Source: Candidatus Venteria ishoeyi (GTDB lineage: Bacteria > Pseudomonadota > Gammaproteobacteria > Beggiatoales > Beggiatoaceae). From it: 64,000 nt of DNA. A program made the translations under genes and the position numbers. The stretch is taken from NCBI RefSeq assembly GCF_030378065.1, contig NZ_JAUCGJ010000012.1:35874-99873 (forward strand), read 5' to 3'. Under the pieces are notes generated by a model. That model was not told the origin of the DNA. It made no database searches and saw nothing but the letters and a program-made list of their open reading frames with translations. This document shows positions 1 to 64,000 of this stretch, piece by piece (positions within the stretch are counted from its first letter, which is position 1; each line of letters starts with the position of its first letter).

Positions 1-18
1 TTCCTCCGGTCAAGTTTT

Positions 19-798
19 ATGATGTCAGCAAAAAATAAAGAAACTTTAGGTTTTAGTCTGATTTTTGTTTTTCTCTTGTTTGCCCTCATCGTTTTGTTTT
101 CACAAAATCCGATTGCACAAGATCTCAGCTATCACTTATTTAAAGATACAAGAGAAATCAGCGGGGTGCCGAATTTCTGGAATGTCTTTTCCAACTTGCC
201 TTTTTTGCTGCTTGGACTGTTGGGTTTATATAAAATCAATAAGCTGCAATTAGTCAGTGACTTAAAAATAGCCTATATTTTGTTGTTTATGGGCAGCGCG
301 CTGGTGGCTTTGGGTTCAGCTTATTATCACCTGTGGCCCAATAATCAGACTTTGGTTTGGGATCGATTGCCCATGACCATTGCCTTTATGGCGCTGTTTA
401 GCATTATTATTGCGGAGTTTATTTCAATCCGGCTTGGCAGATGGTTATTGTGGCCTTTAATCCTGCTGGGCATGGCATCGGTGGTTTACTGGCATTTGAC
501 TGAATCCTGGGGGCAGGGTGATCTAAGATATTACGCGCTGGTGCAGTTTTTCCCTATTCTGGCGATTCCCGTGATTTTGTTGTGCTTCCGTCCGTCTTAT
601 ACCAGGGTGTTCGCCTATTGGTGGTTATTGCTGGCTTATCTGCTTGCCAAGCTGTTTGAAATGTTGGATGCAGAAATTTATCAGATTTTGCCTGTCAGCG
701 GTCATTCCTTAAAACATGTACTGGCTGCACTGGGCTTGTATATTTTGCTGAAGGCTTATGAGCAACGCCACCTAACGACTGCTGAGCGTGAAACTTAA
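19..798 (+). CDS. Putative alkaline ceramidase-like (CREST superfamily) membrane protein
   Basis: A 259-residue, very hydrophobic protein with about seven membrane segments. The fold class is suggested by conserved polar residues: Ser58 in the WNVFSNLPF segment, His104 in YYHLWP, Asp115 in WDRLPMT, and His229 and His233 in GHSLKHV. This Ser/His/Asp/His/His set is what the CREST hydrolases (alkaline ceramidase, PAQR) use to bind zinc, so a lipid amidase in the inner membrane is likely; the substrate is unknown. Two ATGs in tandem (19 and 22) compete as the start. It is monocistronic here, and no ribosome-binding site is visible because the window begins just upstream. Confidence 0.6.
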   Translation: MMSAKNKETLGFSLIFVFLLFALIVLFSQNPIAQDLSYHLFKDTREISGVPNFWNVFSNLPFLLLGLLGLYKINKLQLVSDLKIAYILLFMGSALVALGSAYYHLWPNNQTLVWDRLPMTIAFMALFSIIIAEFISIRLGRWLLWPLILLGMASVVYWHLTESWGQGDLRYYALVQFFPILAIPVILLCFRPSYTRVFAYWWLLLAYLLAKLFEMLDAEIYQILPVSGHSLKHVLAALGLYILLKAYEQRHLTTAERET

Positions 799-874
799 AC
801 AATGCCAAATATGGCTTTATCAAACCGAATGCGGCAGTGCTGAAATTAAAACCCTATGAAATCGGGTGTTCCAT

Positions 875-908
875 AGACCTGACAGGTTTTTAAAAACCTG
901 TCAGGTCT
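875..908. repeat. Palindromic repeat, AGACCTGACAGG arms
   Basis: A near-perfect inverted repeat whose arms read AGACCTGACAGGTTTT and its complement around a 2-nt centre. The same core sits in the middle of the roughly 109-bp elements at 27536, 50112 and 63581, but here the outer ends of that element are missing. It lies in the 295-bp gap between the ceramidase-like gene and hflK. I see no other gene in that gap. Confidence 0.7.
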
Positions 909-1093
909 TTGCTCCGGTAGTTCCATTTGAAGCTAACCTTCAAAGTCATGATCTTGAACATTTTATCGCTAAAACCCAGCATAAGGTTTTTTTAGGCAAA
1001 AAGCACAAAATTCAGCACACATTGCATCCTGGCTACCTGATACGGTATCATGCCAGTTTTGCATAATTCACTTGAACCTTACGGAGTCATTTA

Positions 1094-2260
1094 ATGGCCT
1101 GGAACGAACCAGGTGGCAACGGGAAAGATCCCTGGGGCCACCGTAATAACGAACAAGGTCCCCCCGACCTCGATGAACTGATTAAAAAAATGCAGGACAA
1201 ACTTGGCGGCCTGTTTGGTGGTTCAGGAGACGGTGGCGGTAGTAGCAATCAGAATAATAACGGGTGGAATTTTAAAATTATCCTGGTGTTATCGATCATA
1301 GGTTTAATGATCTGGATGCTATTTGGTTTTTACACCATTCAACCCGCTTACCAAGGGCTGGTATTACGTTTTGGTGCATACGAACGTACTTCAGAGCAAG
1401 GTTTGAACTGGCATTTCCCTTATCCGGTTGAACGTGTTATCAAGCTCAATGTAGATGAGCGTCGGGTTGTTCAGCATCAGGCATTGATGCTGACTAAAGA
1501 TGAAAACATCGTTGATGTATCGCTTGCGGTGCAATTTAAGGTGGAAAATTCTGAGTATTATTTATTCAATGTACGTGACCCTGAAGATACCTTAAAACAA
1601 GCCACAGAAAGCGCTTTACGCGAAGTTGTTGGCACCAGTACCATGGATGATGTCTTAACCACCGGACGGGATTTGGTGGCAGAACAAACCCGTGAGCTGA
1701 CCCAGGATATTTTGGGACGCTATAAAACCGGCTTGTTGGTGCTCAGCGTGAATATGCAAAATGCACAACCACCGGAAGAAGTGCAGGGTGCTTTTGCTGA
1801 TGTGATTAAAGCCCGTGAAGATGAAGAACGTCTGAAGAACAAAGCGGATGCCTACCGCAATGAAGTGGTACAAAAAGCTGGGGGTGTGTCTGATCGCATG
1901 ACTCAGGAAGCGGAAGCCTATCGCGCTGAAGTTGTTGAACGCGCCAATGGTGAAACCCGGCGTTTCCTTAGTATCTTAAAAGAATATCAAGCTGCCCCGG
2001 ATATCACTCGCGAGCGTCTTTATCTGGAAATGATGGAAGGTGTTTTATCCAATACCAGTAAGGTCATGATTAATACCCAGCAAAGTAATCCCTTATTATT
2101 TTTACCCTTAGAGCAAATGATGAAAGGCAAATATAGTGCTGCAACGTCAAGAGACGGCTCTGAAATCGGGCAGTTGGTACAACCCAGTGCGCCGCAGGCC
2201 GGTTCCGTTGAAACGCGACCATCCAGAGAAACATCACGTTCTGGCAGGAGATCACGCTAA
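1094..2260 (+). CDS. hflK: FtsH protease modulator HflK
   Basis: This protein forms, with HflC, the large periplasmic HflKC cage that surrounds and modulates the membrane protease FtsH. At 388 residues it has the usual length. It has a Gly/Asn-rich cytoplasmic N-terminus beginning MAWNEPGGNGKDPWG, a single membrane segment at about residues 61-81, an SPFH/band-7 domain at about 82-280, and a Ser/Arg-rich tail. The start ATG follows an ACGGAG ribosome-binding site. Its stop overlaps the hflC start (TAATG), so the two are translationally coupled. The usual neighbours hfq and hflX are not in the window. Confidence 0.95.
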   Translation: MAWNEPGGNGKDPWGHRNNEQGPPDLDELIKKMQDKLGGLFGGSGDGGGSSNQNNNGWNFKIILVLSIIGLMIWMLFGFYTIQPAYQGLVLRFGAYERTSEQGLNWHFPYPVERVIKLNVDERRVVQHQALMLTKDENIVDVSLAVQFKVENSEYYLFNVRDPEDTLKQATESALREVVGTSTMDDVLTTGRDLVAEQTRELTQDILGRYKTGLLVLSVNMQNAQPPEEVQGAFADVIKAREDEERLKNKADAYRNEVVQKAGGVSDRMTQEAEAYRAEVVERANGETRRFLSILKEYQAAPDITRERLYLEMMEGVLSNTSKVMINTQQSNPLLFLPLEQMMKGKYSAATSRDGSEIGQLVQPSAPQAGSVETRPSRETSRSGRRSR

Positions 2261-3132
2261 TGGGTAATAAACAAACGTTTCAATTAGTATTGGCAGTTAT
2301 TGTTTTCATGCTGTTTCTGGCTTCTCTGTTTACCGTACAGCAAACAGAATATGCCTTAAAACTGCGTTTTGGTAAGGTGGTCAGTGCCGACTTTGATCCT
2401 GGGTTAAATTTTAAATTACCGTTTGTGGATCGCATTCGTTATTTTGAACGCCGTATCCAAACCCTGGATGCACCACCTGAGCGTTTCCTGACCAGCGAAA
2501 AGAAAAACCTGATTGTTGATTCTTTCGTTAAATGGCGCATTGTCAATGTTGAAAAATTCTATACCTCGGTTGGTGGTAATGAATTACGTGCAGGTCAGCG
2601 TCTGGCGGAAATTATTGCCGGTGTGCTGCGCAGTAAAATTGCTTCGCGCACGATTAAGGAAGTTGTTTCCGGTGATCGCGCCGAGATTATGAGTTCCATC
2701 GCGGAAGATACCCAGAAAAATGCCGATGGCATGGGCATTAAAGTCGTTGATGTGCGGATTAAACAAATCGACCTGCCGCAGGAAGTCAGCCAGTCGGTTT
2801 ATAAACGTATGGAAGCCGAGCGTGAGCGTGTCGCTAAAGACCTGCGCTCTCGCGGTGAAGCGGAAGCCGTGCGTATCCAGGCAGATGCCGACCGCCAGAA
2901 AATTGTATTACTGGCGGAAGCCCATCGTAAATCAGAAGAAATTCGGGGTTTAGGTGATGCAGAATCGGCTAAGATTTATGCCGATGCATTTTCTCAGGAT
3001 AAAGAATTTTATTCTTTATACCGCAGTCTGAATGCCTATGAGAAAACCTTTAATAATAAATCAGATGTGCTGGTAGTGGAGCCAGATTCTGAGTTCTTTA
3101 AATACTTTAATCAGTCTAAACAGAAGGATTGA
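2260..3132 (+). CDS. hflC: FtsH protease modulator HflC
   Basis: The partner of HflK in the FtsH-associated SPFH complex. It has 290 residues: an N-terminal membrane anchor at about residues 5-25, then the band-7 domain, including the IKVVDVRIKQIDLP segment and a long Glu/Arg/Ala-rich helix near residues 180-235 typical of HflC. Its start overlaps the hflK stop by one base, so the two are co-translated in equal amounts. A strong palindrome about 20 bp downstream (3154-3186) separates it from the convergent transglycosylase gene and may end both transcripts. Confidence 0.95.
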   Translation: MGNKQTFQLVLAVIVFMLFLASLFTVQQTEYALKLRFGKVVSADFDPGLNFKLPFVDRIRYFERRIQTLDAPPERFLTSEKKNLIVDSFVKWRIVNVEKFYTSVGGNELRAGQRLAEIIAGVLRSKIASRTIKEVVSGDRAEIMSSIAEDTQKNADGMGIKVVDVRIKQIDLPQEVSQSVYKRMEAERERVAKDLRSRGEAEAVRIQADADRQKIVLLAEAHRKSEEIRGLGDAESAKIYADAFSQDKEFYSLYRSLNAYEKTFNNKSDVLVVEPDSEFFKYFNQSKQKD

Positions 3133-3153
3133 TTGAGTAGAGACGTAGCAGTT

Positions 3154-3186
3154 TAGTAGAGACGTAGCATTGCTACGTCTCTACTA
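3154..3186. repeat. Palindromic repeat of the GAGACGTWGC family
   Basis: A 16-bp perfect inverted repeat, arms TAGTAGAGACGTAGCA and its complement around one T, preceded by a partial copy at about 3136-3151. It lies between the convergent hflC and transglycosylase genes, so it may act as a bidirectional terminator. Copies recur at 18468, 20607, 22530, 22608, 25267, 25417 and 28201. Confidence 0.8.
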
Positions 3187-3189
3187 TAA

Positions 3190-3909
3190 TTATTGATAAC
3201 GCGCATACAAATCCATGACCTTGACAACATAATTCTGGGTTTCCCGATAGGGCGGAATTTTATTACCATAACGCATCACCGCGCCTTCCCCGGCATTATA
3301 AGCCGCCAAAGCCAGTTTAATATCATTAAAACGCCCCAGTAGTTGTTTCAGATAACGGGTGCCACCATCTAAATTATCCGCCGGATCATAACGATCCCGC
3401 ACGCCTAAGTGTTTTGCCGTAGCGGGCATTAACTGCATTAAACCAACCGCGCCTTTAGGTGAAATGGCATCGGCGTTATACGCCGACTCCGCTGTGACCA
3501 CAGCATGAATTAACGCCGGATCAAGTTGATACAGATTGGCTGTTTGGCGGATTAATGGCGCGTAATGCTCAGAGAGTTTACCTAATGCCGTGACCGCAAC
3601 CCCCAAATCAATATTCTCAGGTAATCCCGGGCTATCACCAGAATAAATCAATTGATAACGCATATCTGGCGGTTGATCGGTCAGATGCACTATGCCTTTG
3701 GGGTCAATATATTTATAAATTTCCACGCTGGCAACAAAGCCGGTTTTTTTCAAAGCCCGCTTGGTTAAGGTGGGTTTGGGCTTTGCATTCCGTGGCTGAT
3801 TGGTAAAATACATATTACCGTTGGCATCGGTATAACTGTAAATTTCACTGGCCTGTCCCGTAGAAAAAGCCAAAAAGCAAAGCAATAAGACTATCCTGTG
3901 ATTTTTCAT
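3190..3909 (-). CDS. Secreted lytic transglycosylase with DUF4124 repeats
   Basis: An exported murein lytic transglycosylase of about 239 residues. A signal peptide (about residues 1-20, ending TGQAS) is followed by two DUF4124-like segments (YSYTDANGNMYFTNQP at about 24 and YKYIDPKGIVHLTDQP at about 65), then an SLT catalytic domain from about residue 120. Glu141 in VTAESAYNADAISPKGAVG is the expected catalytic acid, followed by the GLMQLMP and AAYNAGEGAV signatures. I chose the ATG at 3909, which follows a GAGA-type ribosome-binding site, over a TTG 18 bp upstream. It probably trims peptidoglycan in the periplasm. Confidence 0.9.
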   Translation of the reverse strand: MKNHRIVLLLCFLAFSTGQASEIYSYTDANGNMYFTNQPRNAKPKPTLTKRALKKTGFVASVEIYKYIDPKGIVHLTDQPPDMRYQLIYSGDSPGLPENIDLGVAVTALGKLSEHYAPLIRQTANLYQLDPALIHAVVTAESAYNADAISPKGAVGLMQLMPATAKHLGVRDRYDPADNLDGGTRYLKQLLGRFNDIKLALAAYNAGEGAVMRYGNKIPPYRETQNYVVKVMDLYARYQ

Positions 3910-4021
3910 GTCATTTCTCTCATGCAAATGTTTGTTTTATTTTTAAAGAATAATTGATTGCAAAACTAATGCAAACCACTTATTTTCTCATTCCACATTC
4001 AGTGCTTTGGTATCGATACTC

Positions 4022-5212
4022 ATGAATCCTGATCTCGCAAAACTGCAAGCTTACCCGTTTGAAAAACTCAGAAAATTAAAAGCCGGTATAAAACCTGCCA
4101 AAGATTCACCAATTTTACTGTCAATTGGTGAGCCTAAACACCCTACGCCGGAAATAATTAAACAAGCCATTATTGACAATCTTGACGGTTTGGCAAAGTA
4201 CCCCCTGACCAAAGGTGATACGGCATTGCGTGAAGCCATCAGTCATTGGTTAGTTGAGCGTTTCAGCCTGTCTGCGGCCAATCCTGAAACTCAGGTATTA
4301 CCCGTTAACGGCACCCGCGAAGCATTATTTGCTTTTGCCCAGGCGGTTTTAGATCGTACTCAGGTTAATGCAAGAGTATTATTGCCCAATCCGTTTTATC
4401 AGATTTATGAAGGTGCGGCATTGCTCGCCGGGGTGCAGCCGGAATTTATTAATATCAGTGAGCGCAGTGGTTTAATCCCAGATTTTGACAGCATTACCGA
4501 ATCAACCTGGCAGCAATGTCAGTTGCTGTATATTTGCACCCCAGGCAATCCTACCGGTGCAGTGATTCCGCTGGCAACCTTAAAACATTTGATTGAACTG
4601 GCGCAGCGTTATGATTTTATCATCGCCTCTGATGAATGTTATTCTGAATTATACCAGGATGAAAATCAGCCTCCACCGGGTTTATTGCAGGCTGCAACAG
4701 AAATGGGCAACACGGAATTTAAACAGTGCGTGGTATTCCACAGCCTGTCCAAACGCTCGAATGCACCGGGGCTGCGTTCCGGTTTTGTTGCCGGGGATGC
4801 CACTATTTTACAAAAATTTTTACTCTATCGCACTTATCACGGCTGCGCCATGCCTCCCGCCATGCAAGCCGCCAGTACCGCTGCCTGGTCAGATGAAAGC
4901 CATGTGCGCCAAAATCGTTTGTGGTATCAGGAAAAATTTATTGCGGTTGAGGAAATTTTAGCCCCCGTATTGAAGTTTTCACGGCCTCCTGCGGGTTTTT
5001 ATCTGTGGCCGCAAACACCGATGCCTGATGCGCTATTCACCCGCGAATTATATGCCCAGGAAAATGTGACAGTGTTACCGGGTTCGTATTTATCGCGGGA
5101 TACAGTGCAAGGCAACCCCGGCGCGGGACATGTGCGTATTGCCCTGGTTGCGCCGCTGGAGGAGTGTTTGGAAGCGGCACGGCGGATTGTGCATTTTATT
5201 GAAGCGCAATAG
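4022..5212 (+). CDS. dapC: Succinyldiaminopimelate aminotransferase DapC
   Basis: A fold-type I PLP aminotransferase of 396 residues. The family converts N-succinyl-2-amino-6-ketopimelate to N-succinyl-LL-diaminopimelate in lysine and peptidoglycan synthesis. The N-terminus MNPDLAKLQAYPFEKL is typical of gammaproteobacterial DapC. Lys244 in HSLSKRSNAPG is the Schiff-base lysine, and YICTPGNPTGA and SDECYSELY are the PLP-pocket motifs. I took the ATG at 4022 because the family starts there; a TTG 15 bp upstream is less likely. It stands alone, convergent with the GGDEF/EAL gene. Confidence 0.9.
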   Translation: MNPDLAKLQAYPFEKLRKLKAGIKPAKDSPILLSIGEPKHPTPEIIKQAIIDNLDGLAKYPLTKGDTALREAISHWLVERFSLSAANPETQVLPVNGTREALFAFAQAVLDRTQVNARVLLPNPFYQIYEGAALLAGVQPEFINISERSGLIPDFDSITESTWQQCQLLYICTPGNPTGAVIPLATLKHLIELAQRYDFIIASDECYSELYQDENQPPPGLLQAATEMGNTEFKQCVVFHSLSKRSNAPGLRSGFVAGDATILQKFLLYRTYHGCAMPPAMQAASTAAWSDESHVRQNRLWYQEKFIAVEEILAPVLKFSRPPAGFYLWPQTPMPDALFTRELYAQENVTVLPGSYLSRDTVQGNPGAGHVRIALVAPLEECLEAARRIVHFIEAQ

Positions 5213-5264
5213 GTTTTTCTGGCGTTTTCTTATGCTTGAAATCAATATCCATGCAAGATGGGCT

Positions 5265-7268
5265 TTATCCATTTTTCACAAATGCTGCATACTGCCCTAA
5301 ATCACTGTGCGGTTTACCAATATAAAAACCTTGCGAGTAATTGATACCAATTTCTATTACGCTGTCCAACACCGCTTTGGAGTGGACATGTTCGGCAATG
5401 GTTTTTATGCCCAGTTGGGTGGCAAAATTCTGAATGGTTTTGACAATCAGGCGCGAGCTTTCATCCTGATCCAGATCACGCACCAGTGAAGCGTCAATTT
5501 TTAGATAATCAACATCCAATTTCAGAATATAGTCAAAATTAGAATACCCCGAGCCAAAGTCATCAATGGCGATACGACAGCCCAGTTGCTTGGCGCGGTG
5601 GATAAAAGCTGTCACTTCAGGAAAGTTTTCTATGCCTTCAGACTCCAGCAATTCAATCACCAGTTGTTTACCGATATTGTATTGTTTGATGCAATTCAGG
5701 ATGAAAGCAACGGTTTCCTGATCCAGAATATCATCAGTGCTGAGATTAAGTGAAAACTGGTAGCATGAAGTATCCTGAATTTTTTCTAATATCTGCTCCA
5801 GCATCATGCGGGTGATGTGGTGATAAAGTTTGGTAGTTTTTGCCGCGTTGATAAAACGCCCCGGTAAAACCAGTTGGTTTTGTTCATCAAATAAACGTGC
5901 CAGACATTCATATTTTTCGACATTCAGCGTTTTATTATTCAGAATCGGCTGGAAATGCGCATGAACCTTTCCTTGTTGGATGGCGGTTTTAACCAGCCGT
6001 GCTTCCTCCAGATTACGCGCATAGATTTGGTGCATTTCAATACCGGGGTTATAGACCAGCATTGGTTTGCGTGTGCGTTTTGCCGTTTTCAGGGCTAAGG
6101 CAGCAGCGGATAATAAATGGGATTTTGCCACTGGCGGGTGGAGCGACAGGCCCAGACTAACGCCCAGCAGAATTTCTGAATCACTTTGGGTTGTAAAAGT
6201 ATGCGTTTCCAGTAACTGGTGCAGTTCCTGGCAAAATGCCAATAATTGTGCTTCTGAATCCAGTTGTAAGGCAGTGATAGCAAACTCATCAGCAGATAAG
6301 CGATATAACTCACTATTACTGTTTTGAATATAAGGTTGCAGATAATCTGCAATGCCACAGAGAATTTCATCACCATTTTGATGACCAAAAAAATTATTAA
6401 TTTCCCGAAAACCATCAATATCCACCAGAATGAGTACCTTGATAGCAACTTGTTCCAGGTCATTTAATAATTTTGTGCGGTTGGGCAGGCCCGTCAGATG
6501 GTCAGTGAATAGCTCTTCACGTAAGGCTTTGGAGGTAATTTCCAATTGATTTTTATAGGCAATAATTTCGCTGATGTCGGTAAATGTTGCCACATAAAGT
6601 TTTTCCTTACCTTGCTGGCGTGAGGCGCGCACTTTAACATCAAAAATATAATCCCGACCATGATATAAAATCCGCACTTTATGTGACTGTTTTGGGCGTG
6701 AGGCAATATATTCTACCCACAACTCATCACCCATATATTCTAATACGCAGGCATCCTTATCATGGACGCAAGCAATAAAAAAATTACAAATACAATTATA
6801 TTCAGTGAGAAATGCCTTTAAATCCGGGTATTCTGAAAAAAGTTGAAAAAATGCCAGATTTACATTGCGCAGTTGCTTGCCATCGGTCAACATCACAATA
6901 TTGATTTGTGAATCGAGAATGTTTTGAGTCAGCGATTGCGTTACTGCAAGTTCACGGGTGCGGTGTTTAACTTTTTCTTCCAACTGGATATTCAAGCGTT
7001 GCAGGGCTTCATCTTTCGCTGTCAATTGCACCACTTGTCTTGAAGAGTCCTGCTGCAATATTTTGATTTTACCCAGCAAAAACCCAAAAATCATACCCAC
7101 CACGACAGGTATGATGAAAAAACGAATGGGAATTTCGGCAGCACCCAGCTTTAACACATACCAATACTGAAACAAGGCAAAGGGCAAAATATATAGGATT
7201 GCAATTGAAATATATCTTGCGTAAATCCAATGTTTTTGTATTTTATTCACTGACCGTATCATTTTCAT
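5265..7268 (-). CDS. Membrane GGDEF/EAL protein, degenerate GGDEF, probably active EAL
   Basis: A 667-residue c-di-GMP protein. It has two membrane segments (about residues 20-41 and 47-67), a short coiled coil (80-110), a PAS-like region (110-235), a GGDEF domain (250-410) and an EAL domain (425-665). The GGDEF signature reads SADEF at 325-329, so the cyclase site has probably lost activity. In the EAL domain the signature is ECL, but the catalytic neighbourhood is kept: NLS, IELLE, IDDFGSGYS, LKID, IAEHV. It is therefore most likely a phosphodiesterase whose GGDEF domain binds nucleotide as a regulator. Its start overlaps the end of the dolP-like gene by 26 bp, suggesting co-transcription. 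Confidence 0.88.
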   Translation of the reverse strand: MKMIRSVNKIQKHWIYARYISIAILYILPFALFQYWYVLKLGAAEIPIRFFIIPVVVGMIFGFLLGKIKILQQDSSRQVVQLTAKDEALQRLNIQLEEKVKHRTRELAVTQSLTQNILDSQINIVMLTDGKQLRNVNLAFFQLFSEYPDLKAFLTEYNCICNFFIACVHDKDACVLEYMGDELWVEYIASRPKQSHKVRILYHGRDYIFDVKVRASRQQGKEKLYVATFTDISEIIAYKNQLEITSKALREELFTDHLTGLPNRTKLLNDLEQVAIKVLILVDIDGFREINNFFGHQNGDEILCGIADYLQPYIQNSNSELYRLSADEFAITALQLDSEAQLLAFCQELHQLLETHTFTTQSDSEILLGVSLGLSLHPPVAKSHLLSAAALALKTAKRTRKPMLVYNPGIEMHQIYARNLEEARLVKTAIQQGKVHAHFQPILNNKTLNVEKYECLARLFDEQNQLVLPGRFINAAKTTKLYHHITRMMLEQILEKIQDTSCYQFSLNLSTDDILDQETVAFILNCIKQYNIGKQLVIELLESEGIENFPEVTAFIHRAKQLGCRIAIDDFGSGYSNFDYILKLDVDYLKIDASLVRDLDQDESSRLIVKTIQNFATQLGIKTIAEHVHSKAVLDSVIEIGINYSQGFYIGKPHSDLGQYAAFVKNG

Positions 7269-7869
7269 GAACGATCAACTTGACGTATTCGATCAGTGGA
7301 ATCACCTTTTTCACCCCATCAACCCGGCGGATAGTATCAATCGCGGCATCGGCTTCTTCCCGACTTAACAGCCCCATGACATATACGGTGCGGTTGGAGA
7401 GTGTCATATGCACATGGCTGGCATTAAAAAACTGTTTACCCACTAAAGCTGCGGTGATGCGGATGCGTAAATTGGAATCATATTCACGACTTTCCTGAGA
7501 CAGTAGTGGTGCAATATGGATTTCATTGTGAATTTTACGAATATTAGGCACATGGTCTAAAATTTGTTTAATTGCTTGCTGACGCACCGCATCACTGGGC
7601 GCTTCCCCGGCTAACAGCACAATGCGGTTATAAGATAAAAATTTAATCCGCGCTTGTGTGGCCACCGTTTTATCTTTTTCCAGGGCCGTCTGGATGGCCT
7701 GGATAATGTTATCATCCAGCTCGGAAATTTCCGCGCTGCGGCGATCTGTAAACACCCGGGTAGCCGCTGCACCCGTTGCAAAAAGGGCTGTGCCCACCGC
7801 CAAGGTACCGCAGCCCTGTAGCGATAAATTAACAAGAATAAGACAAAAAACAGCAATAAACTTTTTCAT
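7243..7869 (-). CDS. dolP: BON-domain outer-membrane lipoprotein (DolP/YraP type)
   Basis: A 208-residue lipoprotein with signal sequence and lipobox LQGC (lipidated Cys20). It has two BON domains (about residues 47-115 and 125-195), each with the family pattern of a strand, a helix and V-x-G-x-V-like turns. DolP in Escherichia coli sits in the outer membrane at the division site and supports envelope integrity. The assignment rests on the fold, the length and the neighbour: the diaA-type gene lies directly upstream in the same orientation, the same pair as diaA-dolP in enterobacteria. The downstream GGDEF/EAL gene overlaps its 3' end. Confidence 0.85.
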   Translation of the reverse strand: MKKFIAVFCLILVNLSLQGCGTLAVGTALFATGAAATRVFTDRRSAEISELDDNIIQAIQTALEKDKTVATQARIKFLSYNRIVLLAGEAPSDAVRQQAIKQILDHVPNIRKIHNEIHIAPLLSQESREYDSNLRIRITAALVGKQFFNASHVHMTLSNRTVYVMGLLSREEADAAIDTIRRVDGVKKVIPLIEYVKLIVHENDTVSE

Positions 7870-7939
7870 GAGATTTCCTTTTTGGCATGGGTTAAAGCTG
7901 TTTGCAGCAGCTTTAGGGCTGAATGAAATTACATCAGAC

Positions 7940-8554
<615 letters not shown>

Positions 8555-8607
8555 TTAGGAACAAGCATTTTATAATACTCAAAACTGGATTAGTCTTTAT
8601 TTTATTC

Positions 8608-9672
8608 TCACTCCTTAGCTTGAACTTCCCGCGCCAGTCGCTGCGCTTCAGCAATTTGTTCACTGGTTAAACGACCTGCCAGGGTTTGCCTTGATTCCAA
8701 TGCGCCTTTAGCGCCTTGCGCTGTTGCCAACAAATACCACTGATATGCCAGCACAAAATCCTGCGGCACCCCTTGCCCCAGTTCATACATGACCCCCAGG
8801 ATAAACTGGGCTTCAGGATAACCCTGGTTCGCCGCGCGCGTCTGCCAGTAAGCGGCTTTGCTATAATCCTGAACAACACCTTCTCCCGTATAATGACGCA
8901 CCCCCAGCACGGATTGTGCTGCACTGTGACCTTGCTTTGCCGCCTGTTGATACCAGTCCAGCGCTGTGCTGTCATTTTTTGCCACACCTTTGCCCTGTTC
9001 ATACATTTGGCCCAGCATAAACTGAGCTTTGGCTTTGCCCTGTTTGGCTAAAGGCTGACAATAGGACAAGGCTTGTGCATAATTTTTTTGCTTCAGCACT
9101 TGCTGACATTCAGCCAAAGAATGTACGGGTGCGGTTGTTGTGTCGCTTGTTTCATGCGTTGCCACTTCTGCTTCTTCTGCTTCTGCTTCTGTTGTTTGTG
9201 CGGTCTCTTGTTCAGCAAGGGGCTCAGCAACAGTTTCAGCAACGATTTTCTCTTCAGCAGCGACTGTTTCGGTGTTTTTCACAACCACTTCAGTGCCTAA
9301 ACGCTGTTTAAAGTCTTTGACTACTTGCAAACAGGAAAATGCATAACCACGTTTTAACTTATCCAGGGTTTCTGCTGTTTTTGGTTTTTTTGCAAAACGT
9401 TGTTTAATTTTCTTACAACGCTTATCCCGCTCTTTCTCCACTTTGGTAAACTGTGTCTTGAGATGAGAATCCTCGTGATGCGTTTGTAAATAACGAGTCA
9501 GTGGATCGATATATTTTTGTGCAAATAACTTATCCACTTCAGCATCAGCACGGGATTTGAGATTTGCCGCTTCCGTCTCAATAGTAGCTTCATCCACTGT
9601 AGCCTTCTCAGGCATCGTTTCACAAGCGCCTAGAAATAGACTCAGGGCAATAATCAGGATGTGTTTTTTCAT
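8608..9672 (-). CDS. SEL1-repeat lipoprotein
   Basis: About 354 residues. A lipoprotein signal ends LFLGAC (Cys17), followed by a charged, probably helical region (about 20-140) and an acidic Glu/Ala/Thr-rich linker (about 145-190). At least four SEL1 (TPR-like) repeats come next, marked by AKAQFMLGQMYEQGKGV, SAAQSVLGVRHYTGEGV and EAQFILGVMYELGQGV. SEL1 proteins act as scaffolds in envelope protein complexes; the partner is unknown. I chose the ATG at 9672, which has a GGAGAC ribosome-binding site, over an upstream in-frame start that would bury the signal peptide. Confidence 0.85.
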   Translation of the reverse strand: MKKHILIIALSLFLGACETMPEKATVDEATIETEAANLKSRADAEVDKLFAQKYIDPLTRYLQTHHEDSHLKTQFTKVEKERDKRCKKIKQRFAKKPKTAETLDKLKRGYAFSCLQVVKDFKQRLGTEVVVKNTETVAAEEKIVAETVAEPLAEQETAQTTEAEAEEAEVATHETSDTTTAPVHSLAECQQVLKQKNYAQALSYCQPLAKQGKAKAQFMLGQMYEQGKGVAKNDSTALDWYQQAAKQGHSAAQSVLGVRHYTGEGVVQDYSKAAYWQTRAANQGYPEAQFILGVMYELGQGVPQDFVLAYQWYLLATAQGAKGALESRQTLAGRLTSEQIAEAQRLAREVQAKE

Positions 9673-9803
9673 ATTCTGTTGTCTCCACCTGTCCAGGCAA
9701 TAGGTCTGGGGCTCAGTAGTATAATACCAATCCCAATAGAAGACGATTTTTGTCACAAAATAGCAATATCTATTTTTTTCGCCGTCACAATCAGGAGTTT
9801 AAT

Positions 9804-10229
9804 ATGTCCAAAGAAATCAACATGGACCTTAACAGCGGTATTTCCGCTTTTGAAACCAAAAATTTTGCCTTGTCTTATCAATTACTGGCACCGCTTGCCG
9901 AACAAGGCGAAGCCGAAGCACAGTATCGCATGGCTATCATGCTGCAAAATGGTCTTGGTATGGTGGCAAATGAAGCAAAAGCCGTGCAACTTATGCAACA
10001 AGCCGCCGAACAAGGCCACGCCTTGGCCCAGCATGGCCTGGGTTTTATGTACATGGAAGGCGAATGCGTGGAACAAGATGGCAAAACAGCCGCCAAATGG
10101 TTTAAACAAGCAGCGGAACAAGGTCTGGTTGGCTCCCTGACCACGTTGGCAAGTCTCTATGAACAAGGCATAGGCGTGGAAAAAAATCTGGAAGAAGCGC
10201 AGCGTTTATATAAACTGGCGGGATTTTAA
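9804..10229 (+). CDS. Small cytoplasmic SEL1-repeat protein
   Basis: A 141-residue protein with no signal peptide, made almost entirely of SEL1 repeats (EAEAQYRMAIMLQNGLG, LAQHGLGFMYMEGECV, GSLTTLASLYEQGIGV). It is divergent from, and related in sequence type to, the SEL1 lipoprotein on the other strand. An AGGAG ribosome-binding site at 9793-9797 fixes the ATG at 9804. It is probably a protein-interaction scaffold; no enzyme motif is visible. Confidence 0.8.
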   Translation: MSKEINMDLNSGISAFETKNFALSYQLLAPLAEQGEAEAQYRMAIMLQNGLGMVANEAKAVQLMQQAAEQGHALAQHGLGFMYMEGECVEQDGKTAAKWFKQAAEQGLVGSLTTLASLYEQGIGVEKNLEEAQRLYKLAGF

Positions 10230-10244
10230 GAATAACTTCTGCGT

Positions 10245-10478
10245 AATGAATTATGTTCTGGAACTGAATAGGGTATAAGGAAGAAAACAAAATTTCCAGG
10301 ACATCGCTAACATGCAGGTATTGTTTGGCTGTAATTGCTGCATAAGCCTGTTTTTCGAGTTTGGAACACAATTGGCTCCATCCTCTGAACTCATGGAAAT
10401 GTTCTGAAGACCAAACTGCATCCTGATAAGCTGCTTTATACCCCTGTACCAAGCCATTTTCCCGGTCACTGCCGAGAC
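10245..10478 (-). pseudogene. Degenerate reading-frame remnant, possibly transposase-derived
   Basis: Between the SEL1 gene and the duplicated block, the minus strand encodes a readable stretch (GYKAAYQDAVWSSEHF, then FRGWSQLCSKLEKQAYAAI) with no proper start and no complete partner. It reads like the C-terminal part of a transposase-type protein that has decayed and been cut by the duplication boundary at 10480. I do not recognise the family with certainty. Confidence 0.35.
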
Positions 10479-10479
10479 T

Positions 10480-10912
10480 TTGTCTCGCTCCCACGCGCCT
10501 TGCGTGGGAGCAAGCCGTGACGCGCCTGCGTCACGAATCAACACACGGCACAGGCGCGCCTCTACGGGAAATCTATTTTATAAAAAAGCAGCACTGTTCA
10601 GGTGCCGGTTCTTGCAGGCCAATACACCCAATGCCCCGGTTTCATTTCCTGTTCCAGATAGACTAACACCGGCTTGATTTTTTCCGCTTCATCAAAAAAT
10701 TCCAGTGCAATCGGTAAGTCCAGCGATAAATCCAGTAAATGCGCCTCATGTAGTTGTCTGGAATCACCAAAACCGCTGATGCCACGAAACAAGGTCACGC
10801 CGCTGATGTGATAGTCATCATGCAGCACTTTCAGCAGTTGTTTAAGTTGCGCCTGTTTGGCTTCGGTTAAATACACCCGCACAAATAACACGTCCTGATG
10901 ATTCATTATTAA
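10480..10912. repeat. 433-bp segmental duplication, copy 1
   Basis: Matches 11442-11874 base for base at a fixed offset of 962 bp; I noticed only two substitutions. It holds a complete DUF190 gene plus about 115 bp with several inverted repeats (CTCCCACGC/GCGTGGGAG, GTGACGC/GCGTCAC, AGGCGCGCCT). This copy is the one detached from polA, so it is probably the derived copy. Confidence 0.9.
10598..10906 (-). CDS. DUF190 protein (PII-like fold), duplicated copy
   Basis: A 102-residue DUF190 protein. The family has a PII/GlnB-like ferredoxin fold and often regulates or binds small ligands. The hallmark is GVTLFRGISGFGDSRQLH followed by LSLDLPIALEFFDEAEKI. The translation is identical to the copy at 11560-11868 because both lie in a 433-bp duplication. 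In this copy the gene has lost its polA neighbour, so how it is expressed is unclear. A longer in-frame extension upstream (to 10936) lies outside the duplicated block and is not the family start. Confidence 0.8.
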   Translation of the reverse strand: MNHQDVLFVRVYLTEAKQAQLKQLLKVLHDDYHISGVTLFRGISGFGDSRQLHEAHLLDLSLDLPIALEFFDEAEKIKPVLVYLEQEMKPGHWVYWPARTGT

Positions 10913-11089
10913 CACAAAATTTACAGACATCCACAAAATTTACAGACATCCATGTTTTTGATTGGTTCAAAACATGAGTGTCTCCAAATTTAACATCTCC
11001 AAATTTAACACTGAATTTGAAACTGAAATCAATGAGATGATTGAAGCTGTTTTAGCGGGAATGTACACTGGAATAAGAGAGACTTAACC

Positions 11090-11425
11090 ATGAACTTGAT
11101 GATGGACTCGGACAATACCATGAATAAAGATGCTTTACATTTAACTGGCATTCTGCGGATTCTACGGGTGCATAAAAAACAGCTACAGGCACATTACGGA
11201 ATTCGCCGCTTGGCGGTATTCGGCTCGCGTGCGCGCGGAGAGCAAGACTCTGAAAGCGATATTGACATTCTCGTGGAATTGGGCGACACGCCGTTGGGTC
11301 TCCGCTATTTTGCGCTGGTGCGCGAAATTGCCGCACTGTTTCCGGTAAAAACTGATGTGGTTTCTCGCGCTGCGCTCAAGCCCCGTTATTTTGAAGCGAT
11401 AAAAGAGGATTTACACTATGCCTAA
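11090..11425 (+). CDS. mntA: MNT-type nucleotidyltransferase antitoxin (MntA)
   Basis: A minimal nucleotidyltransferase of up to 111 residues with the polymerase-beta signature FGSRARGE followed by SDIDILVE. The family includes MntA, which AMPylates and silences the HEPN RNase toxin HepT encoded just downstream. Here an ATG overlaps the mntA stop by 8 bp, as in intact mntA-hepT pairs, and begins MPKREAALL like a HepT protein. The frame then runs into the duplicated block at 11442, so the toxin is lost and the antitoxin is orphaned. The start could also be a later in-frame ATG (residue 4, 5 or 11). Confidence 0.8.
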   Translation: MNLMMDSDNTMNKDALHLTGILRILRVHKKQLQAHYGIRRLAVFGSRARGEQDSESDIDILVELGDTPLGLRYFALVREIAALFPVKTDVVSRAALKPRYFEAIKEDLHYA

Positions 11426-11639
11426 GCGTGAAGCTGCTTTGTTGTCTCGCTCCCACGCGCCTTGCGTGGGAGCAAGCCGTGACGCGCCTGCGTCACGAAT
11501 CAACACGCGGCACAGGCGCGCCTCTACGGGAAATCTATTTTATAAAAAAGCAGCACTGTTCAGGTGCCGGTTCTTGCAGGCCAATACACCCAATGCCCCG
11601 GTTTCATTTCCTGTTCCAGATAGACTAACACCGGCTTGA
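11418..11639 (+). pseudogene. hepT: hepT toxin stub truncated by the duplicated segment
   Basis: Eight codons of a HepT-like (DUF86, HEPN RNase) start, MPKREAAL, overlap the mntA stop. From 11442 the frame continues into the duplicated 433-bp block and reads repeat-derived residues until 11639. The same repeat-derived frame is found in copy 1 from 10480, which proves that it is not toxin sequence. The HEPN catalytic R-x4-6-H motif is absent. The identity rests on the short N-terminus and the mntA context. Confidence 0.6.
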
Positions 11640-11874
11640 TTTTTTCCGCTTCATCAAAAAATTCCAGTGCAATCGGTAAGTCCAGCGATAAATCCAGTAA
11701 ATGCGCCTCATGTAGTTGTCTGGAATCACCAAAACCGCTGATGCCGCGAAACAAGGTCACGCCGCTGATGTGATAGTCATCATGCAGCACTTTCAGCAGT
11801 TGTTTAAGTTGCGCCTGTTTGGCTTCGGTTAAATACACCCGCACAAATAACACGTCCTGATGATTCATTATTAA
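11442..11874. repeat. 433-bp segmental duplication, copy 2 (next to polA)
   Basis: The partner of 10480-10912. It begins inside the truncated hepT frame and ends 4 bp inside the polA stop region, so it includes the TTAA of the polA terminus. Together the two copies flank a 529-bp unique segment (10913-11441) carrying mntA, a structure expected from duplication around an acquired segment. Confidence 0.9.
11560..11868 (-). CDS. DUF190 protein (PII-like fold), copy linked to polA
   Basis: The same 102-residue DUF190 protein as at 10598-10906. Its ATG lies 2 bp after the polA stop codon on the same strand, so it is almost certainly co-transcribed with polA. This is likely the ancestral position. 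DUF190 proteins adopt a PII-like fold; the ligand and target are unknown here. Both copies appear intact, so gene dosage has doubled if copy 1 is transcribed. Confidence 0.85.
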   Translation of the reverse strand: MNHQDVLFVRVYLTEAKQAQLKQLLKVLHDDYHISGVTLFRGISGFGDSRQLHEAHLLDLSLDLPIALEFFDEAEKIKPVLVYLEQEMKPGHWVYWPARTGT

Positions 11875-14615
11875 TGCGCCTCATCCCAGTTTTTGCCATA
11901 ACCCGCGTCCACTCGTAGTGGTACTTTCAAGCTGGCAGCCTGCTCCATAATGGTGCAAATCTGTTTACTGTATGCTGTCACATGCTCCGCTGGCAGTTCA
12001 AACACCAGTTCATCATGCACCTGCATGATCATGGTCACATCCGGGTGGCTTTGTGAAATCCAGGCATCCACGTCTATCATGGCGCGTTTGATAATATCCG
12101 CCGCCGTGCCCTGCATGGGTGCGTTAATCGCAGCACGTTCGGCGGCTTTGCGGCGGGCGACATTACGCGAATTGATTTCCGTAATCTGCAAACGCCGCCC
12201 GAATACAGTTTCTACATAACCCAAGTCCAGCGCATGTTGGCGGGTTTCGTCCATATAATTGAGCACACCGGGATAACGTTCAAAATATTCATCCACATAA
12301 TGCTGTGCCACCTTGCGGGTGATATTGAGTTGTTTGGCTAAACCAAACGCCGACATGCCATAAATCAGGCCAAAGTTGATGGCTTTTGCGCTACGGCGCT
12401 GGTCTTTATCCACCTCCGCCAGTGCCACGCCAAAAATTTCTGCCGCTGTTGCGCTGTGTACGTCCAAGTCATTGGCAAAAGCCTCCAGCAAGGCTGCATC
12501 ACCGGATAAATGCGCCATGATGCGCAGTTCTATCTGGGAATAATCCGCCGCCACTAACACCTTGCCTTGTGGTGGAATAAACGCCTGGCGTATTTTGCGG
12601 CCTTCTTCCGTGCGTATCGGGATATTCTGCAAGTTGGGGTTGCTGGAAGACAAGCGCCCGGTGACGGTGACGGCCTGATGATAGGAGGTATGCACGCGCC
12701 CGGTTTCGGGGTTAATCTGCGCGGGCAGCTTGTCGGTATAAGTGGATTTGAGTTTGCTCAGGCGGCGGTGTTCCATGATGAGATGCGGCAGTGGGTAGTC
12801 CTGCGCCAGTTCCTGCAACACGGATTCTGCCGTAGACGGCTGACCTTTGGGGGTTTTGCTCAAAACCGGCAGCCCCATTTTTTCAAATAAAATGACTTGT
12901 AATTGTTTGGGTGAGCCGAGGTTAAATTCTTCCCCCGCCAGTTCATAACTTTCCTGCTCCAGCGTTTGCAGGCGTTGCGCCAGTTGTTTGCTTTGCTGAA
13001 ACAAGGCATTGGCATCAATCAAAACCCCGTGATGCTCGATTTTTTGTAACACCGATAACAAGGGCAGTTCATAGTTTTCAAAAATACCCTGTAACTTCTT
13101 ATCCGCTTGTAATTGTGGCCAGAGGTTTTCATGCAAACGCAGGGTAATATCAGCATCTTCCGCAGCATAAGGCGCGGCCTGTTCCAGCGCTATCTGGTTA
13201 AAGGTCAGTTGTTTTTTACCCTTGCCAGCAATGTCTTCAAACTTAATCGTCTGATGCCCCAGATAATTAAAAGCCAGTGTATCCATATCAAAACGCCTGC
13301 CGGTGCTGTCCAGGGCGTAAGCTTCCAGCATGGTATCGTAAGCGATGCCGCGTAGCATGATACCTTCATGTTGCAATATATGGGCATCATATTTGATATG
13401 CTGCCCGATTTTTTTCAATTCAGAATTTTCCAGCAAAGGTTTGAGTTCCGCCAGCATTTGCGCCCTGTCCAGTTGCTGCGGTACACCCAGATAATCATGA
13501 GCCAAAGGTAAATAAGCCGCTTCGCCGCTGGCAACCGCAAAAGACACCCCGACTAAACGCGCTTCCATATAATCCAGCGCGGTAGTTTCGGTATCAAAGG
13601 CAAAATATGGGGCTTGCTCCAGTTTTTGTTTCCAGACCAGCCATTGTTCATGGCTTAAAATGGTCTGGTAATCATGGCTTGGCTCGGGCGCTGTTGTGGT
13701 TTGTTCTGAAACCAGGGTAAAAACCGTATGATCGCCCAGTTCCAACTCTTCCAGCCAGCTTTTAAAGGCCAAATCACGATAATACTCACTCAGTTGCTGG
13801 ATATTGGTTTCACCGCGTTTTAAGTCCAGCGGCATTTCCCGTAGCGGCAAATCACAACGAATCGTCACCAGTTTTTCAGACAAGGGAATTTGTTCCAGGC
13901 TGTTGCGCAGATTCTCGCCAACCTTGCCTTTAATCTGCTCCGCCTGTTCCAGTATCGCTGCCAGCGAGCCGTATTGTTTCAGCCATTTAACGGCAGTTTT
14001 CGGCCCGACTTTTGGCACACCCGGCACGTTATCCGAGGTATCCCCCACCAAGGCCAGATAATCAATAATCTGTGCTGGCAATATGCCAAATTTATCTTCC
14101 ACCCCGGCTTCATCCAGCACGGTTTCCTGCATGGTGTCAATTAAACACACCTGCGGGTTCACCAGTTGCGCCATGTCCTTATCACCGGTGAAGATTTTAA
14201 CCGGCATGTCCAAAGCCTGCGCCTGCCGGGTTAAGCTGCCAATCACATCATCAGCCTCGACCCCAGGCTCCATCAATAAGGGCAGCCCCATTGCCTTGAC
14301 AATCTGATGAATAGGCTCGATTTGTGCGCGCAACTCTTCCGGCATGGGTGGGCGGTTGGCTTTATATTCGGGATACCAGTCATCACGAAAGGTTTTGCCC
14401 TTGGCATCAAACACCACGGCGATATACTGCGGATGATGCTCTTTAAGCAAACGCCGCAGCATATTGGTAATACCATAAATCGCCCCGGTGGGCTGTCCAC
14501 TGGTATTACTGAGCGATGGCATGGCGTAAAAAGCGCGATACAAATACGCAGAGCCATCAACCAAATACAACGTTGCGGGTTCTGAATGCGTAGGGGTGTG
14601 AGTTTCAGTATTCAT
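11871..14615 (-). CDS. polA: DNA polymerase I
   Basis: A full-length DNA polymerase I of about 914 residues, which removes RNA primers and fills gaps in replication and repair. The 5'-3' exonuclease domain occupies about 1-300 (LYLVDGSAYLYRAFYAM, GVEADDVIGSL, GDTSDNVPGVPKVGPKTA). The 3'-5' proofreading domain (about 330-510) keeps the FAFDTETTALD site, so proofreading should be active. The polymerase domain (about 540-914) has ADYSQIELRIMAHLSGD, RRSAKAINFGLIYGMSAFGL and MIMQVHDELVFE. I chose the ATG at 14615; a GTG at 14651 is an alternative start. A small palindrome (CCACCG/CGGTGG) sits just upstream. Confidence 0.97.
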   Translation of the reverse strand: MNTETHTPTHSEPATLYLVDGSAYLYRAFYAMPSLSNTSGQPTGAIYGITNMLRRLLKEHHPQYIAVVFDAKGKTFRDDWYPEYKANRPPMPEELRAQIEPIHQIVKAMGLPLLMEPGVEADDVIGSLTRQAQALDMPVKIFTGDKDMAQLVNPQVCLIDTMQETVLDEAGVEDKFGILPAQIIDYLALVGDTSDNVPGVPKVGPKTAVKWLKQYGSLAAILEQAEQIKGKVGENLRNSLEQIPLSEKLVTIRCDLPLREMPLDLKRGETNIQQLSEYYRDLAFKSWLEELELGDHTVFTLVSEQTTTAPEPSHDYQTILSHEQWLVWKQKLEQAPYFAFDTETTALDYMEARLVGVSFAVASGEAAYLPLAHDYLGVPQQLDRAQMLAELKPLLENSELKKIGQHIKYDAHILQHEGIMLRGIAYDTMLEAYALDSTGRRFDMDTLAFNYLGHQTIKFEDIAGKGKKQLTFNQIALEQAAPYAAEDADITLRLHENLWPQLQADKKLQGIFENYELPLLSVLQKIEHHGVLIDANALFQQSKQLAQRLQTLEQESYELAGEEFNLGSPKQLQVILFEKMGLPVLSKTPKGQPSTAESVLQELAQDYPLPHLIMEHRRLSKLKSTYTDKLPAQINPETGRVHTSYHQAVTVTGRLSSSNPNLQNIPIRTEEGRKIRQAFIPPQGKVLVAADYSQIELRIMAHLSGDAALLEAFANDLDVHSATAAEIFGVALAEVDKDQRRSAKAINFGLIYGMSAFGLAKQLNITRKVAQHYVDEYFERYPGVLNYMDETRQHALDLGYVETVFGRRLQITEINSRNVARRKAAERAAINAPMQGTAADIIKRAMIDVDAWISQSHPDVTMIMQVHDELVFELPAEHVTAYSKQICTIMEQAASLKVPLRVDAGYGKNWDEAH

Positions 14616-14739
14616 TAACAGGATTCGTTTTATGATAAATGAAGTTTCCACCGTAAACGGTGGCCATGCTGCATATTTGAGTAAAAATAATGGAATGCTT
14701 GTGGATATTTTAACGAATTGATAGTATTCAATCTTGGAT

Positions 14740-15022
14740 ATTTATACGATATTGGCTTCATTCGTTACCCGCAACGCCATTGACGATATCGATAATGCCT
14801 TCAAACATTTCTTCAGGCGTATAAAAGCAGGGGAAAAATCAGGTTTTCCAAAATTCAAACGCAAAGATGTCAAAGATTCGTTTGCTCTGCGGAAAAAGCC
14901 AAATTTGACATAATCGGGTGCGAACTTCGCATTGAAAAACTCAATATTTCAGCTTTCGTTAAAACTAAACCAGACGTAAAAACAGGTATTCTTGAAGCAA
15001 AAAGTGCAATTTTTCTTGACTA
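14740..15022 (+). pseudogene. Frameshifted fragment of an IS200/IS605 TnpB
   Basis: A fragment of the RNA-guided nuclease TnpB/OrfB. One frame reads NAIDDIDNAFKHFFRRIKAG followed by EKSGFPKFKRKDVKDSFAL. After a frameshift near 14893 the next frame reads AEKAKFDIIGCELRIEKLNI. These match the N-terminal part of TnpB (the FPKFK and DSF-L segments). There is no start, the frame is broken, and the RuvC half is missing, so it is dead. It lies between polA and the VR3 downstream hairpins. A 12-bp imperfect copy of the GAGACGTWGC palindrome follows at about 15041-15063. Confidence 0.7.
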
Positions 15023-15098
15023 AAGCGTTCTTCGACATTTGAGACATTGCAGTGCAACGTCTTGACGAGAAAAATCAATACAAAAATATCGCGAGCGG

Positions 15099-15118
15099 GG
15101 GGGGACTATCGTCCCCCC
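15099..15118 (-). promoter_or_regulatory. GATA-loop hairpin downstream of VR3 (DGR target element)
   Basis: On the minus strand an 8-bp stem GGGGGGAC/GTCCCCCC closes the loop GATA. The loop fits the GRNA tetraloop of the hairpin that enhances target recognition in the Bordetella phage DGR. Equivalent hairpins occur after VR1 (22484-22501) and VR2 (25467-25484) but not after the TR. The position is about 80 bp past the VR end. Confidence 0.7.
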
Positions 15119-15130
15119 TCTCCCCCCCTT

Positions 15131-15153
15131 AAATTTTTGCAGGGCAAAAATTT
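15131..15153 (-). promoter_or_regulatory. 10-bp stem hairpin downstream of VR3
   Basis: Arms AAATTTTTGC and GCAAAAATTT around a 3-nt loop, 44 bp past the VR3 end. VR1 and VR2 have AAATATTCGC/GCGAATATTT at the same place. The stem bases changed together, so pairing has been kept while sequence moved. It could be a target-recognition cruciform or a terminator. Confidence 0.65.
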
Positions 15154-15187
15154 AATAATAAAGGGTTAAAGGGCAAAGCCCAAAGTG

Positions 15188-16864
15188 CTAATAAATCCTG
15201 GCGACACGAAAACCAACATCGAGGCTGCGTTCCGAAGGCCCCCCGCCGCTGCGGTAAGCAGAACGCACCCAGTCCGGTTTGCTGTTCCAGGAGCCGCCGC
15301 GCAACACGCGCCTTTCATTATCTTTTTTATTCAACAAACAGGTTTGTTCCTGTCCCTGATATTTCTTTTCATAAACGGAACAAGTCCATTCCCAGACATT
15401 GCCCACAGTATCAAACAAACCAAAAGCATTAGCGCTGAAACTGCCCACCGGGGCGGTTTGTTTGCCATCCCAAGTGCTGCCGCAACCGTTACAGTTGGCT
15501 TTGTTTTTGCCGATGGCATTACCCCACCAGTATTTGCTTTCGCTGCCCGCCCGCGCCGCATATTCCCATTGCGTTTCCGTCGGCAGGCGGTAGCTGTTGC
15601 CGGTTTCCCGGCTCAGCCATTGCGTATAAGCCACTGCGTCCAGCCAGGTCACGCAAACCACAGGATGTTTTGTGCTTTGCTGAAAATTCGCTTGCATGAA
15701 ATCCTGACAGCCCCATTCATACTTAGGTTTAATGCCTTGATAATTCGTTGCCGTAACAAAAGCCTGGAATTCCTCCAGGGTGATTTCATAGCGGCTCATG
15801 GCAAAAGCCGCAACTGATACCGGATGCACGGGTTGTTCGTCATCGCTCCCGCCGCCCTGAATATCCCCCATGCGGAAATGACCGGCAGGAATTGAAACCA
15901 TTTGCGGGCCTTGCTGAGCATTGCGCAACTTGTCCTGAAAAATTTCACCCGCAACCGGTTCTGCCTGGATTTTTTCCCTTACCTGCCCACAGCTTCCCAG
16001 ACACACCTGCCCGAACAACATCCCCTCCACCACCGGATGCTGCTGATAGACCGCAGGCAACCCCTGATTCTGCTGTTCCATTTGCTGCACTGCGTTGCCT
16101 ATGGCCTGCATCAAATGCGTATTCGCGCCGCCGCGCAGGGCTGGCAACAAATGCCGGGTAAAATCACTGTTGCGCCGTTTATCATCGCTCCAGGCGCGGT
16201 AACTGTGCAAAGTCGCGTGTACCACCATCATGCCATTGATAGGGTTCATCGGGCGGAATTCGCCGCCGCCGCTGAAACCTTTGCTTTTTTTAAGGATAAA
16301 CTTGTCGCGGCAGGCATCTAATATCATCAGGCGGGTACGGGTGGAAGCGGCTTCAAGCCTATCCTTGATATTGTGGGCATTAACGCCATGCCCTTTGAAT
16401 TTTGCCGGGTCTTCCTTGGGAAAATTCACCCCCACCGGCAACAGATAATTGGCGCTTTCCTGGGGGCGGTTTAAGTCCTGTACATACACGCCATGCCCGG
16501 AATAATAAAAAATCACTTCACTGTCGGGATGTTGATGCAAACGCGCAAGCAGTTGATCCACGGCATTATCCATTTGCATTTTTGTGGCATTAATCAGAGG
16601 GCGGTTTTTGCCCTGCTGATTGACCAGCGTAAAACCAAAGCCTTTAAGCAGCTTTGCCACATCCCGTGCATCATTCGCCGGATTAGGCAGAGGCGGCGCG
16701 TCATTGATAAAATCCCGGCGCTGCGGGTAATCGCCATTGCCAATGACCAGCGCATAACGGTTTTGCGCGTGGACGGAGGCCATCAACAGCATAAAACCCA
16801 AAAAAATATACATTTTTAGCATTAATAAAACCCTCATCGTATAAATATTTTTCGACATTTTCAT
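15188..16864 (-). CDS. DGR target protein A: exported caspase-FGE fusion with VR3
   Basis: About 558 residues. A signal peptide (about 1-34, ending VHAQ) is followed by a caspase-fold (C14) domain at about 36-300 with the dyad His124 (YYSGHG) and Cys185 (LDACRD), then a formylglycine-generating-enzyme-type domain (about 340-558) with PAGHFRMGD, SRYEITLEEF, YRLPTETQWEYAARAG and NVWEW. The FGE domain has the C-type-lectin-like fold used by many DGR targets. Its last 38 codons before IY-stop are VR3, a copy of the TR. The ATG at 16864 is preceded by GGGGGAG, which decides the start. It is divergent from the gene at 16920 with 55 bp between them. It is probably an exported protease with a diversifying ligand-binding tip; the ligand is unknown. 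Confidence 0.92.
   Translation of the reverse strand: MKMSKNIYTMRVLLMLKMYIFLGFMLLMASVHAQNRYALVIGNGDYPQRRDFINDAPPLPNPANDARDVAKLLKGFGFTLVNQQGKNRPLINATKMQMDNAVDQLLARLHQHPDSEVIFYYSGHGVYVQDLNRPQESANYLLPVGVNFPKEDPAKFKGHGVNAHNIKDRLEAASTRTRLMILDACRDKFILKKSKGFSGGGEFRPMNPINGMMVVHATLHSYRAWSDDKRRNSDFTRHLLPALRGGANTHLMQAIGNAVQQMEQQNQGLPAVYQQHPVVEGMLFGQVCLGSCGQVREKIQAEPVAGEIFQDKLRNAQQGPQMVSIPAGHFRMGDIQGGGSDDEQPVHPVSVAAFAMSRYEITLEEFQAFVTATNYQGIKPKYEWGCQDFMQANFQQSTKHPVVCVTWLDAVAYTQWLSRETGNSYRLPTETQWEYAARAGSESKYWWGNAIGKNKANCNGCGSTWDGKQTAPVGSFSANAFGLFDTVGNVWEWTCSVYEKKYQGQEQTCLLNKKDNERRVLRGGSWNSKPDWVRSAYRSGGGPSERSLDVGFRVARIY
15197..15310 (-). repeat. DGR variable repeat VR3
   Basis: A 114-bp copy of the template repeat at the 3' end of target gene A. 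By hand alignment without gaps it differs from the TR at 16 positions, all of them adenines in the TR. The A-free 24 bp at the 5' edge and the GTTGGTTTTCGTGTCGCC block at the 3' edge are unchanged. It lies on the opposite strand to the TR. Confidence 0.95.
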
Positions 16865-16919
16865 TTTTCTCCCCCGCCAGTGATACATTAAGCCCAAACT
16901 AAAATCTAAGGAAGACATC

Positions 16920-17921
16920 ATGATGGATGAAACCGATCACAGTGTGGACAAAACCCTCAAAAAACACTTGCATCAGCTTTGCGTGGACAGCTACGGCGAG
17001 GATTTGCTGGATTTATTATGCACCATTGCCAGCGACAGCAGCCGGGAAAGTATGGCGGCACTGGTGGAACAATGGATAGACAAGCTTATTTTACCTGCCC
17101 TGCAACAGGCTGCGCAAAAAAAACAACAGCACTTAGCGCATGGATTATGGGGGGATGCACAACAAAAAGCCACTTTTAGCCTGATGTTCAGCCGCCGTCT
17201 GGATGCCAACACCTGCGCAAAACTGCAAGCTTACTGGTGCATGGAGCAACAGGAAATTCAGCAACTGGAACCTGCGCAAAAAATTCTGCACAATCTGTTG
17301 AATCAATATCTTTCTGATTTAAATCCTTTTTCCAACAAGGAAAAAATCTGGCGACAAATTGATAAAGCAATCAAACACCTGGAAAATGAAAAAAAACACC
17401 AGGATTTATTTTTTTATAAGGATTCCGCACGTCTGGCAAGTGATTTACTCGCACTCTACCAAAGGCCGCAACCGCCTAAAGGCATCACCATTCCCGAGCC
17501 TTTCCGCACGCAGCAAAGCCCTCGTGAACTGAAAGAAAAAATGCTGGCCTATTTATATGAATTTCGTGTTTACAACCAGGGGCAGACTGCTGTGGATACG
17601 CAATTAATCGGTCGGCATGTGCCGGTCATGCAACTGGACTGGGAAAATATGCAGCCCTGCTTTGAACGCCTGCCAGCAAAAGAGCGCAAAGCGGCTGAAG
17701 CCAAAGTTCAGGAATACCGCGATACGCAAAGCAAAAAATGGAGCCAGCGCCAACTGGCAAAAGTGGCAGGCATGAACCGCGAAACCTGGAAAAAACATTA
17801 CGATCTGGCGCAGCCTAAGTTACTGGACTGCCTGAAACAATTAATGCTTGAAATTGGCGATGAAAACATTGAAACCAGCGGTGATGGCTATGTCGTGACC
17901 CCGGAACAGGACAAGGAGTAA
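16920..17921 (+). CDS. Uncharacterised protein with a C-terminal HTH-like segment
   Basis: A 333-residue soluble protein; I do not recognise the family. It is Gln/Lys-rich and mostly helical. Near residues 277-297 the segment WSQRQLAKVAGMNRETWKKH looks like a helix-turn-helix of the sigma-region-4 or resolvase type. There is no signal peptide or membrane segment. An AAGGAAG ribosome-binding site precedes two tandem ATGs (16920, 16923). It heads a run of four same-strand genes (16920-20549) set between two DGR-target genes, and only about 55 bp separates it from target gene A. A regulator of the divergent caspase gene is plausible but unproven. Confidence 0.6.
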   Translation: MMDETDHSVDKTLKKHLHQLCVDSYGEDLLDLLCTIASDSSRESMAALVEQWIDKLILPALQQAAQKKQQHLAHGLWGDAQQKATFSLMFSRRLDANTCAKLQAYWCMEQQEIQQLEPAQKILHNLLNQYLSDLNPFSNKEKIWRQIDKAIKHLENEKKHQDLFFYKDSARLASDLLALYQRPQPPKGITIPEPFRTQQSPRELKEKMLAYLYEFRVYNQGQTAVDTQLIGRHVPVMQLDWENMQPCFERLPAKERKAAEAKVQEYRDTQSKKWSQRQLAKVAGMNRETWKKHYDLAQPKLLDCLKQLMLEIGDENIETSGDGYVVTPEQDKE

Positions 17922-17925
17922 AACC

Positions 17926-18468
17926 ATGAACCAGCAACAACACGGCGCACAAGATTTTTTTTACGAACTGCTGGCAAACCAGACAGTCGAAAATGACTGC
18001 CAACAAATTAGTGATACGCGGATGTACGCGATATTAACAAAAAATAGGCAGTTCACTCCGCAGGAACAACAAGCCCTGCTGGACTCCCCTTGCACCCAGG
18101 CGCGTTTTACCCTGCTGGCGGATGTGGTGAAAATGGAGCAACATGAACAACAAGCCGCATGGCCGCCCATTGAAGCACTCGCCGCCGCTGAGAAAAGCAT
18201 ACATAAACTGGAATTTGAAGTAAGCGATTATTATCACCTGACTTTATTCCCTATAGATGCCAAAGGTACAGACTGGGAAATCCTGCTGACAATTGCTCCA
18301 AAGCAACGCGCAATGTTTCAGGCGGGTATACAACTGCTTGACGAGCAGGGGCTGGTCTGGTTACAGGGGCAATTAGACGCACAAGGACAAATCAGTGGTT
18401 TCTGGGAGCAGGAGGTTAATTTGTGGGATTATATACACGACCATACCCTGCGTATCCAGGCTCTGTAG
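17926..18468 (+). CDS. Uncharacterised 180-residue protein in the caspase cassette
   Basis: It starts 4 bp after the previous stop with an AAGGAG ribosome-binding site inside the upstream gene's end, so the two are translated together. It has 180 residues, no signal peptide and no membrane segment. The N-terminal half is helical and Gln-rich; the C-terminal half (about 95-180) is predicted to be beta-rich (LTLFPIDAKGTDWEILLTIA, GLVWLQGQLDAQGQISGFW). The pairing of a helix-turn-helix-like protein with a small soluble partner recalls a sigma factor and antagonist, but no family motif confirms this. Its TAG stop falls inside a GAGACGTWGC palindrome. Confidence 0.6.
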   Translation: MNQQQHGAQDFFYELLANQTVENDCQQISDTRMYAILTKNRQFTPQEQQALLDSPCTQARFTLLADVVKMEQHEQQAAWPPIEALAAAEKSIHKLEFEVSDYYHLTLFPIDAKGTDWEILLTIAPKQRAMFQAGIQLLDEQGLVWLQGQLDAQGQISGFWEQEVNLWDYIHDHTLRIQAL

Positions 18469-18490
18469 AGACGTAGCACGGCTACGTCTC
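18468..18490. repeat. Palindromic repeat of the GAGACGTWGC family
   Basis: Arms GAGACGTAGC and GCTACGTCTC around a 3-nt loop. The last base of the TAG stop of the gene at 17926 is the first base of the palindrome. It lies in a 56-bp gap inside a gene run, so it may be an attenuator or an RNA-processing site. Confidence 0.75.
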
Positions 18491-18524
18491 ACCCCAAACG
18501 AAGCCACCAAAAAGGAGTATTCAA

Positions 18525-19757
18525 ATGGCAAGCCTTATTGATTATGACGTGTATTTCCCCCTTAAAGGTCATGTCTCGCGTTTAATGCCGGTGACAGTCA
18601 CCAATTATAGAGAAAATGCCAAAGAGTATGATCGGGCGCGTTGCGCGAATAAAAGCAAAAATCAGGAAGTCAACCAGATACTGGAATGCAGCCGTGAACG
18701 GGAAAGCCCGACAAGCGCCGCCTTATCGGTTTATGTCACGTTTGATAAGAATAAACGCGCCACATTCAACAGCAGCAGCTACACGCTGGCACTGGCGTTG
18801 GCGGATAAATGCGCCCGTTTTACCCCCTTTCCCGGCAAACTGGTGGCAACAGGTCGCCTGCTGGCGGAAAACAGGATAGGTAAAATCGGACATTTTCAGG
18901 AAAAACTGCAAACCATTGCCCAGGCACTGGCGGCAAAGGAACTGCACCAAGGCGATGTGCTGATTTATCCGGCGGAAAATGAACAACAGGCCAGCGGGGA
19001 AGAACGGCAGTTATTAAAACAACTCCGGCAACAAGGTCTGCAACTGCGCGCGGCAAACAATCTTGAAGCATTAAGCGATCTCTGGAGCCAGCGCCGACAG
19101 CCGGAAAAGCGCAGCACGCAGCACTTTGCCCTGCTGAGTGTTGTATTGCTGCTGGCAACTGCCAGCGTCTTCTTCTGGCCGGCAAGTGCCGTGAAAAATA
19201 CCCCGCCGGTTGTCATGCCGGTTATCACAAAGGCAAGCGACTGCACCAGCCTGCCGCTGGATGTGGCAAGGCTGCAACGCTGCATTGAACCGGACTTGCT
19301 CAATCCGGCGGATTTTCAAGTGGATTACAGCTACCGCCAGGTTAAGGAGAATTATGCCCAGGTCTACCCCTTGTTAGATAAAGCCGTTTTACACGTCCAT
19401 GATCGTTTCAAGATTCACCTCACCTCACCACAGGACGCTTATGTTTATCTCTATCTATACGACAGCCACGGAGAACTGCATGACTTAATGACACTCTCAA
19501 AAAAATCTCACGCCATCAGTCGTGATCAATCCATCACCCTGCCCTCGGCAAAAACTAACTTCACCCTGGATGATCAAACCGGTACGGAAACCTTATATTT
19601 TCTCGCCAGCCGGGTGCCGGAAACGGCCTTGCAGGCACAATATCAGGCACTGAAAACCGCCCGTGACCAGGGACGGCACGAACAAGTTAAACAACTGCAA
19701 CAACCGCTGCTGGCGTACCTGCAAAAGCACCAGCAACGTTATTTTTTACACCAGTAG
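18525..19757 (+). CDS. Membrane protein: Lon-protease-like domain, one TM, DUF4384
   Basis: A 410-residue protein. The segment around residues 80-150 aligns without gaps to the Lon (S16) proteolytic core: Ser84 in NSSSYTLALALA falls at the Lon catalytic Ser, and Lys127 in GHFQEKL falls at the Lon catalytic Lys, with the same 43-residue spacing and a shared VATG motif between them. The usual S-A-G is S-S-Y here. There is no AAA+ domain. A membrane segment at about 201-220 is followed by an exported region and a DUF4384 domain (about 295-375: AYVYLYLYDSHGELHDLM, FTLDDQTGTETLYFLAS). So it is probably a transmembrane protein with a cytoplasmic protease-like domain and a periplasmic sensor domain. 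An AAGGAG ribosome-binding site supports the start. Confidence 0.75.
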   Translation: MASLIDYDVYFPLKGHVSRLMPVTVTNYRENAKEYDRARCANKSKNQEVNQILECSRERESPTSAALSVYVTFDKNKRATFNSSSYTLALALADKCARFTPFPGKLVATGRLLAENRIGKIGHFQEKLQTIAQALAAKELHQGDVLIYPAENEQQASGEERQLLKQLRQQGLQLRAANNLEALSDLWSQRRQPEKRSTQHFALLSVVLLLATASVFFWPASAVKNTPPVVMPVITKASDCTSLPLDVARLQRCIEPDLLNPADFQVDYSYRQVKENYAQVYPLLDKAVLHVHDRFKIHLTSPQDAYVYLYLYDSHGELHDLMTLSKKSHAISRDQSITLPSAKTNFTLDDQTGTETLYFLASRVPETALQAQYQALKTARDQGRHEQVKQLQQPLLAYLQKHQQRYFLHQ

Positions 19758-19844
19758 AACCTGTTCGATATAAGCTTCTTTCAACATTTAACAGGCTGAA
19801 AACCGCTGATATCTCACATTAAATTAATCTCAAGGAGAACAAAC

Positions 19845-20549
19845 ATGTTCAAACCAATAGTGTTTATCACCCTGCTGCTGAGCGCCAGTTTTTCAGCGCA
19901 AGCCAGTTCCCGCATTGGAAAAGGCGTTATCGTCTGCCCGGATGATCCACAGATTTGCATTGGCGTTAATCCCGTAGCACTGCTGGATACACAAACGGTA
20001 TCTGGTATAAGCAAAGCTCAACAGCCAGTCACGGATATGGATATCCGCTATCACTACAGCGATGCCAGCGGCAATGGCAAGGCCGACAAGCTCGACAATG
20101 GTAAAACCCTGCATTCCGGGGACAAGTTCACCATTGAAATCAGCGCGCATGAAGACCTGTATGTGTACCTGTATCATTTTGACAGCCACAAACAACTCAA
20201 TGAACTGGTAACACTGTCAGGCCAAAGCAATCACCTGAAAGCCGGAGACAAACGCACGCTGCCTGCAAAAAACAAACATTTCCGGCTGGATGACAAAACC
20301 GGCACTGAAACCCTGCACACCATTGTGTCCAAAAAACCACTGAGTAATCTGGAAAGTCTGTACCACAAAAAAGTTCTGGGGGAAGCTCAAATCCAGCGGG
20401 TCAGCAAAGGCGTGACGGTGGGAACGGACAGTGTGAAAAAATTGGAGCCAATCGCGGAGTCAATCGTGGAAAAGGCAGATGCTGGACGGGTGATTAGCTG
20501 CCTGAAAGCCGACCATTGCCGGGAAAGTTTTATCATTTATCACCGTTAA
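19845..20549 (+). CDS. Secreted DUF4384 protein
   Basis: A 234-residue exported protein with a signal peptide (about 1-20, ending SAQA). The central DUF4384 domain (about 75-165: DKFTIEISAHEDLYVYLYHF, FRLDDKTGTETLHTIVSKKP) is clearly paralogous to the C-terminal domain of the preceding gene. Two Cys pairs lie outside the domain (CPDDPQIC and CLKADHC). DUF4384 domains are found joined to, or next to, caspase-like proteases; here it could bind the periplasmic parts of its neighbours. An AAGGAG ribosome-binding site precedes the ATG. A nested palindrome follows at 20607-20687. Confidence 0.8.
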   Translation: MFKPIVFITLLLSASFSAQASSRIGKGVIVCPDDPQICIGVNPVALLDTQTVSGISKAQQPVTDMDIRYHYSDASGNGKADKLDNGKTLHSGDKFTIEISAHEDLYVYLYHFDSHKQLNELVTLSGQSNHLKAGDKRTLPAKNKHFRLDDKTGTETLHTIVSKKPLSNLESLYHKKVLGEAQIQRVSKGVTVGTDSVKKLEPIAESIVEKADAGRVISCLKADHCRESFIIYHR

Positions 20550-20606
20550 AGATTATCCCCTGCGCGGTTGTTCATTGAGCGCCGATTGAAATAGCGGGGC
20601 ATCGCC

Positions 20607-20687
20607 GTAGAGACGTATCGTTTTTCATAGCAAGACTTTCACGGATAACACCCCTTCAAAGGGGTGTTATCCGTCATACGTCTCTAC
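20607..20687. repeat. Nested palindrome, GAGACGTWGC-family outer arms
   Basis: Outer arms GTAGAGACGTAT and ATACGTCTCTAC enclose about 57 bp. Inside is a second, 13-bp perfect stem CGGATAACACCCC / GGGGTGTTATCCG with a 6-nt loop (20642-20673). It sits between the DUF4384 gene and target gene B and looks like one palindromic element inserted within, or grown from, another. Confidence 0.7.
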
Positions 20688-20760
20688 AGGGTGATACAGG
20701 TGGCGCATCACAAACACATCAGCGATAATCAGGTTTCGCGTAAAAATCGGAGAAATCAAC

Positions 20761-22413
20761 ATGAAACGCCGTCAGGCATTATCCATAGTCTGCTTATTGC
20801 TGTTCACCTTATCCGCCCAGGCCAGCAATAAAATTGCCCTGCTCATTGGCAACGGGGCTTACCCGCGCGCCAACAATCAAAACCTGTTCGGCCCCTTGCC
20901 CAATCCCAAAAACGACATTGCAGACATGCAAAACGTATTACAAGGCTTTGGCTATCAGGTGTACGCGCTGCCCGATGCCAATAAAAAAATCATGGAAAAG
21001 GCGGTCAAATGTCTGGCGGGACAAATTAGCAGCCAGCGCCAGTGTCCGCAAAAATACCGTATCCAGAGTGGTGACACGGTGATTTTTTATTACTCCGGTC
21101 ACGGTGCGCAAGCCAAAGTCCAGGGCGCGGTTAAAAATTATCTGGTGCCGGTGGGCAGACGCTACGCCGATGCCGCCGACCTGGTGGAATACGGCATCAG
21201 TGCGCGCTGGATACTGAGCAAACTGGAAAACAGCAGGGCGAAGGTTAAAGTCATGATACTGGATGCCTGCCGCGACCGCATACAACTCTCCACCGGCAAA
21301 GGTTTCGGCGACAGTGGTTTCACCCGTATGCACCCACAGGGCGCGTTTGTCGCCTACGCCACGCAGTCCGGGCATATCGCCTGGGGCGATGACAAGCGCC
21401 GTAACAGTTTATATACCGAAAAACTGCTGGAAAACCTGAAAACCGGTGGCGGCAAGACCATTCATGAAGTGTTTCGCAAAACCCGCGACGCGGTGTTTCT
21501 TGCCACCCGTGATGACCAGGGCAAACAACGCCAGATTCCCTGGGAGGAAGAGCAACTCATCGGCGATTTTTGTTTTGCCGGGTGCGGGCGGTTTAGCGCA
21601 CAAACCGGCAGTCAGGATACGCCGCCAACACAAATTCAGACCGGACAAACCCTGCAACGGGAAGCCAAGGGTTTTCGTGAACCACTGAAATCCGGCGGCT
21701 ACGGCCCTCTGATGGTGCGCATCCCCGGCGCAGATTATGCGATGGGCACTTATGAAATCAGCGTAGGCGAATACCGCCGTTTCGAGCAAAGCAGTGGTTA
21801 TCGCTCCAAAGGCGATGATTGTTATGTCGATAAAGATCAGGACGGTTCCTGGGGAAAGGTCAAAGATGCTTCCTGGCAAAAGCCTTATTTTAAGCAGAGC
21901 GCACAGCATCCGGTGGTCTGCGTCAGTTGGTCTGATGCCGTGGCCTACAGCAAATGGCTGAGCCGGGAAACCGGCAACCACTATCGCCTGCCCACCAGCG
22001 AGGAATGGGAACGGGCGGCGCGGGCGGAAACCACCACAGAGCGTTATTGGGGGGATGATGCGGACTTGGCCTGTGCTTATGCCAATGTGGGTGATCAAAC
22101 GGCTAAACAAAAGTATTCAGACTGGATGATTCATAATTGCCGGGATGGTTATGTGTATACTGCCCCGGTCGGTCAATTCAAACCCAATGCCTGGGGGTTA
22201 TATGATGTATTGGGTAATGCCTGGGAATGGACTTGTTCGCTTTATGATGGGGAACAATCTGCTTGTGCGCCGGAAAAGGGTAATGAAAGCCGCGTGTTGC
22301 GCGGCGGCTCCTGGAACTACAGACCGTACGGGGTGCGTTCTGCTTCCCGCTTCTCCGGGAGGCCCTCGCCTCGCAACTACGATGTTGGTTTTCGTGTCGC
22401 CAGGATTTATTAG
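20761..22413 (+). CDS. DGR target protein B: exported caspase-FGE fusion with VR1
   Basis: A 550-residue protein with a signal peptide (about 1-22, ending SAQAS). It has a caspase-fold domain (about 23-275) with the dyad His114 (YYSGHG) and Cys170 (LDACRD), then an FGE/C-type-lectin-fold domain (about 310-550) with MGTYEISVGEYRRFE, YRLPTSEEWERAARAE and NAWEWTCS. The 3' end is VR1. This target is nearest to avd and the reverse transcriptase and on the same strand, so it is the likely ancestral cognate target. A GGAGAAATCAAC spacing before the ATG gives a good ribosome-binding site. It is likely a periplasmic or exported cysteine protease-like protein with a hypervariable binding face; proteolytic specificity (caspases of this type often prefer Arg/Lys) is unknown. 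Confidence 0.93.
   Translation: MKRRQALSIVCLLLFTLSAQASNKIALLIGNGAYPRANNQNLFGPLPNPKNDIADMQNVLQGFGYQVYALPDANKKIMEKAVKCLAGQISSQRQCPQKYRIQSGDTVIFYYSGHGAQAKVQGAVKNYLVPVGRRYADAADLVEYGISARWILSKLENSRAKVKVMILDACRDRIQLSTGKGFGDSGFTRMHPQGAFVAYATQSGHIAWGDDKRRNSLYTEKLLENLKTGGGKTIHEVFRKTRDAVFLATRDDQGKQRQIPWEEEQLIGDFCFAGCGRFSAQTGSQDTPPTQIQTGQTLQREAKGFREPLKSGGYGPLMVRIPGADYAMGTYEISVGEYRRFEQSSGYRSKGDDCYVDKDQDGSWGKVKDASWQKPYFKQSAQHPVVCVSWSDAVAYSKWLSRETGNHYRLPTSEEWERAARAETTTERYWGDDADLACAYANVGDQTAKQKYSDWMIHNCRDGYVYTAPVGQFKPNAWGLYDVLGNAWEWTCSLYDGEQSACAPEKGNESRVLRGGSWNYRPYGVRSASRFSGRPSPRNYDVGFRVARIY
22291..22404 (+). repeat. DGR variable repeat VR1
   Basis: 114 bp aligned without gaps to the TR at a constant offset of 1783 bp. 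It has 18 differences, each at a TR adenine (for example AAC to TAC, AAC to TCC, AAA to CCT); the 84 non-adenine positions are identical. It encodes the stretch from RVLRGGSW to GFRVAR at the C-terminus of target B. Confidence 0.97.
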
Positions 22414-22447
22414 CACTTTGGGCTTTGCCCTTTAACCCTTTATTGAT

Positions 22448-22470
22448 AAATATTCGCTGTGCGAATATTT
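22448..22470 (+). promoter_or_regulatory. 10-bp stem hairpin downstream of VR1
   Basis: Arms AAATATTCGC and GCGAATATTT around the loop TGT, 44 bp past the VR1 end. It is conserved in place after VR2 and, with compensatory base changes, after VR3. There is no equivalent after the TR. Confidence 0.7.
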
Positions 22471-22483
22471 ACAGGGGGATTCA

Positions 22484-22501
22484 GGGGGACGGTAGTCCCC
22501 C
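22484..22501 (+). promoter_or_regulatory. GGTA-loop hairpin downstream of VR1 (DGR target element)
   Basis: A 7-bp stem GGGGGAC/GTCCCCC closing the loop GGTA. The loop fits the GRNA consensus of the target-recognition hairpin in the Bordetella phage DGR. The same element is present after VR2 and VR3 with loop GATA. Confidence 0.7.
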
Positions 22502-22529
22502 GATCGCGGCATTTTTTGCCCCCCCTGTA

Positions 22530-22552
22530 GAGACGTTGCACTGCAACGTCTC
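22530..22552. repeat. Palindromic repeat of the GAGACGTWGC family
   Basis: Arms GAGACGTTGCA and TGCAACGTCTC around one C. This copy has the TTGC/GCAA version of the stem, where others have TAGC/GCTA; the paired change keeps the stem intact. Confidence 0.8.
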
Positions 22553-22607
22553 AAACGCAGCCGTAAACCTAAATGCTCACAATTAACGTATTCATGGTAG
22601 CGGAGTT

Positions 22608-22630
22608 GAGACGTAGCAGTGCTACGTCTC
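22608..22630. repeat. Palindromic repeat of the GAGACGTWGC family, just before avd
   Basis: Arms GAGACGTAGCA and TGCTACGTCTC around one G, 23 bp before the avd start codon. As the RNA leader of avd it could attenuate or protect the DGR transcript. Confidence 0.75.
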
Positions 22631-22653
22631 TACGAGCCGCAAGGTAAAAAATC

Positions 22654-23004
22654 ATGCAGAAAAAACAGAAAAATCAATACGCGCAAGCCGTGCAAAATTG
22701 CCATGAATTACTGATCTGGCTGATTCATCATCTGGATAAATTTCCCCGTGCCAGACGTTATACTCTGGGCGCGCATTTGGAAAATCGCCTACTGGAAATC
22801 CTCGAATGCCTAGTGGATGCCGCTTACAGTCGACAAAAAACCGCGCCACTGAAACAGGCCAACAAACATCTGGAAATCTGTCGTCATCTATGGCGTATAG
22901 CATTGGAATTGCGGCTGATTTCCATGAAAAGCTATGAGCATGGTATTTTGCAGATGGATAATATCGGTCGCCAGATTGGCGGCTGGATCAGGTCATGCCA
23001 ATGA
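22654..23004 (+). CDS. avd: DGR accessory variability determinant (Avd)
   Basis: A 116-residue, all-helical basic protein of the Avd / 23S-intervening-sequence four-helix-bundle family. Characteristic segments are LIHHLDKFPRARRYTLGAHL and ENRLLEILECLVDAAYS. In DGRs Avd forms a pentameric ring that binds the reverse transcriptase and the template RNA and is required for mutagenic cDNA synthesis. Its 3' end overlaps the reverse-transcriptase gene by 10 bp, so the two proteins are made together. The ribosome-binding site is weak (AAGG at 22640-22643). Length and gene order (avd, RT, TR) match known DGRs. Confidence 0.93.
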   Translation: MQKKQKNQYAQAVQNCHELLIWLIHHLDKFPRARRYTLGAHLENRLLEILECLVDAAYSRQKTAPLKQANKHLEICRHLWRIALELRLISMKSYEHGILQMDNIGRQIGGWIRSCQ

Positions 23005-24068
23005 AACGTTACGGTCATTTATGGCCTGAAATTGTCAGCCTGGATAATTTATACCTGGCCTATCGCAAAGCCCGTAAAGGCAAGCAAAATCGTGACAGCG
23101 TGGCGGACTTTTCCCTGCGCTTAGAAGCGCAATTATTGGCTTTGCAAAATGAATTAAGCAATGGCACTTATATACCCGGAGAATACCGCTTATTCACCAT
23201 TTATGAAGGCAAACCGCGTTTGATTGCCGCCGCGCCATTTCGGGATCGGGTGGTGCATCATGCCTTGATGAATCTAATTGAGCCTTTGCTTGATCCCCAT
23301 TTCATTGATCAGTCCTACGCTTGCCGCAAAGGAAAAGGCGTGCATAAAGCCGTTGATTATTACCAGCAGCAGGCAAAACAATATGCTTATGCCTTAAAAA
23401 TGGATGTACAGGCTTATTTTCCCAGTATTGATCATCAAATTTTGCAGACAAAAATTTCTCGTTATGTGAAAGATAAAAAAGTGTTGGATTTATTCGGGTG
23501 TATCATTGCCGGTTCACCCACTTATCCGCATCCACCTTGTTATTTTCCGGGGGATGATTTGTTTACCCCGCTTGAGCGACGGCACGGTATTCCGATTGGA
23601 AACTTAACCAGCCAGTTTCTGGCAAATCTGTATTTGAATGATCTGGATCATCATTTTCGTTCAACCCTTAAAGTTCCGGCTTATCTGCGCTACGTTGATG
23701 ATATTATCGTGCTGGCTGACAGTAAAAAATATTTATCTGAAATTCGCAAAATTACAGAAGATTATTTATTGAGTTTGCGTTTAAATCTGCATCCACGCAA
23801 AGCCCATATTGTACCCGTTAGTAAAGGCGTGGATGTGTTCGGTTATTTTGTGTATCCGCATTGCCGCCGTCTGCGCAATGAAAACGGCTATCGCTTTGTC
23901 CGTAAATTACGAAGGTTCTCCAAGGCTTATGCGCGTAATGATCTGGATTGGATAGATTTTAACGCCAGTGTACAAAGTTGGATTGGTCATGCCAGCCATG
24001 CTGATACAAAAGCCTTGCGTGAAACGCTATTTTCTGCAATGATTTTTCAGCGGGAATCCGGCAACTGA
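22995..24068 (+). CDS. DGR reverse transcriptase
   Basis: A 357-residue reverse transcriptase. The polymerase motifs are all present: RLIAAAPFRDRVVHHAL, DQSYACRKGKGVH, LKMDVQAYFPSIDH (first catalytic Asp), IGNLTSQF at residues 201-208, and YVDD at 233-236. The IGNLTSQ version of motif 4 is the DGR hallmark and is thought to contribute to adenine infidelity; group II intron and retron enzymes differ there. It has no maturase or endonuclease domain. It overlaps avd by 10 bp, and the TR begins 5 bp after its stop codon, so template RNA, Avd and RT probably come from one transcript. Confidence 0.97.
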   Translation: MPMKRYGHLWPEIVSLDNLYLAYRKARKGKQNRDSVADFSLRLEAQLLALQNELSNGTYIPGEYRLFTIYEGKPRLIAAAPFRDRVVHHALMNLIEPLLDPHFIDQSYACRKGKGVHKAVDYYQQQAKQYAYALKMDVQAYFPSIDHQILQTKISRYVKDKKVLDLFGCIIAGSPTYPHPPCYFPGDDLFTPLERRHGIPIGNLTSQFLANLYLNDLDHHFRSTLKVPAYLRYVDDIIVLADSKKYLSEIRKITEDYLLSLRLNLHPRKAHIVPVSKGVDVFGYFVYPHCRRLRNENGYRFVRKLRRFSKAYARNDLDWIDFNASVQSWIGHASHADTKALRETLFSAMIFQRESGN

Positions 24069-24073
24069 GAATC

Positions 24074-24187
24074 CGCGTGTTGCGCGGCGGCTCCTGGAAC
24101 AACAAACCGAACAGGGTGCGTTCTGCTAACCGCAACAACAGGAGGCCAACGAAACGCAACAACAATGTTGGTTTTCGTGTCGCCAGG
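24074..24187 (+). repeat. DGR template repeat (TR)
   Basis: 114 bp starting 5 bp after the RT stop. It has 30 adenines, all in the middle and 3' part. The first 24 bp and 20 of the last 21 bp have no adenine and so stay constant in the VRs. Eight AAC codons and one AAT give wide amino-acid range without making stop codons; the two AAA codons could. It matches VR1, VR2 and VR3 except at adenines. Beyond 24187 (CTACCC) the similarity to the targets stops abruptly, marking the TR-side version of the mutagenesis initiation site. Confidence 0.97.
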
Positions 24188-24374
24188 CTACCCAGCCCAT
24201 ACACCCGGAATATCTACGTTCAAGGATGCAGATAGCGTGGTGATTGGGTATCCATGACCGGATTTCCCTGCCTCGCAAGGATGGGATCGCAAAATAAATT
24301 GTCAGGGATGATAGCCCTGTTGCTGGTAGCGTAATGCGAAGGTGACGGGGCTTTTTACATTTAGGGAACTTATC

Positions 24375-25229
24375 ATGCCAAGAAAACTTATCAGCTTTGA
24401 TTGGGCGATTAAAAAAATCCTCAGAAGCAAGGCCAACTTCGGCATACTCGAAGGCTTTTTAAGCGAATTGCTGTTTACTGAAATCCGCATCCTTGAGGTT
24501 TTGGAAAGCGAAAGTAATCAGGATAAAGGTTTTGATAAATATAACCGGGTTGATATTAAAGTCATTGATGCCGATCAGCAGATTATTATCATTGAAATAC
24601 AGTATTTGCGGGAACTGGACTATTTGCAAAGAATCCTGTTCGCCAGCGCCAAAACCATCAGCGAACACTTGACGGAAGGCACTGCCTACGCGGAAGTCAG
24701 TAAAGTGATTTCAGTGAATATTTTGTATTTTGACTTCGGCAAGGGCGATGATTATATCTATCATGGCACCACCAACTTTATCGGAATGCACAATCACAGC
24801 GTTTTGGAACTCAACGAAGACCAGAAAAAGCTGTATAAAGCGGAGAAAATTGCGGATATTTATCCGGAATATTACTTGATTGAAGTTAAAAACTTTAATG
24901 ATATTGCCAAAGACAGCCTGGATGAATGGATTTATTTTTTTAAAAATGAGCAAATCAAGGAAGATTTTACCGCAAGAGGACTCAGGCAGGCAAAAGAAAC
25001 GCTGGATGTACTGAAAATGAATGAGCAGGAACGCTACGCTTATGAATACCATCAGGAACAACTGCATTATGAAGCCAGTATGTATGAATCCAGCTATATT
25101 GCGGCAAAACTGGAAGGCAAAGCAGAAGGCATTTTAATCACCGCTAAAAATATGAAACAAGCTGGCATTCCCGTTGCAACCATTGCCCAGGTGACGGGTT
25201 TATCAATAGCGCAAATAGAAGTGCTGTAA
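24375..25229 (+). CDS. Rpn-family PD-(D/E)XK nuclease / transposase-like protein
   Basis: A 284-residue member of the Rpn/YhgA-type (PF12784-like) family of recombination-promoting nucleases. The nuclease core is visible: FDKYNRVDIKVIDADQQIII with Asp60, then E74-I-Q76, the PD-(D/E)XK variant E-x-Q. The C-terminal region (about 210-284) is helical, with KLEGKAEGILITAKNMKQAG and a repeat-like tail common in the family. The ATG at 24375 has a GGGAACTT spacer region upstream. It lies between the TR and target C, 187 bp past the TR. Such genes are often mobile; a role in the DGR is not known. Base composition is more AT-rich than that of its neighbours. Confidence 0.85.
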   Translation: MPRKLISFDWAIKKILRSKANFGILEGFLSELLFTEIRILEVLESESNQDKGFDKYNRVDIKVIDADQQIIIIEIQYLRELDYLQRILFASAKTISEHLTEGTAYAEVSKVISVNILYFDFGKGDDYIYHGTTNFIGMHNHSVLELNEDQKKLYKAEKIADIYPEYYLIEVKNFNDIAKDSLDEWIYFFKNEQIKEDFTARGLRQAKETLDVLKMNEQERYAYEYHQEQLHYEASMYESSYIAAKLEGKAEGILITAKNMKQAGIPVATIAQVTGLSIAQIEVL

Positions 25230-25266
25230 CATAAGCGGGTGCCGGTGCTGTATGCTATTGGATAAC

Positions 25267-25295
25267 GTAAAGACGTAGCACTGCTACGTCTTTAC
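25267..25295. repeat. Palindromic repeat of the GAGACGTWGC family
   Basis: Arms GTAAAGACGTAGCA and TGCTACGTCTTTAC around one C, a perfect 14-bp stem. It lies 38 bp after the Rpn gene stop and may end its transcript. The outer pairs differ from other copies on both arms (TAAAG/CTTTA), so pairing is kept. Confidence 0.78.
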
Positions 25296-25416
25296 CGCTA
25301 CGCCTCGGAATTTCAAGCTGCGCTCACATTAACAAGCGTGAATAGCAAGCTGCTTTGTTTGATAGTATTAGCTGCGTTCAGGATTGCGCTGGTTGTGGGT
25401 TGAGACGTTGCGGGTT

Positions 25417-25439
25417 GAGACGTTGCAGTGCAACGTCTC
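25417..25439. repeat. Palindromic repeat of the GAGACGTWGC family
   Basis: Arms GAGACGTTGCA and TGCAACGTCTC, preceded by a half copy at about 25401-25411. It follows the VR2 downstream hairpins in the same relative position as the copy at 22530 follows those of VR1, so the whole VR-plus-tail block appears to have been duplicated. Confidence 0.78.
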
Positions 25440-25466
25440 TACGGGGGGGCAAAAAATGCCGCGATC

Positions 25467-25484
25467 GGGGGACTATCGTCCCCC
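25467..25484 (-). promoter_or_regulatory. GATA-loop hairpin downstream of VR2 (DGR target element)
   Basis: Stem GGGGGAC/GTCCCCC with loop GATA on the minus strand, about 80 bp past the VR2 end. It matches the GRNA-type loop and its counterparts after VR1 and VR3. Confidence 0.7.
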
Positions 25485-25497
25485 TGAATCCCCCTAT

Positions 25498-25520
25498 AAA
25501 TATTCGCGCGGCGAATATTT
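25498..25520 (-). promoter_or_regulatory. 10-bp stem hairpin downstream of VR2
   Basis: Arms AAATATTCGC and GCGAATATTT around a 3-nt loop, 44 bp past the VR2 end, at the same spacing as after VR1 and VR3. Confidence 0.7.
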
Positions 25521-25554
25521 ATCAATAAAGGGTTAAAGGGTAAAGCCCAAAGCG

Positions 25555-27426
25555 CTAATAAATCCTGGCGACACGAAAACCAACACTGACGTAGCGAGAC
25601 GAAGGCCTCCCGGTGTAGCGGTAAGCAGAACGCACCCTGTCCGGCCCGTTGTCCCAGGAGCCGCCGCGCAACACGCGGTTTTTATTATCTTTTTTATCCG
25701 GCAAACAGGTTTTTTCCTGACCTTTATACTTATTTTCATAAGCCGAACAGCTCCATTCCCAGGCATTACCCACAGTATCAAATAAACCAAAAGCATTAGC
25801 ACTGAAACTACCCACAGGCGCTGTTTGTTTAGCATCCCAACGGCTGCCGCAACCACGACAATTGGCTTTATTGTTGCCAATGGCATTGCCCCACCAGTAT
25901 TTGCTCTCGCTGCCCACCCGCGCCGCGTATTCCCATTGCGCTTCCGTTGGCAGGTGGTAGCCGTTGCCGGTTTCCCGGCTCAGCCACTCAGTATAAGCCA
26001 CAGCATCCAGCCAGGTGATACAGACAACAGGATGATTGGCAGTTTGGCTGAAATGGGGCTGCATAAATGCCTTGCAGCCCCATTCATTGCTAGGTTTTAC
26101 GCCTTGATAGCCCGTTGCCTGCACAAAAGACTGAAACTCCCCCAGGGTGATTTCATGGCGACTCATGGCAAACGCCGCAACAGATACCTGATGCACAGGT
26201 TGCTCATCACTACCCCCACCACCCTGAATATCCCCCATGCGAAAACTACCGGCGGGAATCGAGGCCATTTGCGGGCCTTTTGTGCCATTGCGCAACGTAT
26301 CCTGAAAAAAGCTGCTGGCACTACCGGTGCTGGTTGGCAAAACTGGCGGTGTTGTTGGCGCATTTTGCGCAAACTGGCGCGCCACTGGCGTGGTGGTCAC
26401 TACCTGCGCCCTTTTTTCCATCGCTTCTGCCGTCTGCCGCGCTGCCAGCAACTGTTGTTGCAAACGGCTGTTTTCCTCGCGTAAGCCTTGTGCTTGCGCT
26501 TGTTCTTGCAGCCGCGCCTGTTTTGCGCCCAGTTGCTGTTTCAAACGGTTGTTTTCCTGGCGTATACGCTGTGTCTGTGACCAGTCAAGACATTGCCCCA
26601 GGCAGAAATCACCGCTCAGGGTGCCGGTTTCCACGCGCGGCATTTGCGCGCTGCCGTGGGCTTTGGCATCGGTAACCACCGCCGCGCCCGCGTATTTGAG
26701 CAGTTGTTCAAAAGGCAGCGCGGCATAGTCGGACATGGCTTGCAGCACCTTGCCGGTGTAGACGCTGGTGCTTAAATTGTGATCCACGTAAGCCGCCGTG
26801 CCCAGCGTGCTGGCAAAACCGATAATGGAGCCTTCCGGCTGCATATCCCGCATCCCCCGTTCGCCAACACCTTTGCTGTTGCCGACATATTCCCGGCAGG
26901 CATCGAGCAGCATAATACGCACCCCGGCGTTGGAGGCTTCCAAATCACGTTTAATGGCGTGGGCGCTGACGGCGGCAGATTTAATACTGCCTTCGGTGTG
27001 AATTGTTCGCCCTACCGGAATCAGGTAATTTTCACTGTTGCCGCGATAATGTACGCCGTGACCGGAATAATAAAATAATACTGTGCCGCCACGGGGAATA
27101 TTTTTGATAAAATTAGCAATCTGCCTGTCCATTTGGCCTAAGTTGGCATCTTTGAGCACGGTGCTTTGGAAACCATAAGCCGCCAGTGCTTTTTGCATGT
27201 GTTCAACATCATTGCGCGGGTTATGACCGAGGCTGCGGAACATGCCTTGATTGCCATAGTTGCTGTTGCCTATCAGCAGCGCCAGACGCGGGCCGCTATG
27301 CCGGGCGGCATTGCCTGTGGCGTTGGCGGCAGGTGATTGAGTACTGCCTTTGCCGGTTTGCTTGGCGCTGCCGCTACAGGCTGAAAGCAGCACGGTACAC
27401 AGCAATAAAGCCATCAGAGTTTTCAT
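25555..27426 (-). CDS. DGR target protein C: caspase-FGE lipoprotein with VR2
   Basis: 623 residues. A lipoprotein signal has lipobox LSAC (Cys17) and a Ser/Gly/Ala-rich linker. A caspase-fold domain (about 45-285) has the dyad His123 (YYSGHG) and Cys177 (LDACRE). A Gln/Arg-rich coiled coil (about 290-345) and a Thr/Pro-rich spacer lead to an FGE/C-type-lectin-fold domain (about 380-623) with MASIPAGSFRMGD, MSRHEITLGEF and YHLPTEAQWEYAARVG. The FGE domain is closely similar to that of target A. VR2 forms the last 38 codons before IY-stop. Lipid anchoring differs from the soluble export signals of targets A and B, so the three targets may act at different places in the envelope. Confidence 0.93.
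   Translation of the reverse strand: MKTLMALLLCTVLLSACSGSAKQTGKGSTQSPAANATGNAARHSGPRLALLIGNSNYGNQGMFRSLGHNPRNDVEHMQKALAAYGFQSTVLKDANLGQMDRQIANFIKNIPRGGTVLFYYSGHGVHYRGNSENYLIPVGRTIHTEGSIKSAAVSAHAIKRDLEASNAGVRIMLLDACREYVGNSKGVGERGMRDMQPEGSIIGFASTLGTAAYVDHNLSTSVYTGKVLQAMSDYAALPFEQLLKYAGAAVVTDAKAHGSAQMPRVETGTLSGDFCLGQCLDWSQTQRIRQENNRLKQQLGAKQARLQEQAQAQGLREENSRLQQQLLAARQTAEAMEKRAQVVTTTPVARQFAQNAPTTPPVLPTSTGSASSFFQDTLRNGTKGPQMASIPAGSFRMGDIQGGGGSDEQPVHQVSVAAFAMSRHEITLGEFQSFVQATGYQGVKPSNEWGCKAFMQPHFSQTANHPVVCITWLDAVAYTEWLSRETGNGYHLPTEAQWEYAARVGSESKYWWGNAIGNNKANCRGCGSRWDAKQTAPVGSFSANAFGLFDTVGNAWEWSCSAYENKYKGQEKTCLPDKKDNKNRVLRGGSWDNGPDRVRSAYRYTGRPSSRYVSVGFRVARIY
25564..25677 (-). repeat. DGR variable repeat VR2
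   Basis: 114 bp aligned without gaps to the TR. It has 18 differences, all at TR adenines (for example AAA to GGG, AAC to GTC, AAA to TCT). It is on the opposite strand to the TR, about 1.4 kb away. The variable residues differ from those of VR1 at most positions, so the two have diversified independently. Confidence 0.97.
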
Positions 27427-27535
27427 GATATTCGCTTCCAGTTTAAGGTGAAACAGAATGTACCACAGAGACGCGGGGAGCGCAGAAGAAAAGTTTTTAT
27501 GCCGTGACCTCTGCGGGAGAAAATTTGACAGCCTC

Positions 27536-27644
27536 CTAGGACATCAGCAAGCTTATTTTGACGGAAGTGCAGACCTGACAGGTTTTAAAAACCTGTCAGG
27601 TCTTTGGTATGAAGCCCGACAATAGAATGTTGCTGATGTACTAG
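27536..27644. mobile_element. MITE-like palindromic element, about 109 bp, copy 1
   Basis: The terminal inverted repeats are CTAGGACATCAGCAA and, at the other end, the complement of CTAGTACATCAGCAA. The centre is the AGACCTGACAGG palindrome. There is no coding capacity. Copies occur at 50112-50221 (inverted) and 63581-63688. It ends 4 bp before the stop of the OmpA-like gene. Confidence 0.75.
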
Positions 27645-27648
27645 GACA

Positions 27649-28176
27649 TCATGGCATTTTGACAAACTCCACCCGCCGGTTCCAGCGCCGGTCGTGATCG
27701 CTTTGTTGTTGTAAATTGCCGCGCAGGGGTTGGGATTCACCATAGGCGGCAATTTGTAGCCGCGCCGGGTCAATTTGATACATCCTCACCAGATAGTCTT
27801 TGACACTTTGCGCGCGTTGTTGGGAGAGTTGTAAGTTATAGGCAGCATCGCCAATATAATCCGTATGCCCGTGAATGCTGAAGTGCATGTCGGCAAGGTT
27901 TTGCAAGGCGCTGCCCCATTCAGCCAGCAGCGCATAAAATTCGGGTTTTAATGCGCTGGCATCAAATTCAAACAAAACGCCAACCCGATCCGGTTGGATG
28001 CTGACACCTTTACTGACACCTTTGGCAACCCGTGTGCTGCGGCCTGCGCAGTGTCCGTGACGGTAAAAGTTTTCAATTTCTGCCTGGGTTTTGAGAAAAC
28101 ATAAACCATTTTGCACATCTGCGCGTGCTGGCGTTATGAGCATGAATAGCGCGTATAAAAAAAGTATTGTTTTCAT
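27649..28176 (-). CDS. Secreted OmpA-like peptidoglycan-binding protein
   Basis: About 175 residues. A signal peptide (about 1-19, ending PARA) is followed by a short Cys-containing segment (GLCFLKTQAEIENFYRHGHC) and an OmpA-C/MotB-type domain (about 65-175). The peptidoglycan-binding signature is clear: IHGHTDYIGDAAYNLQLSQQ, RAQSVKDYL, IAAYGESQP and the final NRRVEF. It has no beta-barrel, so it is periplasmic and probably tethers a complex to the wall. The ATG at 28176 with an AGGAAA ribosome-binding site was chosen. It lies just upstream, in transcription order, of the lipoprotein target C on the same strand, separated by a MITE. Confidence 0.85.
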   Translation of the reverse strand: MKTILFLYALFMLITPARADVQNGLCFLKTQAEIENFYRHGHCAGRSTRVAKGVSKGVSIQPDRVGVLFEFDASALKPEFYALLAEWGSALQNLADMHFSIHGHTDYIGDAAYNLQLSQQRAQSVKDYLVRMYQIDPARLQIAAYGESQPLRGNLQQQSDHDRRWNRRVEFVKMP

Positions 28177-28200
28177 TTTATTTTCCTGTGTCAATCAATT

Positions 28201-28235
28201 CTCATAGAGACGTAGCGGTGCTACGTCTCTATGAG
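28201..28235. repeat. Palindromic repeat of the GAGACGTWGC family
   Basis: A perfect 16-bp stem, arms CTCATAGAGACGTAGC and its complement, 3-nt loop. It lies in the 60-bp gap between the coiled-coil gene and the OmpA-like gene, both on the minus strand, so it may set their relative expression. Confidence 0.8.
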
Positions 28236-28236
28236 A

Positions 28237-29034
28237 TTATGTGCCTTCGCTCAGGAAAGCTTCAAAATCAGCGTCAAAAGCTTTGGCCTGATAGGTTTGA
28301 TTGCGGCTGGATTCCAGCAAATCTTTGGTCATGCCGATGGGATTATAATCATCCATCATTTTATCACTGCCGGTGAGTACGTCTTGCGTAATCTGGTCAA
28401 TGCCTGCAATCATGTTGTCCAGCTCTGTGCTGGCTTTTGCCGCTTCTGCAATCATTATACGCGGCCCGATTTCGCTTTTTGCCATTTCAACTTTGCTGCT
28501 TTGTGCCAGCATGGCGTATAACTGTGCATTTAAGTGTTGTTTGGTCTGGCGGGCTTTTTCCAGCAGGGTTTCTTTATTTTGCTTTTCGGTGTGCAGCAGC
28601 GCCAGTTGGCTTTTGAATGCGTCTATCCCTGGATACATGCGTCCGGCAAATTTAATGACTTCAACCTTTTGGGTTTTATTGGTTTCCACTGCCTGTAAAT
28701 AGACCTTGCGACCTTCTTTTAAGAACGCGCTGGTTTTTGCCAGTTCTTCATTATGTTGCTGGATATGGGTTTCCAACGGGGTGAGGTTGTTGCGGATATT
28801 ACGGGTGATACGCTGTAATTTTTCCTGTTGTCCCTGCAAACGTTTTTCCGTGTCGCGTAAATAGGCCACAGGATTGTCCCGTTTGGCTTTTTCTGACCAT
28901 TGTGTGGGGCTGCCGATATAGGTGGCGGCTTCTGCCAACCAGGCTGGTGCAAAACGATTTGCCAGGGCGTATGCGAGGCTGAGAATCATCAGTAGCAGGG
29001 CGATGGCTTGTATCGGTTTCATCATGGCGTTCAT
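28237..29034 (-). CDS. Membrane-anchored coiled-coil protein, unknown function
   Basis: A 265-residue protein with an N-terminal hydrophobic segment (about 6-27, IQAIALLLMILSLAYALA) that could be a signal anchor. The rest is long charged helices likely to form a coiled coil (about 60-200). I do not recognise the family. It precedes the OmpA-like gene in the same orientation and probably belongs to its transcript. An AGGAGAAAAC ribosome-binding site supports the ATG at 29034; later ATGs at residues 4 and 5 are possible. Its stop overlaps the edge of the palindrome at 28201. Confidence 0.65.
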   Translation of the reverse strand: MNAMMKPIQAIALLLMILSLAYALANRFAPAWLAEAATYIGSPTQWSEKAKRDNPVAYLRDTEKRLQGQQEKLQRITRNIRNNLTPLETHIQQHNEELAKTSAFLKEGRKVYLQAVETNKTQKVEVIKFAGRMYPGIDAFKSQLALLHTEKQNKETLLEKARQTKQHLNAQLYAMLAQSSKVEMAKSEIGPRIMIAEAAKASTELDNMIAGIDQITQDVLTGSDKMMDDYNPIGMTKDLLESSRNQTYQAKAFDADFEAFLSEGT

Positions 29035-29278
29035 GCGTTTTCTCCTGAAAAATAAGGGGGGTTAATAAGCAGTCAGATTGTTTTGACTGTTATAGCAAGC
29101 TTGGCAGGGGAAAATTCAGCACTTGTCCAAAATTTTTTCACTATTAAGGTCTGAATAGTTACAGTTGTACTGCTTACCTTGAAAGGATAGAAGTGATTTT
29201 CTATACATTGATATCCTAAATACCGAGTGATAGACTCACTGACTTAAGATTTTTTCAAGGTAAATAAGGAAAATAATT

Positions 29279-31342
29279 ATGATAAAGCTTATCTATACAA
29301 AAATTTTTTATGTGGCGGCGCTTTTTTTATTAGCCAATAGCGCCTTCGCTTCTCCGGTTATTCTCAATATGGATACCCATCCTCAAGACCGGGGCTGGGT
29401 AACGTCTTGTTATAACACTGGCAGTTCTTCATTGGATAACGGCATCCTCAAAATTGACAGTGATACTTGTTATTCCTTTCGACCCCAGCTAGAGACGACT
29501 GAATACAGTGATACCGGCTGGGTAGTAAAAACCAGGATGCGGATAGCTGATTCTCAAATTCTCCAATATGATGAGCTGTCTTCAAACAACCAGACTTTGG
29601 TGGATGCTAATGGTAACCCCTTTTCCAACAATACATTTATAGACCCTGAAGATTTAGTGCTGGCTCATATTGAATTAAGCGATGATATTCGCTATGCCAA
29701 ACTTTCTTTTTATGCCGATAGAGTCAAGCTGAATGGTTATTACCAGGAAATCAAACTGGATATGAGCCAGTTTCATGAGTTCCGTCTTGTGGGTGATTTA
29801 ACGAGTATCCGTCTTTATGTTGATGGCGCATTAGCGATCAATTGGCGGGATGTTGTTAATTATGGCAATCAAGAACGTTTTTATTTAAATATGAGGCACC
29901 TCTCTTTCGGCATCGATAATAGAAATTATTCCAGCTATATTAATGAAATCAGCTATCCCGGTGTACGTTCAGTGACAGAATGGGATTCTTTTGAATATGA
30001 CTTAAGCGCGCCAATGACGGGGGATGACATTCAAGATGAAGGAATGTATGTTCAGTACATGCCGGAAGGTTATATCGGTGAGGGGATTTTAGAGTTTGTT
30101 GGGGTATTAAACAGTTCAGCTCAAACAGCCGCAGGGGAGTATCAGGTTTATTACAGCGATGGCAGCAGTCAGATATTTCCAGTGTCTTTTCCGCCCTATC
30201 AACGCAGCAGCCTGGATATCAGAGGGCTGGGCGTTAAGCAGGATACACGTTTTGCATCGGTGCTTAAAACGGATCGCCGGACGACTGCAACGCTAATCCA
30301 TTATGAACAGGGTAAGGCTTTAGGTGCTAATTTTACGACTGCAACCAACACGCGCTGGGGAATAGCGGAAGGGTTTGCCAGTCTGCATACTGAAGATTAT
30401 TTAAATCTGTTTAATCCTGGTGATGAAATGGTCGAGGTTGAAGTAAAAATTCATCCTGAGCATCGCTTACGCAATGATTTAGTGCTGAGAGTACATAGTA
30501 AAAGCCGCGCTACCCTGCCTGTTCATGAATTTTTTAAAGAAGAGTCGCTGCCTTTTCCCTATGGCATTACGGTGAAATCTACAGGGCCTGTCGTTGCTGC
30601 CTTATCCCGGCATGATGCGGGTTTTGGTGATGGGATGTTATTTATGGCAACCCCAGGTATGGGCGAAACTTCCGGTTATGTTGCTGAAGGTTTGGCAACT
30701 AAAAATAATTATGAATATTTTGATGTGCTTAATCTTAATACCTTCCCTATTAATCTTGAATTGAGCATTCATTATATTGATGGCATATCACAAACCACAA
30801 AGCATTATATTTCCGGTTATAATCAATGGACAGGTATTACGCTGACTGATAATAATATCGTGACGCGACCTGATATTGCTTATGCTGTCGAGTATCAAGC
30901 AACGGCTTATTATAACCATAATCTAAATGCCCCGGTTATCGCTAACTTTATTCATGCGCAGGCAGGCCGCATGGAAGGGGTGCGCTTCCAGCAGGATTCA
31001 CATCGCTATTGGGAATTTGCCGAGGGGTTTCGCAGTGCAAATCAAGCAACCGTGCAAGAGCATTTAGCGATATTCAATCCCTCTAATGAAGCAGCCGATG
31101 GCACCATAACCTTTTATTATGATGATGGTCTTAACCCAACAGTCATACCGTTTAAGGTTTCTTCATACGGTAAGGCTTCTTTTGCCCTCCATAAGTTGAC
31201 AGAACTGCGTCAAGCGCATTCCTGGGGCGGCATTTCTTATGGCATTCACATTAATTCCAATGTCGGCGTTATTGCACATTTCAGCCATCAGGATAAAAAT
31301 CTGGGTGGTGGTTTTGCCTTAAATGGCACCGGATGGGATTAA
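29279..31342 (+). CDS. Large secreted protein with a LamG/concanavalin-like N-terminus
   Basis: 687 residues with a signal peptide (about 1-25, ending NSAFAS). The N-terminal 200 residues look like a jelly-roll domain (SFYADRVKLNGYYQEIKLDM, HEFRLVGDLTSIRLYVDGAL is typical of LamG-like sugar-binding domains). The remainder has three or four repeats of a beta-rich unit marked by WGIAEGF / YVAEGL / WEFAEGF, then N-P-G/S turns and F-Y-x-D-G. These repeats resemble those of extracellular matrix or sheath proteins, but I cannot name the family. The preceding 244 bp hold no gene; a likely AAGGAAAA ribosome-binding site is at 29267-29274. Confidence 0.65.
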   Translation: MIKLIYTKIFYVAALFLLANSAFASPVILNMDTHPQDRGWVTSCYNTGSSSLDNGILKIDSDTCYSFRPQLETTEYSDTGWVVKTRMRIADSQILQYDELSSNNQTLVDANGNPFSNNTFIDPEDLVLAHIELSDDIRYAKLSFYADRVKLNGYYQEIKLDMSQFHEFRLVGDLTSIRLYVDGALAINWRDVVNYGNQERFYLNMRHLSFGIDNRNYSSYINEISYPGVRSVTEWDSFEYDLSAPMTGDDIQDEGMYVQYMPEGYIGEGILEFVGVLNSSAQTAAGEYQVYYSDGSSQIFPVSFPPYQRSSLDIRGLGVKQDTRFASVLKTDRRTTATLIHYEQGKALGANFTTATNTRWGIAEGFASLHTEDYLNLFNPGDEMVEVEVKIHPEHRLRNDLVLRVHSKSRATLPVHEFFKEESLPFPYGITVKSTGPVVAALSRHDAGFGDGMLFMATPGMGETSGYVAEGLATKNNYEYFDVLNLNTFPINLELSIHYIDGISQTTKHYISGYNQWTGITLTDNNIVTRPDIAYAVEYQATAYYNHNLNAPVIANFIHAQAGRMEGVRFQQDSHRYWEFAEGFRSANQATVQEHLAIFNPSNEAADGTITFYYDDGLNPTVIPFKVSSYGKASFALHKLTELRQAHSWGGISYGIHINSNVGVIAHFSHQDKNLGGGFALNGTGWD

Positions 31343-31388
31343 TCTGCAAGCGAGATCGGGGTTATCATCCCCGCAATGGCAGCGCGCT

Positions 31389-33383
31389 TTAGCCTGCCGC
31401 TGCCAAAGCACTGCGCACTTCACTCAATAGCCGATCATGGCTGTAAGAACCTTTACGGAACACAGTGGCGGCACTTTCGCTGAGGCGGCATTTATCGTCT
31501 TCGGTAAGGTCTTTAGCAGTGAGCACGACCACCGGAATTAATTTCCATGAAGGGTTATTGCGTAAGTTTTCAATTAATTCAAAACCATCCATTTCCGGCA
31601 TCATTAAATCAGACAGGATTAAATCGGGTTGTTCGTGGCGGATGGCTTCCAGGGCCAAGCGACCATTTTGTGCTTTTTTCACGCGCCAGCCGGTTTTGCT
31701 CAGCATACGCTCTAACATATCCAGATGCATGGTATCATCATCCACCACCAGCATCAGCGGTGTATCATTATCACGCGGACGGTATTTATCCAATACCCCG
31801 GCTAACTGTTCATGTTCCACCGGTTTCAGCAGATAGCCGGAAGCGCCCAGAGAATAACCCTGATTTTCTTTTTCCAGCATGGATAGCATTAATACCGGCA
31901 CGTTGATGAGTTGCGGATTATTTTTCAGTGTCGGTAAAATCGACCAGGCATCCATATCCGGCATACCGCTTTCCAAAACAATCATTGAGGGATGAATTGT
32001 TTGTGCCAGTTCCAGGCCTTCTTCACTACTTGCGGCAATGCTCACCTGATAACCCAGGTTGTTAATATAATTATGCAACATCCCGCAAGTTTGAGGATCA
32101 TGATTAATGACCAGCACCATGCCTTTATTGGTATCCGGGTTTTGCGTTGCGACTGAGTTTGTTTGGTGGGGCAGATCAATTTTATGTATACCAATGCTTA
32201 GCGGCAGGCGAATGGTAAAAGTTGTGCCGCGCCCAGCCTCACTTTTCACGCTGATTTTGCCTTCCATCAACTCCACAAAGCTTTTGGTGATCACCAGACC
32301 CAGTCCGGTACCCCCGTATTCGCGGGTGGTAGAGGTATCTGCCTGGGTGAAGGCATGGAATAATTTACCTAACTGCACCGAAGTCATGCCAATGCCATTG
32401 TCCGTTACCACAAAATCAAGCCATTGACCCTCATTATCAGGTGCTTTTACCACGCTGAGTATTATTTTGCCTTGTTCGGTAAATTTGGAAGCATTACTGA
32501 GCAGGTTGAAAATTATCTGGCGCACTTTGGTTATATCGCCGTACATTTCCTCCACGTCATCCGCGCACACGACTTCCAGGGTATTATCTTTGTTGTTGAT
32601 CAATGGTTGGATGGTGTTTGCGGTATCATGCAGTAAATCGGGGATATTAATGCTTTCATTATAAAGTTGTATTTTACCGGCTTCAATTTTGGAAAAGTCC
32701 AGCACATCATTAATCAAGCCCAGTAAATGTTTTCCTGCGCTGCGGATTTTATCTAAATCATCTGTTAACTCAGGTACTGCTAAATCTTCGGCATCTTCTT
32801 TAAGTATTTCGCTGTAGCCAAGAATGGCATTCATGGGGGTACGTAATTCATGACTCATGTTGGCTATGAAACGGCTTTTGGCGACATTCGATTCTTCTGC
32901 GGTTTGTTTGGCTTCCTGTAGCGCATTGACCACAGTTTCCAAAGTTTGATTATGTTTTTGCAGCACTTGGTTTTTTTCTTCAAGTTCAGTGCGTAGCTTA
33001 TATAATTCCAAATGGGTGTTGACCCGTGCCAGCACTTCCTCTTGTTGAAAAGGCTTAATAATATAATCCGCCGCGCCCAGTTCAAAGCCTTTAACCTTGT
33101 CTACGGTCTCTGTCAAAGCACTCATAAAGATAACAGGGATGTAGCGACTATGTTCCTGCTCTTTAAGTATACGGCAGGTTTCAAAACCATCCATTTCCGG
33201 CATCATAATATCCAGCAAAATCAGGTCAGGATGCATGAGTTCCACCCGTTGCAAGGCTTTTTTGCCATTCTTGGCAATCAGTACTTTAAACCCCTGTTCT
33301 CCCAAAAAAGTGTGTAATACACTCAGGTTATTAGGGTTATCATCGACAACCAGCAAAGTATTCTGTTTATTTTTTGCATTCAT
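31389..33383 (-). CDS. Hybrid histidine kinase with three receiver domains
   Basis: A 664-residue cytoplasmic signalling protein. It has REC1 (about 8-125, phospho-Asp58 in [11 protein letters not shown]), a coiled coil, a HisKA domain with His178 ([19 protein letters not shown]), an HATPase domain (about 285-395; N box [10 protein letters not shown] boxes VTDNGIGM and GGTGLGLVI), REC2 (about 422-535) and REC3 (about 543-660, Asp592 in ILSDLMMP). REC2 has Glu471 where the phospho-Asp should be (IVLESGMP), so it is a pseudo-receiver. There are no membrane segments, so input probably comes by phosphotransfer to REC1 or by partner binding. It is monocistronic. Confidence 0.92.
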
Positions 33384-33541
33384 GCTGTTTTTTCCTTATT
33401 TGCCCCGGTTAAGAGTGCCCTCATTGTGGATTTCTTGTGAAATTCGCTAAAATACGTGGAATGGATTAACTTTAGGTTATTTTCTATATTTTCCGCGTAT
33501 TCTGCGGCAAAAAATAATTGGGGTTTGAATAGTTACGATTA

Positions 33542-33700
33542 AGGAGTGAGGATAAATAAATACAGAAACTGGGCGCAGGATTTTTATTTATTTTCAAGGC
33601 GTGAAAACAGGCGCATAGCAAGCTATGTAACTGTTTTCACAACGCAGAAAATGGAGAAAAATACCAGCCAGGTTGCTGAAGTTATAAAATTCTCGCTCCT
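33542..33700. mobile_element. MITE-like element, about 160 bp, copy 1
   Basis: Ends in 9-bp imperfect terminal inverted repeats (AGGAGTGAG and CTCGCTCCT) and contains an internal hairpin (GTGAAAACAG ... CTGTTTTCAC). It is nearly identical to 35957-36116. It lies in the 444-bp gap between the kinase and pgl, where I see no gene. Confidence 0.8.
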
Positions 33701-33827
33701 AAGAGTCATATTGTATCAATACCAGGGCTAATGCCAGTTGATGCTTTCTTGGATAATAGCTTATTCCATTAAGAATTTCTTCTTATTTGCCTGAACTGCA
33801 TTCCACATGCCATTTTAGAAAAAATTA

Positions 33828-34526
33828 TTATTTAGGAATGCTCAATGCCGCTTGGTCAATATAAACTGCTGTCTCCTTTTCTGAACAGATACGACTGATG
33901 GGTAAATCCTTCCCATTTTTCCAGGCTTTCACGGCATTTTGTTTGCTTTCTCCGGTGATTAAAAATAAAACCTGTCGGGTTGAAGATAAAGCGGCAACAC
34001 TGAGGCTGACGCGCTCGGCAGGTGGTTTAGGTGCGTTATATACGGCATGAGTCCAATGTGGCGCGGGTAGGTATTGGTGATCGGGAAATAAGCTGGCGGT
34101 ATGACCGTCTTCCCCTATGCCTAGTAAGGCCAAATCAAAAGGTAAAACCGGCACGATAAGTTGGCTGTATTGTCGTGCGGCAGTTTCCGGTTCTCGTTCA
34201 GCAGGTATTATGTGGTGTTGTTGCGCTGGAATTGCCACATGATCCAACCAGGCGGTTTGCACCATCTGGCTGTTGCGCTCAGCATGTCCGACAGGCAGAC
34301 AGCGTTCATCACCATAATAGAGATGCCAATATTGCCAATCGGCTTGGGCTTGGCTCAGGTAGCGATAACAGGCTTCCGGGGTGCGTCCTCCGGCTAATAC
34401 CAGGTGAAAAGCACCACGCGCTGCAATGGCTTGTCGGGCTGCGGTCAGAATTTTTTGGCAGGCTTGTTGCGCAACGGTGTTGGCATCTGGAAAAATATGC
34501 CAATGTAAGGATTGTAGGTTGGACAT
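33828..34526 (-). CDS. pgl: 6-phosphogluconolactonase
   Basis: A 232-residue enzyme that hydrolyses 6-phosphogluconolactone in the oxidative pentose phosphate or Entner-Doudoroff pathway. Family motifs: LVLAGGRTPEACYRYLS near residue 40, WHLYYGDERCLPVGHAERNSQM near 67, and LLGIGEDGHTASLFPDH near 135, with the catalytic Asp/His region intact. Length is normal for the DevB/Pgl class. zwf and edd are not adjacent, so it has been separated from its usual operon. It is divergent from the thioredoxin/DsbD-like gene with a gap of about 45 bp. Confidence 0.93.
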   Translation of the reverse strand: MSNLQSLHWHIFPDANTVAQQACQKILTAARQAIAARGAFHLVLAGGRTPEACYRYLSQAQADWQYWHLYYGDERCLPVGHAERNSQMVQTAWLDHVAIPAQQHHIIPAEREPETAARQYSQLIVPVLPFDLALLGIGEDGHTASLFPDHQYLPAPHWTHAVYNAPKPPAERVSLSVAALSSTRQVLFLITGESKQNAVKAWKNGKDLPISRICSEKETAVYIDQAALSIPK

Positions 34527-34570
34527 CGCTTAATATTATCCGTGGCAATTAAAAAAGAGTGCAACAGCTT

Positions 34571-35929
34571 ATGAAAATATCGACAACAACGTCAAATATG
34601 ACAAAAAATAGTTATCGCTTTGTGCTGTGTCTGGTTTTGTTCTGGTTTTTTTTAAGCCATGCACTTGCCGAACAGCTATTTGAGTCTACTCCGACAGCAG
34701 AAGCGCCGCAATGGATTATCAAAGACAAGCAAGGGCAGATCAAAATTCCTTTGTATTTTTTCTGGAGCGCACATTGCCCACATTGCCGTGAAGCCCGACC
34801 TTTTGTTGAAACCAGGCTGGCACAGCGTTATTCCTGGTTACAGGTATATTCTTATAACTTAGTGGAGGATTTTGATGCTTTGCGCCGTTATCAGAATATG
34901 GCGGCTTTGTTTGCTGATGATGCGCAATCCGTACCGGCATTTATTTTTTGTGGTGAGTTGCATGTTGGTTATGATGATAAGCAACATGCAGGTCTTGTGC
35001 TGGAGCAGGCTTTACAGGCTTGTTATGAATCCGCACAGGCGGACCTGGGTAAACCTGAACGTGCCATGTCCCCCCAAAAACAGGCAACAAGCCTGGTTGA
35101 AATACCCAAAACTCTGCCTTTGCTGGGCGAGGTCAGCGTTGGGCATTTGTCCTTGCCCTTGTATACCCTGGTCATTGCCGGACTGGATGCCTTTAATCCC
35201 TGTGCTTTTTTTGTTTTATTATTTTTATTGAGTTTGTTGGTTCATGCCCGTAGCCGCACGCGTATGTTGTGGATTGGGGGTTTGTTTGTGTTGTGTTCCG
35301 GGCTGATTTATTTTTTGTTTATGGTGGCTTGGCTGAATGTGTTTATGTTGGCGGGACAATGGCGTTTAATTACCCTGGTTGCCGGGGGCATTGCCACGAT
35401 TTTTGCGCTGATTAATATTAAAGATTTTTTTTATTTTCGCCAGGGTGTGTCCTTATCCATTGCCGACAGCGCCAAGCCCGGATTGTTTCAGCGTATGCGC
35501 GCTTTGCTGGGGGCGGAGAATCTGTTTTCCCTGACACTTGCGACCATCACGCTGGCGGTGATTGCCAATAGTTATGAATTGTTGTGCACGGCAGGTTTTC
35601 CGATGGTTTACACCCGCGTGTTAACCCTGCAAGCACTGCCAGTGAGCCAATATTACCTGTATCTGGTTTTGTACAATGTGATTTATATGATCCCTTTGCT
35701 GCTCATTGTGCTGGTTTTCACCTTTAGCGTCAGTGGACGTAAATTACAAACGGGTGAAGGGCGTTTTCTGAAGCTGTTATCCGGTTTGATGATGCTGGGT
35801 CTGGGGTTGATGTTATTGCTGGCCCCGGAGCAACTGGGTCATCTCTGGGTGCCGTTGTTGATTTTGGGTTTGGCGCTATTACTCAGTCTGTTGTTACGCT
35901 ATTGGACTAAACTTAAGATTGAAACTTGA
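34571..35929 (+). CDS. Thioredoxin-fold / DsbD-like membrane electron-transfer protein
   Basis: About 452 residues. After a signal segment (about 15-33) a periplasmic thioredoxin-fold domain (about 50-150) carries the redox motif Cys69-Pro-His-Cys72 (FFWSAHCPHCREARPF). A DsbD/CcdA-type membrane domain (about 190-450) with eight or so segments follows, with one Cys in LDAFNPCAFFVLLF and one in ANSYELLCTAGFP, as expected for the pair that passes electrons across the membrane. The order, thioredoxin first then membrane domain, is unlike classical DsbD (alpha-beta-gamma). It likely delivers reducing power to an unknown periplasmic substrate. The ATG at 34571 is preferred over an upstream alternative. 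Confidence 0.8.
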   Translation: MKISTTTSNMTKNSYRFVLCLVLFWFFLSHALAEQLFESTPTAEAPQWIIKDKQGQIKIPLYFFWSAHCPHCREARPFVETRLAQRYSWLQVYSYNLVEDFDALRRYQNMAALFADDAQSVPAFIFCGELHVGYDDKQHAGLVLEQALQACYESAQADLGKPERAMSPQKQATSLVEIPKTLPLLGEVSVGHLSLPLYTLVIAGLDAFNPCAFFVLLFLLSLLVHARSRTRMLWIGGLFVLCSGLIYFLFMVAWLNVFMLAGQWRLITLVAGGIATIFALINIKDFFYFRQGVSLSIADSAKPGLFQRMRALLGAENLFSLTLATITLAVIANSYELLCTAGFPMVYTRVLTLQALPVSQYYLYLVLYNVIYMIPLLLIVLVFTFSVSGRKLQTGEGRFLKLLSGLMMLGLGLMLLLAPEQLGHLWVPLLILGLALLLSLLLRYWTKLKIET

Positions 35930-35956
35930 AACTTGAATTTTGTTTTAATTTTTCTC

Positions 35957-36116
35957 AGGAGTGAGGATGAAATAAATGCAGAAACTGGGCGCAGGATTTT
36001 TATTCATTTTCAAGGCGTGAAAACAGGCGCATAGCAAGCTATGTAACTGTTTTCACAACGCAGAAAATGAAGGAAAAGACCAGCCAAGTTGCTGAAGTTA
36101 TAAAATTCTCACTCCT
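35957..36116. mobile_element. MITE-like element, about 160 bp, copy 2
   Basis: Same element as at 33542-33700, same orientation, with perfect 9-bp terminal inverted repeats (AGGAGTGAG / CTCACTCCT). The two copies flank pgl and the thioredoxin/DsbD-like gene about 2.4 kb apart. It ends 45 bp before the start of the His/Arg-rich gene and may supply its leader. Confidence 0.8.
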
Positions 36117-36160
36117 CAATACGATGCCGTTGCTACAATCAAGTATAAGGAGTTGTCACC

Positions 36161-36817
36161 ATGAACAAGCTGTTACAACCAGGAAACTGGCTGAAAACAT
36201 TGGCTTTCACAGTCATCTTTTTATTGATAAGTTTTGCTTCGCTGGAAGTGCAACAACAAAGCTATTTTTACAATATTAATTTTCAGTTGTTACAGGATGT
36301 TGAGGCGCGGGAAGAGGGCAAAAGACATGCCGGACAGCGCAGAGAACATCGCAGGGAGCAGCGCAGTGAGCGTAGAAAAGGTCATCATCGGCGCAAACAT
36401 GACCGACATAACCGTCATCACCATGACCGATCCCGTCGCCATCATCGTGGTCATGATGTGCATCGGCATTATGATCGTCCTCGTCATCGCCATTACCGTA
36501 AACCACATCGCAATCACTACTATCGGGATCGGCATCACCGCCACGAATATCGTCAACCATTGCGGCCTTATCGAAGTCGGCCTTATCGCGGCTATCGTGA
36601 TCATTATCCCAGTTATCGCTGGAATTCCACAGATGCCGCTATTGCCGGGGCGGTGATCGGTCTGGCGATTGGCAGTATCGTAGCCACTTTGCCGGATAAT
36701 TGCTTTAACGTGATTACCCGTGGCATTTCTTATCATAATTGTCGGGGTACTTATTATCGCCCCTATTATGAAAATAATGCGATAATCTATGAAGTGGTGT
36801 CCGATCCGACACCGTGA
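36161..36817 (+). CDS. His/Arg/Tyr-rich membrane-associated protein
   Basis: A 218-residue protein. An N-terminal hydrophobic segment (about 12-32) is followed by an extremely His- and Arg-rich stretch (about 48-155; runs such as HHRRKHDRHNRHHHDRSRRHH), then a short Gly/Ala-rich hydrophobic segment (AAIAGAVIGLAIGSIVA) and a Tyr-rich end with two Cys. The His/Arg region suggests metal or polyanion binding. No family is recognised, though the C-terminal glycine-zipper segment resembles those of small envelope proteins. An AAGGAG ribosome-binding site supports the start. The CATCG/CATCAC repeats also create long open frames on the other strand, which are artefacts. Confidence 0.6.
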   Translation: MNKLLQPGNWLKTLAFTVIFLLISFASLEVQQQSYFYNINFQLLQDVEAREEGKRHAGQRREHRREQRSERRKGHHRRKHDRHNRHHHDRSRRHHRGHDVHRHYDRPRHRHYRKPHRNHYYRDRHHRHEYRQPLRPYRSRPYRGYRDHYPSYRWNSTDAAIAGAVIGLAIGSIVATLPDNCFNVITRGISYHNCRGTYYRPYYENNAIIYEVVSDPTP

Positions 36818-36946
36818 TCGCAACGGCAACGAGTCAAGCTTTTATTTGAGGAGCTTAGATTCGTTTTTATGAACGTTAGCGTGAGACGAAAGCGGTTTTT
36901 TGCGCGATTAGCACAAAAAGAAGCTTGCATCGAACTCAGTTAAATA

Positions 36947-36979
36947 TAAAAAAACGACGCCCGAAAGCGTCGTTTTTTT
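36947..36979. terminator. Bidirectional rho-independent terminator
   Basis: AAAAAACGACGC and GCGTCGTTTTTT form a 12-bp stem around the loop CCGAAA; the A run on one side and the T run on the other make it work in both directions. It lies between the convergent His/Arg-rich gene and the FG-GAP gene. Confidence 0.9.
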
Positions 36980-36992
36980 ATTCCTCAAAGCC

Positions 36993-38879
36993 TTATTGGG
37001 TGGTTGTCAAACTGTTAAGATCCACCTGAAAACGAATGGGATCAACAGATACTGCAACGAGATCGACAGTATATAATATGTCACTGAAACGCAGTTTAGG
37101 AATAGTCAAACGTCCCGTGTTACCATCAAAATTACTGGCTTGCGTACTGCTTTCTGTCGTTGCGCCGAAACCGTCCAGAGGCAGTTCAAATATCAATTGA
37201 ATCGGATCGATTAAATTTATGCGCGCCCAGATGGTCAATGGGCTGCCAGTGACTGTTACCACAGGCATATAAAGTTGGAAAGTCATCGCATCCAGCGTGG
37301 CAACAACTTCCTCGACACCACCAGTCTGCTTGTTGGCGGCATCGAACAGCACATGCACCATACCGTTAGATAAAGTCAGGCCGCCACGCGGCGCGCCTAA
37401 CAAGAGATCGGCCTTACCGTCATTATCCATGTCCGCAATATCCAGGGTATTACCCATTTCCCCACAACACAGAAGCTCAGGTGGTTCCGGCGTATAAATC
37501 CCCAGGTCGCCATCGACATCCAGATCATAGTTGGCCTGTAATGTTGTTGCTCCGTAAATAACATGCACCCAGCCATTTGTACCGCTACCGCTGAAAGCAT
37601 TGGGTGTACCGATAGTTAAATCAGCAATGCCGTCATTATTCAGGTCTTTGGTGGACAACGTGTAACCGGTATAAAAACCAATCCGGCCCGTGCCGTCACT
37701 GAGTTTCAGCGTAATATCAGCATCCAGAAACAAATCCAGAGCAGCACCGCGTTCTGCAACATCTTTGACAACGAATGCCCTGCCTATGCCAGTGGTGCCG
37801 AGTTGACCAAGACCGGATAAAGGTGCGCCGATAACCAGATCAGTTTTACCGTTATTATCCAGATCACCGGCTGCCAGACTGCCACCGATTTGATCCTTGT
37901 TGAGCGCGCCAGAGATTTTGATATCTGCCGCGCTGCTTAAATCAATTGCCCCGGATAAACCGACTTTTCCATACACGACATAGACTTGTCCGGCTTTTTC
38001 CAGATTGCCTGCGGCTTCTTCCGTAACCCCGACTGCGATGTCGCTGATGCCATCCGCATTCAAATCTGCAACGGACAATCCGGTGGCGTTATTGCTGAGA
38101 TTGACGCTCCAGGGATCGGCAAAATCATCAGGGCGCAATGTTGCATCTGCGCCTGTGCTTAAATCAACGGCAGCGGCCCATTTTTGTCCCGCCTGACCAA
38201 ACACGACATGGAAAACATTATTGATACCATCGGCAACCACCAAATCATCAACTGTGTCGCCATTGACATCACCAGTGGCGAGGTTCAGCACTTCCATAGA
38301 GTTCCAGGTGTTAGATATTTCTGCACCATGAGTATGGGTGAATACGCTGTCGGCATGGGTGGGCATTTCCATTTTTGCGCTGAAATCTGTCTTACCGTAG
38401 AGTACATACAGGCGCGGTCCTTCATCGTTTTGTCCGAATTTCGGCGCATAAATGACCAGATCGTCAAAACCATCCTGATTAAAATCACCAGCAGTCATGT
38501 GCATACCGAGGTTTTCGCCTTCCAGGGTACCGGAAATGACAAAACTTTCTTTTTCATCGGCGGGATTGACCGGGGAGCTTAATGCCTTGAAACTGCTGCC
38601 ACCGAAAAAAGCCGCAACCTGCCCGGATTCGGAAATGCCGCGAAACGAGACTTCATCCGGGGTACTGACTATGAGATCCATGACTTGATCACCGTTAAGA
38701 TCCGCAGTGACCAGGCTGCTCGCAAAGTCCGGTGAAAAGGTATTAAAGGGGGATTCCCCCGTCAGCATCAGATCCACAACCCCCTGATCTTTAATATTCA
38801 GATCAGTGATTGCCCAAACGCTGCAACTGAGCACCAGTAAACCGGTGCCAATAAGTTTTTGTATGTAAGATTTCATCAC
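36993..38879 (-). CDS. Exported FG-GAP (integrin-alpha-like beta-propeller) protein
   Basis: A 628-residue protein with a signal peptide (about 1-23, ending SVWA). Seven FG-GAP repeats carry Ca-binding loops such as DLNGDQVMDLIV, DFNQDGFDDLVI, DVNGDTVDDLVV, DLNADGISDIAV, DLDNNGKTDLVI, DLNNDGIADLTI and DMDNDGKADLLL. They should form a seven-bladed, calcium-bound beta-propeller. A beta-rich tail (about 520-628) follows. Such proteins act in surface adhesion or matrix binding. It stands alone; its 3' side is guarded by the terminator at 36947. Two ATGs (38879 and 38876) are equivalent starts. Confidence 0.88.
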   Translation of the reverse strand: MMKSYIQKLIGTGLLVLSCSVWAITDLNIKDQGVVDLMLTGESPFNTFSPDFASSLVTADLNGDQVMDLIVSTPDEVSFRGISESGQVAAFFGGSSFKALSSPVNPADEKESFVISGTLEGENLGMHMTAGDFNQDGFDDLVIYAPKFGQNDEGPRLYVLYGKTDFSAKMEMPTHADSVFTHTHGAEISNTWNSMEVLNLATGDVNGDTVDDLVVADGINNVFHVVFGQAGQKWAAAVDLSTGADATLRPDDFADPWSVNLSNNATGLSVADLNADGISDIAVGVTEEAAGNLEKAGQVYVVYGKVGLSGAIDLSSAADIKISGALNKDQIGGSLAAGDLDNNGKTDLVIGAPLSGLGQLGTTGIGRAFVVKDVAERGAALDLFLDADITLKLSDGTGRIGFYTGYTLSTKDLNNDGIADLTIGTPNAFSGSGTNGWVHVIYGATTLQANYDLDVDGDLGIYTPEPPELLCCGEMGNTLDIADMDNDGKADLLLGAPRGGLTLSNGMVHVLFDAANKQTGGVEEVVATLDAMTFQLYMPVVTVTGSPLTIWARINLIDPIQLIFELPLDGFGATTESSTQASNFDGNTGRLTIPKLRFSDILYTVDLVAVSVDPIRFQVDLNSLTTTQ

Positions 38880-38935
38880 TTATTACTCCCGTTATAAAGT
38901 CAGCTTATTTATACAAGTTTAATAATAGAGAGATA

Positions 38936-39982
38936 TTAATCAGATTTTAGCGGATAAACACCCCATTCATGTGCGGCTTCAGAAATTGCCATCAGCACCT
39001 TATCAGGCACTTGCCAGGGAATTTCCCCGTGATTATCACCCAGCAATAAACCACCACCCGCGCCTGCTTTAAATATTGCTGTTTTAACAATATCTGTGGC
39101 CTGCTGCGCGCTCCAGCGGCGCATTTCTATACCATTGAGGTTGCCTAATAAACTAACCTTGCCACGCGCAATCGCTTTTAATGCTGTCATGTCCTCCTGT
39201 GAACTAACACCTACGACCGCCGTGCCAGTGCTTGCAATATCCGCCAGCACTGGCAGGCATTTGCCGGATGCCATATGCGTGGCAGTGGGGCCGTTAATTT
39301 GCGCAATTGTGCGTTTGGCAATTTGATAACCCGTTTGTAGATATTGCTCACGGGTGACAATGGTGGAAGAAGATATGGGATCAAAATAACAAATCGCTGT
39401 TGCCCCTGCCGCTAATTGTGCATTCGACCATTTCACGCAAAAGGCTTCATTCACCGCTATCAGCTTGTCAAAATGGGTGGGGTCTTCCAGCATCAGATTA
39501 AAATAACGCTCAAAACCCAGTTGCATCACCGGCAATGAAAACGGTGATATGGCAACACCAATAATCGGCATCCGCTCTGCCACTTCTGCTTTCATTAAAC
39601 GCAAAGCCTGCAAAATGCGTTGCAATACCGGCACTTCCTCAGGTTCTGGCACGCTGAGTCTGGCGATATCTTGTGCTGTGCGAATGGGCGGTGCATCAGC
39701 ATTGGGCGGCCCGTCGAGGAAAAACAGGGTGCCGCCACCAAAAGCCTCTAATTCTGCTGAGGCATAGAAAAAACCATACAGACTATCGTGTTGATAACGT
39801 GCCTGCATATCCAGTTGCGCCTTAGCCACACGTTCTGGAGCGGTAAAATAGTCTTCGATAGAGGTATTGGCAAACTTGGCCCCGGTAAGACTGAACAATA
39901 AAAACAACGGTACCCGATCCGGTTCCTGGTGTCCCAGTGCTGTCAGGGTGCGTTGCATTGAAGTCATTTCCTGAGATTTCAT
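38936..39982 (-). CDS. Uroporphyrinogen-decarboxylase-family (MtaA-like) methyltransferase
   Basis: A protein of about 348 residues with the TIM-barrel fold of UroD and the corrinoid:thiol methyltransferases MtaA/MtbA. Motifs: ALGHQEPDRVPLFLLFS at the N-terminus, YFDPISSSTIV, and HMASGKCLPVLADIASTG. In MtaA-type enzymes zinc is held by H-x-C plus a distal Cys. Here the first motif reads HMA and the distal region reads GDNHGEIPW, so the Cys ligands are missing. Its ATG overlaps the stop of the corrinoid-protein gene (ATGA), so the two work as a pair, probably in methyl transfer from an unknown substrate. The AAGGGGAAGG ribosome-binding site fixes the start at 39982. Confidence 0.8.
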   Translation of the reverse strand: MKSQEMTSMQRTLTALGHQEPDRVPLFLLFSLTGAKFANTSIEDYFTAPERVAKAQLDMQARYQHDSLYGFFYASAELEAFGGGTLFFLDGPPNADAPPIRTAQDIARLSVPEPEEVPVLQRILQALRLMKAEVAERMPIIGVAISPFSLPVMQLGFERYFNLMLEDPTHFDKLIAVNEAFCVKWSNAQLAAGATAICYFDPISSSTIVTREQYLQTGYQIAKRTIAQINGPTATHMASGKCLPVLADIASTGTAVVGVSSQEDMTALKAIARGKVSLLGNLNGIEMRRWSAQQATDIVKTAIFKAGAGGGLLLGDNHGEIPWQVPDKVLMAISEAAHEWGVYPLKSD

Positions 39983-40620
39983 GAGACCTTCCCCTTGATG
40001 ATTTCCATAAACAGTGGCAATAAGTCTTCCGCACCACTGGCAGTGGCATCTGCCCCCACTTCCTGCCATAACTGGCTATCAAATCGAAACGGCGCGCCGC
40101 CGACAATCAGATACACTTCCAGGCCACGTTGTTGCAACTGCTCGCGCACATAAGTAATGCGCAACGCACTGCGTAACATCAAAGTGGAAATTAACAATAC
40201 CTCAATTTTATCTACTTCCACCTGCTCGATTAAAGCATCCGCATCCAGGTGTCCTAAATCAATAATATCGTAACCTGTTGCACGCAGGATGGAATGAATA
40301 ATGCGTTTCCCCAGAAAATGATAATCCTCCAGCACCACAATACCGATATTTGGCTGTGGATTGCGTAAGCGCCCCGGTGGTGCCAATACACTATCAACCA
40401 GTTCTTCACAGATTCTGGCGCTCATATACACCTGGGATAAGGCCACATTACCGGCTTCCCAGTCATTACCAATATTTTCCATTGCCGGAACCACCACCCC
40501 TTCAACAACATCCAGAATAGGTTGAGCGGTTAATTCAGTCAGAATATCTTCTGCCTGCAAGCGATCAGTCGCCAGCAAAGCGGCTTTCATCTCATCAGCA
40601 ATACGTATGTAATCCGGCAT
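39979..40620 (-). CDS. Corrinoid (B12-binding) methyltransferase carrier protein
   Basis: About 213 residues, of the MtaC/MtbC/MetH-type carrier class. A helical cap (about 1-85) contains VVPAMENIGNDWEAGNVALSQ. The Rossmann-type B12 domain (about 90-213) has the cobalt-binding D-x-H-x-x-G at Asp99-Tyr-His101-Phe-Leu-Gly104, then S-x-L (LISTLML) and a GG motif (LIVGGAPFR). All the lower-ligand motifs are intact. It is translationally coupled to the UroD-family gene. The substrate-specific methyltransferase (MtaB-like) is not in the window. I chose the ATG at 40620 over a TTG 15 bp upstream. No cobalamin riboswitch was recognised upstream. Confidence 0.88.
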   Translation of the reverse strand: MPDYIRIADEMKAALLATDRLQAEDILTELTAQPILDVVEGVVVPAMENIGNDWEAGNVALSQVYMSARICEELVDSVLAPPGRLRNPQPNIGIVVLEDYHFLGKRIIHSILRATGYDIIDLGHLDADALIEQVEVDKIEVLLISTLMLRSALRITYVREQLQQRGLEVYLIVGGAPFRFDSQLWQEVGADATASGAEDLLPLFMEIIKGKVS

Positions 40621-40805
40621 GGGGTAAGCCCTCAATTGATATTTAAAATAAGATACTTTTGGTAAATTTTTTGCATCTTATTCTACTTTTACTCATAACC
40701 GTTTCCTATAGTGTCTAAGGCGTCAACTATAAGTAATTGGTGTTGCCTAATATCAGTCAATTATAGTTCACAAATAGGGTTTTTCCCATTATTGACACTG
40801 TAAAC

Positions 40806-40824
40806 GATAATCGTTATCATTATC
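40806..40824 (+). promoter_or_regulatory. Fur box
   Basis: GATAATCGTTATCATTATC matches the 19-bp Fur consensus at about 16 positions. It lies 46 bp upstream of the start codon of the LbtU-like porin gene, a place fit for iron-dependent repression of that gene, and 186 bp from the divergent corrinoid gene. Confidence 0.85.
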
Positions 40825-40869
40825 ATCCACACTCATAAGGTTTGTTATTACTCAGAAAATTGGAAAAAA

Positions 40870-42102
40870 ATGAATCATAAAATGATAATACTGATACTGC
40901 TGGCGACCCTATCAGGAACGGGTCTTGTTCAAGCCGATATGGGCATGGCTAAGCAGATGCAAGATATGGAACAACGATTACAGTACCTGGAACGGCAGCT
41001 ACAAAGCCAGGATACACTCATTCAGCGCAAGCAAGACCAAATTATAGCACTTGAAAAATTGCTTGCAGCCCCTCCTGTTGTAGCAAATGCAACAACAGAG
41101 CCAAACGAAGCCACTAATGACTGGCACAAGGCTATTACAATCAGTGGTTTAGTTGAAGTAGAAGCCACCCGCACCAGTAATGCGGATATTAATGATACCA
41201 ATAATAACAACGCAGCCAGTGACTTGGTATTGGCGACTGTTGAGTTGGGCCTTAATGCGCAGATTACAGACTGGGTGAATGCAAACATTGTCCTGCTTTA
41301 TGAAGAAGATCAAACTGGATTGGATGTGGATGCTGCCACTATCACGCTTGGCAAGCTGGAGCACAATCCATTTTATTTCACCGCAGGCCGCACTGCTTTA
41401 CCCTTTGGCAGATTTGAAACCCACATGGTTTCTGATCCATTCACTTTGGAAATAGGGGAAACCTTTGAAACCGTTGCGCTGGCAGGTTTTGAATACCAGG
41501 GGTTTTATGCGAGTGCTTATGTCTTTAACGGTGATATCAAAACGCTTGCAGAGACTCAAAGCGGGACTAAGCGCATTGATAATGCAGGCTTTAATCTGGG
41601 GTATGCCTGGGAAACAAAAATCCAAGGTCTCGATATTGGTTTGAGTTATCTCAATGATTTGGCTGAATCTGACAGTATCAGTGAGCATCTGAATGGTCAC
41701 AATACCCAAGATGAAATTGCTGCCTACGGCCTTCATGCCACTTACCGTCACGGCCCTTTCAATATTATTGGCGAATACTTAGCCGCAGCGGATCGCTTTG
41801 CGCTGGCTGAGCTTGATTTTAAATCAACGGGTGCTCAACCCAAAGCCTGGAACCTGGAAGCCGCTTACGAGCTTCCATTAATGAGCAAAGACCATACCCT
41901 GGCTATCGCTTATCAAGTAACAGAAGAGGCGCTGGCCTTAGCACTGCCTGAAAAACGTTTATTATTAGGCTGGTCACTGCTGATGCTGGAAAACACCCGT
42001 TTGAATCTTGAGTTTGCTTATGAGCAAGCCTATGAGGTCGCTGATGGTGGTAGTGGGCAGGATGCCAAGAGTCTGGCGGTGCAGTTGGCGGTTGAGTTTT
42101 AA
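40870..42102 (+). CDS. lbtU: LbtU-like siderophore porin
   Basis: A 410-residue outer-membrane protein. A signal peptide (about 1-22) and a short coiled coil (about 25-65, MEQRLQYLERQLQSQD, a trimer-forming or periplasmic segment) precede a beta-barrel of about sixteen strands. Phrases such as ISGLVEVEATRTS, DAATITLGKLEHNPFYFTAG and ALPFGRFETHMVSDP match the LbtU family, the TonB-independent outer-membrane receptor for legiobactin in Legionella. The C-terminal residue is Phe, as usual for barrels. The Fur box 46 bp upstream supports iron-regulated siderophore uptake. Confidence 0.8.
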   Translation: MNHKMIILILLATLSGTGLVQADMGMAKQMQDMEQRLQYLERQLQSQDTLIQRKQDQIIALEKLLAAPPVVANATTEPNEATNDWHKAITISGLVEVEATRTSNADINDTNNNNAASDLVLATVELGLNAQITDWVNANIVLLYEEDQTGLDVDAATITLGKLEHNPFYFTAGRTALPFGRFETHMVSDPFTLEIGETFETVALAGFEYQGFYASAYVFNGDIKTLAETQSGTKRIDNAGFNLGYAWETKIQGLDIGLSYLNDLAESDSISEHLNGHNTQDEIAAYGLHATYRHGPFNIIGEYLAAADRFALAELDFKSTGAQPKAWNLEAAYELPLMSKDHTLAIAYQVTEEALALALPEKRLLLGWSLLMLENTRLNLEFAYEQAYEVADGGSGQDAKSLAVQLAVEF

Positions 42103-42240
42103 TCGTTTAAGGCTTCAATATTATCGTTTTTTCTGCATTGTTTAAATGCTCGATACTATACTTTTAAATAGAGATTTTTAGAAATACTTAGACTGTATTT
42201 CAATAACTGTATTTCAATAAAAGTATGGGGAGGGCATCTC

Positions 42241-45200
42241 ATGTTTGCTTATCTCAAATCTGTTTTACCGATATGGCTGCCCCATTTTAAGCTGAGATTT
42301 TGTGCTTGTTTATTCGCTGCATTATGCTTGCTGATTTGGAGTAGCAGCGTGGCACAAGCTGCGGCAGGCAGTATCCAGTTTGTTTCAGGCAGTTATTCGG
42401 TTAATGAAGACAACGGTTCGGTGACAATCAGTGTCAGCCGTGCCAGCGGCAGCGATGGCGCTGTCAGCGTGCCTTATGTCAAAGCTGTTGGCGGCAGTGC
42501 GACTGCCGGTAGTGATTTCAGTGCGGTCAGCGGCACTTTGAATTGGGCTGATGGCGATAGCGGCAATAAAAGTTTTCAGGTGCCGATCAGCAATGATAGC
42601 TTAGATGAAAGCAATGAAACCTTTGCTTACGGCTTCGCTGCTTCACCTTCTGGCGGCGCTTCGCTGGGAAGCCCGATGATTACACAAATTACCATTATTG
42701 ATGACGATGAGCCGCCACAAGAACATGGTGTTTTACAATATCTCCAGAGCAGTTACAGCATTAACGAAAACGCAGCTTATGTCATCCTCGGCGTTATGCG
42801 CACTAACGGCAGTGATGGCGCAGTCAGTGTGCCTTATATTAAAGCCGTTGGTGGCAGCGCAACGGCTGGCAGTGACTTTACCGCAGTCAGCGGCACTTTG
42901 AATTGGGCTGATGGCGACAGCAGCACAAAAACATTCCAGGTACCGATTATTAACGATAGCTTAGAGGAAAGTAATGAAAACTTTGCTTATGGCTTTGCTG
43001 ATTTTCCTTCTGGTGGTGCAACGCAGGGGGCAACCGCAATAACCAACATTACTATCATTGATGACGATGAGCCACCACCAGAGCACGGGGTTTTGCAATA
43101 CTTCCAGAGCAGTTACACGGTGAATGAAAGCGCCGGTAGCGTCACCCTCAGCGTCACCCGCACAAATGGCAGTGATGGCGCAGTCAGCGTGCCTTATGTC
43201 GCGGCAACTGGTGGCGATGCGGATGCAGGCAGCGATTATACCGTCGTCAGTGGCACCTTATCCTGGGCTGATGGCGACAGCAGCAGCAAGAGTTTTCAGG
43301 TACCCATCATTAACGACAGTGCGCATGAAGGCAATGAAAGTTTTGCTTATGGCTTTGCTGATTTTCCTTCCGGTGGTGCAACGCAGGGGCCAACTGCAAT
43401 AACCAGCATTGCCATTATCGATAATGATGATCCGCTGCCGGGTTCGCTGCAATTTACCCAGACAGATTATAGTATCAATGAAGGCGCGGGTGCTTTAAGC
43501 ATTCAGGTCAGCCGCACGGGGGGCAGCGATAATCAGGTCAGCGTGGGTTATCAGGCCGCAGTTGGCGGTGCTGCAACGCCTGACGTGGATTATACCGCCG
43601 TCAGTGGCAGCTTATCCTGGGCCGATGGTGACAGCAGCAACAAGAGTTTCCAGATCCCCATCACTAATGATGATGATTTTGAAAGCAATGAAAGTTTTGC
43701 TTATGCCCTGGTTAATGCAACCGGGGGCGCAGTCATTGGTACGCCTTTAATGGCCCAGATTTTAATTGTTGATAACGATGATGCGGTTGCTGGTAGTCTG
43801 CAATTAGGCAGTGCAAGTTACAGTATTATCGAAAATGCCGGTAACGTCTCTATCACGGTATTACGCACGGATGGTGCTGATGGTCAGGCAACGGCAACAT
43901 TTCGCACCGAGTCGGTATCCGCTACCGCAGGCAGTGATTATACAGCGCTTAATCAGAGCGTGGCCTGGTCACATGGTGACAGTACCAGTAAAACCATCAA
44001 TGTGCCGGTGCACGATGATAGCCTGGTCGAAGCTAATGAAACCTTTCTGGTCAAACTGGAAAACATTAATGGCGCACAAAATGGCAGCCCTTTGCAAGCC
44101 ACGGTGACCATTATTGAAAATGATGAGCATCAAGCAGGGTCTTTGCAATTTCAGCAGGCCGTATATCAGGTCTACGAAGCAAGCGGGCAGGCCGTTATCC
44201 ATGTCGTCCGCGTTAATGGCGCAGATGGCGCGGCGGCGGTATCTTATGCCAGCCGTGATGCTGATGCGGTTGCCAATTCGGATTACACGCCAGCCAGCGG
44301 TGCATTAAGCTGGGCTGATGGCGATGCTACGAGCCGCACCATCACCGTGCCTTTACTCAGTGATGGCATTCCCGAAGATTCGGAACATTTCTGGGTGGAA
44401 CTGAGCAATGTCAGCGGGGCAACACTGGGCAGTCATCGTGAAGCCTATATCGACATCAGCGACAATGATGCACTCACCGATAGTGTGCAATTCACCCAGA
44501 ACGAAGCCCAGGTGAATGAAAGCACGGGCATCTTGACCTTGACGGTCAGCCGCAGCGGTACTTTCCAGGGTGCGCTCAGCGTGGATTATGAATTAATCGA
44601 TGGCACTGCCGTGATTACGGAAGATTATGAAGCATTACAAGCCGTGCCATTGCGACTGGAATGGACGGATGGTGATAACACGGATAAAAGTTTCAGTATC
44701 ACGCTTGCTGATGATGGCGTGGTAGAAGGTGATGAAGATTTCAGTGTGCGTCTGTTGAATCCTCAGCAGGTCTTGTTAGGGGAAAACAATATCGTACAAG
44801 TGAGCATACTCGACCATAACCCTGTCAGCACTATCTTGCAGTTTGCACAAGCGAGCTATCAAGTCGGGGAGGGTGATGGTGAAGTGGTCTTGCGGGTCAC
44901 GCGCAGTGCAGATGATGGTAATTATGATACGGCGGTTGCTGTGGCATACGACATACAGGATGCTGATGCGCTTGCCGGAGAAGATTTTCAGGCAGTTGCC
45001 AGTGGTACGCTGAACTGGGTTGCCGGTGACAGTGAACCGCAAAGCATTAGCATCACCCTGATAGATGATGCCATCATTGAAAACTATGAACATTTTCTGG
45101 TGAATTTACAAAATCCAGATAATGCAATATTAGGCAGTATCATTTCTGCCTATGTTGATATTCAGGACAATGATGTGCTGGTTTTGGATACGCTACAGTT

Positions 45201-47601
45201 TGTCCAGAGCAGTTATAGCGTGGATGAAACAACAGAATATTTGGATCTGGCAGTCAGCCGCACCGGCACCGGGGCTGGTGCAGTGGAAGTTTCTTGTAAC
45301 AGTTTCGATAGTTTCACCGGTTCTGCACAAGTTGATAAGGATTACCTCACCGTTAATACCACACTATTTTGGGCTGATGGGGAAACCGGGACGATAACTA
45401 TCACTGTACCGATTATCAATGATGACGAAGTTGAAGAAGATGAGCGTTTTACAGTGATGCTCAATAATGTCACTGGCGCAGTTATCGGAGAACCTGGCAG
45501 CATACAAGTCACCATTCACAGTGAAGATAGCGCGCCGCAATGGTCAGCCAGCGCCCATCTGTTGCAAAATGCCACGGGGGATATTCTGGAAGTGGTATTA
45601 CAACCGCAGGCGGAACACTATAACACCCGCAGCAATATTTATATTGCCGCAAGTTATCAGGATAGCTGGGCTTGTGCGCTGCAATTACCGGAAAAAACCG
45701 AGTTTGTGCCTTGTGATCCGCTGTTTCCTTTTGTTGAAAAAACCTTACAGGAAAATCTGAGCTTCCAGGTTTCACTGGACGGTTTGGATGCCTTGTATGC
45801 CGGTATTCAATTCTGGGTGGGTTATGCCGACAATATTGATGATTTGATGGCAAGCCAGCGTTTTATGCCGGTGTTTGAAATTCCGCCAGTGCCACCGCAG
45901 CCGATTACCGCAACAATTCAATATACACCGGAAAGCGGGCGCAGCATTCAGTTTGATGCCAGCGCAAGCACGGGTAATGAGTTGCGCTTTGATTGGGATT
46001 TCGGTGATGTGCAGCATTCAACTGAAATCAGTCCGCTGCATGAATATGCCAAAGACGGGCATTATGCCGTTGTATTAACGGTGACGGATTATCACCAACA
46101 GCAATCCATAATCGCCGCTTTTGTGGATATTCAAACGCCCCAGCCGCAATCCAGCAGCTTTAATGTCGAAACACAACGGCTGCAAGTCCCCGCAATTCAG
46201 GTACCGGGTGCGGGTTTGTTTGAAACCGTCTTGTATTGGGAAGTTGGCAGTATGCCGCCGCGTTTTACGCTGACTATTGGTGAAAGTAAAGCCTTACCAC
46301 CGGATGCCAAACAAATTCTGAAAGAAATCGCTGTGTATTTGCCGGATAATCACCGGGTTTGGATACCCAGCGTGGATGTACCGGGTCTAGGGATGATCAA
46401 TCTTGAATTTGAAGAAACCCTGCCCGGTCATTTTGAACTGTTGTCTTATCGCAGCACGGAAGACGCAGTGAGTTTGCTTGATGGACTCAAAGCAGAACTG
46501 GAAAAAATACTGTACAACACTTTGCAAAGTAACTTGCAAGGCGTTTACCAAAACGGGCAGAAATATCTGGCATTCATTTCTGGTGGTGTGGGTAAATTTA
46601 TTGGTATGACGCTGTATATTGATATGGCGGATTATTTCGCGCTCAGCCCGGAAGGTCAGCGTGGCTGGGTTACTTTATGGATTGATGGCGTGGTTGGTAT
46701 CGGTATCAGTCCGCCGCTTCATTTTGGGTTAGTGCCACTGCAATTTACGCCAACCGAGCAAGACCCGCTGCGCCGTTATACGGCTGCCTTAGCCACCATA
46801 CCGGCACTGGGCATTACCGGCGTCAGCAGCAGCGACAGTCAAGCGGCGCTGCAATGGGGTAATCCCCGGGAATGGATAAGCAATATCCGTCAGGCTCATA
46901 TCGCGGAAATCAATGCTTCTGCCAGTTTGTTTGAGTTCGCACACAACTTGCTGCGGCTGGAAATCCGTAAAAGTGTATTGGATGGCCTGCTGCATACGGC
47001 ATTGTCCAGCGCGGAAGGGCAACTGGATATGGCGGCTCTGAATGAGCAGCTTTATCCCGCGCTCATCAGCCTGATCCATTCTAACCCGGATACGGGTGAA
47101 ATCGAGATTACCACCCCGGACACCCATCGCTACTTCAGCAGCAGCGACAGCGGGCCGTCCGCAGGTGGTAATCTGGGCATGATTACCCAGGTATACGGTG
47201 GCATTGATAATGATTTGGATGGTTATGGCGATTTGCACTATCCGATATTCAGTGAGGTCAGCAATCGTGGCGTTTTGCTGAATGTGGTGATGCAAAACAA
47301 TGGTGGCAACACCCGCCACTACAGCATTAAGGTGGAAAACATGCCGGAAGGCTGGTTTATCTATCCATATAATGACAGTTTGAAATCTGAGTTGTATCCC
47401 AGGCAGATTGATTTGGACGGGGTTAAACCGAAAACCTCTGCCACCGCGCAATGGCTGGTTGGTGCTTATGCCCACGCCCCGCAAACGGCAAGCTTGACGT
47501 TTAAGCTGTATCAAAACCGCCAGTGGCCGCGTTCCAACCTGTTACTGGATACATTGGAAAATGTGGAATTACATAAATATACGGGGATTATTGTTCAGTA
47601 A
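42241..47601 (+). CDS. Giant secreted protein with nine Calx-beta domains and a PKD domain
   Basis: 1786 residues with a long signal peptide (about 1-40, ending AQAA). Nine Calx-beta domains of about 110-115 residues (about 41-1090) each start with a GSLQF-x-SYSVNE pattern and end with an acidic D-x-D-D Ca-binding loop. A linker follows, then a PKD-like domain (about 1225-1305: FDASASTGNELRFDWDFGD), then about 480 unique residues without recognised domains. Calx-beta arrays are Ca-binding rods in surface adhesins. The first three repeats are close to each other in DNA, so they arose recently. It has no visible type I secretion signal or cell-wall anchor, so the export route beyond Sec is unknown. 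Confidence 0.85.
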   Translation: MFAYLKSVLPIWLPHFKLRFCACLFAALCLLIWSSSVAQAAAGSIQFVSGSYSVNEDNGSVTISVSRASGSDGAVSVPYVKAVGGSATAGSDFSAVSGTLNWADGDSGNKSFQVPISNDSLDESNETFAYGFAASPSGGASLGSPMITQITIIDDDEPPQEHGVLQYLQSSYSINENAAYVILGVMRTNGSDGAVSVPYIKAVGGSATAGSDFTAVSGTLNWADGDSSTKTFQVPIINDSLEESNENFAYGFADFPSGGATQGATAITNITIIDDDEPPPEHGVLQYFQSSYTVNESAGSVTLSVTRTNGSDGAVSVPYVAATGGDADAGSDYTVVSGTLSWADGDSSSKSFQVPIINDSAHEGNESFAYGFADFPSGGATQGPTAITSIAIIDNDDPLPGSLQFTQTDYSINEGAGALSIQVSRTGGSDNQVSVGYQAAVGGAATPDVDYTAVSGSLSWADGDSSNKSFQIPITNDDDFESNESFAYALVNATGGAVIGTPLMAQILIVDNDDAVAGSLQLGSASYSIIENAGNVSITVLRTDGADGQATATFRTESVSATAGSDYTALNQSVAWSHGDSTSKTINVPVHDDSLVEANETFLVKLENINGAQNGSPLQATVTIIENDEHQAGSLQFQQAVYQVYEASGQAVIHVVRVNGADGAAAVSYASRDADAVANSDYTPASGALSWADGDATSRTITVPLLSDGIPEDSEHFWVELSNVSGATLGSHREAYIDISDNDALTDSVQFTQNEAQVNESTGILTLTVSRSGTFQGALSVDYELIDGTAVITEDYEALQAVPLRLEWTDGDNTDKSFSITLADDGVVEGDEDFSVRLLNPQQVLLGENNIVQVSILDHNPVSTILQFAQASYQVGEGDGEVVLRVTRSADDGNYDTAVAVAYDIQDADALAGEDFQAVASGTLNWVAGDSEPQSISITLIDDAIIENYEHFLVNLQNPDNAILGSIISAYVDIQDNDVLVLDTLQFVQSSYSVDETTEYLDLAVSRTGTGAGAVEVSCNSFDSFTGSAQVDKDYLTVNTTLFWADGETGTITITVPIINDDEVEEDERFTVMLNNVTGAVIGEPGSIQVTIHSEDSAPQWSASAHLLQNATGDILEVVLQPQAEHYNTRSNIYIAASYQDSWACALQLPEKTEFVPCDPLFPFVEKTLQENLSFQVSLDGLDALYAGIQFWVGYADNIDDLMASQRFMPVFEIPPVPPQPITATIQYTPESGRSIQFDASASTGNELRFDWDFGDVQHSTEISPLHEYAKDGHYAVVLTVTDYHQQQSIIAAFVDIQTPQPQSSSFNVETQRLQVPAIQVPGAGLFETVLYWEVGSMPPRFTLTIGESKALPPDAKQILKEIAVYLPDNHRVWIPSVDVPGLGMINLEFEETLPGHFELLSYRSTEDAVSLLDGLKAELEKILYNTLQSNLQGVYQNGQKYLAFISGGVGKFIGMTLYIDMADYFALSPEGQRGWVTLWIDGVVGIGISPPLHFGLVPLQFTPTEQDPLRRYTAALATIPALGITGVSSSDSQAALQWGNPREWISNIRQAHIAEINASASLFEFAHNLLRLEIRKSVLDGLLHTALSSAEGQLDMAALNEQLYPALISLIHSNPDTGEIEITTPDTHRYFSSSDSGPSAGGNLGMITQVYGGIDNDLDGYGDLHYPIFSEVSNRGVLLNVVMQNNGGNTRHYSIKVENMPEGWFIYPYNDSLKSELYPRQIDLDGVKPKTSATAQWLVGAYAHAPQTASLTFKLYQNRQWPRSNLLLDTLENVELHKYTGIIVQ

Positions 47602-47704
47602 TACCAATTTCTGCTGAGAAATTGGCAGCAGTATTTCTGTTTCGGGAATGCCTGACAAGGTTTTCCCGAAACATTATGCGTGCCTGGGTTTGTAACCTGA
47701 ACGT

Positions 47705-48163
47705 TTATTCAATAATAACCGGCACCGTATCCAATACCGGAAAATCCAATTGCCCCGGTGTGGTCAAACCCACATAAAAAATATAAGCACCGGGAAAATC
47801 AGCCAGAGAAAGTTCTGGAAATAAAGGAATAATGCGCTGGCTGATAGCCTGTGACAAATCAAAGTTTGTCCGCAAAGGCGAAGGGATAGGCGCATTGCCC
47901 TGTGGATTCCAGGGCTGCAAACCCGAATCCGTGAAAAAATACAAATCCGTACCCAGCAAACCCGCTGAAAAAGCCACGTACACATCATAAGTACCGCTGC
48001 CGTTTAATACCAGGTCAGCACCTAATAATTCACCTTGTTCAACCTGGGTATCACTGACAATAACGGCGGCCTGTCCTGCTGCATTGCTGCTGCTAAAATA
48101 AACTGAAAATAACAAGCAGATTAAAGCAAGCAGCTTGTTTTTTGATAAAAAATGAATAAACAT
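47705..48163 (-). CDS. Small secreted protein, unknown function
   Basis: About 152 residues with a signal peptide (about 1-28, ending SNAAG). The mature part is beta-rich (IVSDTQVEQGELLGADLVLN, YDVYVAFSAGLLGTDLYFFT, YIFYVGLTTPGQLDFPV) and may be one immunoglobulin-like domain. Wording such as GADLVLNGSGTYDVYVAF resembles domains fused to Calx-beta or FG-GAP proteins. It is convergent with the Calx-beta gene. An AGGAAT ribosome-binding site supports the ATG at 48163. Confidence 0.65.
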   Translation of the reverse strand: MFIHFLSKNKLLALICLLFSVYFSSSNAAGQAAVIVSDTQVEQGELLGADLVLNGSGTYDVYVAFSAGLLGTDLYFFTDSGLQPWNPQGNAPIPSPLRTNFDLSQAISQRIIPLFPELSLADFPGAYIFYVGLTTPGQLDFPVLDTVPVIIE

Positions 48164-48260
48164 GATAATAATTCCTGTACTAACCTGAGTTTGGCGTAGC
48201 TTCATTTGAAGATACTGATAGCTGCTAATAAAATTCTAGTCTAAAATTGAGCAGAAAAAT

Positions 48261-50102
48261 ATGAACTACGGACTCACCGATATTTTCACCCTGTTAGGTG
48301 CGCTCAGTCTGTTTCTTTACGGCATGAAAGTGATGAGTGACGCGCTGATGGCCTTGGCTGGAAATCGTATGCGTAATATTTTAGCGACTACCACCTCCAA
48401 TCGTTTTTTTGCCGTCATCACAGGTTTTATCATCACTGCCATTATTCAATCCTCTTCTGCCACCACCTTAATGGTCATCAGCTTTACCAACGCCGGATTA
48501 CTCACTTTAACCGAGTCTATCGGCGTGATCATGGGGGCGAATATTGGCACCACCGTCACCGCCTGGTTGATTTCCATACTTGGTTTTAAGGTTAAAATGA
48601 GCGCCCTTGCCTTGCCGTTACTGGGGTTTGGTTTTTTATTGAGCTTATCAAAGAAGGCCAATCGTCAGCACTGGGGGTATTTTACGATTGGTTTTTGCCT
48701 CCTGTTTATTGGCTTGCAGTTTTTGCAGGATTCCGTGCCTGATATACGCAATAACCCGGAAGCACTGGCTTTCTTATCCGAATATACCAGCAAGGGTTTT
48801 TTATCCGTTTTATTATTTTTGTTGTTTGGTACGATTTTAACCCTGGTGGTGCAATCTTCCAGCGCGACCATGGCTTTAACCTTGCTGATGTGTTTTGAAG
48901 GCTGGATACCCTTTGATATGGCTGCGGCAATGGTGCTGGGGCAGAATGTCGGTACCACGATTACTGCCAATATTGCCGCGCTGGTGGCTAATTATCAGGC
49001 TAAACGCGCCGCCATTGCGCATTTGTTATTTAACCTGCTGGGTGTGATTTGGGGTTTAATCCTGTTTTATCCCATTTTACATGCGATGGAGTGGCTGATG
49101 TTGCAAATGGGTGAGGATTCACCGTTTCTCGCCACCGCGACTATCCCTGTGGCTTTATCGCTGTTTCATACCTGTTTTAATATCGCCAATACCCTGATGC
49201 TGATTGGCTTTGTTGATTGGATAAGAGAAATTGTTGAAAAAGTGGTACCTGTCGTTGCAGATAAAGCCACCGAAATTGATGAACCGCATTTTCTCAGTGA
49301 GTCATCACTAAAATTCCCACAAACAGCCATTAAAGCCTTATTTGATGAGTCCCTGCGTTTATTGGAAACCACTGCATATCAGGCTATTGCACATGGCCTG
49401 CATGTACACCGCAAAGATTTGGAATCCGGAAAAAAACTGAAACACATTCTGAAGTCACCCGACACCATTCCACTGGATCTGGATCGGCTTTACGATACTA
49501 AAATCAAAACCATTTACAGTTGTATTTTGTCTTATGCCACGCGCCTGCAAAGTCAATTTACCCTGGAGCAAGAAAAAATTGAGATAATTCGTAATATTCT
49601 GATTGCCGATAGAATGCTGGTTCAGGTAGTTAAACAAATGAACTCTCTGCATGATAATATTGAACATTATATGGCATCGGATAACCTGAGCATCCGCCGC
49701 GAGTATAATATTCTGCGCCGTCATATCTTAAAGATTATTCGCAGCATTCATCATATCGCCACCGCCGAGCAAGCGGAAACTCATATAGAAAAACAGGCAC
49801 TGCAAAAACTCAAAGCCGAAGAGCTTGATGTATTGCTGAGTGGGCGGCTTGATAAACTGGTATTGGAAGGTGAAATCAGTAATGATATGGCAACTTCATT
49901 AATGAATGACAGCGCGGCTGCCTTGCGTATTTCACAAAAACTGGTAGATATTACGACCCTGTTGTATACCCCGGAAGATGCCCTGAGCAAACAGATTGAC
50001 GAGCACAGTGAGCTGGAAGCGCTTGAACCTGTGGCGGTTGAATCAGCAACACCTGATGAGAAGACACCTAAACAACCACCTGCTGAGCCAGCAGGCGTTT
50101 AA
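48261..50102 (+). CDS. Na+/phosphate cotransporter family protein with PhoU-like tail
   Basis: A 613-residue inner-membrane transporter of the NptA/YjbB (PF02690) family. Two inverted NaPi repeats each carry the QSSSAT motif (IIQSSSATTLMV near residue 65 and VVQSSSATMALTLL near 198) and a GANIGTTVTA / GQNVGTTITA loop. About eight to nine membrane segments fill residues 5-320. The cytoplasmic C-terminal part (about 350-590) is helical and PhoU-like. It probably moves phosphate with sodium; direction (uptake or YjbB-type efflux) cannot be told. No pho genes are adjacent. Confidence 0.9.
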   Translation: MNYGLTDIFTLLGALSLFLYGMKVMSDALMALAGNRMRNILATTTSNRFFAVITGFIITAIIQSSSATTLMVISFTNAGLLTLTESIGVIMGANIGTTVTAWLISILGFKVKMSALALPLLGFGFLLSLSKKANRQHWGYFTIGFCLLFIGLQFLQDSVPDIRNNPEALAFLSEYTSKGFLSVLLFLLFGTILTLVVQSSSATMALTLLMCFEGWIPFDMAAAMVLGQNVGTTITANIAALVANYQAKRAAIAHLLFNLLGVIWGLILFYPILHAMEWLMLQMGEDSPFLATATIPVALSLFHTCFNIANTLMLIGFVDWIREIVEKVVPVVADKATEIDEPHFLSESSLKFPQTAIKALFDESLRLLETTAYQAIAHGLHVHRKDLESGKKLKHILKSPDTIPLDLDRLYDTKIKTIYSCILSYATRLQSQFTLEQEKIEIIRNILIADRMLVQVVKQMNSLHDNIEHYMASDNLSIRREYNILRRHILKIIRSIHHIATAEQAETHIEKQALQKLKAEELDVLLSGRLDKLVLEGEISNDMATSLMNDSAAALRISQKLVDITTLLYTPEDALSKQIDEHSELEALEPVAVESATPDEKTPKQPPAEPAGV

Positions 50103-50111
50103 TGCCAAAAT

Positions 50112-50221
50112 TAGTACATCAGCAACCTTCTATTGTCGGACTTCATACCAAAGACCTGACAGGTTTTTAAAACCTGTCAGATCTGCACTTCCTCCATTAA
50201 AATAAGCTTGGTGGTGTACTA
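50112..50221. mobile_element. MITE-like palindromic element, about 109 bp, copy 2
   Basis: Starts TAGTACATCAGCAA and ends with a partly decayed match (GGTGTACTA); the centre is the AGACCTGACAGG palindrome. It is inverted relative to the copy at 27536. It lies between the Na/Pi transporter and queA and begins 10 bp after the transporter stop. Confidence 0.7.
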
Positions 50222-50282
50222 TCACTTTGCTGTCTATAAGGTAGCGTTCCCAGTAAGCCAGCATTCTGTTAAAATACACGCC

Positions 50283-51317
50283 ATGCAACGGACTGACTTT
50301 CATTTTGACTTACCCCCCGAACTTATCGCGCAAACCCCGGCCCAGCAACGCACGGACAGCCGCTTGTTATGCCTGCAACGGCATACGGGTGCGATTTTGG
50401 ATCAAAACTTTACCGACCTGCCCAACTGGTTGAAAGCCGGTGATTTGCTGGTATTAAACAACACCCGGGTGATTCCGGCGCGTTTGTTTGCTCATAAACC
50501 CAGCGGTGGCAAGGTGGAAATCCTGATTGAGCGTTTATTAGGCGAACATCAGGCGCTTGCACATCTGCGCGCCAGTAAATCGCCCAAACCCGGCACTGAA
50601 ATTATTCTGGATAATACCCAACAACAGGCGCAATCCTTATGGGTTGAGGGCCGTGAAGGGGCTTTATTTAAATTATCCAGCCCTGCTGCCACACCACTGA
50701 GCGCCCTGCTCTCAGAATTTGGTCATGTCCCGCTGCCACCGTATATTCAACGCGCTGACCAGCAACAAGATAAAAACCGCTATCAAACCGTTTATGCCAG
50801 TTGTGATGGTGCGGTGGCTGCGCCAACAGCGGGTTTGCACTTTGACCAGGCCATGCTGGAACACCTGAGCGCCCAAGGTATTGAGCAGGCTTTTGTCACC
50901 TTGCATGTGGGTGCTGGCACCTTTCAACCGGTACGGGCGGATAATCTGGATGAGCATGAAATGCACGCGGAATGGCTGAGCGTGTCCGAAAGGGTGTGCG
51001 AACAGGTCAAGGCCACCAAAGCCGCCGGGGGACGGGTGGTGGCAGTGGGCACTACCAGCGTGCGCGCGCTGGAAAGCGCGGCGGCTGATGGCGAACTCAA
51101 ACCTTTTGAAGGTGATACCCGCTTGTTTATCCAGCCCGGTTATCAATTCCGGGTGGTGGATGCCTTGCTCACCAATTTTCATTTATCGGAATCCACCTTG
51201 CTGATGCTGGTCAGTGCTTTTGGCGGCTACCAGGAAGTCATGCAGGCTTATCGTCACGCGGTGGCAGAACAATACCGTTTTTTCAGTTATGGCGATGCGA
51301 TGTTTTTTTATGAGTAA
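50283..51317 (+). CDS. queA: tRNA preQ1(34) S-adenosylmethionine ribosyltransferase-isomerase QueA
   Basis: 344 residues, the usual length. QueA transfers and isomerises the ribosyl group of S-adenosylmethionine onto preQ1 in tRNA, making epoxyqueuosine. Recognisable segments: [73 protein letters not shown] and [18 protein letters not shown] took the ATG at 50283, where the family starts, rather than an upstream in-frame codon that would run into the MITE. tgt, the usual partner, is not adjacent. Confidence 0.95.
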
Positions 51318-51362
51318 GCTGAATGATTTTTGCTTAAAAAAAACTGATATCGAACTCAGCTT

Positions 51363-52217
51363 ATGAAACCAATATTTTTTCCACTTTGTGGCCTGATTTT
51401 ATTCAGTCTTGCCCCGCTGGCACACGCAAATAGCGAAACCCAGGCTCCAGAACAAGTGCTGGATGCCGCTTTGCAAACCCAGCAGGACATACAACAGGCC
51501 AACCGTAGCAGCCAGCAGCAGGTCGAGCAACTCGATGATGAAACCCAGGTTTTATTCAATGAATATCAACAAGTCAATGCTGAAATTAAACGCTTAAAAG
51601 TCTGGAATCAGCAACTGCAACGCCAACAACTCAGCCAGCAACAAGCTTTTACCGACTTAGCGCAACAGCAACAGCGCATTGCTCAAAACCGTGAGCAACT
51701 CTCGCCCATGCTGGAAGAAATGCACGCGGTGTTGACGCAGTTTGTCAGGCTGGACTTACCGTTTTTACCTGAAGAGCGCCAGTTACGCCTGAAAGCTTTG
51801 CGTGAATTATTAGATAATAACGACACGCCATTGCCTGAAAAATACCGGCGTATGCTGGAAGCCTGGCAGGTGGAAATGGAATATGGTCGCGCCCTGGAAA
51901 CCTGGACGGCAACGCTGGCAGACGGTGAGCAGGTGGAACAGCTTAGCCAGTTTTTACGCCTGGGGCGGGTGGCTTTATACCGCCTCAGTCTTGATGGGCA
52001 GCAGGCGCACTATTGGGATGCCGCGCGAAAAAACTGGATAGCACTGAATGCACAACAAGCGGACAATATCGACAAAGCGATTCGTATCGCTAAAAAACAA
52101 ATGCCTGCACAATTATTACGCCTCATTATCCCCCGTCCGATGCCCCCCAGCCCCGCTGCCCCGGAAGACATCGCCAGTGAAAAAATCATCCGCGAAGAAG
52201 CTGTCAGTCATGAATAA
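51363..52217 (+). CDS. DUF3450 periplasmic coiled-coil protein of an ExbB-type operon
   Basis: 284 residues with a signal peptide (about 1-23, ending AHAN). A Gln-rich coiled coil (about 28-115) is followed by a globular DUF3450 domain (about 120-260: LDLPFLPEERQLRLKALREL, GRVALYRLSLDGQQAHYWD). DUF3450 genes normally head operons encoding a TonB energising system (ExbB, second ExbB, ExbD, TonB, TPR). Here its stop overlaps the start of the ExbB-type gene by 8 bp, so the two are coupled. An inverted repeat (TAAGCTGA ... TCAGCTTA) spans the gap between queA and this gene. Confidence 0.82.
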   Translation: MKPIFFPLCGLILFSLAPLAHANSETQAPEQVLDAALQTQQDIQQANRSSQQQVEQLDDETQVLFNEYQQVNAEIKRLKVWNQQLQRQQLSQQQAFTDLAQQQQRIAQNREQLSPMLEEMHAVLTQFVRLDLPFLPEERQLRLKALRELLDNNDTPLPEKYRRMLEAWQVEMEYGRALETWTATLADGEQVEQLSQFLRLGRVALYRLSLDGQQAHYWDAARKNWIALNAQQADNIDKAIRIAKKQMPAQLLRLIIPRPMPPSPAAPEDIASEKIIREEAVSHE

Positions 52218-53583
52218 AAGCATTGTCTTGATAAGTCTCTGTCTGTGCTTTTGGCATGGTGTGATAGCTGCGGAAACCACAGCGCCAGCTATCCAGACCT
52301 TGACTGAATTATTAAAAAATGTACGTCAGGCGCAGCAACAGGAAAATCAGGCCAACAGCGAACGCGAAGCCCGATTTTTAGCGCAGCGCGAGCAACAACA
52401 ACAACTGCTGGAACAAGCCAAAGCCGAGCGTGATGAGCTGCGTCAGCAGGGTGAACAACTGCGTCGCCAACTCACGCAAAAACAGCAACAACTGGCACAG
52501 GAGCGCCAGCTTTTTCAACAGGAAAACCAGGATTTACAAGCTGTATTCAGTCAAATCCGACAACTTGCCGCAGAACTGCAAACCCCGTTTAGTGATTCAC
52601 TGGTTGGCGCGCAATTTCCCAAGCGCAATCAACAACTGCAAGCCTTGCTCGATACTGAACAGGTACCCACATTAGCCGAAATCCGCCAGCTTTGGAACAA
52701 TCTGCTGGAAGAAATGGTGGAAAACGGTCAGGTCAGGCAATTTGAGGCTCAGGTGATAACGCCCAATGGTGAAGCCCAAACCCAGCAGGTGATTCGTATT
52801 GGTCTGTTTACTGCGATTTCAGAACAAGGCCGCTTTTTACGCTATCTGCCGGAAACGGGGCATTTGGTAGAACTGGCGCGGCAACCACCCGCGCGTTTTG
52901 GCCTGTTAGCCCACAAATTTGTACAAAATGCACAAAACAGCACAAAACCGGCAGAGATGTGGCTGGATCCCTCGCGCGGCAGTTTGCTGGCGATGGAAGT
53001 GCAAAGCCCGGACTGGCAAACCCGGCTCCAGCAGGCGGGGGTGATTGGTTATATTATTTTAGGCGTGGGTGCTTTGGGTTTACTACTGGCTTTGGAGCGT
53101 CTGCTGGTATTATTGCTGGAGCGCCAGAAAATGCGCAGGCAACTCAAACAGACTAAGCAGGTACGGGAAAATAACGCTTTGGGTCGGCTGTTAAAAACCT
53201 ATCAACAACGCACCCACTGGGATACAGAAACCCTGGAATTAAAGCTAGAAGAAACCATTCTTACCGAACTGCCGCGTTTCCGGCGCGGCCTGAACAGCCT
53301 CGGCGTACTTGCAGCAATTGCTCCGCTGCTGGGCTTGTTAGGCACAGTCACCGGCATTATCCACACCTTCCAAACCATCACCCTGATGGGCAGTGCCGAT
53401 CCCCGGCTGATGTCCGGCGGCATCTCCGAAGCCCTGCTCACCACTGCCCTGGGTTTGATTATCGCAATTCCCTTAATGCTGTTGCACAGCCTGCTCAGCA
53501 GCGTTTCCAACCAGTTAAGCCATCAACTGGATGAGCAAGGCACGGCGATTGTGGCGCAGAATGCGGAGTTGCAATCTGGATGA
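52210..53583 (+). CDS. ExbB/TolQ/MotA-type proton-channel protein with long periplasmic domain
   Basis: 457 residues. A signal peptide (about 1-20, ending GVIAAE) and a long Gln/Glu-rich coiled coil (about 30-130) are followed by a globular part and then a MotA/TolQ/ExbB channel domain with three membrane segments (about 280-305, 365-390, 410-435; LGVLAAIAPLLGLLGTVTGI, TTALGLIIAIPLML). It is the large ExbB variant found with DUF3450. The usual ExbD, TonB and TPR genes should follow, but the next gene is an RND pump on the other strand, so the operon is short here. The internal ATG at 52210 overlaps the DUF3450 stop. Confidence 0.85.
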   Translation: MNKSIVLISLCLCFWHGVIAAETTAPAIQTLTELLKNVRQAQQQENQANSEREARFLAQREQQQQLLEQAKAERDELRQQGEQLRRQLTQKQQQLAQERQLFQQENQDLQAVFSQIRQLAAELQTPFSDSLVGAQFPKRNQQLQALLDTEQVPTLAEIRQLWNNLLEEMVENGQVRQFEAQVITPNGEAQTQQVIRIGLFTAISEQGRFLRYLPETGHLVELARQPPARFGLLAHKFVQNAQNSTKPAEMWLDPSRGSLLAMEVQSPDWQTRLQQAGVIGYIILGVGALGLLLALERLLVLLLERQKMRRQLKQTKQVRENNALGRLLKTYQQRTHWDTETLELKLEETILTELPRFRRGLNSLGVLAAIAPLLGLLGTVTGIIHTFQTITLMGSADPRLMSGGISEALLTTALGLIIAIPLMLLHSLLSSVSNQLSHQLDEQGTAIVAQNAELQSG

Positions 53584-53610
53584 TTGTTTACCTGATGTTC
53601 CTTAGTATTT

Positions 53611-56600
53611 TTATTCACTGCCGTTAATTTGTTGCTTGCGTGAAAAACGCAGTTTCGCACCTTCCAGTAAATTCCATAATACCGGCACAATAAACAGTGT
53701 CAGCATGGTTGCCGTTGCCAGACCATTAACAAAGGTTGAAGCCATCGTACCCCACACCAGGGAATAATAAGGAATGCCAAATGCCATAGGCAGCAGCCCC
53801 AGGGTGGTGGTTAAGGTGGTTAATAAAATCGGGCGCAGGCGGATGCGGATACCCGCTTCAATGGCAGCGCGGCGACTGGCCCCGGCGCGATAACGTTTAT
53901 TAATAAAATCCACCAGCACCAGTGAATCGTTGACCACTACCCCGGTCACGCCGATGATGGCAATGAAGCTGTTCACCGTAAACAGTGATTGCGTTAACAA
54001 CTTGCCAAACACCACGCCAATCAAAGCAAAGACAATGGCAGATAGAATAATCAACGGTTGCAGATAAGACTGAAACTGGGTTGCCAAAATCACATACATG
54101 ATGAGAATTGCCAGGATAAATGCATAAGCCAGCGAGGTGTACGAGCGCTTGGTGTCTTCATGCGCACCGCCGAATAATAAAGTTGCGCCGGGATACTGCT
54201 CGCGGATGTTGGCATAATACTGCTCAATGCGTTTGACTATCACTGGCGTGGAAGTTGGCACATTGGCTTTTAAGTTGGCGCTGAGACTGATAACCCGCTG
54301 ACCTTGGTAACGTTTAAGGTAGCCGGGTTCCTGCACGCTTGCCAGGCTTGCCACATCTTCCAGGCGCACTGCACCACCGGCGTGTTCAATCAGCGGAATG
54401 CGCAGGGCATCACCGGGTTGTTGTAATTGCGCAGGATTGATGCGTAATTTCATATCCACTTCTTCATCATCAAAGCGGTATTTACCGATATAACGCCCAT
54501 CTAAGGCACTGGCGGAAAGCTGCGCCACCTGCGCGGGGGATAAGTTATATTCATAACTGCCCTGCTGATTGACGTGAAAGCGCAACACCCGCTTCGGGCG
54601 GCCCCGACTGTCTTCAAGATTGACCAGATGTGGTGCAATTTCCGGATCTTCTTGTAAAAACTGTAACAGATTATCTGCCAGTCCGGTGATGGCCTGATTG
54701 TCATTGCCTAATACCCGCACATTCAGTGCTTTTCCCGTAGGCGGGCCATCTTTCTGGGGACGTAATTCGATGTGATAACCGGGCTTATCAAATTTTTCTT
54801 TGATGCGTTGCTGCATCCATTCCAGATGTTTAAGCGGATCATTGCTTGGATAATCGGCAAAATGCTGTTGGTTACGTGGTGGCAGTGTGACCATGACCAT
54901 GCCAATATTGCTATCAAATAATTCCTGATAATCTTCGTTGAGTTTAAAACCGGCAAAACCAGCCGCAGATTCTGCCATGCCTGCGCCATCTTGCATCACA
55001 AAACGTGACATCGCTTCCATCTCTTTCGCAACCTGCTCAATAGAAGCGCTGCTGGGCGCTTCATAGTCGATATAATACAGGCTGTAATCATCGGGAAAAA
55101 ACTGGATGCGAATTAAAGGCACGGTGCCGCTGAGGGATAAACCCATAATGCTCACAGCGGCAATAAATGCGATAAAAACAACAAACAAACTGGTGAAACG
55201 AAAACGCAAAGTCAGTTGAATCATGGTTTCCGTTATACGGCGCGCCACCCGCATAAACAGGTTATCATCTGCCACTTCTGCGGCAATTTCTGCGGCAATA
55301 TCTTGTTTCTGAGACAATGCTTTTGTATCTTGGGTTACATTTTCAGAACTCAGCTTGGGCTTTGGGCCATAATCAAAATAATGAATGGGCAAAATCAGCA
55401 GACATTCAAATAAAGAGGCCACAATAGCAAAACTGACCGCCATTGGAATCTGGGCAAAAAATTCCCCGGTGGTACCAGTCATAATCAGCAGTGGTAAAAA
55501 TGCGGCGACCGTGGTTGAGGTTGCGGCAAGCACCGGCAGCATCACTTCGCTGGTACCATCAATAATCGCCTGTTTTAGTTCCTGCCCGGTCTCGACATGA
55601 CGGTAAATATTTTCCAGCACCACAATGGCATCATCAACCACAATGCCGCTGACTAAAACAAAAGCAAACAAGGTGATTTGATTAAGTGAATTACCCGTCA
55701 GATACATGATCAGCAATGTCACCAAAAAGGCAAAAGGAATCCCCACTACGGTCAGACCTGCGTTACGCAAGCCCATGAAATAGCCGATTAATAATGCCAC
55801 CAGTATAATACCCAGCAGCATGTTATAACCCAGGGTTTCTATATCATCTTTGACCCGCAGCGTAGAGTCCTGGGTCAGTACCGTACTGACGCCCTCTTTT
55901 GCCAGCATCGGCTGAAATTCTTCGGTAATGGCTTTAAGCTGTTTTATGATTGTCAGCGCATTACCCGCGTTGGCCTTAATAACTTGCAGGGCTACCGCAG
56001 CTTCGCCATTCACCGAAGAAATTACCAGAGGATCTCTATAGCCTGCTTTTACCTGACTGGCAACATCAGCAAGGCGAATAAAGCCGCCGTCGCCATCGCG
56101 GCGCAGCACGGTGTTTAACACTTGTTCCGGGGAGCGAAATTGCTCATCCACCCGTACCACAAATTCCCCTGCGCTATTACTAAAATTTCCTGCGGGAATG
56201 GATAAATTGGCACGCTCCAGTGCTGCCGCCACGCCGTCAAATGTCAAACCCAGGGCGGTGAGTTTTTCCCTGTCTAAAAAAATATGAAATTCACGGATAT
56301 ATTCACCCGTGATTTTAATTTGTTTTATGCCTGAAATTTTTTCCAGTTTCAGTTTAATTTCCTTGGCCATCAGGCTCAAGGCACGATTACTGCGCTCACC
56401 TTTGAGATTGACCACCACCATGGGTACCACATCATTAATTTCAATTAACTCAATGCTGGGGGGATCTACGCTATCGGGCAATTCATTGAGCATACCCAGG
56501 ATTTTAAAGCGCAACTCGCCATACAGTCGCTCATAATCGCTGTCATCAATGAATTTCAGGTGGATAGTTGAACGCGCCCGGTAAGATGTGGATTCAATAA

Positions 56601-56838
56601 ACTCCACGTCCGCCACATCTTCCAGCGCATCTTCAATTTTTTTGGTGACTAAACTTTCGACATCTTGTGGCGAGGCTCCGGGAAAGTAGGTGTGAACCAG
56701 TACCTCACCAAAATTAACATTGGGATACTGCTCAACCGGACTACTGAGCAGCGCAAAAGCCCCGGCGACAATGAGGAATACAAAAACCAGGTTGTAAAAG
56801 ACAACCTGAGCCAGTGAAAAACGTACCAGAGCTTTCAT
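53611..56838 (-). CDS. RND efflux-pump inner-membrane protein
   Basis: 1075 residues of the AcrB/MexF-type resistance-nodulation-division family, with twelve membrane segments and two large periplasmic loops. Signatures: YPNVNFGEVLVHTYFPGASP near the N-terminus, VTKKIEDALEDV, the proton-relay Asp pair in GIVVDDAIVVLEN of TM4, and LRPILLTTLTTTLGLLPMA. An acidic stretch (about 505-535, EIAAEVADDN) lies between TM6 and TM7. No membrane-fusion protein or TolC-type channel gene is adjacent, so partners must be elsewhere. Substrate is unknown: motifs do not separate drug from metal export. Confidence 0.92.
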   Translation of the reverse strand: MKALVRFSLAQVVFYNLVFVFLIVAGAFALLSSPVEQYPNVNFGEVLVHTYFPGASPQDVESLVTKKIEDALEDVADVEFIESTSYRARSTIHLKFIDDSDYERLYGELRFKILGMLNELPDSVDPPSIELIEINDVVPMVVVNLKGERSNRALSLMAKEIKLKLEKISGIKQIKITGEYIREFHIFLDREKLTALGLTFDGVAAALERANLSIPAGNFSNSAGEFVVRVDEQFRSPEQVLNTVLRRDGDGGFIRLADVASQVKAGYRDPLVISSVNGEAAVALQVIKANAGNALTIIKQLKAITEEFQPMLAKEGVSTVLTQDSTLRVKDDIETLGYNMLLGIILVALLIGYFMGLRNAGLTVVGIPFAFLVTLLIMYLTGNSLNQITLFAFVLVSGIVVDDAIVVLENIYRHVETGQELKQAIIDGTSEVMLPVLAATSTTVAAFLPLLIMTGTTGEFFAQIPMAVSFAIVASLFECLLILPIHYFDYGPKPKLSSENVTQDTKALSQKQDIAAEIAAEVADDNLFMRVARRITETMIQLTLRFRFTSLFVVFIAFIAAVSIMGLSLSGTVPLIRIQFFPDDYSLYYIDYEAPSSASIEQVAKEMEAMSRFVMQDGAGMAESAAGFAGFKLNEDYQELFDSNIGMVMVTLPPRNQQHFADYPSNDPLKHLEWMQQRIKEKFDKPGYHIELRPQKDGPPTGKALNVRVLGNDNQAITGLADNLLQFLQEDPEIAPHLVNLEDSRGRPKRVLRFHVNQQGSYEYNLSPAQVAQLSASALDGRYIGKYRFDDEEVDMKLRINPAQLQQPGDALRIPLIEHAGGAVRLEDVASLASVQEPGYLKRYQGQRVISLSANLKANVPTSTPVIVKRIEQYYANIREQYPGATLLFGGAHEDTKRSYTSLAYAFILAILIMYVILATQFQSYLQPLIILSAIVFALIGVVFGKLLTQSLFTVNSFIAIIGVTGVVVNDSLVLVDFINKRYRAGASRRAAIEAGIRIRLRPILLTTLTTTLGLLPMAFGIPYYSLVWGTMASTFVNGLATATMLTLFIVPVLWNLLEGAKLRFSRKQQINGSE

Positions 56839-56968
56839 TATTGTAACCTGAGTTCAACGTAAGCTTGAGCAGCACTTAAGGCACTGAAAACAGCTTCCAT
56901 CTCATGCTGAATTGTTGATAGTACGTGCTGGATTTCAACATTTTTGGATAAAAAACCTGATGTCGAGT

Positions 56969-57748
56969 TCAGCTTATTTGGTTTGAATGCAGACTTTGCA
57001 GCAGGTTCATATCCACAAATGTGGCATCAACCGGCTTACCCGCAATTTGTTTAAATGGCTGGTCAGCTTCTCCCAGTTGATCTAATACCAGTGTTGCACC
57101 GCTGAAATCATGATTCTGGGTATAATCATTGACCGTCACCAGGGTTTTTATGCCTGCACCTAAAGATGAGCGCAAACCATTGTCAGAGTCTTCCAGTGCC
57201 AGACAGTCTGCCGCGCTCAGTCCCATTTTTTCCAGGGTATAGGTATAAATATCCGGCGCTGGTTTTTTCGCTGGCACAATATCACCCGCAGCAATCACTT
57301 CAAACCAATCCAGTGACTCTGGTGAGAGGCTGTAGCTTAATAAGGCGGTGACGTTTTCCGGGGTGGTCGTGGTAACAATCGCCAGCTTGATGCCTGCGCT
57401 ACGGGCCTCTTTTAGCAGGCGTAAAACACCGGGGCGCAGGGGGATTTTTCCGCTTGCGAGCAATTGGGTGTAGTGCCGGGTTTTAGCTTGGTGCAAGCCA
57501 GCAACAAAGCCATCCAAATCGGTTTTTGCCGCTGCCGGATGTTCTGCTTTGGGAATTTCACTGAGGTAAAGTTTCATCCGCTCCTTACCTCCGGTGACTT
57601 TTAACAAGTCCCCATACTTTTCCACCGACCAGTGCCAATCCAGACCCGCCTCGGCAAATGCCTGATTAAATGCCACGCGGTGTCCATCCCGCTCGGTATC
57701 GGCTAAGGTGCCATCAACATCAAATAACAGGGCTTTGAGTTCGCTCAT
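56969..57748 (-). CDS. HAD-family phosphatase, CbbY-like
   Basis: A 259-residue HAD-IA hydrolase. Motif I is FDVDGTLADTERDGHR (nucleophile Asp10, Asp12), motif II sits in KLAIVTTTTP, motif III is the Lys in PAKKPAPDIY, and motif IV is LALEDSDNGLRSS. The N-terminal wording ERDGHRVAFNQAFAEAGLDW and KVTGGKERM is that of CbbY, which in autotrophs removes the inhibitor xylulose-1,5-bisphosphate and so protects Rubisco. No Calvin-cycle genes are in the window, so the link to carbon fixation is suggested only by family. An AAAGGAGC ribosome-binding site precedes the ATG. Confidence 0.88.
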   Translation of the reverse strand: MSELKALLFDVDGTLADTERDGHRVAFNQAFAEAGLDWHWSVEKYGDLLKVTGGKERMKLYLSEIPKAEHPAAAKTDLDGFVAGLHQAKTRHYTQLLASGKIPLRPGVLRLLKEARSAGIKLAIVTTTTPENVTALLSYSLSPESLDWFEVIAAGDIVPAKKPAPDIYTYTLEKMGLSAADCLALEDSDNGLRSSLGAGIKTLVTVNDYTQNHDFSGATLVLDQLGEADQPFKQIAGKPVDATFVDMNLLQSLHSNQIS

Positions 57749-57905
57749 TAATAATGCTCCTTTATAAAAGAAAAATAATTTTATAAAAAAATGGGAAAAT
57801 AGAATAGTAGTGCTAAACTAAAAAAAATTATAAAATCTTAAGAGGCTGGTTTGGATTTTGTCTTTAAAAACTTGGTATATTATATATCTTACAAGGGGTA
57901 AAACT

Positions 57906-58979
57906 ATGAAAAAAATTATTTTTTTATTTACATTATTAGGCTCAAGCTGTATTTATACTGTTGTTGCTGCAGATGTGTTATTTTTAGCTTCAAATAACGC
58001 CTGTACGCAACAGGAGCCAGAATATAAAGAAAAAACATATAAACGTAGGGCTAGCTTTAAAGGATATTATGTCTGTGGTAAACGCAATGGCAAAGGTGTT
58101 TATATTTACCCTGATCAGAGTTCTTATGATGGATCTTGGAAAGATGGGAAAAAAAATGGCTATGGAGTTTATTATTGGCCCAGTGGCAATGTGTATAGGG
58201 GGGAATGGAAAGATAATCAACAACATGGAAAAGGCACTTTAACCTTTGCAGATGGAGGTGAGTTTGAAGGATATTGGAAATATGGAAAAGTAGTCACCAA
58301 TGAATCAGAACAAAGCTTTATTGCTAGACTTCAATATTTTATTGACCAAGGTGTAGCTATCTTGGACTCTTCAGAATTTAAAAGGAATTTTATTACACTG
58401 TATCGCAACCCAAAAAATAATCAAGCACTCTGTTATTTTGGTTTGTGTAATATGCCTGGTGCTGCTGATGAGTTAGCTCGCATCAAAACTGTACTCAGTA
58501 AAAATCATCGCATTAATGTTGAAGATTTTATTCAGTCCTCCACATTTAAGCAGGATTTAATTGATATTGTCAATCTAGTTGGAGCACCTGAGTCTGATTA
58601 TAAAATGACTGAATTTGAAGAAGAATATAATAATCTCATGAATGAAACCAGGAGCAAGGTGGAAACATATATTGATGAATACTTAGATGGTAGTACATTA
58701 CTTCAACTTATCGATAATGAAAAAGACATTAAGTTTATCCCATCTAGCGAGAATTCAATTAGTATTTGCTATAATGGAAAGGAAAATATACTTTTATTTA
58801 GCTTCTGCCAAGGAGGTGATGTCTTTATTTTTAATAAAGATAAAGAGCTTCTTGTAAAACTTATAGAAACCATTATGGCAATTAAGCCTAGTTCAAAATA
58901 TATAACTAAGGCACACCCACTTTACAGTAGTTATCCTAATTTACTCAAGATTTATAAAAAGAAAGCTATGACTATGTAA
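57906..58979 (+). CDS. Secreted MORN-repeat protein
   Basis: About 357 residues with a signal peptide (about 1-21, ending VVAAD). Three to four MORN repeats (about 50-130) are clear: GYYVCGKRNGKGVYIYPDQ, YDGSWKDGKKNGYGVYYWPS and YRGEWKDNQQHGKGTLTFAD. The remaining about 220 residues are unique and mostly helical. MORN repeats bind phospholipids or partner proteins; this one is exported. The gene is AT-rich, unlike genes up to 57.7 kb, and starts an AT-rich block that runs to the window end. An AAGGGG ribosome-binding site selects the ATG at 57906. Confidence 0.75.
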   Translation: MKKIIFLFTLLGSSCIYTVVAADVLFLASNNACTQQEPEYKEKTYKRRASFKGYYVCGKRNGKGVYIYPDQSSYDGSWKDGKKNGYGVYYWPSGNVYRGEWKDNQQHGKGTLTFADGGEFEGYWKYGKVVTNESEQSFIARLQYFIDQGVAILDSSEFKRNFITLYRNPKNNQALCYFGLCNMPGAADELARIKTVLSKNHRINVEDFIQSSTFKQDLIDIVNLVGAPESDYKMTEFEEEYNNLMNETRSKVETYIDEYLDGSTLLQLIDNEKDIKFIPSSENSISICYNGKENILLFSFCQGGDVFIFNKDKELLVKLIETIMAIKPSSKYITKAHPLYSSYPNLLKIYKKKAMTM

Positions 58980-59096
58980 TAATGATTATAGTTTTTCAGA
59001 TATTTATCAGCCAATATTAATTTTATAAGACCTTTCAGCACTCTAAAATACTGGAAAATTAATTTCTGAGAAACTATAAGCTTGAAGTGCTTAGGA

Positions 59097-59870
59097 TTAC
59101 TTTACACTACTTTTTTTGGTGAAAATTAATACACTGAGAATAAAAATCCCAATTGCTGCATACTGCCCTGATGTGAGATTTGTTATTGTAGGATAAGGTG
59201 TTATATCTCCACGTAAAAATGTAATAAAAAAATAGGTGATTGACAATAGAGATAGCCCCATGACTGTGATTTCTCCATTCCAACTATCTTTATATCGTTT
59301 CTTATAGGTAAGTAAAAACACCCAGATTAAAAAAGTTGTTATTCCATAATATAATTGTGTGGGGTGAATCGCTAACTGATGAAAAATTTTACCAGCAGAA
59401 GATGTATCCGGGAATAATACCCCCCAAGGTAATTCTGTAGGTTGACCATGGCAACAACTTGCCATAAAACAGCCAAAGATCCGTTGTATGGCAAGTGCTA
59501 AAATAGCATAAGGAAATAAGAAATCTAATGTACGCAAATAAGGGATATTGTATATCCGGCAATACAAGTAGAACGCAATGAATGTAGCAATTAAAGCAGG
59601 ATAAGAAGAAAATCCACCAAAACCACGCAAATGAAATACTGCAATAGCATCAGTAAAATTAAAACTCTGCATAATTAGGAGTGATATAAACTGGCTCGAA
59701 AAAAGAATAACAATAATGATTAGAAAAAAGTTATATATGTCAGAGTAAGTAAGTATATTTCGAGGAAAAAAATATAATATAGGCGGCAAGCAAACAAAAA
59801 ATGTTAACACCATTGCCGCACCATAAGTATAAATAATATAATCACTGACTTGAAATAAGACAGGATACAT
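59097..59870 (-). CDS. Lgt-family (prolipoprotein diacylglyceryl transferase-like) membrane protein
   Basis: 257 residues with seven membrane segments. The Lgt signature region reads LAIQRIFGCFMASCCHGQP, followed by LAIHPTQLYYGITTFLIW, the H-P-x-Q-x-Y motif near the active-site Arg/Tyr. Canonical Lgt has R-I-G-N-F-x-N-G-E; here it is RIFGCFMASCCHG, the version seen in Lgt-like paralogues. It is therefore probably a diverged transferase rather than the housekeeping enzyme. Its start overlaps the stop of the NNQG-repeat gene (TAATG), so it is coupled to that secreted protein, possibly as a dedicated modifier. Confidence 0.8.
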   Translation of the reverse strand: MYPVLFQVSDYIIYTYGAAMVLTFFVCLPPILYFFPRNILTYSDIYNFFLIIIVILFSSQFISLLIMQSFNFTDAIAVFHLRGFGGFSSYPALIATFIAFYLYCRIYNIPYLRTLDFLFPYAILALAIQRIFGCFMASCCHGQPTELPWGVLFPDTSSAGKIFHQLAIHPTQLYYGITTFLIWVFLLTYKKRYKDSWNGEITVMGLSLLSITYFFITFLRGDITPYPTITNLTSGQYAAIGIFILSVLIFTKKSSVK

Positions 59871-61627
59871 TATGGGTTTCCTTTACCACTTTTCAGTTCA
59901 GGACATTCTCTGATAGGTAGCATAAAAGCAGAATCAGTCAAGGCTTTAGCGTCTGGTTGAGGGTGAATAGTTAACCTATTTTTCTGGTTGAGTACTTTGA
60001 TGTTTAATACCCATTGTTGTTGATTTTTGTCACTTTGTGAACTCCAGAATTGAATATTTTGTCCAGCAGAGGGTGAAGGTGGAAACTCAATATCAAATGC
60101 ATAATTTGAAAGCATGAATAATTCTTCCATAGTAGGCAGTTTCCAGTTCTTAAAATTTGAATTTGTATTCAGATCATCAAGGAGTACTTGAATATCATTA
60201 TGCTTTCTTGGTAACATTTTGCCCGCAATTATATTTTTTCCCGCAATGCAATCAATTCCTTCAGGAATAATATAGGTGGGGTCATAACAGATTTTATATT
60301 CCTTGCCATTTGATTTTAATGGTACAGATATAATCCCTCTCATATTACATGAATCTTTGTACATATAATCCATTTGTGTTCTATTTTTATTTTCCAGGGA
60401 ATCTCGTAACTCCTGAGCTTGTATATTTTTTTTCTGGGCTACGGTTGTAATAGCCTGTTGATGCATAGGGTTTGACTTTGGAATGATATGCAAAGAATGT
60501 TCATACAGTAAAGAAAATATTGCTTCTAAAGTGATTCTATTTGAATCATATTCCTCTACTAATGAAAAAAAATCATTATCAAAGGGCTTTTGCTGCATAG
60601 TCTGTTTAGTCATATTTTTATTTGGTTTGACTTGCTGCGGTGTCTTTGATGGCTGCTTATGCTTAGGCGCAACATAAGGATAAGGTAGGGGCAGAGAAGG
60701 AACATATTCGTCTGCAAAGTCATCCATATACTCTAAAGCTTCTTGGACATCAGTTTGTATTGGGTTATTACCCTGGTTGTTGTTGCCCTGGTTATTGCCC
60801 TGGTTGTTATTGCCCTGGTTGTTGTTGCCCTGGTTGTTGTTGTCCTGGTTGTTGTTGCCCTGGTTGTTGCCCTGGTTGTTGCCCTGGTTATTGCCCTGGT
60901 TGTTGCCCTGGTTATTGCCCTGGTTATTGCCCTGGTTATTGCCCTGGTTGTTGCCCTGGTTGTTGCCCTGGTTATTGCCCTGGTTGTTGCCCTGGTTATT
61001 GCCCTGGTTATTGCCCTGGTTATTGCCCTGGTTGTTATTGCCCTGACCTTTAGACTGTATTTGATCTTTATGCCATTTTAATTCAGTTAAGGCATCTAAA
61101 ATACTGTTTATTATCTGGGGGCTTAATTTTTTAGTATTTTTTAAATGCAATAACTGAGTTTTATTTATTTGATTCCGTATTATGGAATATACGCGCTGTT
61201 CATAAGTAAAATAAATCCCTACAGACATGTAAATCGGCTCTATACCTTGTGTGCCATGCACACTACCAAATAAAATAATATCTAATTTTTTAGCCGTTGC
61301 TAATTGTTGTAACCGTTGCCAAGCCGCTTGCTTTTCCTTATCAGGTATATTGAAATAATTCAGAGGGGCTTCTTGTACAAGGTATTCCAGGTTGCTTATA
61401 CCATTTTTTGTATTTTTTAAGTTTTGATGCAATAGTGTATCAAAATTATCATAAGTATTCCCCATGAGCATTTGGGTTTGCTGAGGCACTTCTTTAATAA
61501 AGGGTAATAATGCAACATTCAAAGGTGCAGCATATACACTACTGCCTCCTAATATAAGATAAGTTAATATAGCTAGGTATAATGAAATTTTGTATTTCAT
61601 ATAAGATGTTTGGTATATTTCAGCCAT
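59870..61627 (-). CDS. Secreted protein with NNQG tandem repeats and DUF1566/Lcl-like C-terminus
   Basis: 585 residues. A signal peptide lies near residues 10-33 (ending SSVYAAP). A first domain (about 35-190) contains DIILFGSVHGTQGIEPIYMS, which resembles FGGY-free curli-regulator or FlgT-like periplasmic domains but is not identified. An Asn/Gly/Gln tandem repeat (about 194-290) follows, then a Pro/Lys-rich linker, then a C-terminal DUF1566/Lcl-like domain (about 450-580: WKLPTMEELFML, FWSSQSDKNQQQW). It is paralogous to the next gene upstream. The start ATG has a GGAGAATAAT ribosome-binding site, shared word for word with the paralogue. Confidence 0.75.
   Translation of the reverse strand: MAEIYQTSYMKYKISLYLAILTYLILGGSSVYAAPLNVALLPFIKEVPQQTQMLMGNTYDNFDTLLHQNLKNTKNGISNLEYLVQEAPLNYFNIPDKEKQAAWQRLQQLATAKKLDIILFGSVHGTQGIEPIYMSVGIYFTYEQRVYSIIRNQINKTQLLHLKNTKKLSPQIINSILDALTELKWHKDQIQSKGQGNNNQGNNQGNNQGNNQGNNQGNNQGNNQGNNQGNNQGNNQGNNQGNNQGNNQGNNQGNNQGNNNQDNNNQGNNNQGNNNQGNNQGNNNQGNNPIQTDVQEALEYMDDFADEYVPSLPLPYPYVAPKHKQPSKTPQQVKPNKNMTKQTMQQKPFDNDFFSLVEEYDSNRITLEAIFSLLYEHSLHIIPKSNPMHQQAITTVAQKKNIQAQELRDSLENKNRTQMDYMYKDSCNMRGIISVPLKSNGKEYKICYDPTYIIPEGIDCIAGKNIIAGKMLPRKHNDIQVLLDDLNTNSNFKNWKLPTMEELFMLSNYAFDIEFPPSPSAGQNIQFWSSQSDKNQQQWVLNIKVLNQKNRLTIHPQPDAKALTDSAFMLPIRECPELKSGKGNP
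60765..61047 (-). repeat. 12-bp coding minisatellite (NNQG repeats)
   Basis: About twenty tandem 12-bp units reading CAGGGCAACAAC or CAGGGCAATAAC on the coding strand, with some 15-bp units that add an Asn. All unit lengths are multiples of three, so slippage changes protein length but keeps the frame. The paralogous gene at 61654 lacks the tract at the matching place. Confidence 0.95.
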
Positions 61628-61653
61628 TATTATTCTCCGTTTTTATTTAGTAG

Positions 61654-63168
61654 TTACTTACACTCATTACTTCCCAGTACAGGGAGTAAATAAGCTTTAT
61701 CATTTGCACTCTTTTCCTTAGCCTCTATATAAGGCGTATATCCCCAATGCCCTTTAGTTAACTCACGGAATTGCATAGTAACAACCCATAAGCGTCTACC
61801 GTCCATAGAGCTTGTTTTACTCCAAAAAGTTATGGATTGCCAGGGTTTGATGGTAGGAAAAATAAGTTTTTTATGATGTGTTACTAATACAAGCAATTCT
61901 TCTATTGTAGGAATATCCCATAAAACGCTAGAGCGGTGATTTAAATCAGCAATTTCATTTTTTATTTCATTATAAGTTCTGAGTAAAAACTTAGGACTAC
62001 TCATTGTAGATCCCTTTTTACATGAATAACCTGGAGGAAGTAAAAAACTGGGTTCAAAGCATAACTTGTAAGTTTTACTTTGATGGTGTATATCCAAGGG
62101 CTTTGAAATCAAAGCATTCATATAACATGAGCTTCTAAAAAGAACCTCTGGTTTTTGATCTCTAGGGATATGAACTGCATGAGCATTATTTCGGCCATTA
62201 GCTAGATTGACTTGTAATTCAGATTTTTTCATACCAGGATTATATTGAATAATTTGTCTAATTGCTTCAGCATGTTCCCTGCGATCTCTTTTGTCAGCGA
62301 AAAAAGAAGATGAGTCAAATGGGTAGATATAAAGCCCCTGATTATAAGCTAATTTATATATATTAATTAATGAAAAGGAATCAATATCAAATTTTAAGGG
62401 AGATTTAATCTGTTTATTGTTTTGTTTAAGCTGCTGTGGAGTTTGCAGAGGATCATAATGAGGTAAGAGTAGAGGAGGGGCATATTCTTCTGCAAAATCT
62501 TCTATATAGGCTAAGGCTTCCTGGACTCTTTGAGGTGTAGTTTGTGTTGAATTTTTAATTGCTGTATTAGTTGATTTCTGGCTTTTGGGTTGTATTTGAG
62601 CTTTGTGCCATTTTAAATCACTCAAGGTATCTAAAATACTGTTTATAATTTTCTGATCTAAGTTTTTAGTCTTTTTTAAATGTAATAACTGAGCTTTAGT
62701 TATTTGGTTCCTTATTGTGGAATATACATGCTGTTCATGAGTCCAGTAAATCCCTATGGACATATCAATAGAATCAATATCTTGCGCACCATTTAAACTA
62801 CCAAATAAAATAAGATCCAGTTTTTTATCTGTTGCTAATTGTTGTAGTCGTTGCCAAGCAATTTGTTTCTCCTTATCGGTTATATTGAAATAATCCAGAG
62901 GAGATTCTTGTGCAAGGAATTTCAGGTTTTTTATACCATTTTTTGTATTTTTTAAGTTTTGATGTAATAGGATGTCAAAATTTTCATAAGAGTCATCCAT
63001 TAGGGCTTGAATTTTCTGAGGTACTACTTTACTGATTGGCAATAATATAATATCCAAGGATTCTGCATATACAGTTCTACCTCCTCCTGATACACAACAA
63101 GATAATACAATTAGGTATAAGAGTAAAATTTTATATTTTGCATGAGATGCCCAGTATATTGTGGTCAT
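61654..63168 (-). CDS. Secreted paralogue of the NNQG protein, without the repeat tract
   Basis: About 504 residues. A signal peptide lies near residues 8-36 (ending TVYAE). It shares the N-terminal domain with its neighbour (ILLPISKVVPQKIQALMDDS, LDLILFGSLNGAQDIDSIDM) and the C-terminal DUF1566/Lcl-like domain (WDIPTIEELLVL, ITFWSKTSSMDGRRLWVVTM). Between the two, only about 25 residues replace the roughly 100-residue NNQG tract. It is 26 bp from the downstream paralogue on the same strand, so the pair arose by tandem duplication and forms an operon with the Lgt-like gene. The ATG at 63168 is chosen because its leader matches that of the paralogue. Confidence 0.72.
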   Translation of the reverse strand: MTTIYWASHAKYKILLLYLIVLSCCVSGGGRTVYAESLDIILLPISKVVPQKIQALMDDSYENFDILLHQNLKNTKNGIKNLKFLAQESPLDYFNITDKEKQIAWQRLQQLATDKKLDLILFGSLNGAQDIDSIDMSIGIYWTHEQHVYSTIRNQITKAQLLHLKKTKNLDQKIINSILDTLSDLKWHKAQIQPKSQKSTNTAIKNSTQTTPQRVQEALAYIEDFAEEYAPPLLLPHYDPLQTPQQLKQNNKQIKSPLKFDIDSFSLINIYKLAYNQGLYIYPFDSSSFFADKRDRREHAEAIRQIIQYNPGMKKSELQVNLANGRNNAHAVHIPRDQKPEVLFRSSCYMNALISKPLDIHHQSKTYKLCFEPSFLLPPGYSCKKGSTMSSPKFLLRTYNEIKNEIADLNHRSSVLWDIPTIEELLVLVTHHKKLIFPTIKPWQSITFWSKTSSMDGRRLWVVTMQFRELTKGHWGYTPYIEAKEKSANDKAYLLPVLGSNECK

Positions 63169-63580
63169 TATTATTCTCCTTTGTATAAAGAAATGGAATA
63201 AAATAACTGATAACTCTTTGAACTTATAATTAAAATAATAAATAAAGACCATCACCCCGTCAGCAGAGCCCTCTATATTCGACTACCTGTGTATCAGGCC
63301 AGCAGTTCCCGGTTAAATTCGTGTAACAAATTGATATTAAATCTATATTACAATATTAATACACACTAAGTTGCAAAAATACAACCGGCTTTATCAATGG
63401 GTTATGAGGTAACCGGGAACGCTTGTTATCAGGCTAACATCTGATGGATTCTTGACCAACATCATTACCAGCAATTCCCGTTCGGATTGATTATTGTGCT
63501 GATGGTTACATTATCTGTATCCGTAAAACCACTACATATGGTGATTTTTTATTCCATATTACAAGAACCTGTAAAATAAT

Positions 63581-63688
63581 CTAGTACATCGCCAATTTTA
63601 TAATGACGGGTGCGCCTGACCAAGACCTTTCAGGTTTTCAAAACCTGGAAGGTCTAAAGGCCGTCAAAACAAGCTTGCTGATGTACTA
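63581..63688. mobile_element. MITE-like palindromic element, about 108 bp, copy 3
   Basis: Starts CTAGTACATC and ends GCTTGCTGATGTACTAA; the centre is a variant palindrome (AGACCTTTCAGG / CCTGGAAGGTCT). The central stem differs from copies 1 and 2 yet still pairs. The surrounding 63169-63877 shows no gene; an imperfect inverted pair GTTCCCGGTTA / TAACCGGGAAC occurs at about 63306-63422. Confidence 0.7.
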
Positions 63689-63877
63689 AATTTTGGTATT
63701 TTCGACAACCTAAAATTAATGACTTACAAGTAAAAAACGACTGGTTTTCAGAGTTCTTTTGTAGCCTCACAAGGTCTGGAAGATTGACCGAGAGTTGCTG
63801 TATAATTACTCACATACCCCCAGGGCAATCGCATTAAAAACTTAATAAATACCATAGTGTTATGTAGTTCTTGGTTT

Positions 63878-64000
63878 TTACGACGTGCCCAATAAAATTT
63901 TTAGCAGATATGTTTCATTCCAACCAGCTTTGAGACGTTTGGTTTTAATACCAACTTTAGAAGTTTTTTCTGCCTTTAATAAGTTGAGTGCTATATGGCG
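63878..64000 (-). pseudogene. C-terminal part of an IS4-type transposase, running off the window
   Basis: On the minus strand a frame enters from beyond 64000 and ends at TAA (63878-63880). It reads [20 protein letters not shown] then [16 protein letters not shown], typical of the C-terminus of IS4-family transposases (the ALNLLK-E-K ... KR-AGW-YLL-IL pattern). The catalytic DDE residues lie outside the window, so whether the element is intact cannot be told. Confidence 0.6.

Follow-up and report, generated by a model that had tools for sequence, protein, structure and literature searches.

A single template repeat and three variable repeats on both strands: a diversity-generating retroelement in Candidatus Venteria ishoeyi

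The stretch of Candidatus Venteria ishoeyi DNA analyzed here (the window; 64,000 nucleotides, to which all positions refer, with the strand given alongside) carries an accessory variability gene (avd), a reverse transcriptase (RT) gene, a template repeat (TR) and three target genes ending in variable repeats (VR), the components of a diversity-generating retroelement or DGR (Table 1). Both avd and RT are open and are recognized by profile models: Avd matches NCBIfam NF033474 (DivGenRetAVD) at 91.5 bits, with a cut-off of 80, as well as Pfam bAvd (PF22296). The RT, whose best PDB sequence match is 8ub7 (E 1.7e-49), contains YVDD (the catalytic YxDD) at 23691-23702 and, at 23595-23615, IGNLTSQ, which we take to be a DGR-type motif; it matched none of the DGR-specific RT models in NCBIfam. 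The TR begins six bases past the end of the RT stop codon. The original prediction had named avd, an RT with these two motifs and a 114-bp TR, and each was found where it had been placed.

Table 1. Features of the retroelement, its targets and the associated repeats and hairpins (positions in the window)
Feature	Position	Strand	Description
avd	22654..23004	+	accessory variability protein, 116 aa
RT	22995..24068	+	reverse transcriptase, 357 aa, no internal stops, PF00078
TR	24074..24187	+	114 bp, 30 adenines
VR1	22291..22404	+	gap-free to TR; 18 mismatches, each at a TR A
VR2	15197..15310	-	gap-free to TR; 16 mismatches, each at a TR A
VR3	25564..25677	-	gap-free to TR; 18 mismatches, each at a TR A
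Target gene 1	20761..22413	+	caspase (C14) + FGE-sulfatase domain, 550 aa
Target gene 2	15188..16864	-	caspase + FGE, 558 aa from inner ATG
Target gene 3	25555..27426	-	caspase + FGE, 623 aa
Post-VR1 A+T-rich hairpin	22447..22471	+	11-bp stem
Post-VR1 G+C-rich hairpin	22484..22501	+	GGGGGAC-GGTA-GTCCCCC, GRNA loop
Post-VR2 A+T-rich hairpin	15129..15155	-	12-bp stem
Post-VR2 G+C-rich hairpin	15099..15118	-	GGGGGGAC-GATA-GTCCCCCC
Post-VR3 A+T-rich hairpin	25496..25522	-	12-bp stem
Post-VR3 G+C-rich hairpin	25467..25484	-	GGGGGAC-GATA-GTCCCCC
Inverted-repeat left arm	22274..22525	+	252 bp, VR1 + 3' module
Inverted-repeat right arm	25443..25694	-	VR3 + 3' module, 90% complementary
Post-TR RNA element	24188..24271	+	match to RNA model R1, 73.7 bits
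P1 outer stem	24189-24195 with 24244-24250	+	listed pairing
P2 inner hairpin	about 24211-24220 with 24225-24234	+	covariation in 7 and 12 sequences

All 52 of the TR-VR mismatches fall at TR adenines, an outcome with a chance of about 10^-30 if they were placed at random (30 A among 114 positions), and none of the 84 non-adenine sites is changed in any VR. Pairwise comparison of the VRs shows differences at 16-19 of the 30 A sites and at 0 of the other 84. Two earlier claims are borne out by these comparisons: that three gap-free 114-bp copies stand at the 3' ends of three genes, VR1 on the plus strand and VR2 and VR3 on the minus strand, and that one TR accounts for all three VRs on both strands. 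Since the TR matches the VRs everywhere but at adenines, the three genes are likely all subject to rewriting by the cassette. Between VR2 and VR3, 0/34 synonymous-capable third positions differ within the VR vs. 24/100 just upstream (P ~9e-5), which argues that homing took place later than the divergence of the gene copies; over their first 60 bases, the 3' flanks show 7, 4 and 9 differing positions (Fisher P 0.0018, 0.028 and 0.0003). At the A-poor 3' end the TR and VRs are identical, with no IMH* difference to be seen, so that an IMH/IMH* pair is indistinguishable here.

The three targets span 12.2 kb. In each, the FGE-sulfatase domain scores above cut-off, the VR sits at the 3' end, and the PADLOC caspase model matches part of the protein; STAND, NACHT, MoxR and vWA domains, the partner domains of the clade 5 DGR-diversified antigen sensors of multicellular bacteria, were found in none of ten locus proteins (Pfam and PADLOC, E 0.001). 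Target gene 2 has an alternative start at 16921 that would give 577 aa, and residues 423-555 of its product, the FGE region, match 2y3c (TvpA, Treponema denticola variable protein 1; E 5.6e-12), a protein with no caspase match. Read by eye, the N terminus of target 1 holds a signal-like segment, and target 3 has a lipobox-like LSAC close to its N terminus. The predicted structure of target 1 has a mean pLDDT of 73, falling under 50 in the VR part (481-541), too low for surface mapping. Judged from sequence, the three products are predicted to be exported (cell-surface or periplasmic) caspase proteins, and, with their varied, lectin-like FGE C-terminal regions, they are likely recognition proteins.

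One common non-coding module with two hairpins lies downstream of every VR. Perfect hairpins with a stem of at least 7 bp and a GRNA loop number three in the window (both strands), all of them behind a VR; the motif GGGGACGRNAGTCCCC occurs 3 times genome-wide (reversed control, 0), and the 126-bp flank gives matches at E 3.4e-24 or better at the three VRs only. The A+T-rich hairpin behind VR2, compared by eye, carries two compensated differences relative to its VR1 and VR3 counterparts. Because they are homologous copies, the three GRNA hairpins do not represent three independent events. In Bordetella phage BPP-1, a GRNA-loop hairpin behind the VR is needed for efficient homing, and in phage DGRs such hairpins lie 4-34 bases after the VR (PMC3240598), whereas those described here lie beyond that range, 79-98 bases past it. 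The comparison with relatives took in 10 of the 16 that have a TR-VR pair: a stem of at least 6 bp was present in 7 of 11 VR flanks, one with a GRNA loop, and also in 4 of 10 TR flanks.

The VR1 and VR3 arms form a 252-bp inverted repeat that encloses the avd-RT-TR core. Agreement in the FGE body is 81% between the VR2 and VR3 genes and 58% between those of VR1 and VR3; in the 3' flank, VR1 and VR3 agree at 96% and VR2 and VR3 at 79%. By these figures, genes 1 and 3 have likely recombined in the 3' flank. With gene body and 3' module of different histories, the module behaves as a portable target tag.

Behind the TR, and at none of the VRs, the RNA model search placed a structured element. In its inner hairpin, P2, 91% of the cells are paired and 22 are double-change cells, neither value being reached in 500 shuffles; a weaker measure, the pairs with a double change, was equalled in 16/500 and 25/500 shuffles. 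The folding program prefers a pairing (24195-24199 with 24245-24249) that overlaps P1, and by single-sequence fold energy the window's post-TR RNA is no stabler than shuffles (z -0.99). Rfam has no family for the element, its two matches scoring well under the gathering thresholds (E 0.8 and 4.8), and no description of a conserved DGR template RNA outside BPP-1 was found among the open-licence PMC papers listed. The model recovers only 9 of 26 searched loci at E 1e-3, those of the close clade. It also turned up two cases of a target gene fused to a template element, one being in this same genome on contig C9, which has an RT-less remnant.

In the 4.41-Mb genome, a 141-base query around the TR returned the TR and the three VRs, none weaker than E 1.8e-30, the next among 19 matches listed standing at E 5e-4; the genome-wide search for further TR copies that had been proposed thus yielded no VR beyond the three. 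FGE-type partial matches on contigs C2, C9 and C93 were rejected as VRs, with 23-29 non-adenine mismatches per 114 bases. No second strain was found, the nearest RTs in the protein search being 65-66% identical; close RT relatives were absent from IMG/VR and limited to one locus (L024) in genome_contigs. Stops interrupt 6 of the family's 18 non-own RT matches.

Taken together, we hold it very probable that this is a complete DGR, with one TR and three VRs varied at adenines only, and that it likely diversifies three caspase-FGE genes by error-prone reverse transcription and subsequent replacement of each VR. An RNA containing the TR and the structured element at 24188-24271 would recruit RT and Avd, and the cDNA made from it, carrying random bases where the template has adenines, would take the place of VR1, VR2 or VR3. 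Donor and recipient differ visibly in the DNA, the RNA element standing at the TR only and the GRNA-hairpin module at the VRs only; given this distribution, the VR together with some 150 bp of 3' DNA is likely a target tag open to acquisition by any gene. Acquisition of this kind would explain how three genes on both strands came under one cassette.

Could the VRs instead be ordinary paralogous gene ends, kept similar by gene conversion or protein selection? The targets are indeed three FGE-domain paralogues, and the 3' flanks of genes 1 and 3 have likely recombined, but conversion would equalize the adenine sites too, of which 16-19 in 30 differ, and protein selection would leave the 34 synonymous-capable third positions free to change; the site-specific adenine pattern refutes this account, and we give it next to no credence. 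A more serious alternative is that the element was active recently and has since fallen silent, its VRs being a frozen record of past homing. The interrupted RTs among its relatives, the RT-less remnant on C9 and the lack of a close strain fit such a history, but avd, RT and the three targets all keep open frames and the non-A sites are identical in 3/3 VRs, and we regard silence as unlikely.

Somewhat doubtful, though a real possibility, is that only some of the VRs are well used, replication orientation causing VR1 to mutate at a very different rate from VR2 and VR3. A DGR reconstituted in E. coli favors co-directional targets, orientation relative to replication shifting the rate up to 44-fold (PMC12875486), and VR1 lies opposite the other two. 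Set against this are the numbers of changed adenines in VR1, VR2 and VR3 (18, 16 and 18, with no other changes), by which no VR looks older than the others. The sign of the GC skew switches repeatedly across the window, giving no clear replication direction. Inversion of a target would itself be no obstacle, since BPP-1 homing into an inverted target proceeds at a near-normal level (PMC3240598).

Three targets, two of them inverted, had been called unusual, and this stood only in part. Among 16 relatives with a TR-VR pair, 14 have one VR, 2 have two and none has three, making this element the largest in that sample, and VR2 and VR3 do lie opposite the TR. However, 271 of the 948 DGRs in one survey have several VRs (PMC6642488), and DiGReF (PMC3521204) lists two with three VRs (in one of them, a single ORF holds all three) and three with four; no passage on multi-target DGRs was found in PMC8144416. 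Strand-split DGRs, too, have been described: in three DiGReF cases the RT lies opposite TR, VR and target, whereas here RT, TR and VR1 stand together with VR2 and VR3 opposite. Multi-target and strand-split DGRs are thus already in print, and this locus adds another example.

The locus resembles BPP-1 in its avd, RT, A-specific TR-VR differences and VR at the target 3' end, as well as in the GC-rich post-VR hairpin with GRNA loop (PMC3240598), but its TR follows the RT instead of preceding it, it has three targets (two inverted), its hairpin is some 80 bases from the VR, and its targets are caspase-FGE proteins instead of a phage tail protein. With the DGRs of Thiohalocapsa PB-PSB1 and other DGRs of multicellular bacteria (PMC10907252), where a perfect non-adenine match is taken as the mark of diversification by a given TR, it shares several targets per genome, FGE/C-lectin VRs, MITE-like repeats and duplicated, recombined target ends; it differs in joining the caspase directly to FGE, with no STAND, NACHT, MoxR or vWA domain in the proteins tested, and its targets look exported. 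Cyanobacterial orthocaspase-CLec DGRs (PMC7517822) likewise combine a caspase-like N terminus with a CLec VR domain and several targets per DGR, but those targets are remote, whereas here all three lie on both strands of a short stretch, and every one has a hairpin module of its own.

One machine would thus give variation to three proteins predicted to sit at the cell surface or in the periplasm. The locus would also provide a natural internal control, the same cDNA meeting three recipients unlike one another in orientation, distance and hairpin sequence; VR1, VR2 and VR3 are suited to testing the influence reported for replication direction and what the GRNA hairpin does outside phages. As a searchable signature of DGR templates in the clade, the covarying post-TR element works without an RT.

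A broader reading joins these strands: the VR plus its module of about 150 bp would be a mobile hypermutation tag, moving by recombination independently of the gene body and bringing any gene that bears it under hypermutation by the one cassette, with strand setting the mutation rate, and conversely the C9 target would have captured the template RNA element, so that its transcript could act as a template in trans for the window's RT. We advance this joint reading tentatively and consider it rather unlikely as a whole.

On C9 itself, 12 of the 23 differences between genes a and b lie at non-A sites of gene a, which led us to reject the idea that gene b is a fresh adenine-mutated copy of gene a. 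Another RT match in the genome (L002) is, from its motif as read by eye, presumably a group II-type RT.

The assembly that holds the window (4.41 Mb, 115 contigs, 98.8% complete; the window lies on contig C10) carries all parts of this diversity-generating retroelement (DGR) within window positions 15188-27426, and the avd gene, the reverse transcriptase (RT), the template repeat (TR) and the three 114-bp variable repeats (VRs) that were originally predicted at the 3' ends of three genes, with VR1 on the forward strand and VR2 and VR3 on the reverse strand, could all be located and are all present. In each target protein an FGE-sulfatase domain comes after a caspase domain; the GHG histidine and DACR cysteine, which we take to be the caspase catalytic dyad, are invariant in the three-way target alignment. 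All three targets are predicted to be exported, because, by eye, targets 1 and 2 begin with a signal-peptide-like stretch and the N terminus of target 3 carries a lipobox-like LSAC.

Coordinates of the DGR parts in the window and of the related tandem genes on contig C9 of the source genome
Feature	Position	Strand	Remark
avd	22654-23004
Reverse transcriptase	22995-24068
TR, 114 bp	24074-24187		directly past the RT stop codon
Post-TR element	24188-24271	+	parts, in order listed: outer stem P1, CNGA motif, inner hairpin P2, CCATG
VR1, 114 bp	22291-22404	+	3' end of gene 1
VR2, 114 bp	15310-15197	-	3' end of gene 2
VR3, 114 bp	25677-25564	-	3' end of gene 3
C9 tandem FGE genes	9551-10357 and 10520-11347 of locus L062		L062 = G000:C9:48000-67000

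TR differs from VR1, VR2 and VR3 at 18, 16 and 18 positions, respectively, and all 52 mismatches fall on TR adenines, which occupy 30 of the 114 TR positions (chance ~10^-30), with no difference from any VR at the 84 other sites. The same holds between pairs of VRs, which differ at 16-19 of the 30 adenine sites and at 0/84 others. Twenty-seven of the 30 adenines are altered in at least one VR (those at TR positions 26, 38 and 112 are unaltered in all), and the template permits ~10^15.7 protein variants per VR, with stop codons attainable at two AAA codons only. In the 300 bases upstream of the VR, 24 of 100 third codon positions distinguish genes 2 and 3, but inside it none of the 34 synonymous-capable third positions does (P ~9e-5 vs upstream), and the first 60 bases 3' of the VR hold 7, 4 and 9 differences between the gene pairs. 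Because diverged flanks surround VRs with no change at synonymous-capable third positions, the VRs have been overwritten from TR later than the divergence of the gene copies; in Thiohalocapsa, too, a perfect match at non-adenine sites has been taken to indicate that a given TR is responsible for diversification (PMC10907252). The RT is the sole member of its own protein cluster, its closest relatives being 65-66% identical (among the best 120 of 7985). Most likely, a single set of RT, Avd and template RNA serves to diversify three predicted exported caspase-FGE proteins.

The original prediction also held a three-target, strand-split DGR to be unusual, and this stands in part. We examined 25 RT loci of relatives (one from a search that gave a single locus, 18 family-genome matches and six more); a credible TR-VR pair was present in 16 and was not found in nine (the pair in L057 is borderline, A being the site of 18 of its 24 mismatches, while that in L080 is cut by the contig end to 63 bases). 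One VR was counted in 14 of the 16, two VRs, all on the TR strand, in two (L051 and L081) and three VRs in none, a count that distant targets would escape because the stretches span 3-20 kb. In L047 the single VR lies on the strand opposite its TR. Weak or overlapping repeat matches in L045, L047, L051, L053, L058, L060 and L081 were discarded by eye. In the literature such a DGR is less unusual than predicted: several VRs are reported in 271 of 948 DGRs (PMC6642488), and two DGRs with three VRs, three with four, and strand-split DGRs are described (PMC3521204), so the window's DGR belongs to an already known kind.

In all three target genes, homology to TR ends immediately past the VR, and beyond it lies a non-coding module common to the three. 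This module holds an A+T-rich hairpin (11-12 bp stem, +42/43 to +67/68), in which the VR2 stem differs from those of VR1 and VR3 by two changed base pairs, both compensated (by eye), and a G+C-rich hairpin (+79/80 to +97/98) with the four-base loop GGTA, GATA and GATA after VR1, VR2 and VR3. Perfect stems of at least 7 bp with a GRNA loop occur three times on the two strands of the window, precisely at these G+C hairpins, and genome-wide the motif GGGGACGRNAGTCCCC is found at three sites (reversed control, 0). In the Bordetella phage BPP-1, efficient homing needs a hairpin after the VR whose loop sequence matters and whose stem sequence may vary, and phage DGR hairpins share a GRNA loop consensus at a distance of 4-34 (PMC3240598). 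The window's three targets resemble BPP-1 in having a G+C hairpin with a GRNA loop downstream of the VR, but their hairpin-VR distance exceeds the published range, and the three hairpins are homologous copies, which counts against a strict equation of the two. The relatives tell against it as well: among 10 of the 16 with a TR-VR pair, a stem of at least 6 bp was present in only 7 of 11 VR flanks (with a GRNA loop in one, L032) and also in 4 of 10 TR flanks. Short palindromes with the pattern GAGACGTTGC...GCAACGTCTC lie near where the VR1 and VR3 modules end, at 22531-22553, 25271-25296 and 25401-25441, and look MITE-like.

In its FGE body, gene 3 shares 81% DNA identity with gene 2 and 58% with gene 1, whereas its 150-bp 3' flank shares 96% with gene 1 and 79% with gene 2; for the caspase parts, every target pair gives 49-53%. 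Because the body of gene 3 resembles gene 2 and its flank gene 1, gene body and 3' module are seen to have separate histories, pointing to a crossover or a conversion event within or close to the VR. Between them, the modules of VR1 and VR3 make up an inverted repeat of 252 bp that encloses avd, RT and TR, and this core could flip between the two copies.

The template, in turn, is followed by an RNA-like element that is absent at every VR in the window. Across seven sequences its CCATG is invariant and 91% of P2 cells are paired with 22 double-change cells, neither value being equalled in 500 shuffles, and pairing falls to 26-50% when P2 is slid; a weaker measure, the number of P2 pairs with a double change, was equalled by 16 of 500 shuffles. 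P1 was listed in 13 of 17 post-TR stretches, the four others being more distant and without a match to the search motif, and in the window the folding program favours a slightly shifted P1 pairing. Folded as a single sequence, the window's element is not more stable than shuffles (z -0.99), and an Rfam search with it matched no family. An RNA model built from the seven sequences scores 73.7 bits on the window; of 26 loci it reaches 9 with an E-value no higher than 1e-3, and is therefore limited to a close clade. Among the 42 family genomes it has nine matching places, spread over 7 genomes, and six of the nine adjoin an RT match. With 12 sequences aligned to the model (L056, L062, L081, L116 and L117 from outside the training set), 36 double-change cells are seen in an alignment that itself favours the model structure. 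The covarying element occurs in the window and in L024, L044-L047, L056, L080, L081, L116 and L117. In a DGR that we take to be that of BPP-1, the post-TR spacer is described as folding, recruiting RT-Avd and priming cDNA (PMC12875486), and by analogy we infer that the window's element would do likewise. In L047 (G026:C20, 7753-10082), an RT match with two stops lies on one strand and TR and the RNA element on the other; this is a rearranged, probably dead DGR.

The three model places without an adjoining RT match are on C9 of the source genome (G000) and on contigs C182 and C261 of relatives G032 and G025. Over three successive blocks of 100 columns, the bodies of the tandem FGE genes on C9 (reverse strand of L062) show 99-100% identity, but the gene ends are hypervariable, with differences at 23 of 114 VR-equivalent positions, 22 of these at codon positions 1 or 2 (codon listing). 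Gene b has a GC hairpin with loop CTGG in its 3' flank (+93 to +110), and gene a, the upstream one, runs directly into the post-TR element (41.2 bits, E 2e-8). A genome-wide PF00078 search placed RT matches on C10, C27, C45 and C86 alone, and so detected none on C9. A second target-template fusion is seen in G032 (L116, 1991-2615), where a caspase gene with most of its FGE domain missing leads (by eye) straight into the element. The simplest reading is that such fusions arose when a VR and a TR in direct repeat recombined, deleting avd and RT, and the C9 pair may be an RT-less DGR remnant or a trans template. At the third place (L117, 3911-3977; 57.1 bits), the 4.3-kb contig C261 shows no TR-VR pair, and G025 no RT match at E 1e-40. 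The post-TR element is a possible signature for finding DGR templates without an RT.

Such targets have been interpreted as sensors belonging to programmed-death or immunity systems (PMC10907252), and orthocaspase domains have been noted in related DGR targets (PMC7517822). Each of the three targets matches, over part of its length, a PADLOC caspase model (E 7e-15, 1e-11 and 2e-8). We do not claim membership in these conflict systems, because no STAND, NACHT, MoxR or vWA domain was found among the ten locus proteins; the neighbouring genes encode two DUF4384 proteins, two products with no assigned family and one Rpn-type nuclease. The Rpn-family nuclease/putative transposase gene (TIGR01784; 24342-25229) lies between TR and VR3. 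Upstream of the VR1 gene are three genes (16920-19757) whose products are possible partners of the caspase-FGE proteins; the third (18525-19757) carries DUF4384 at its C terminus, and the other two have no family assignment.
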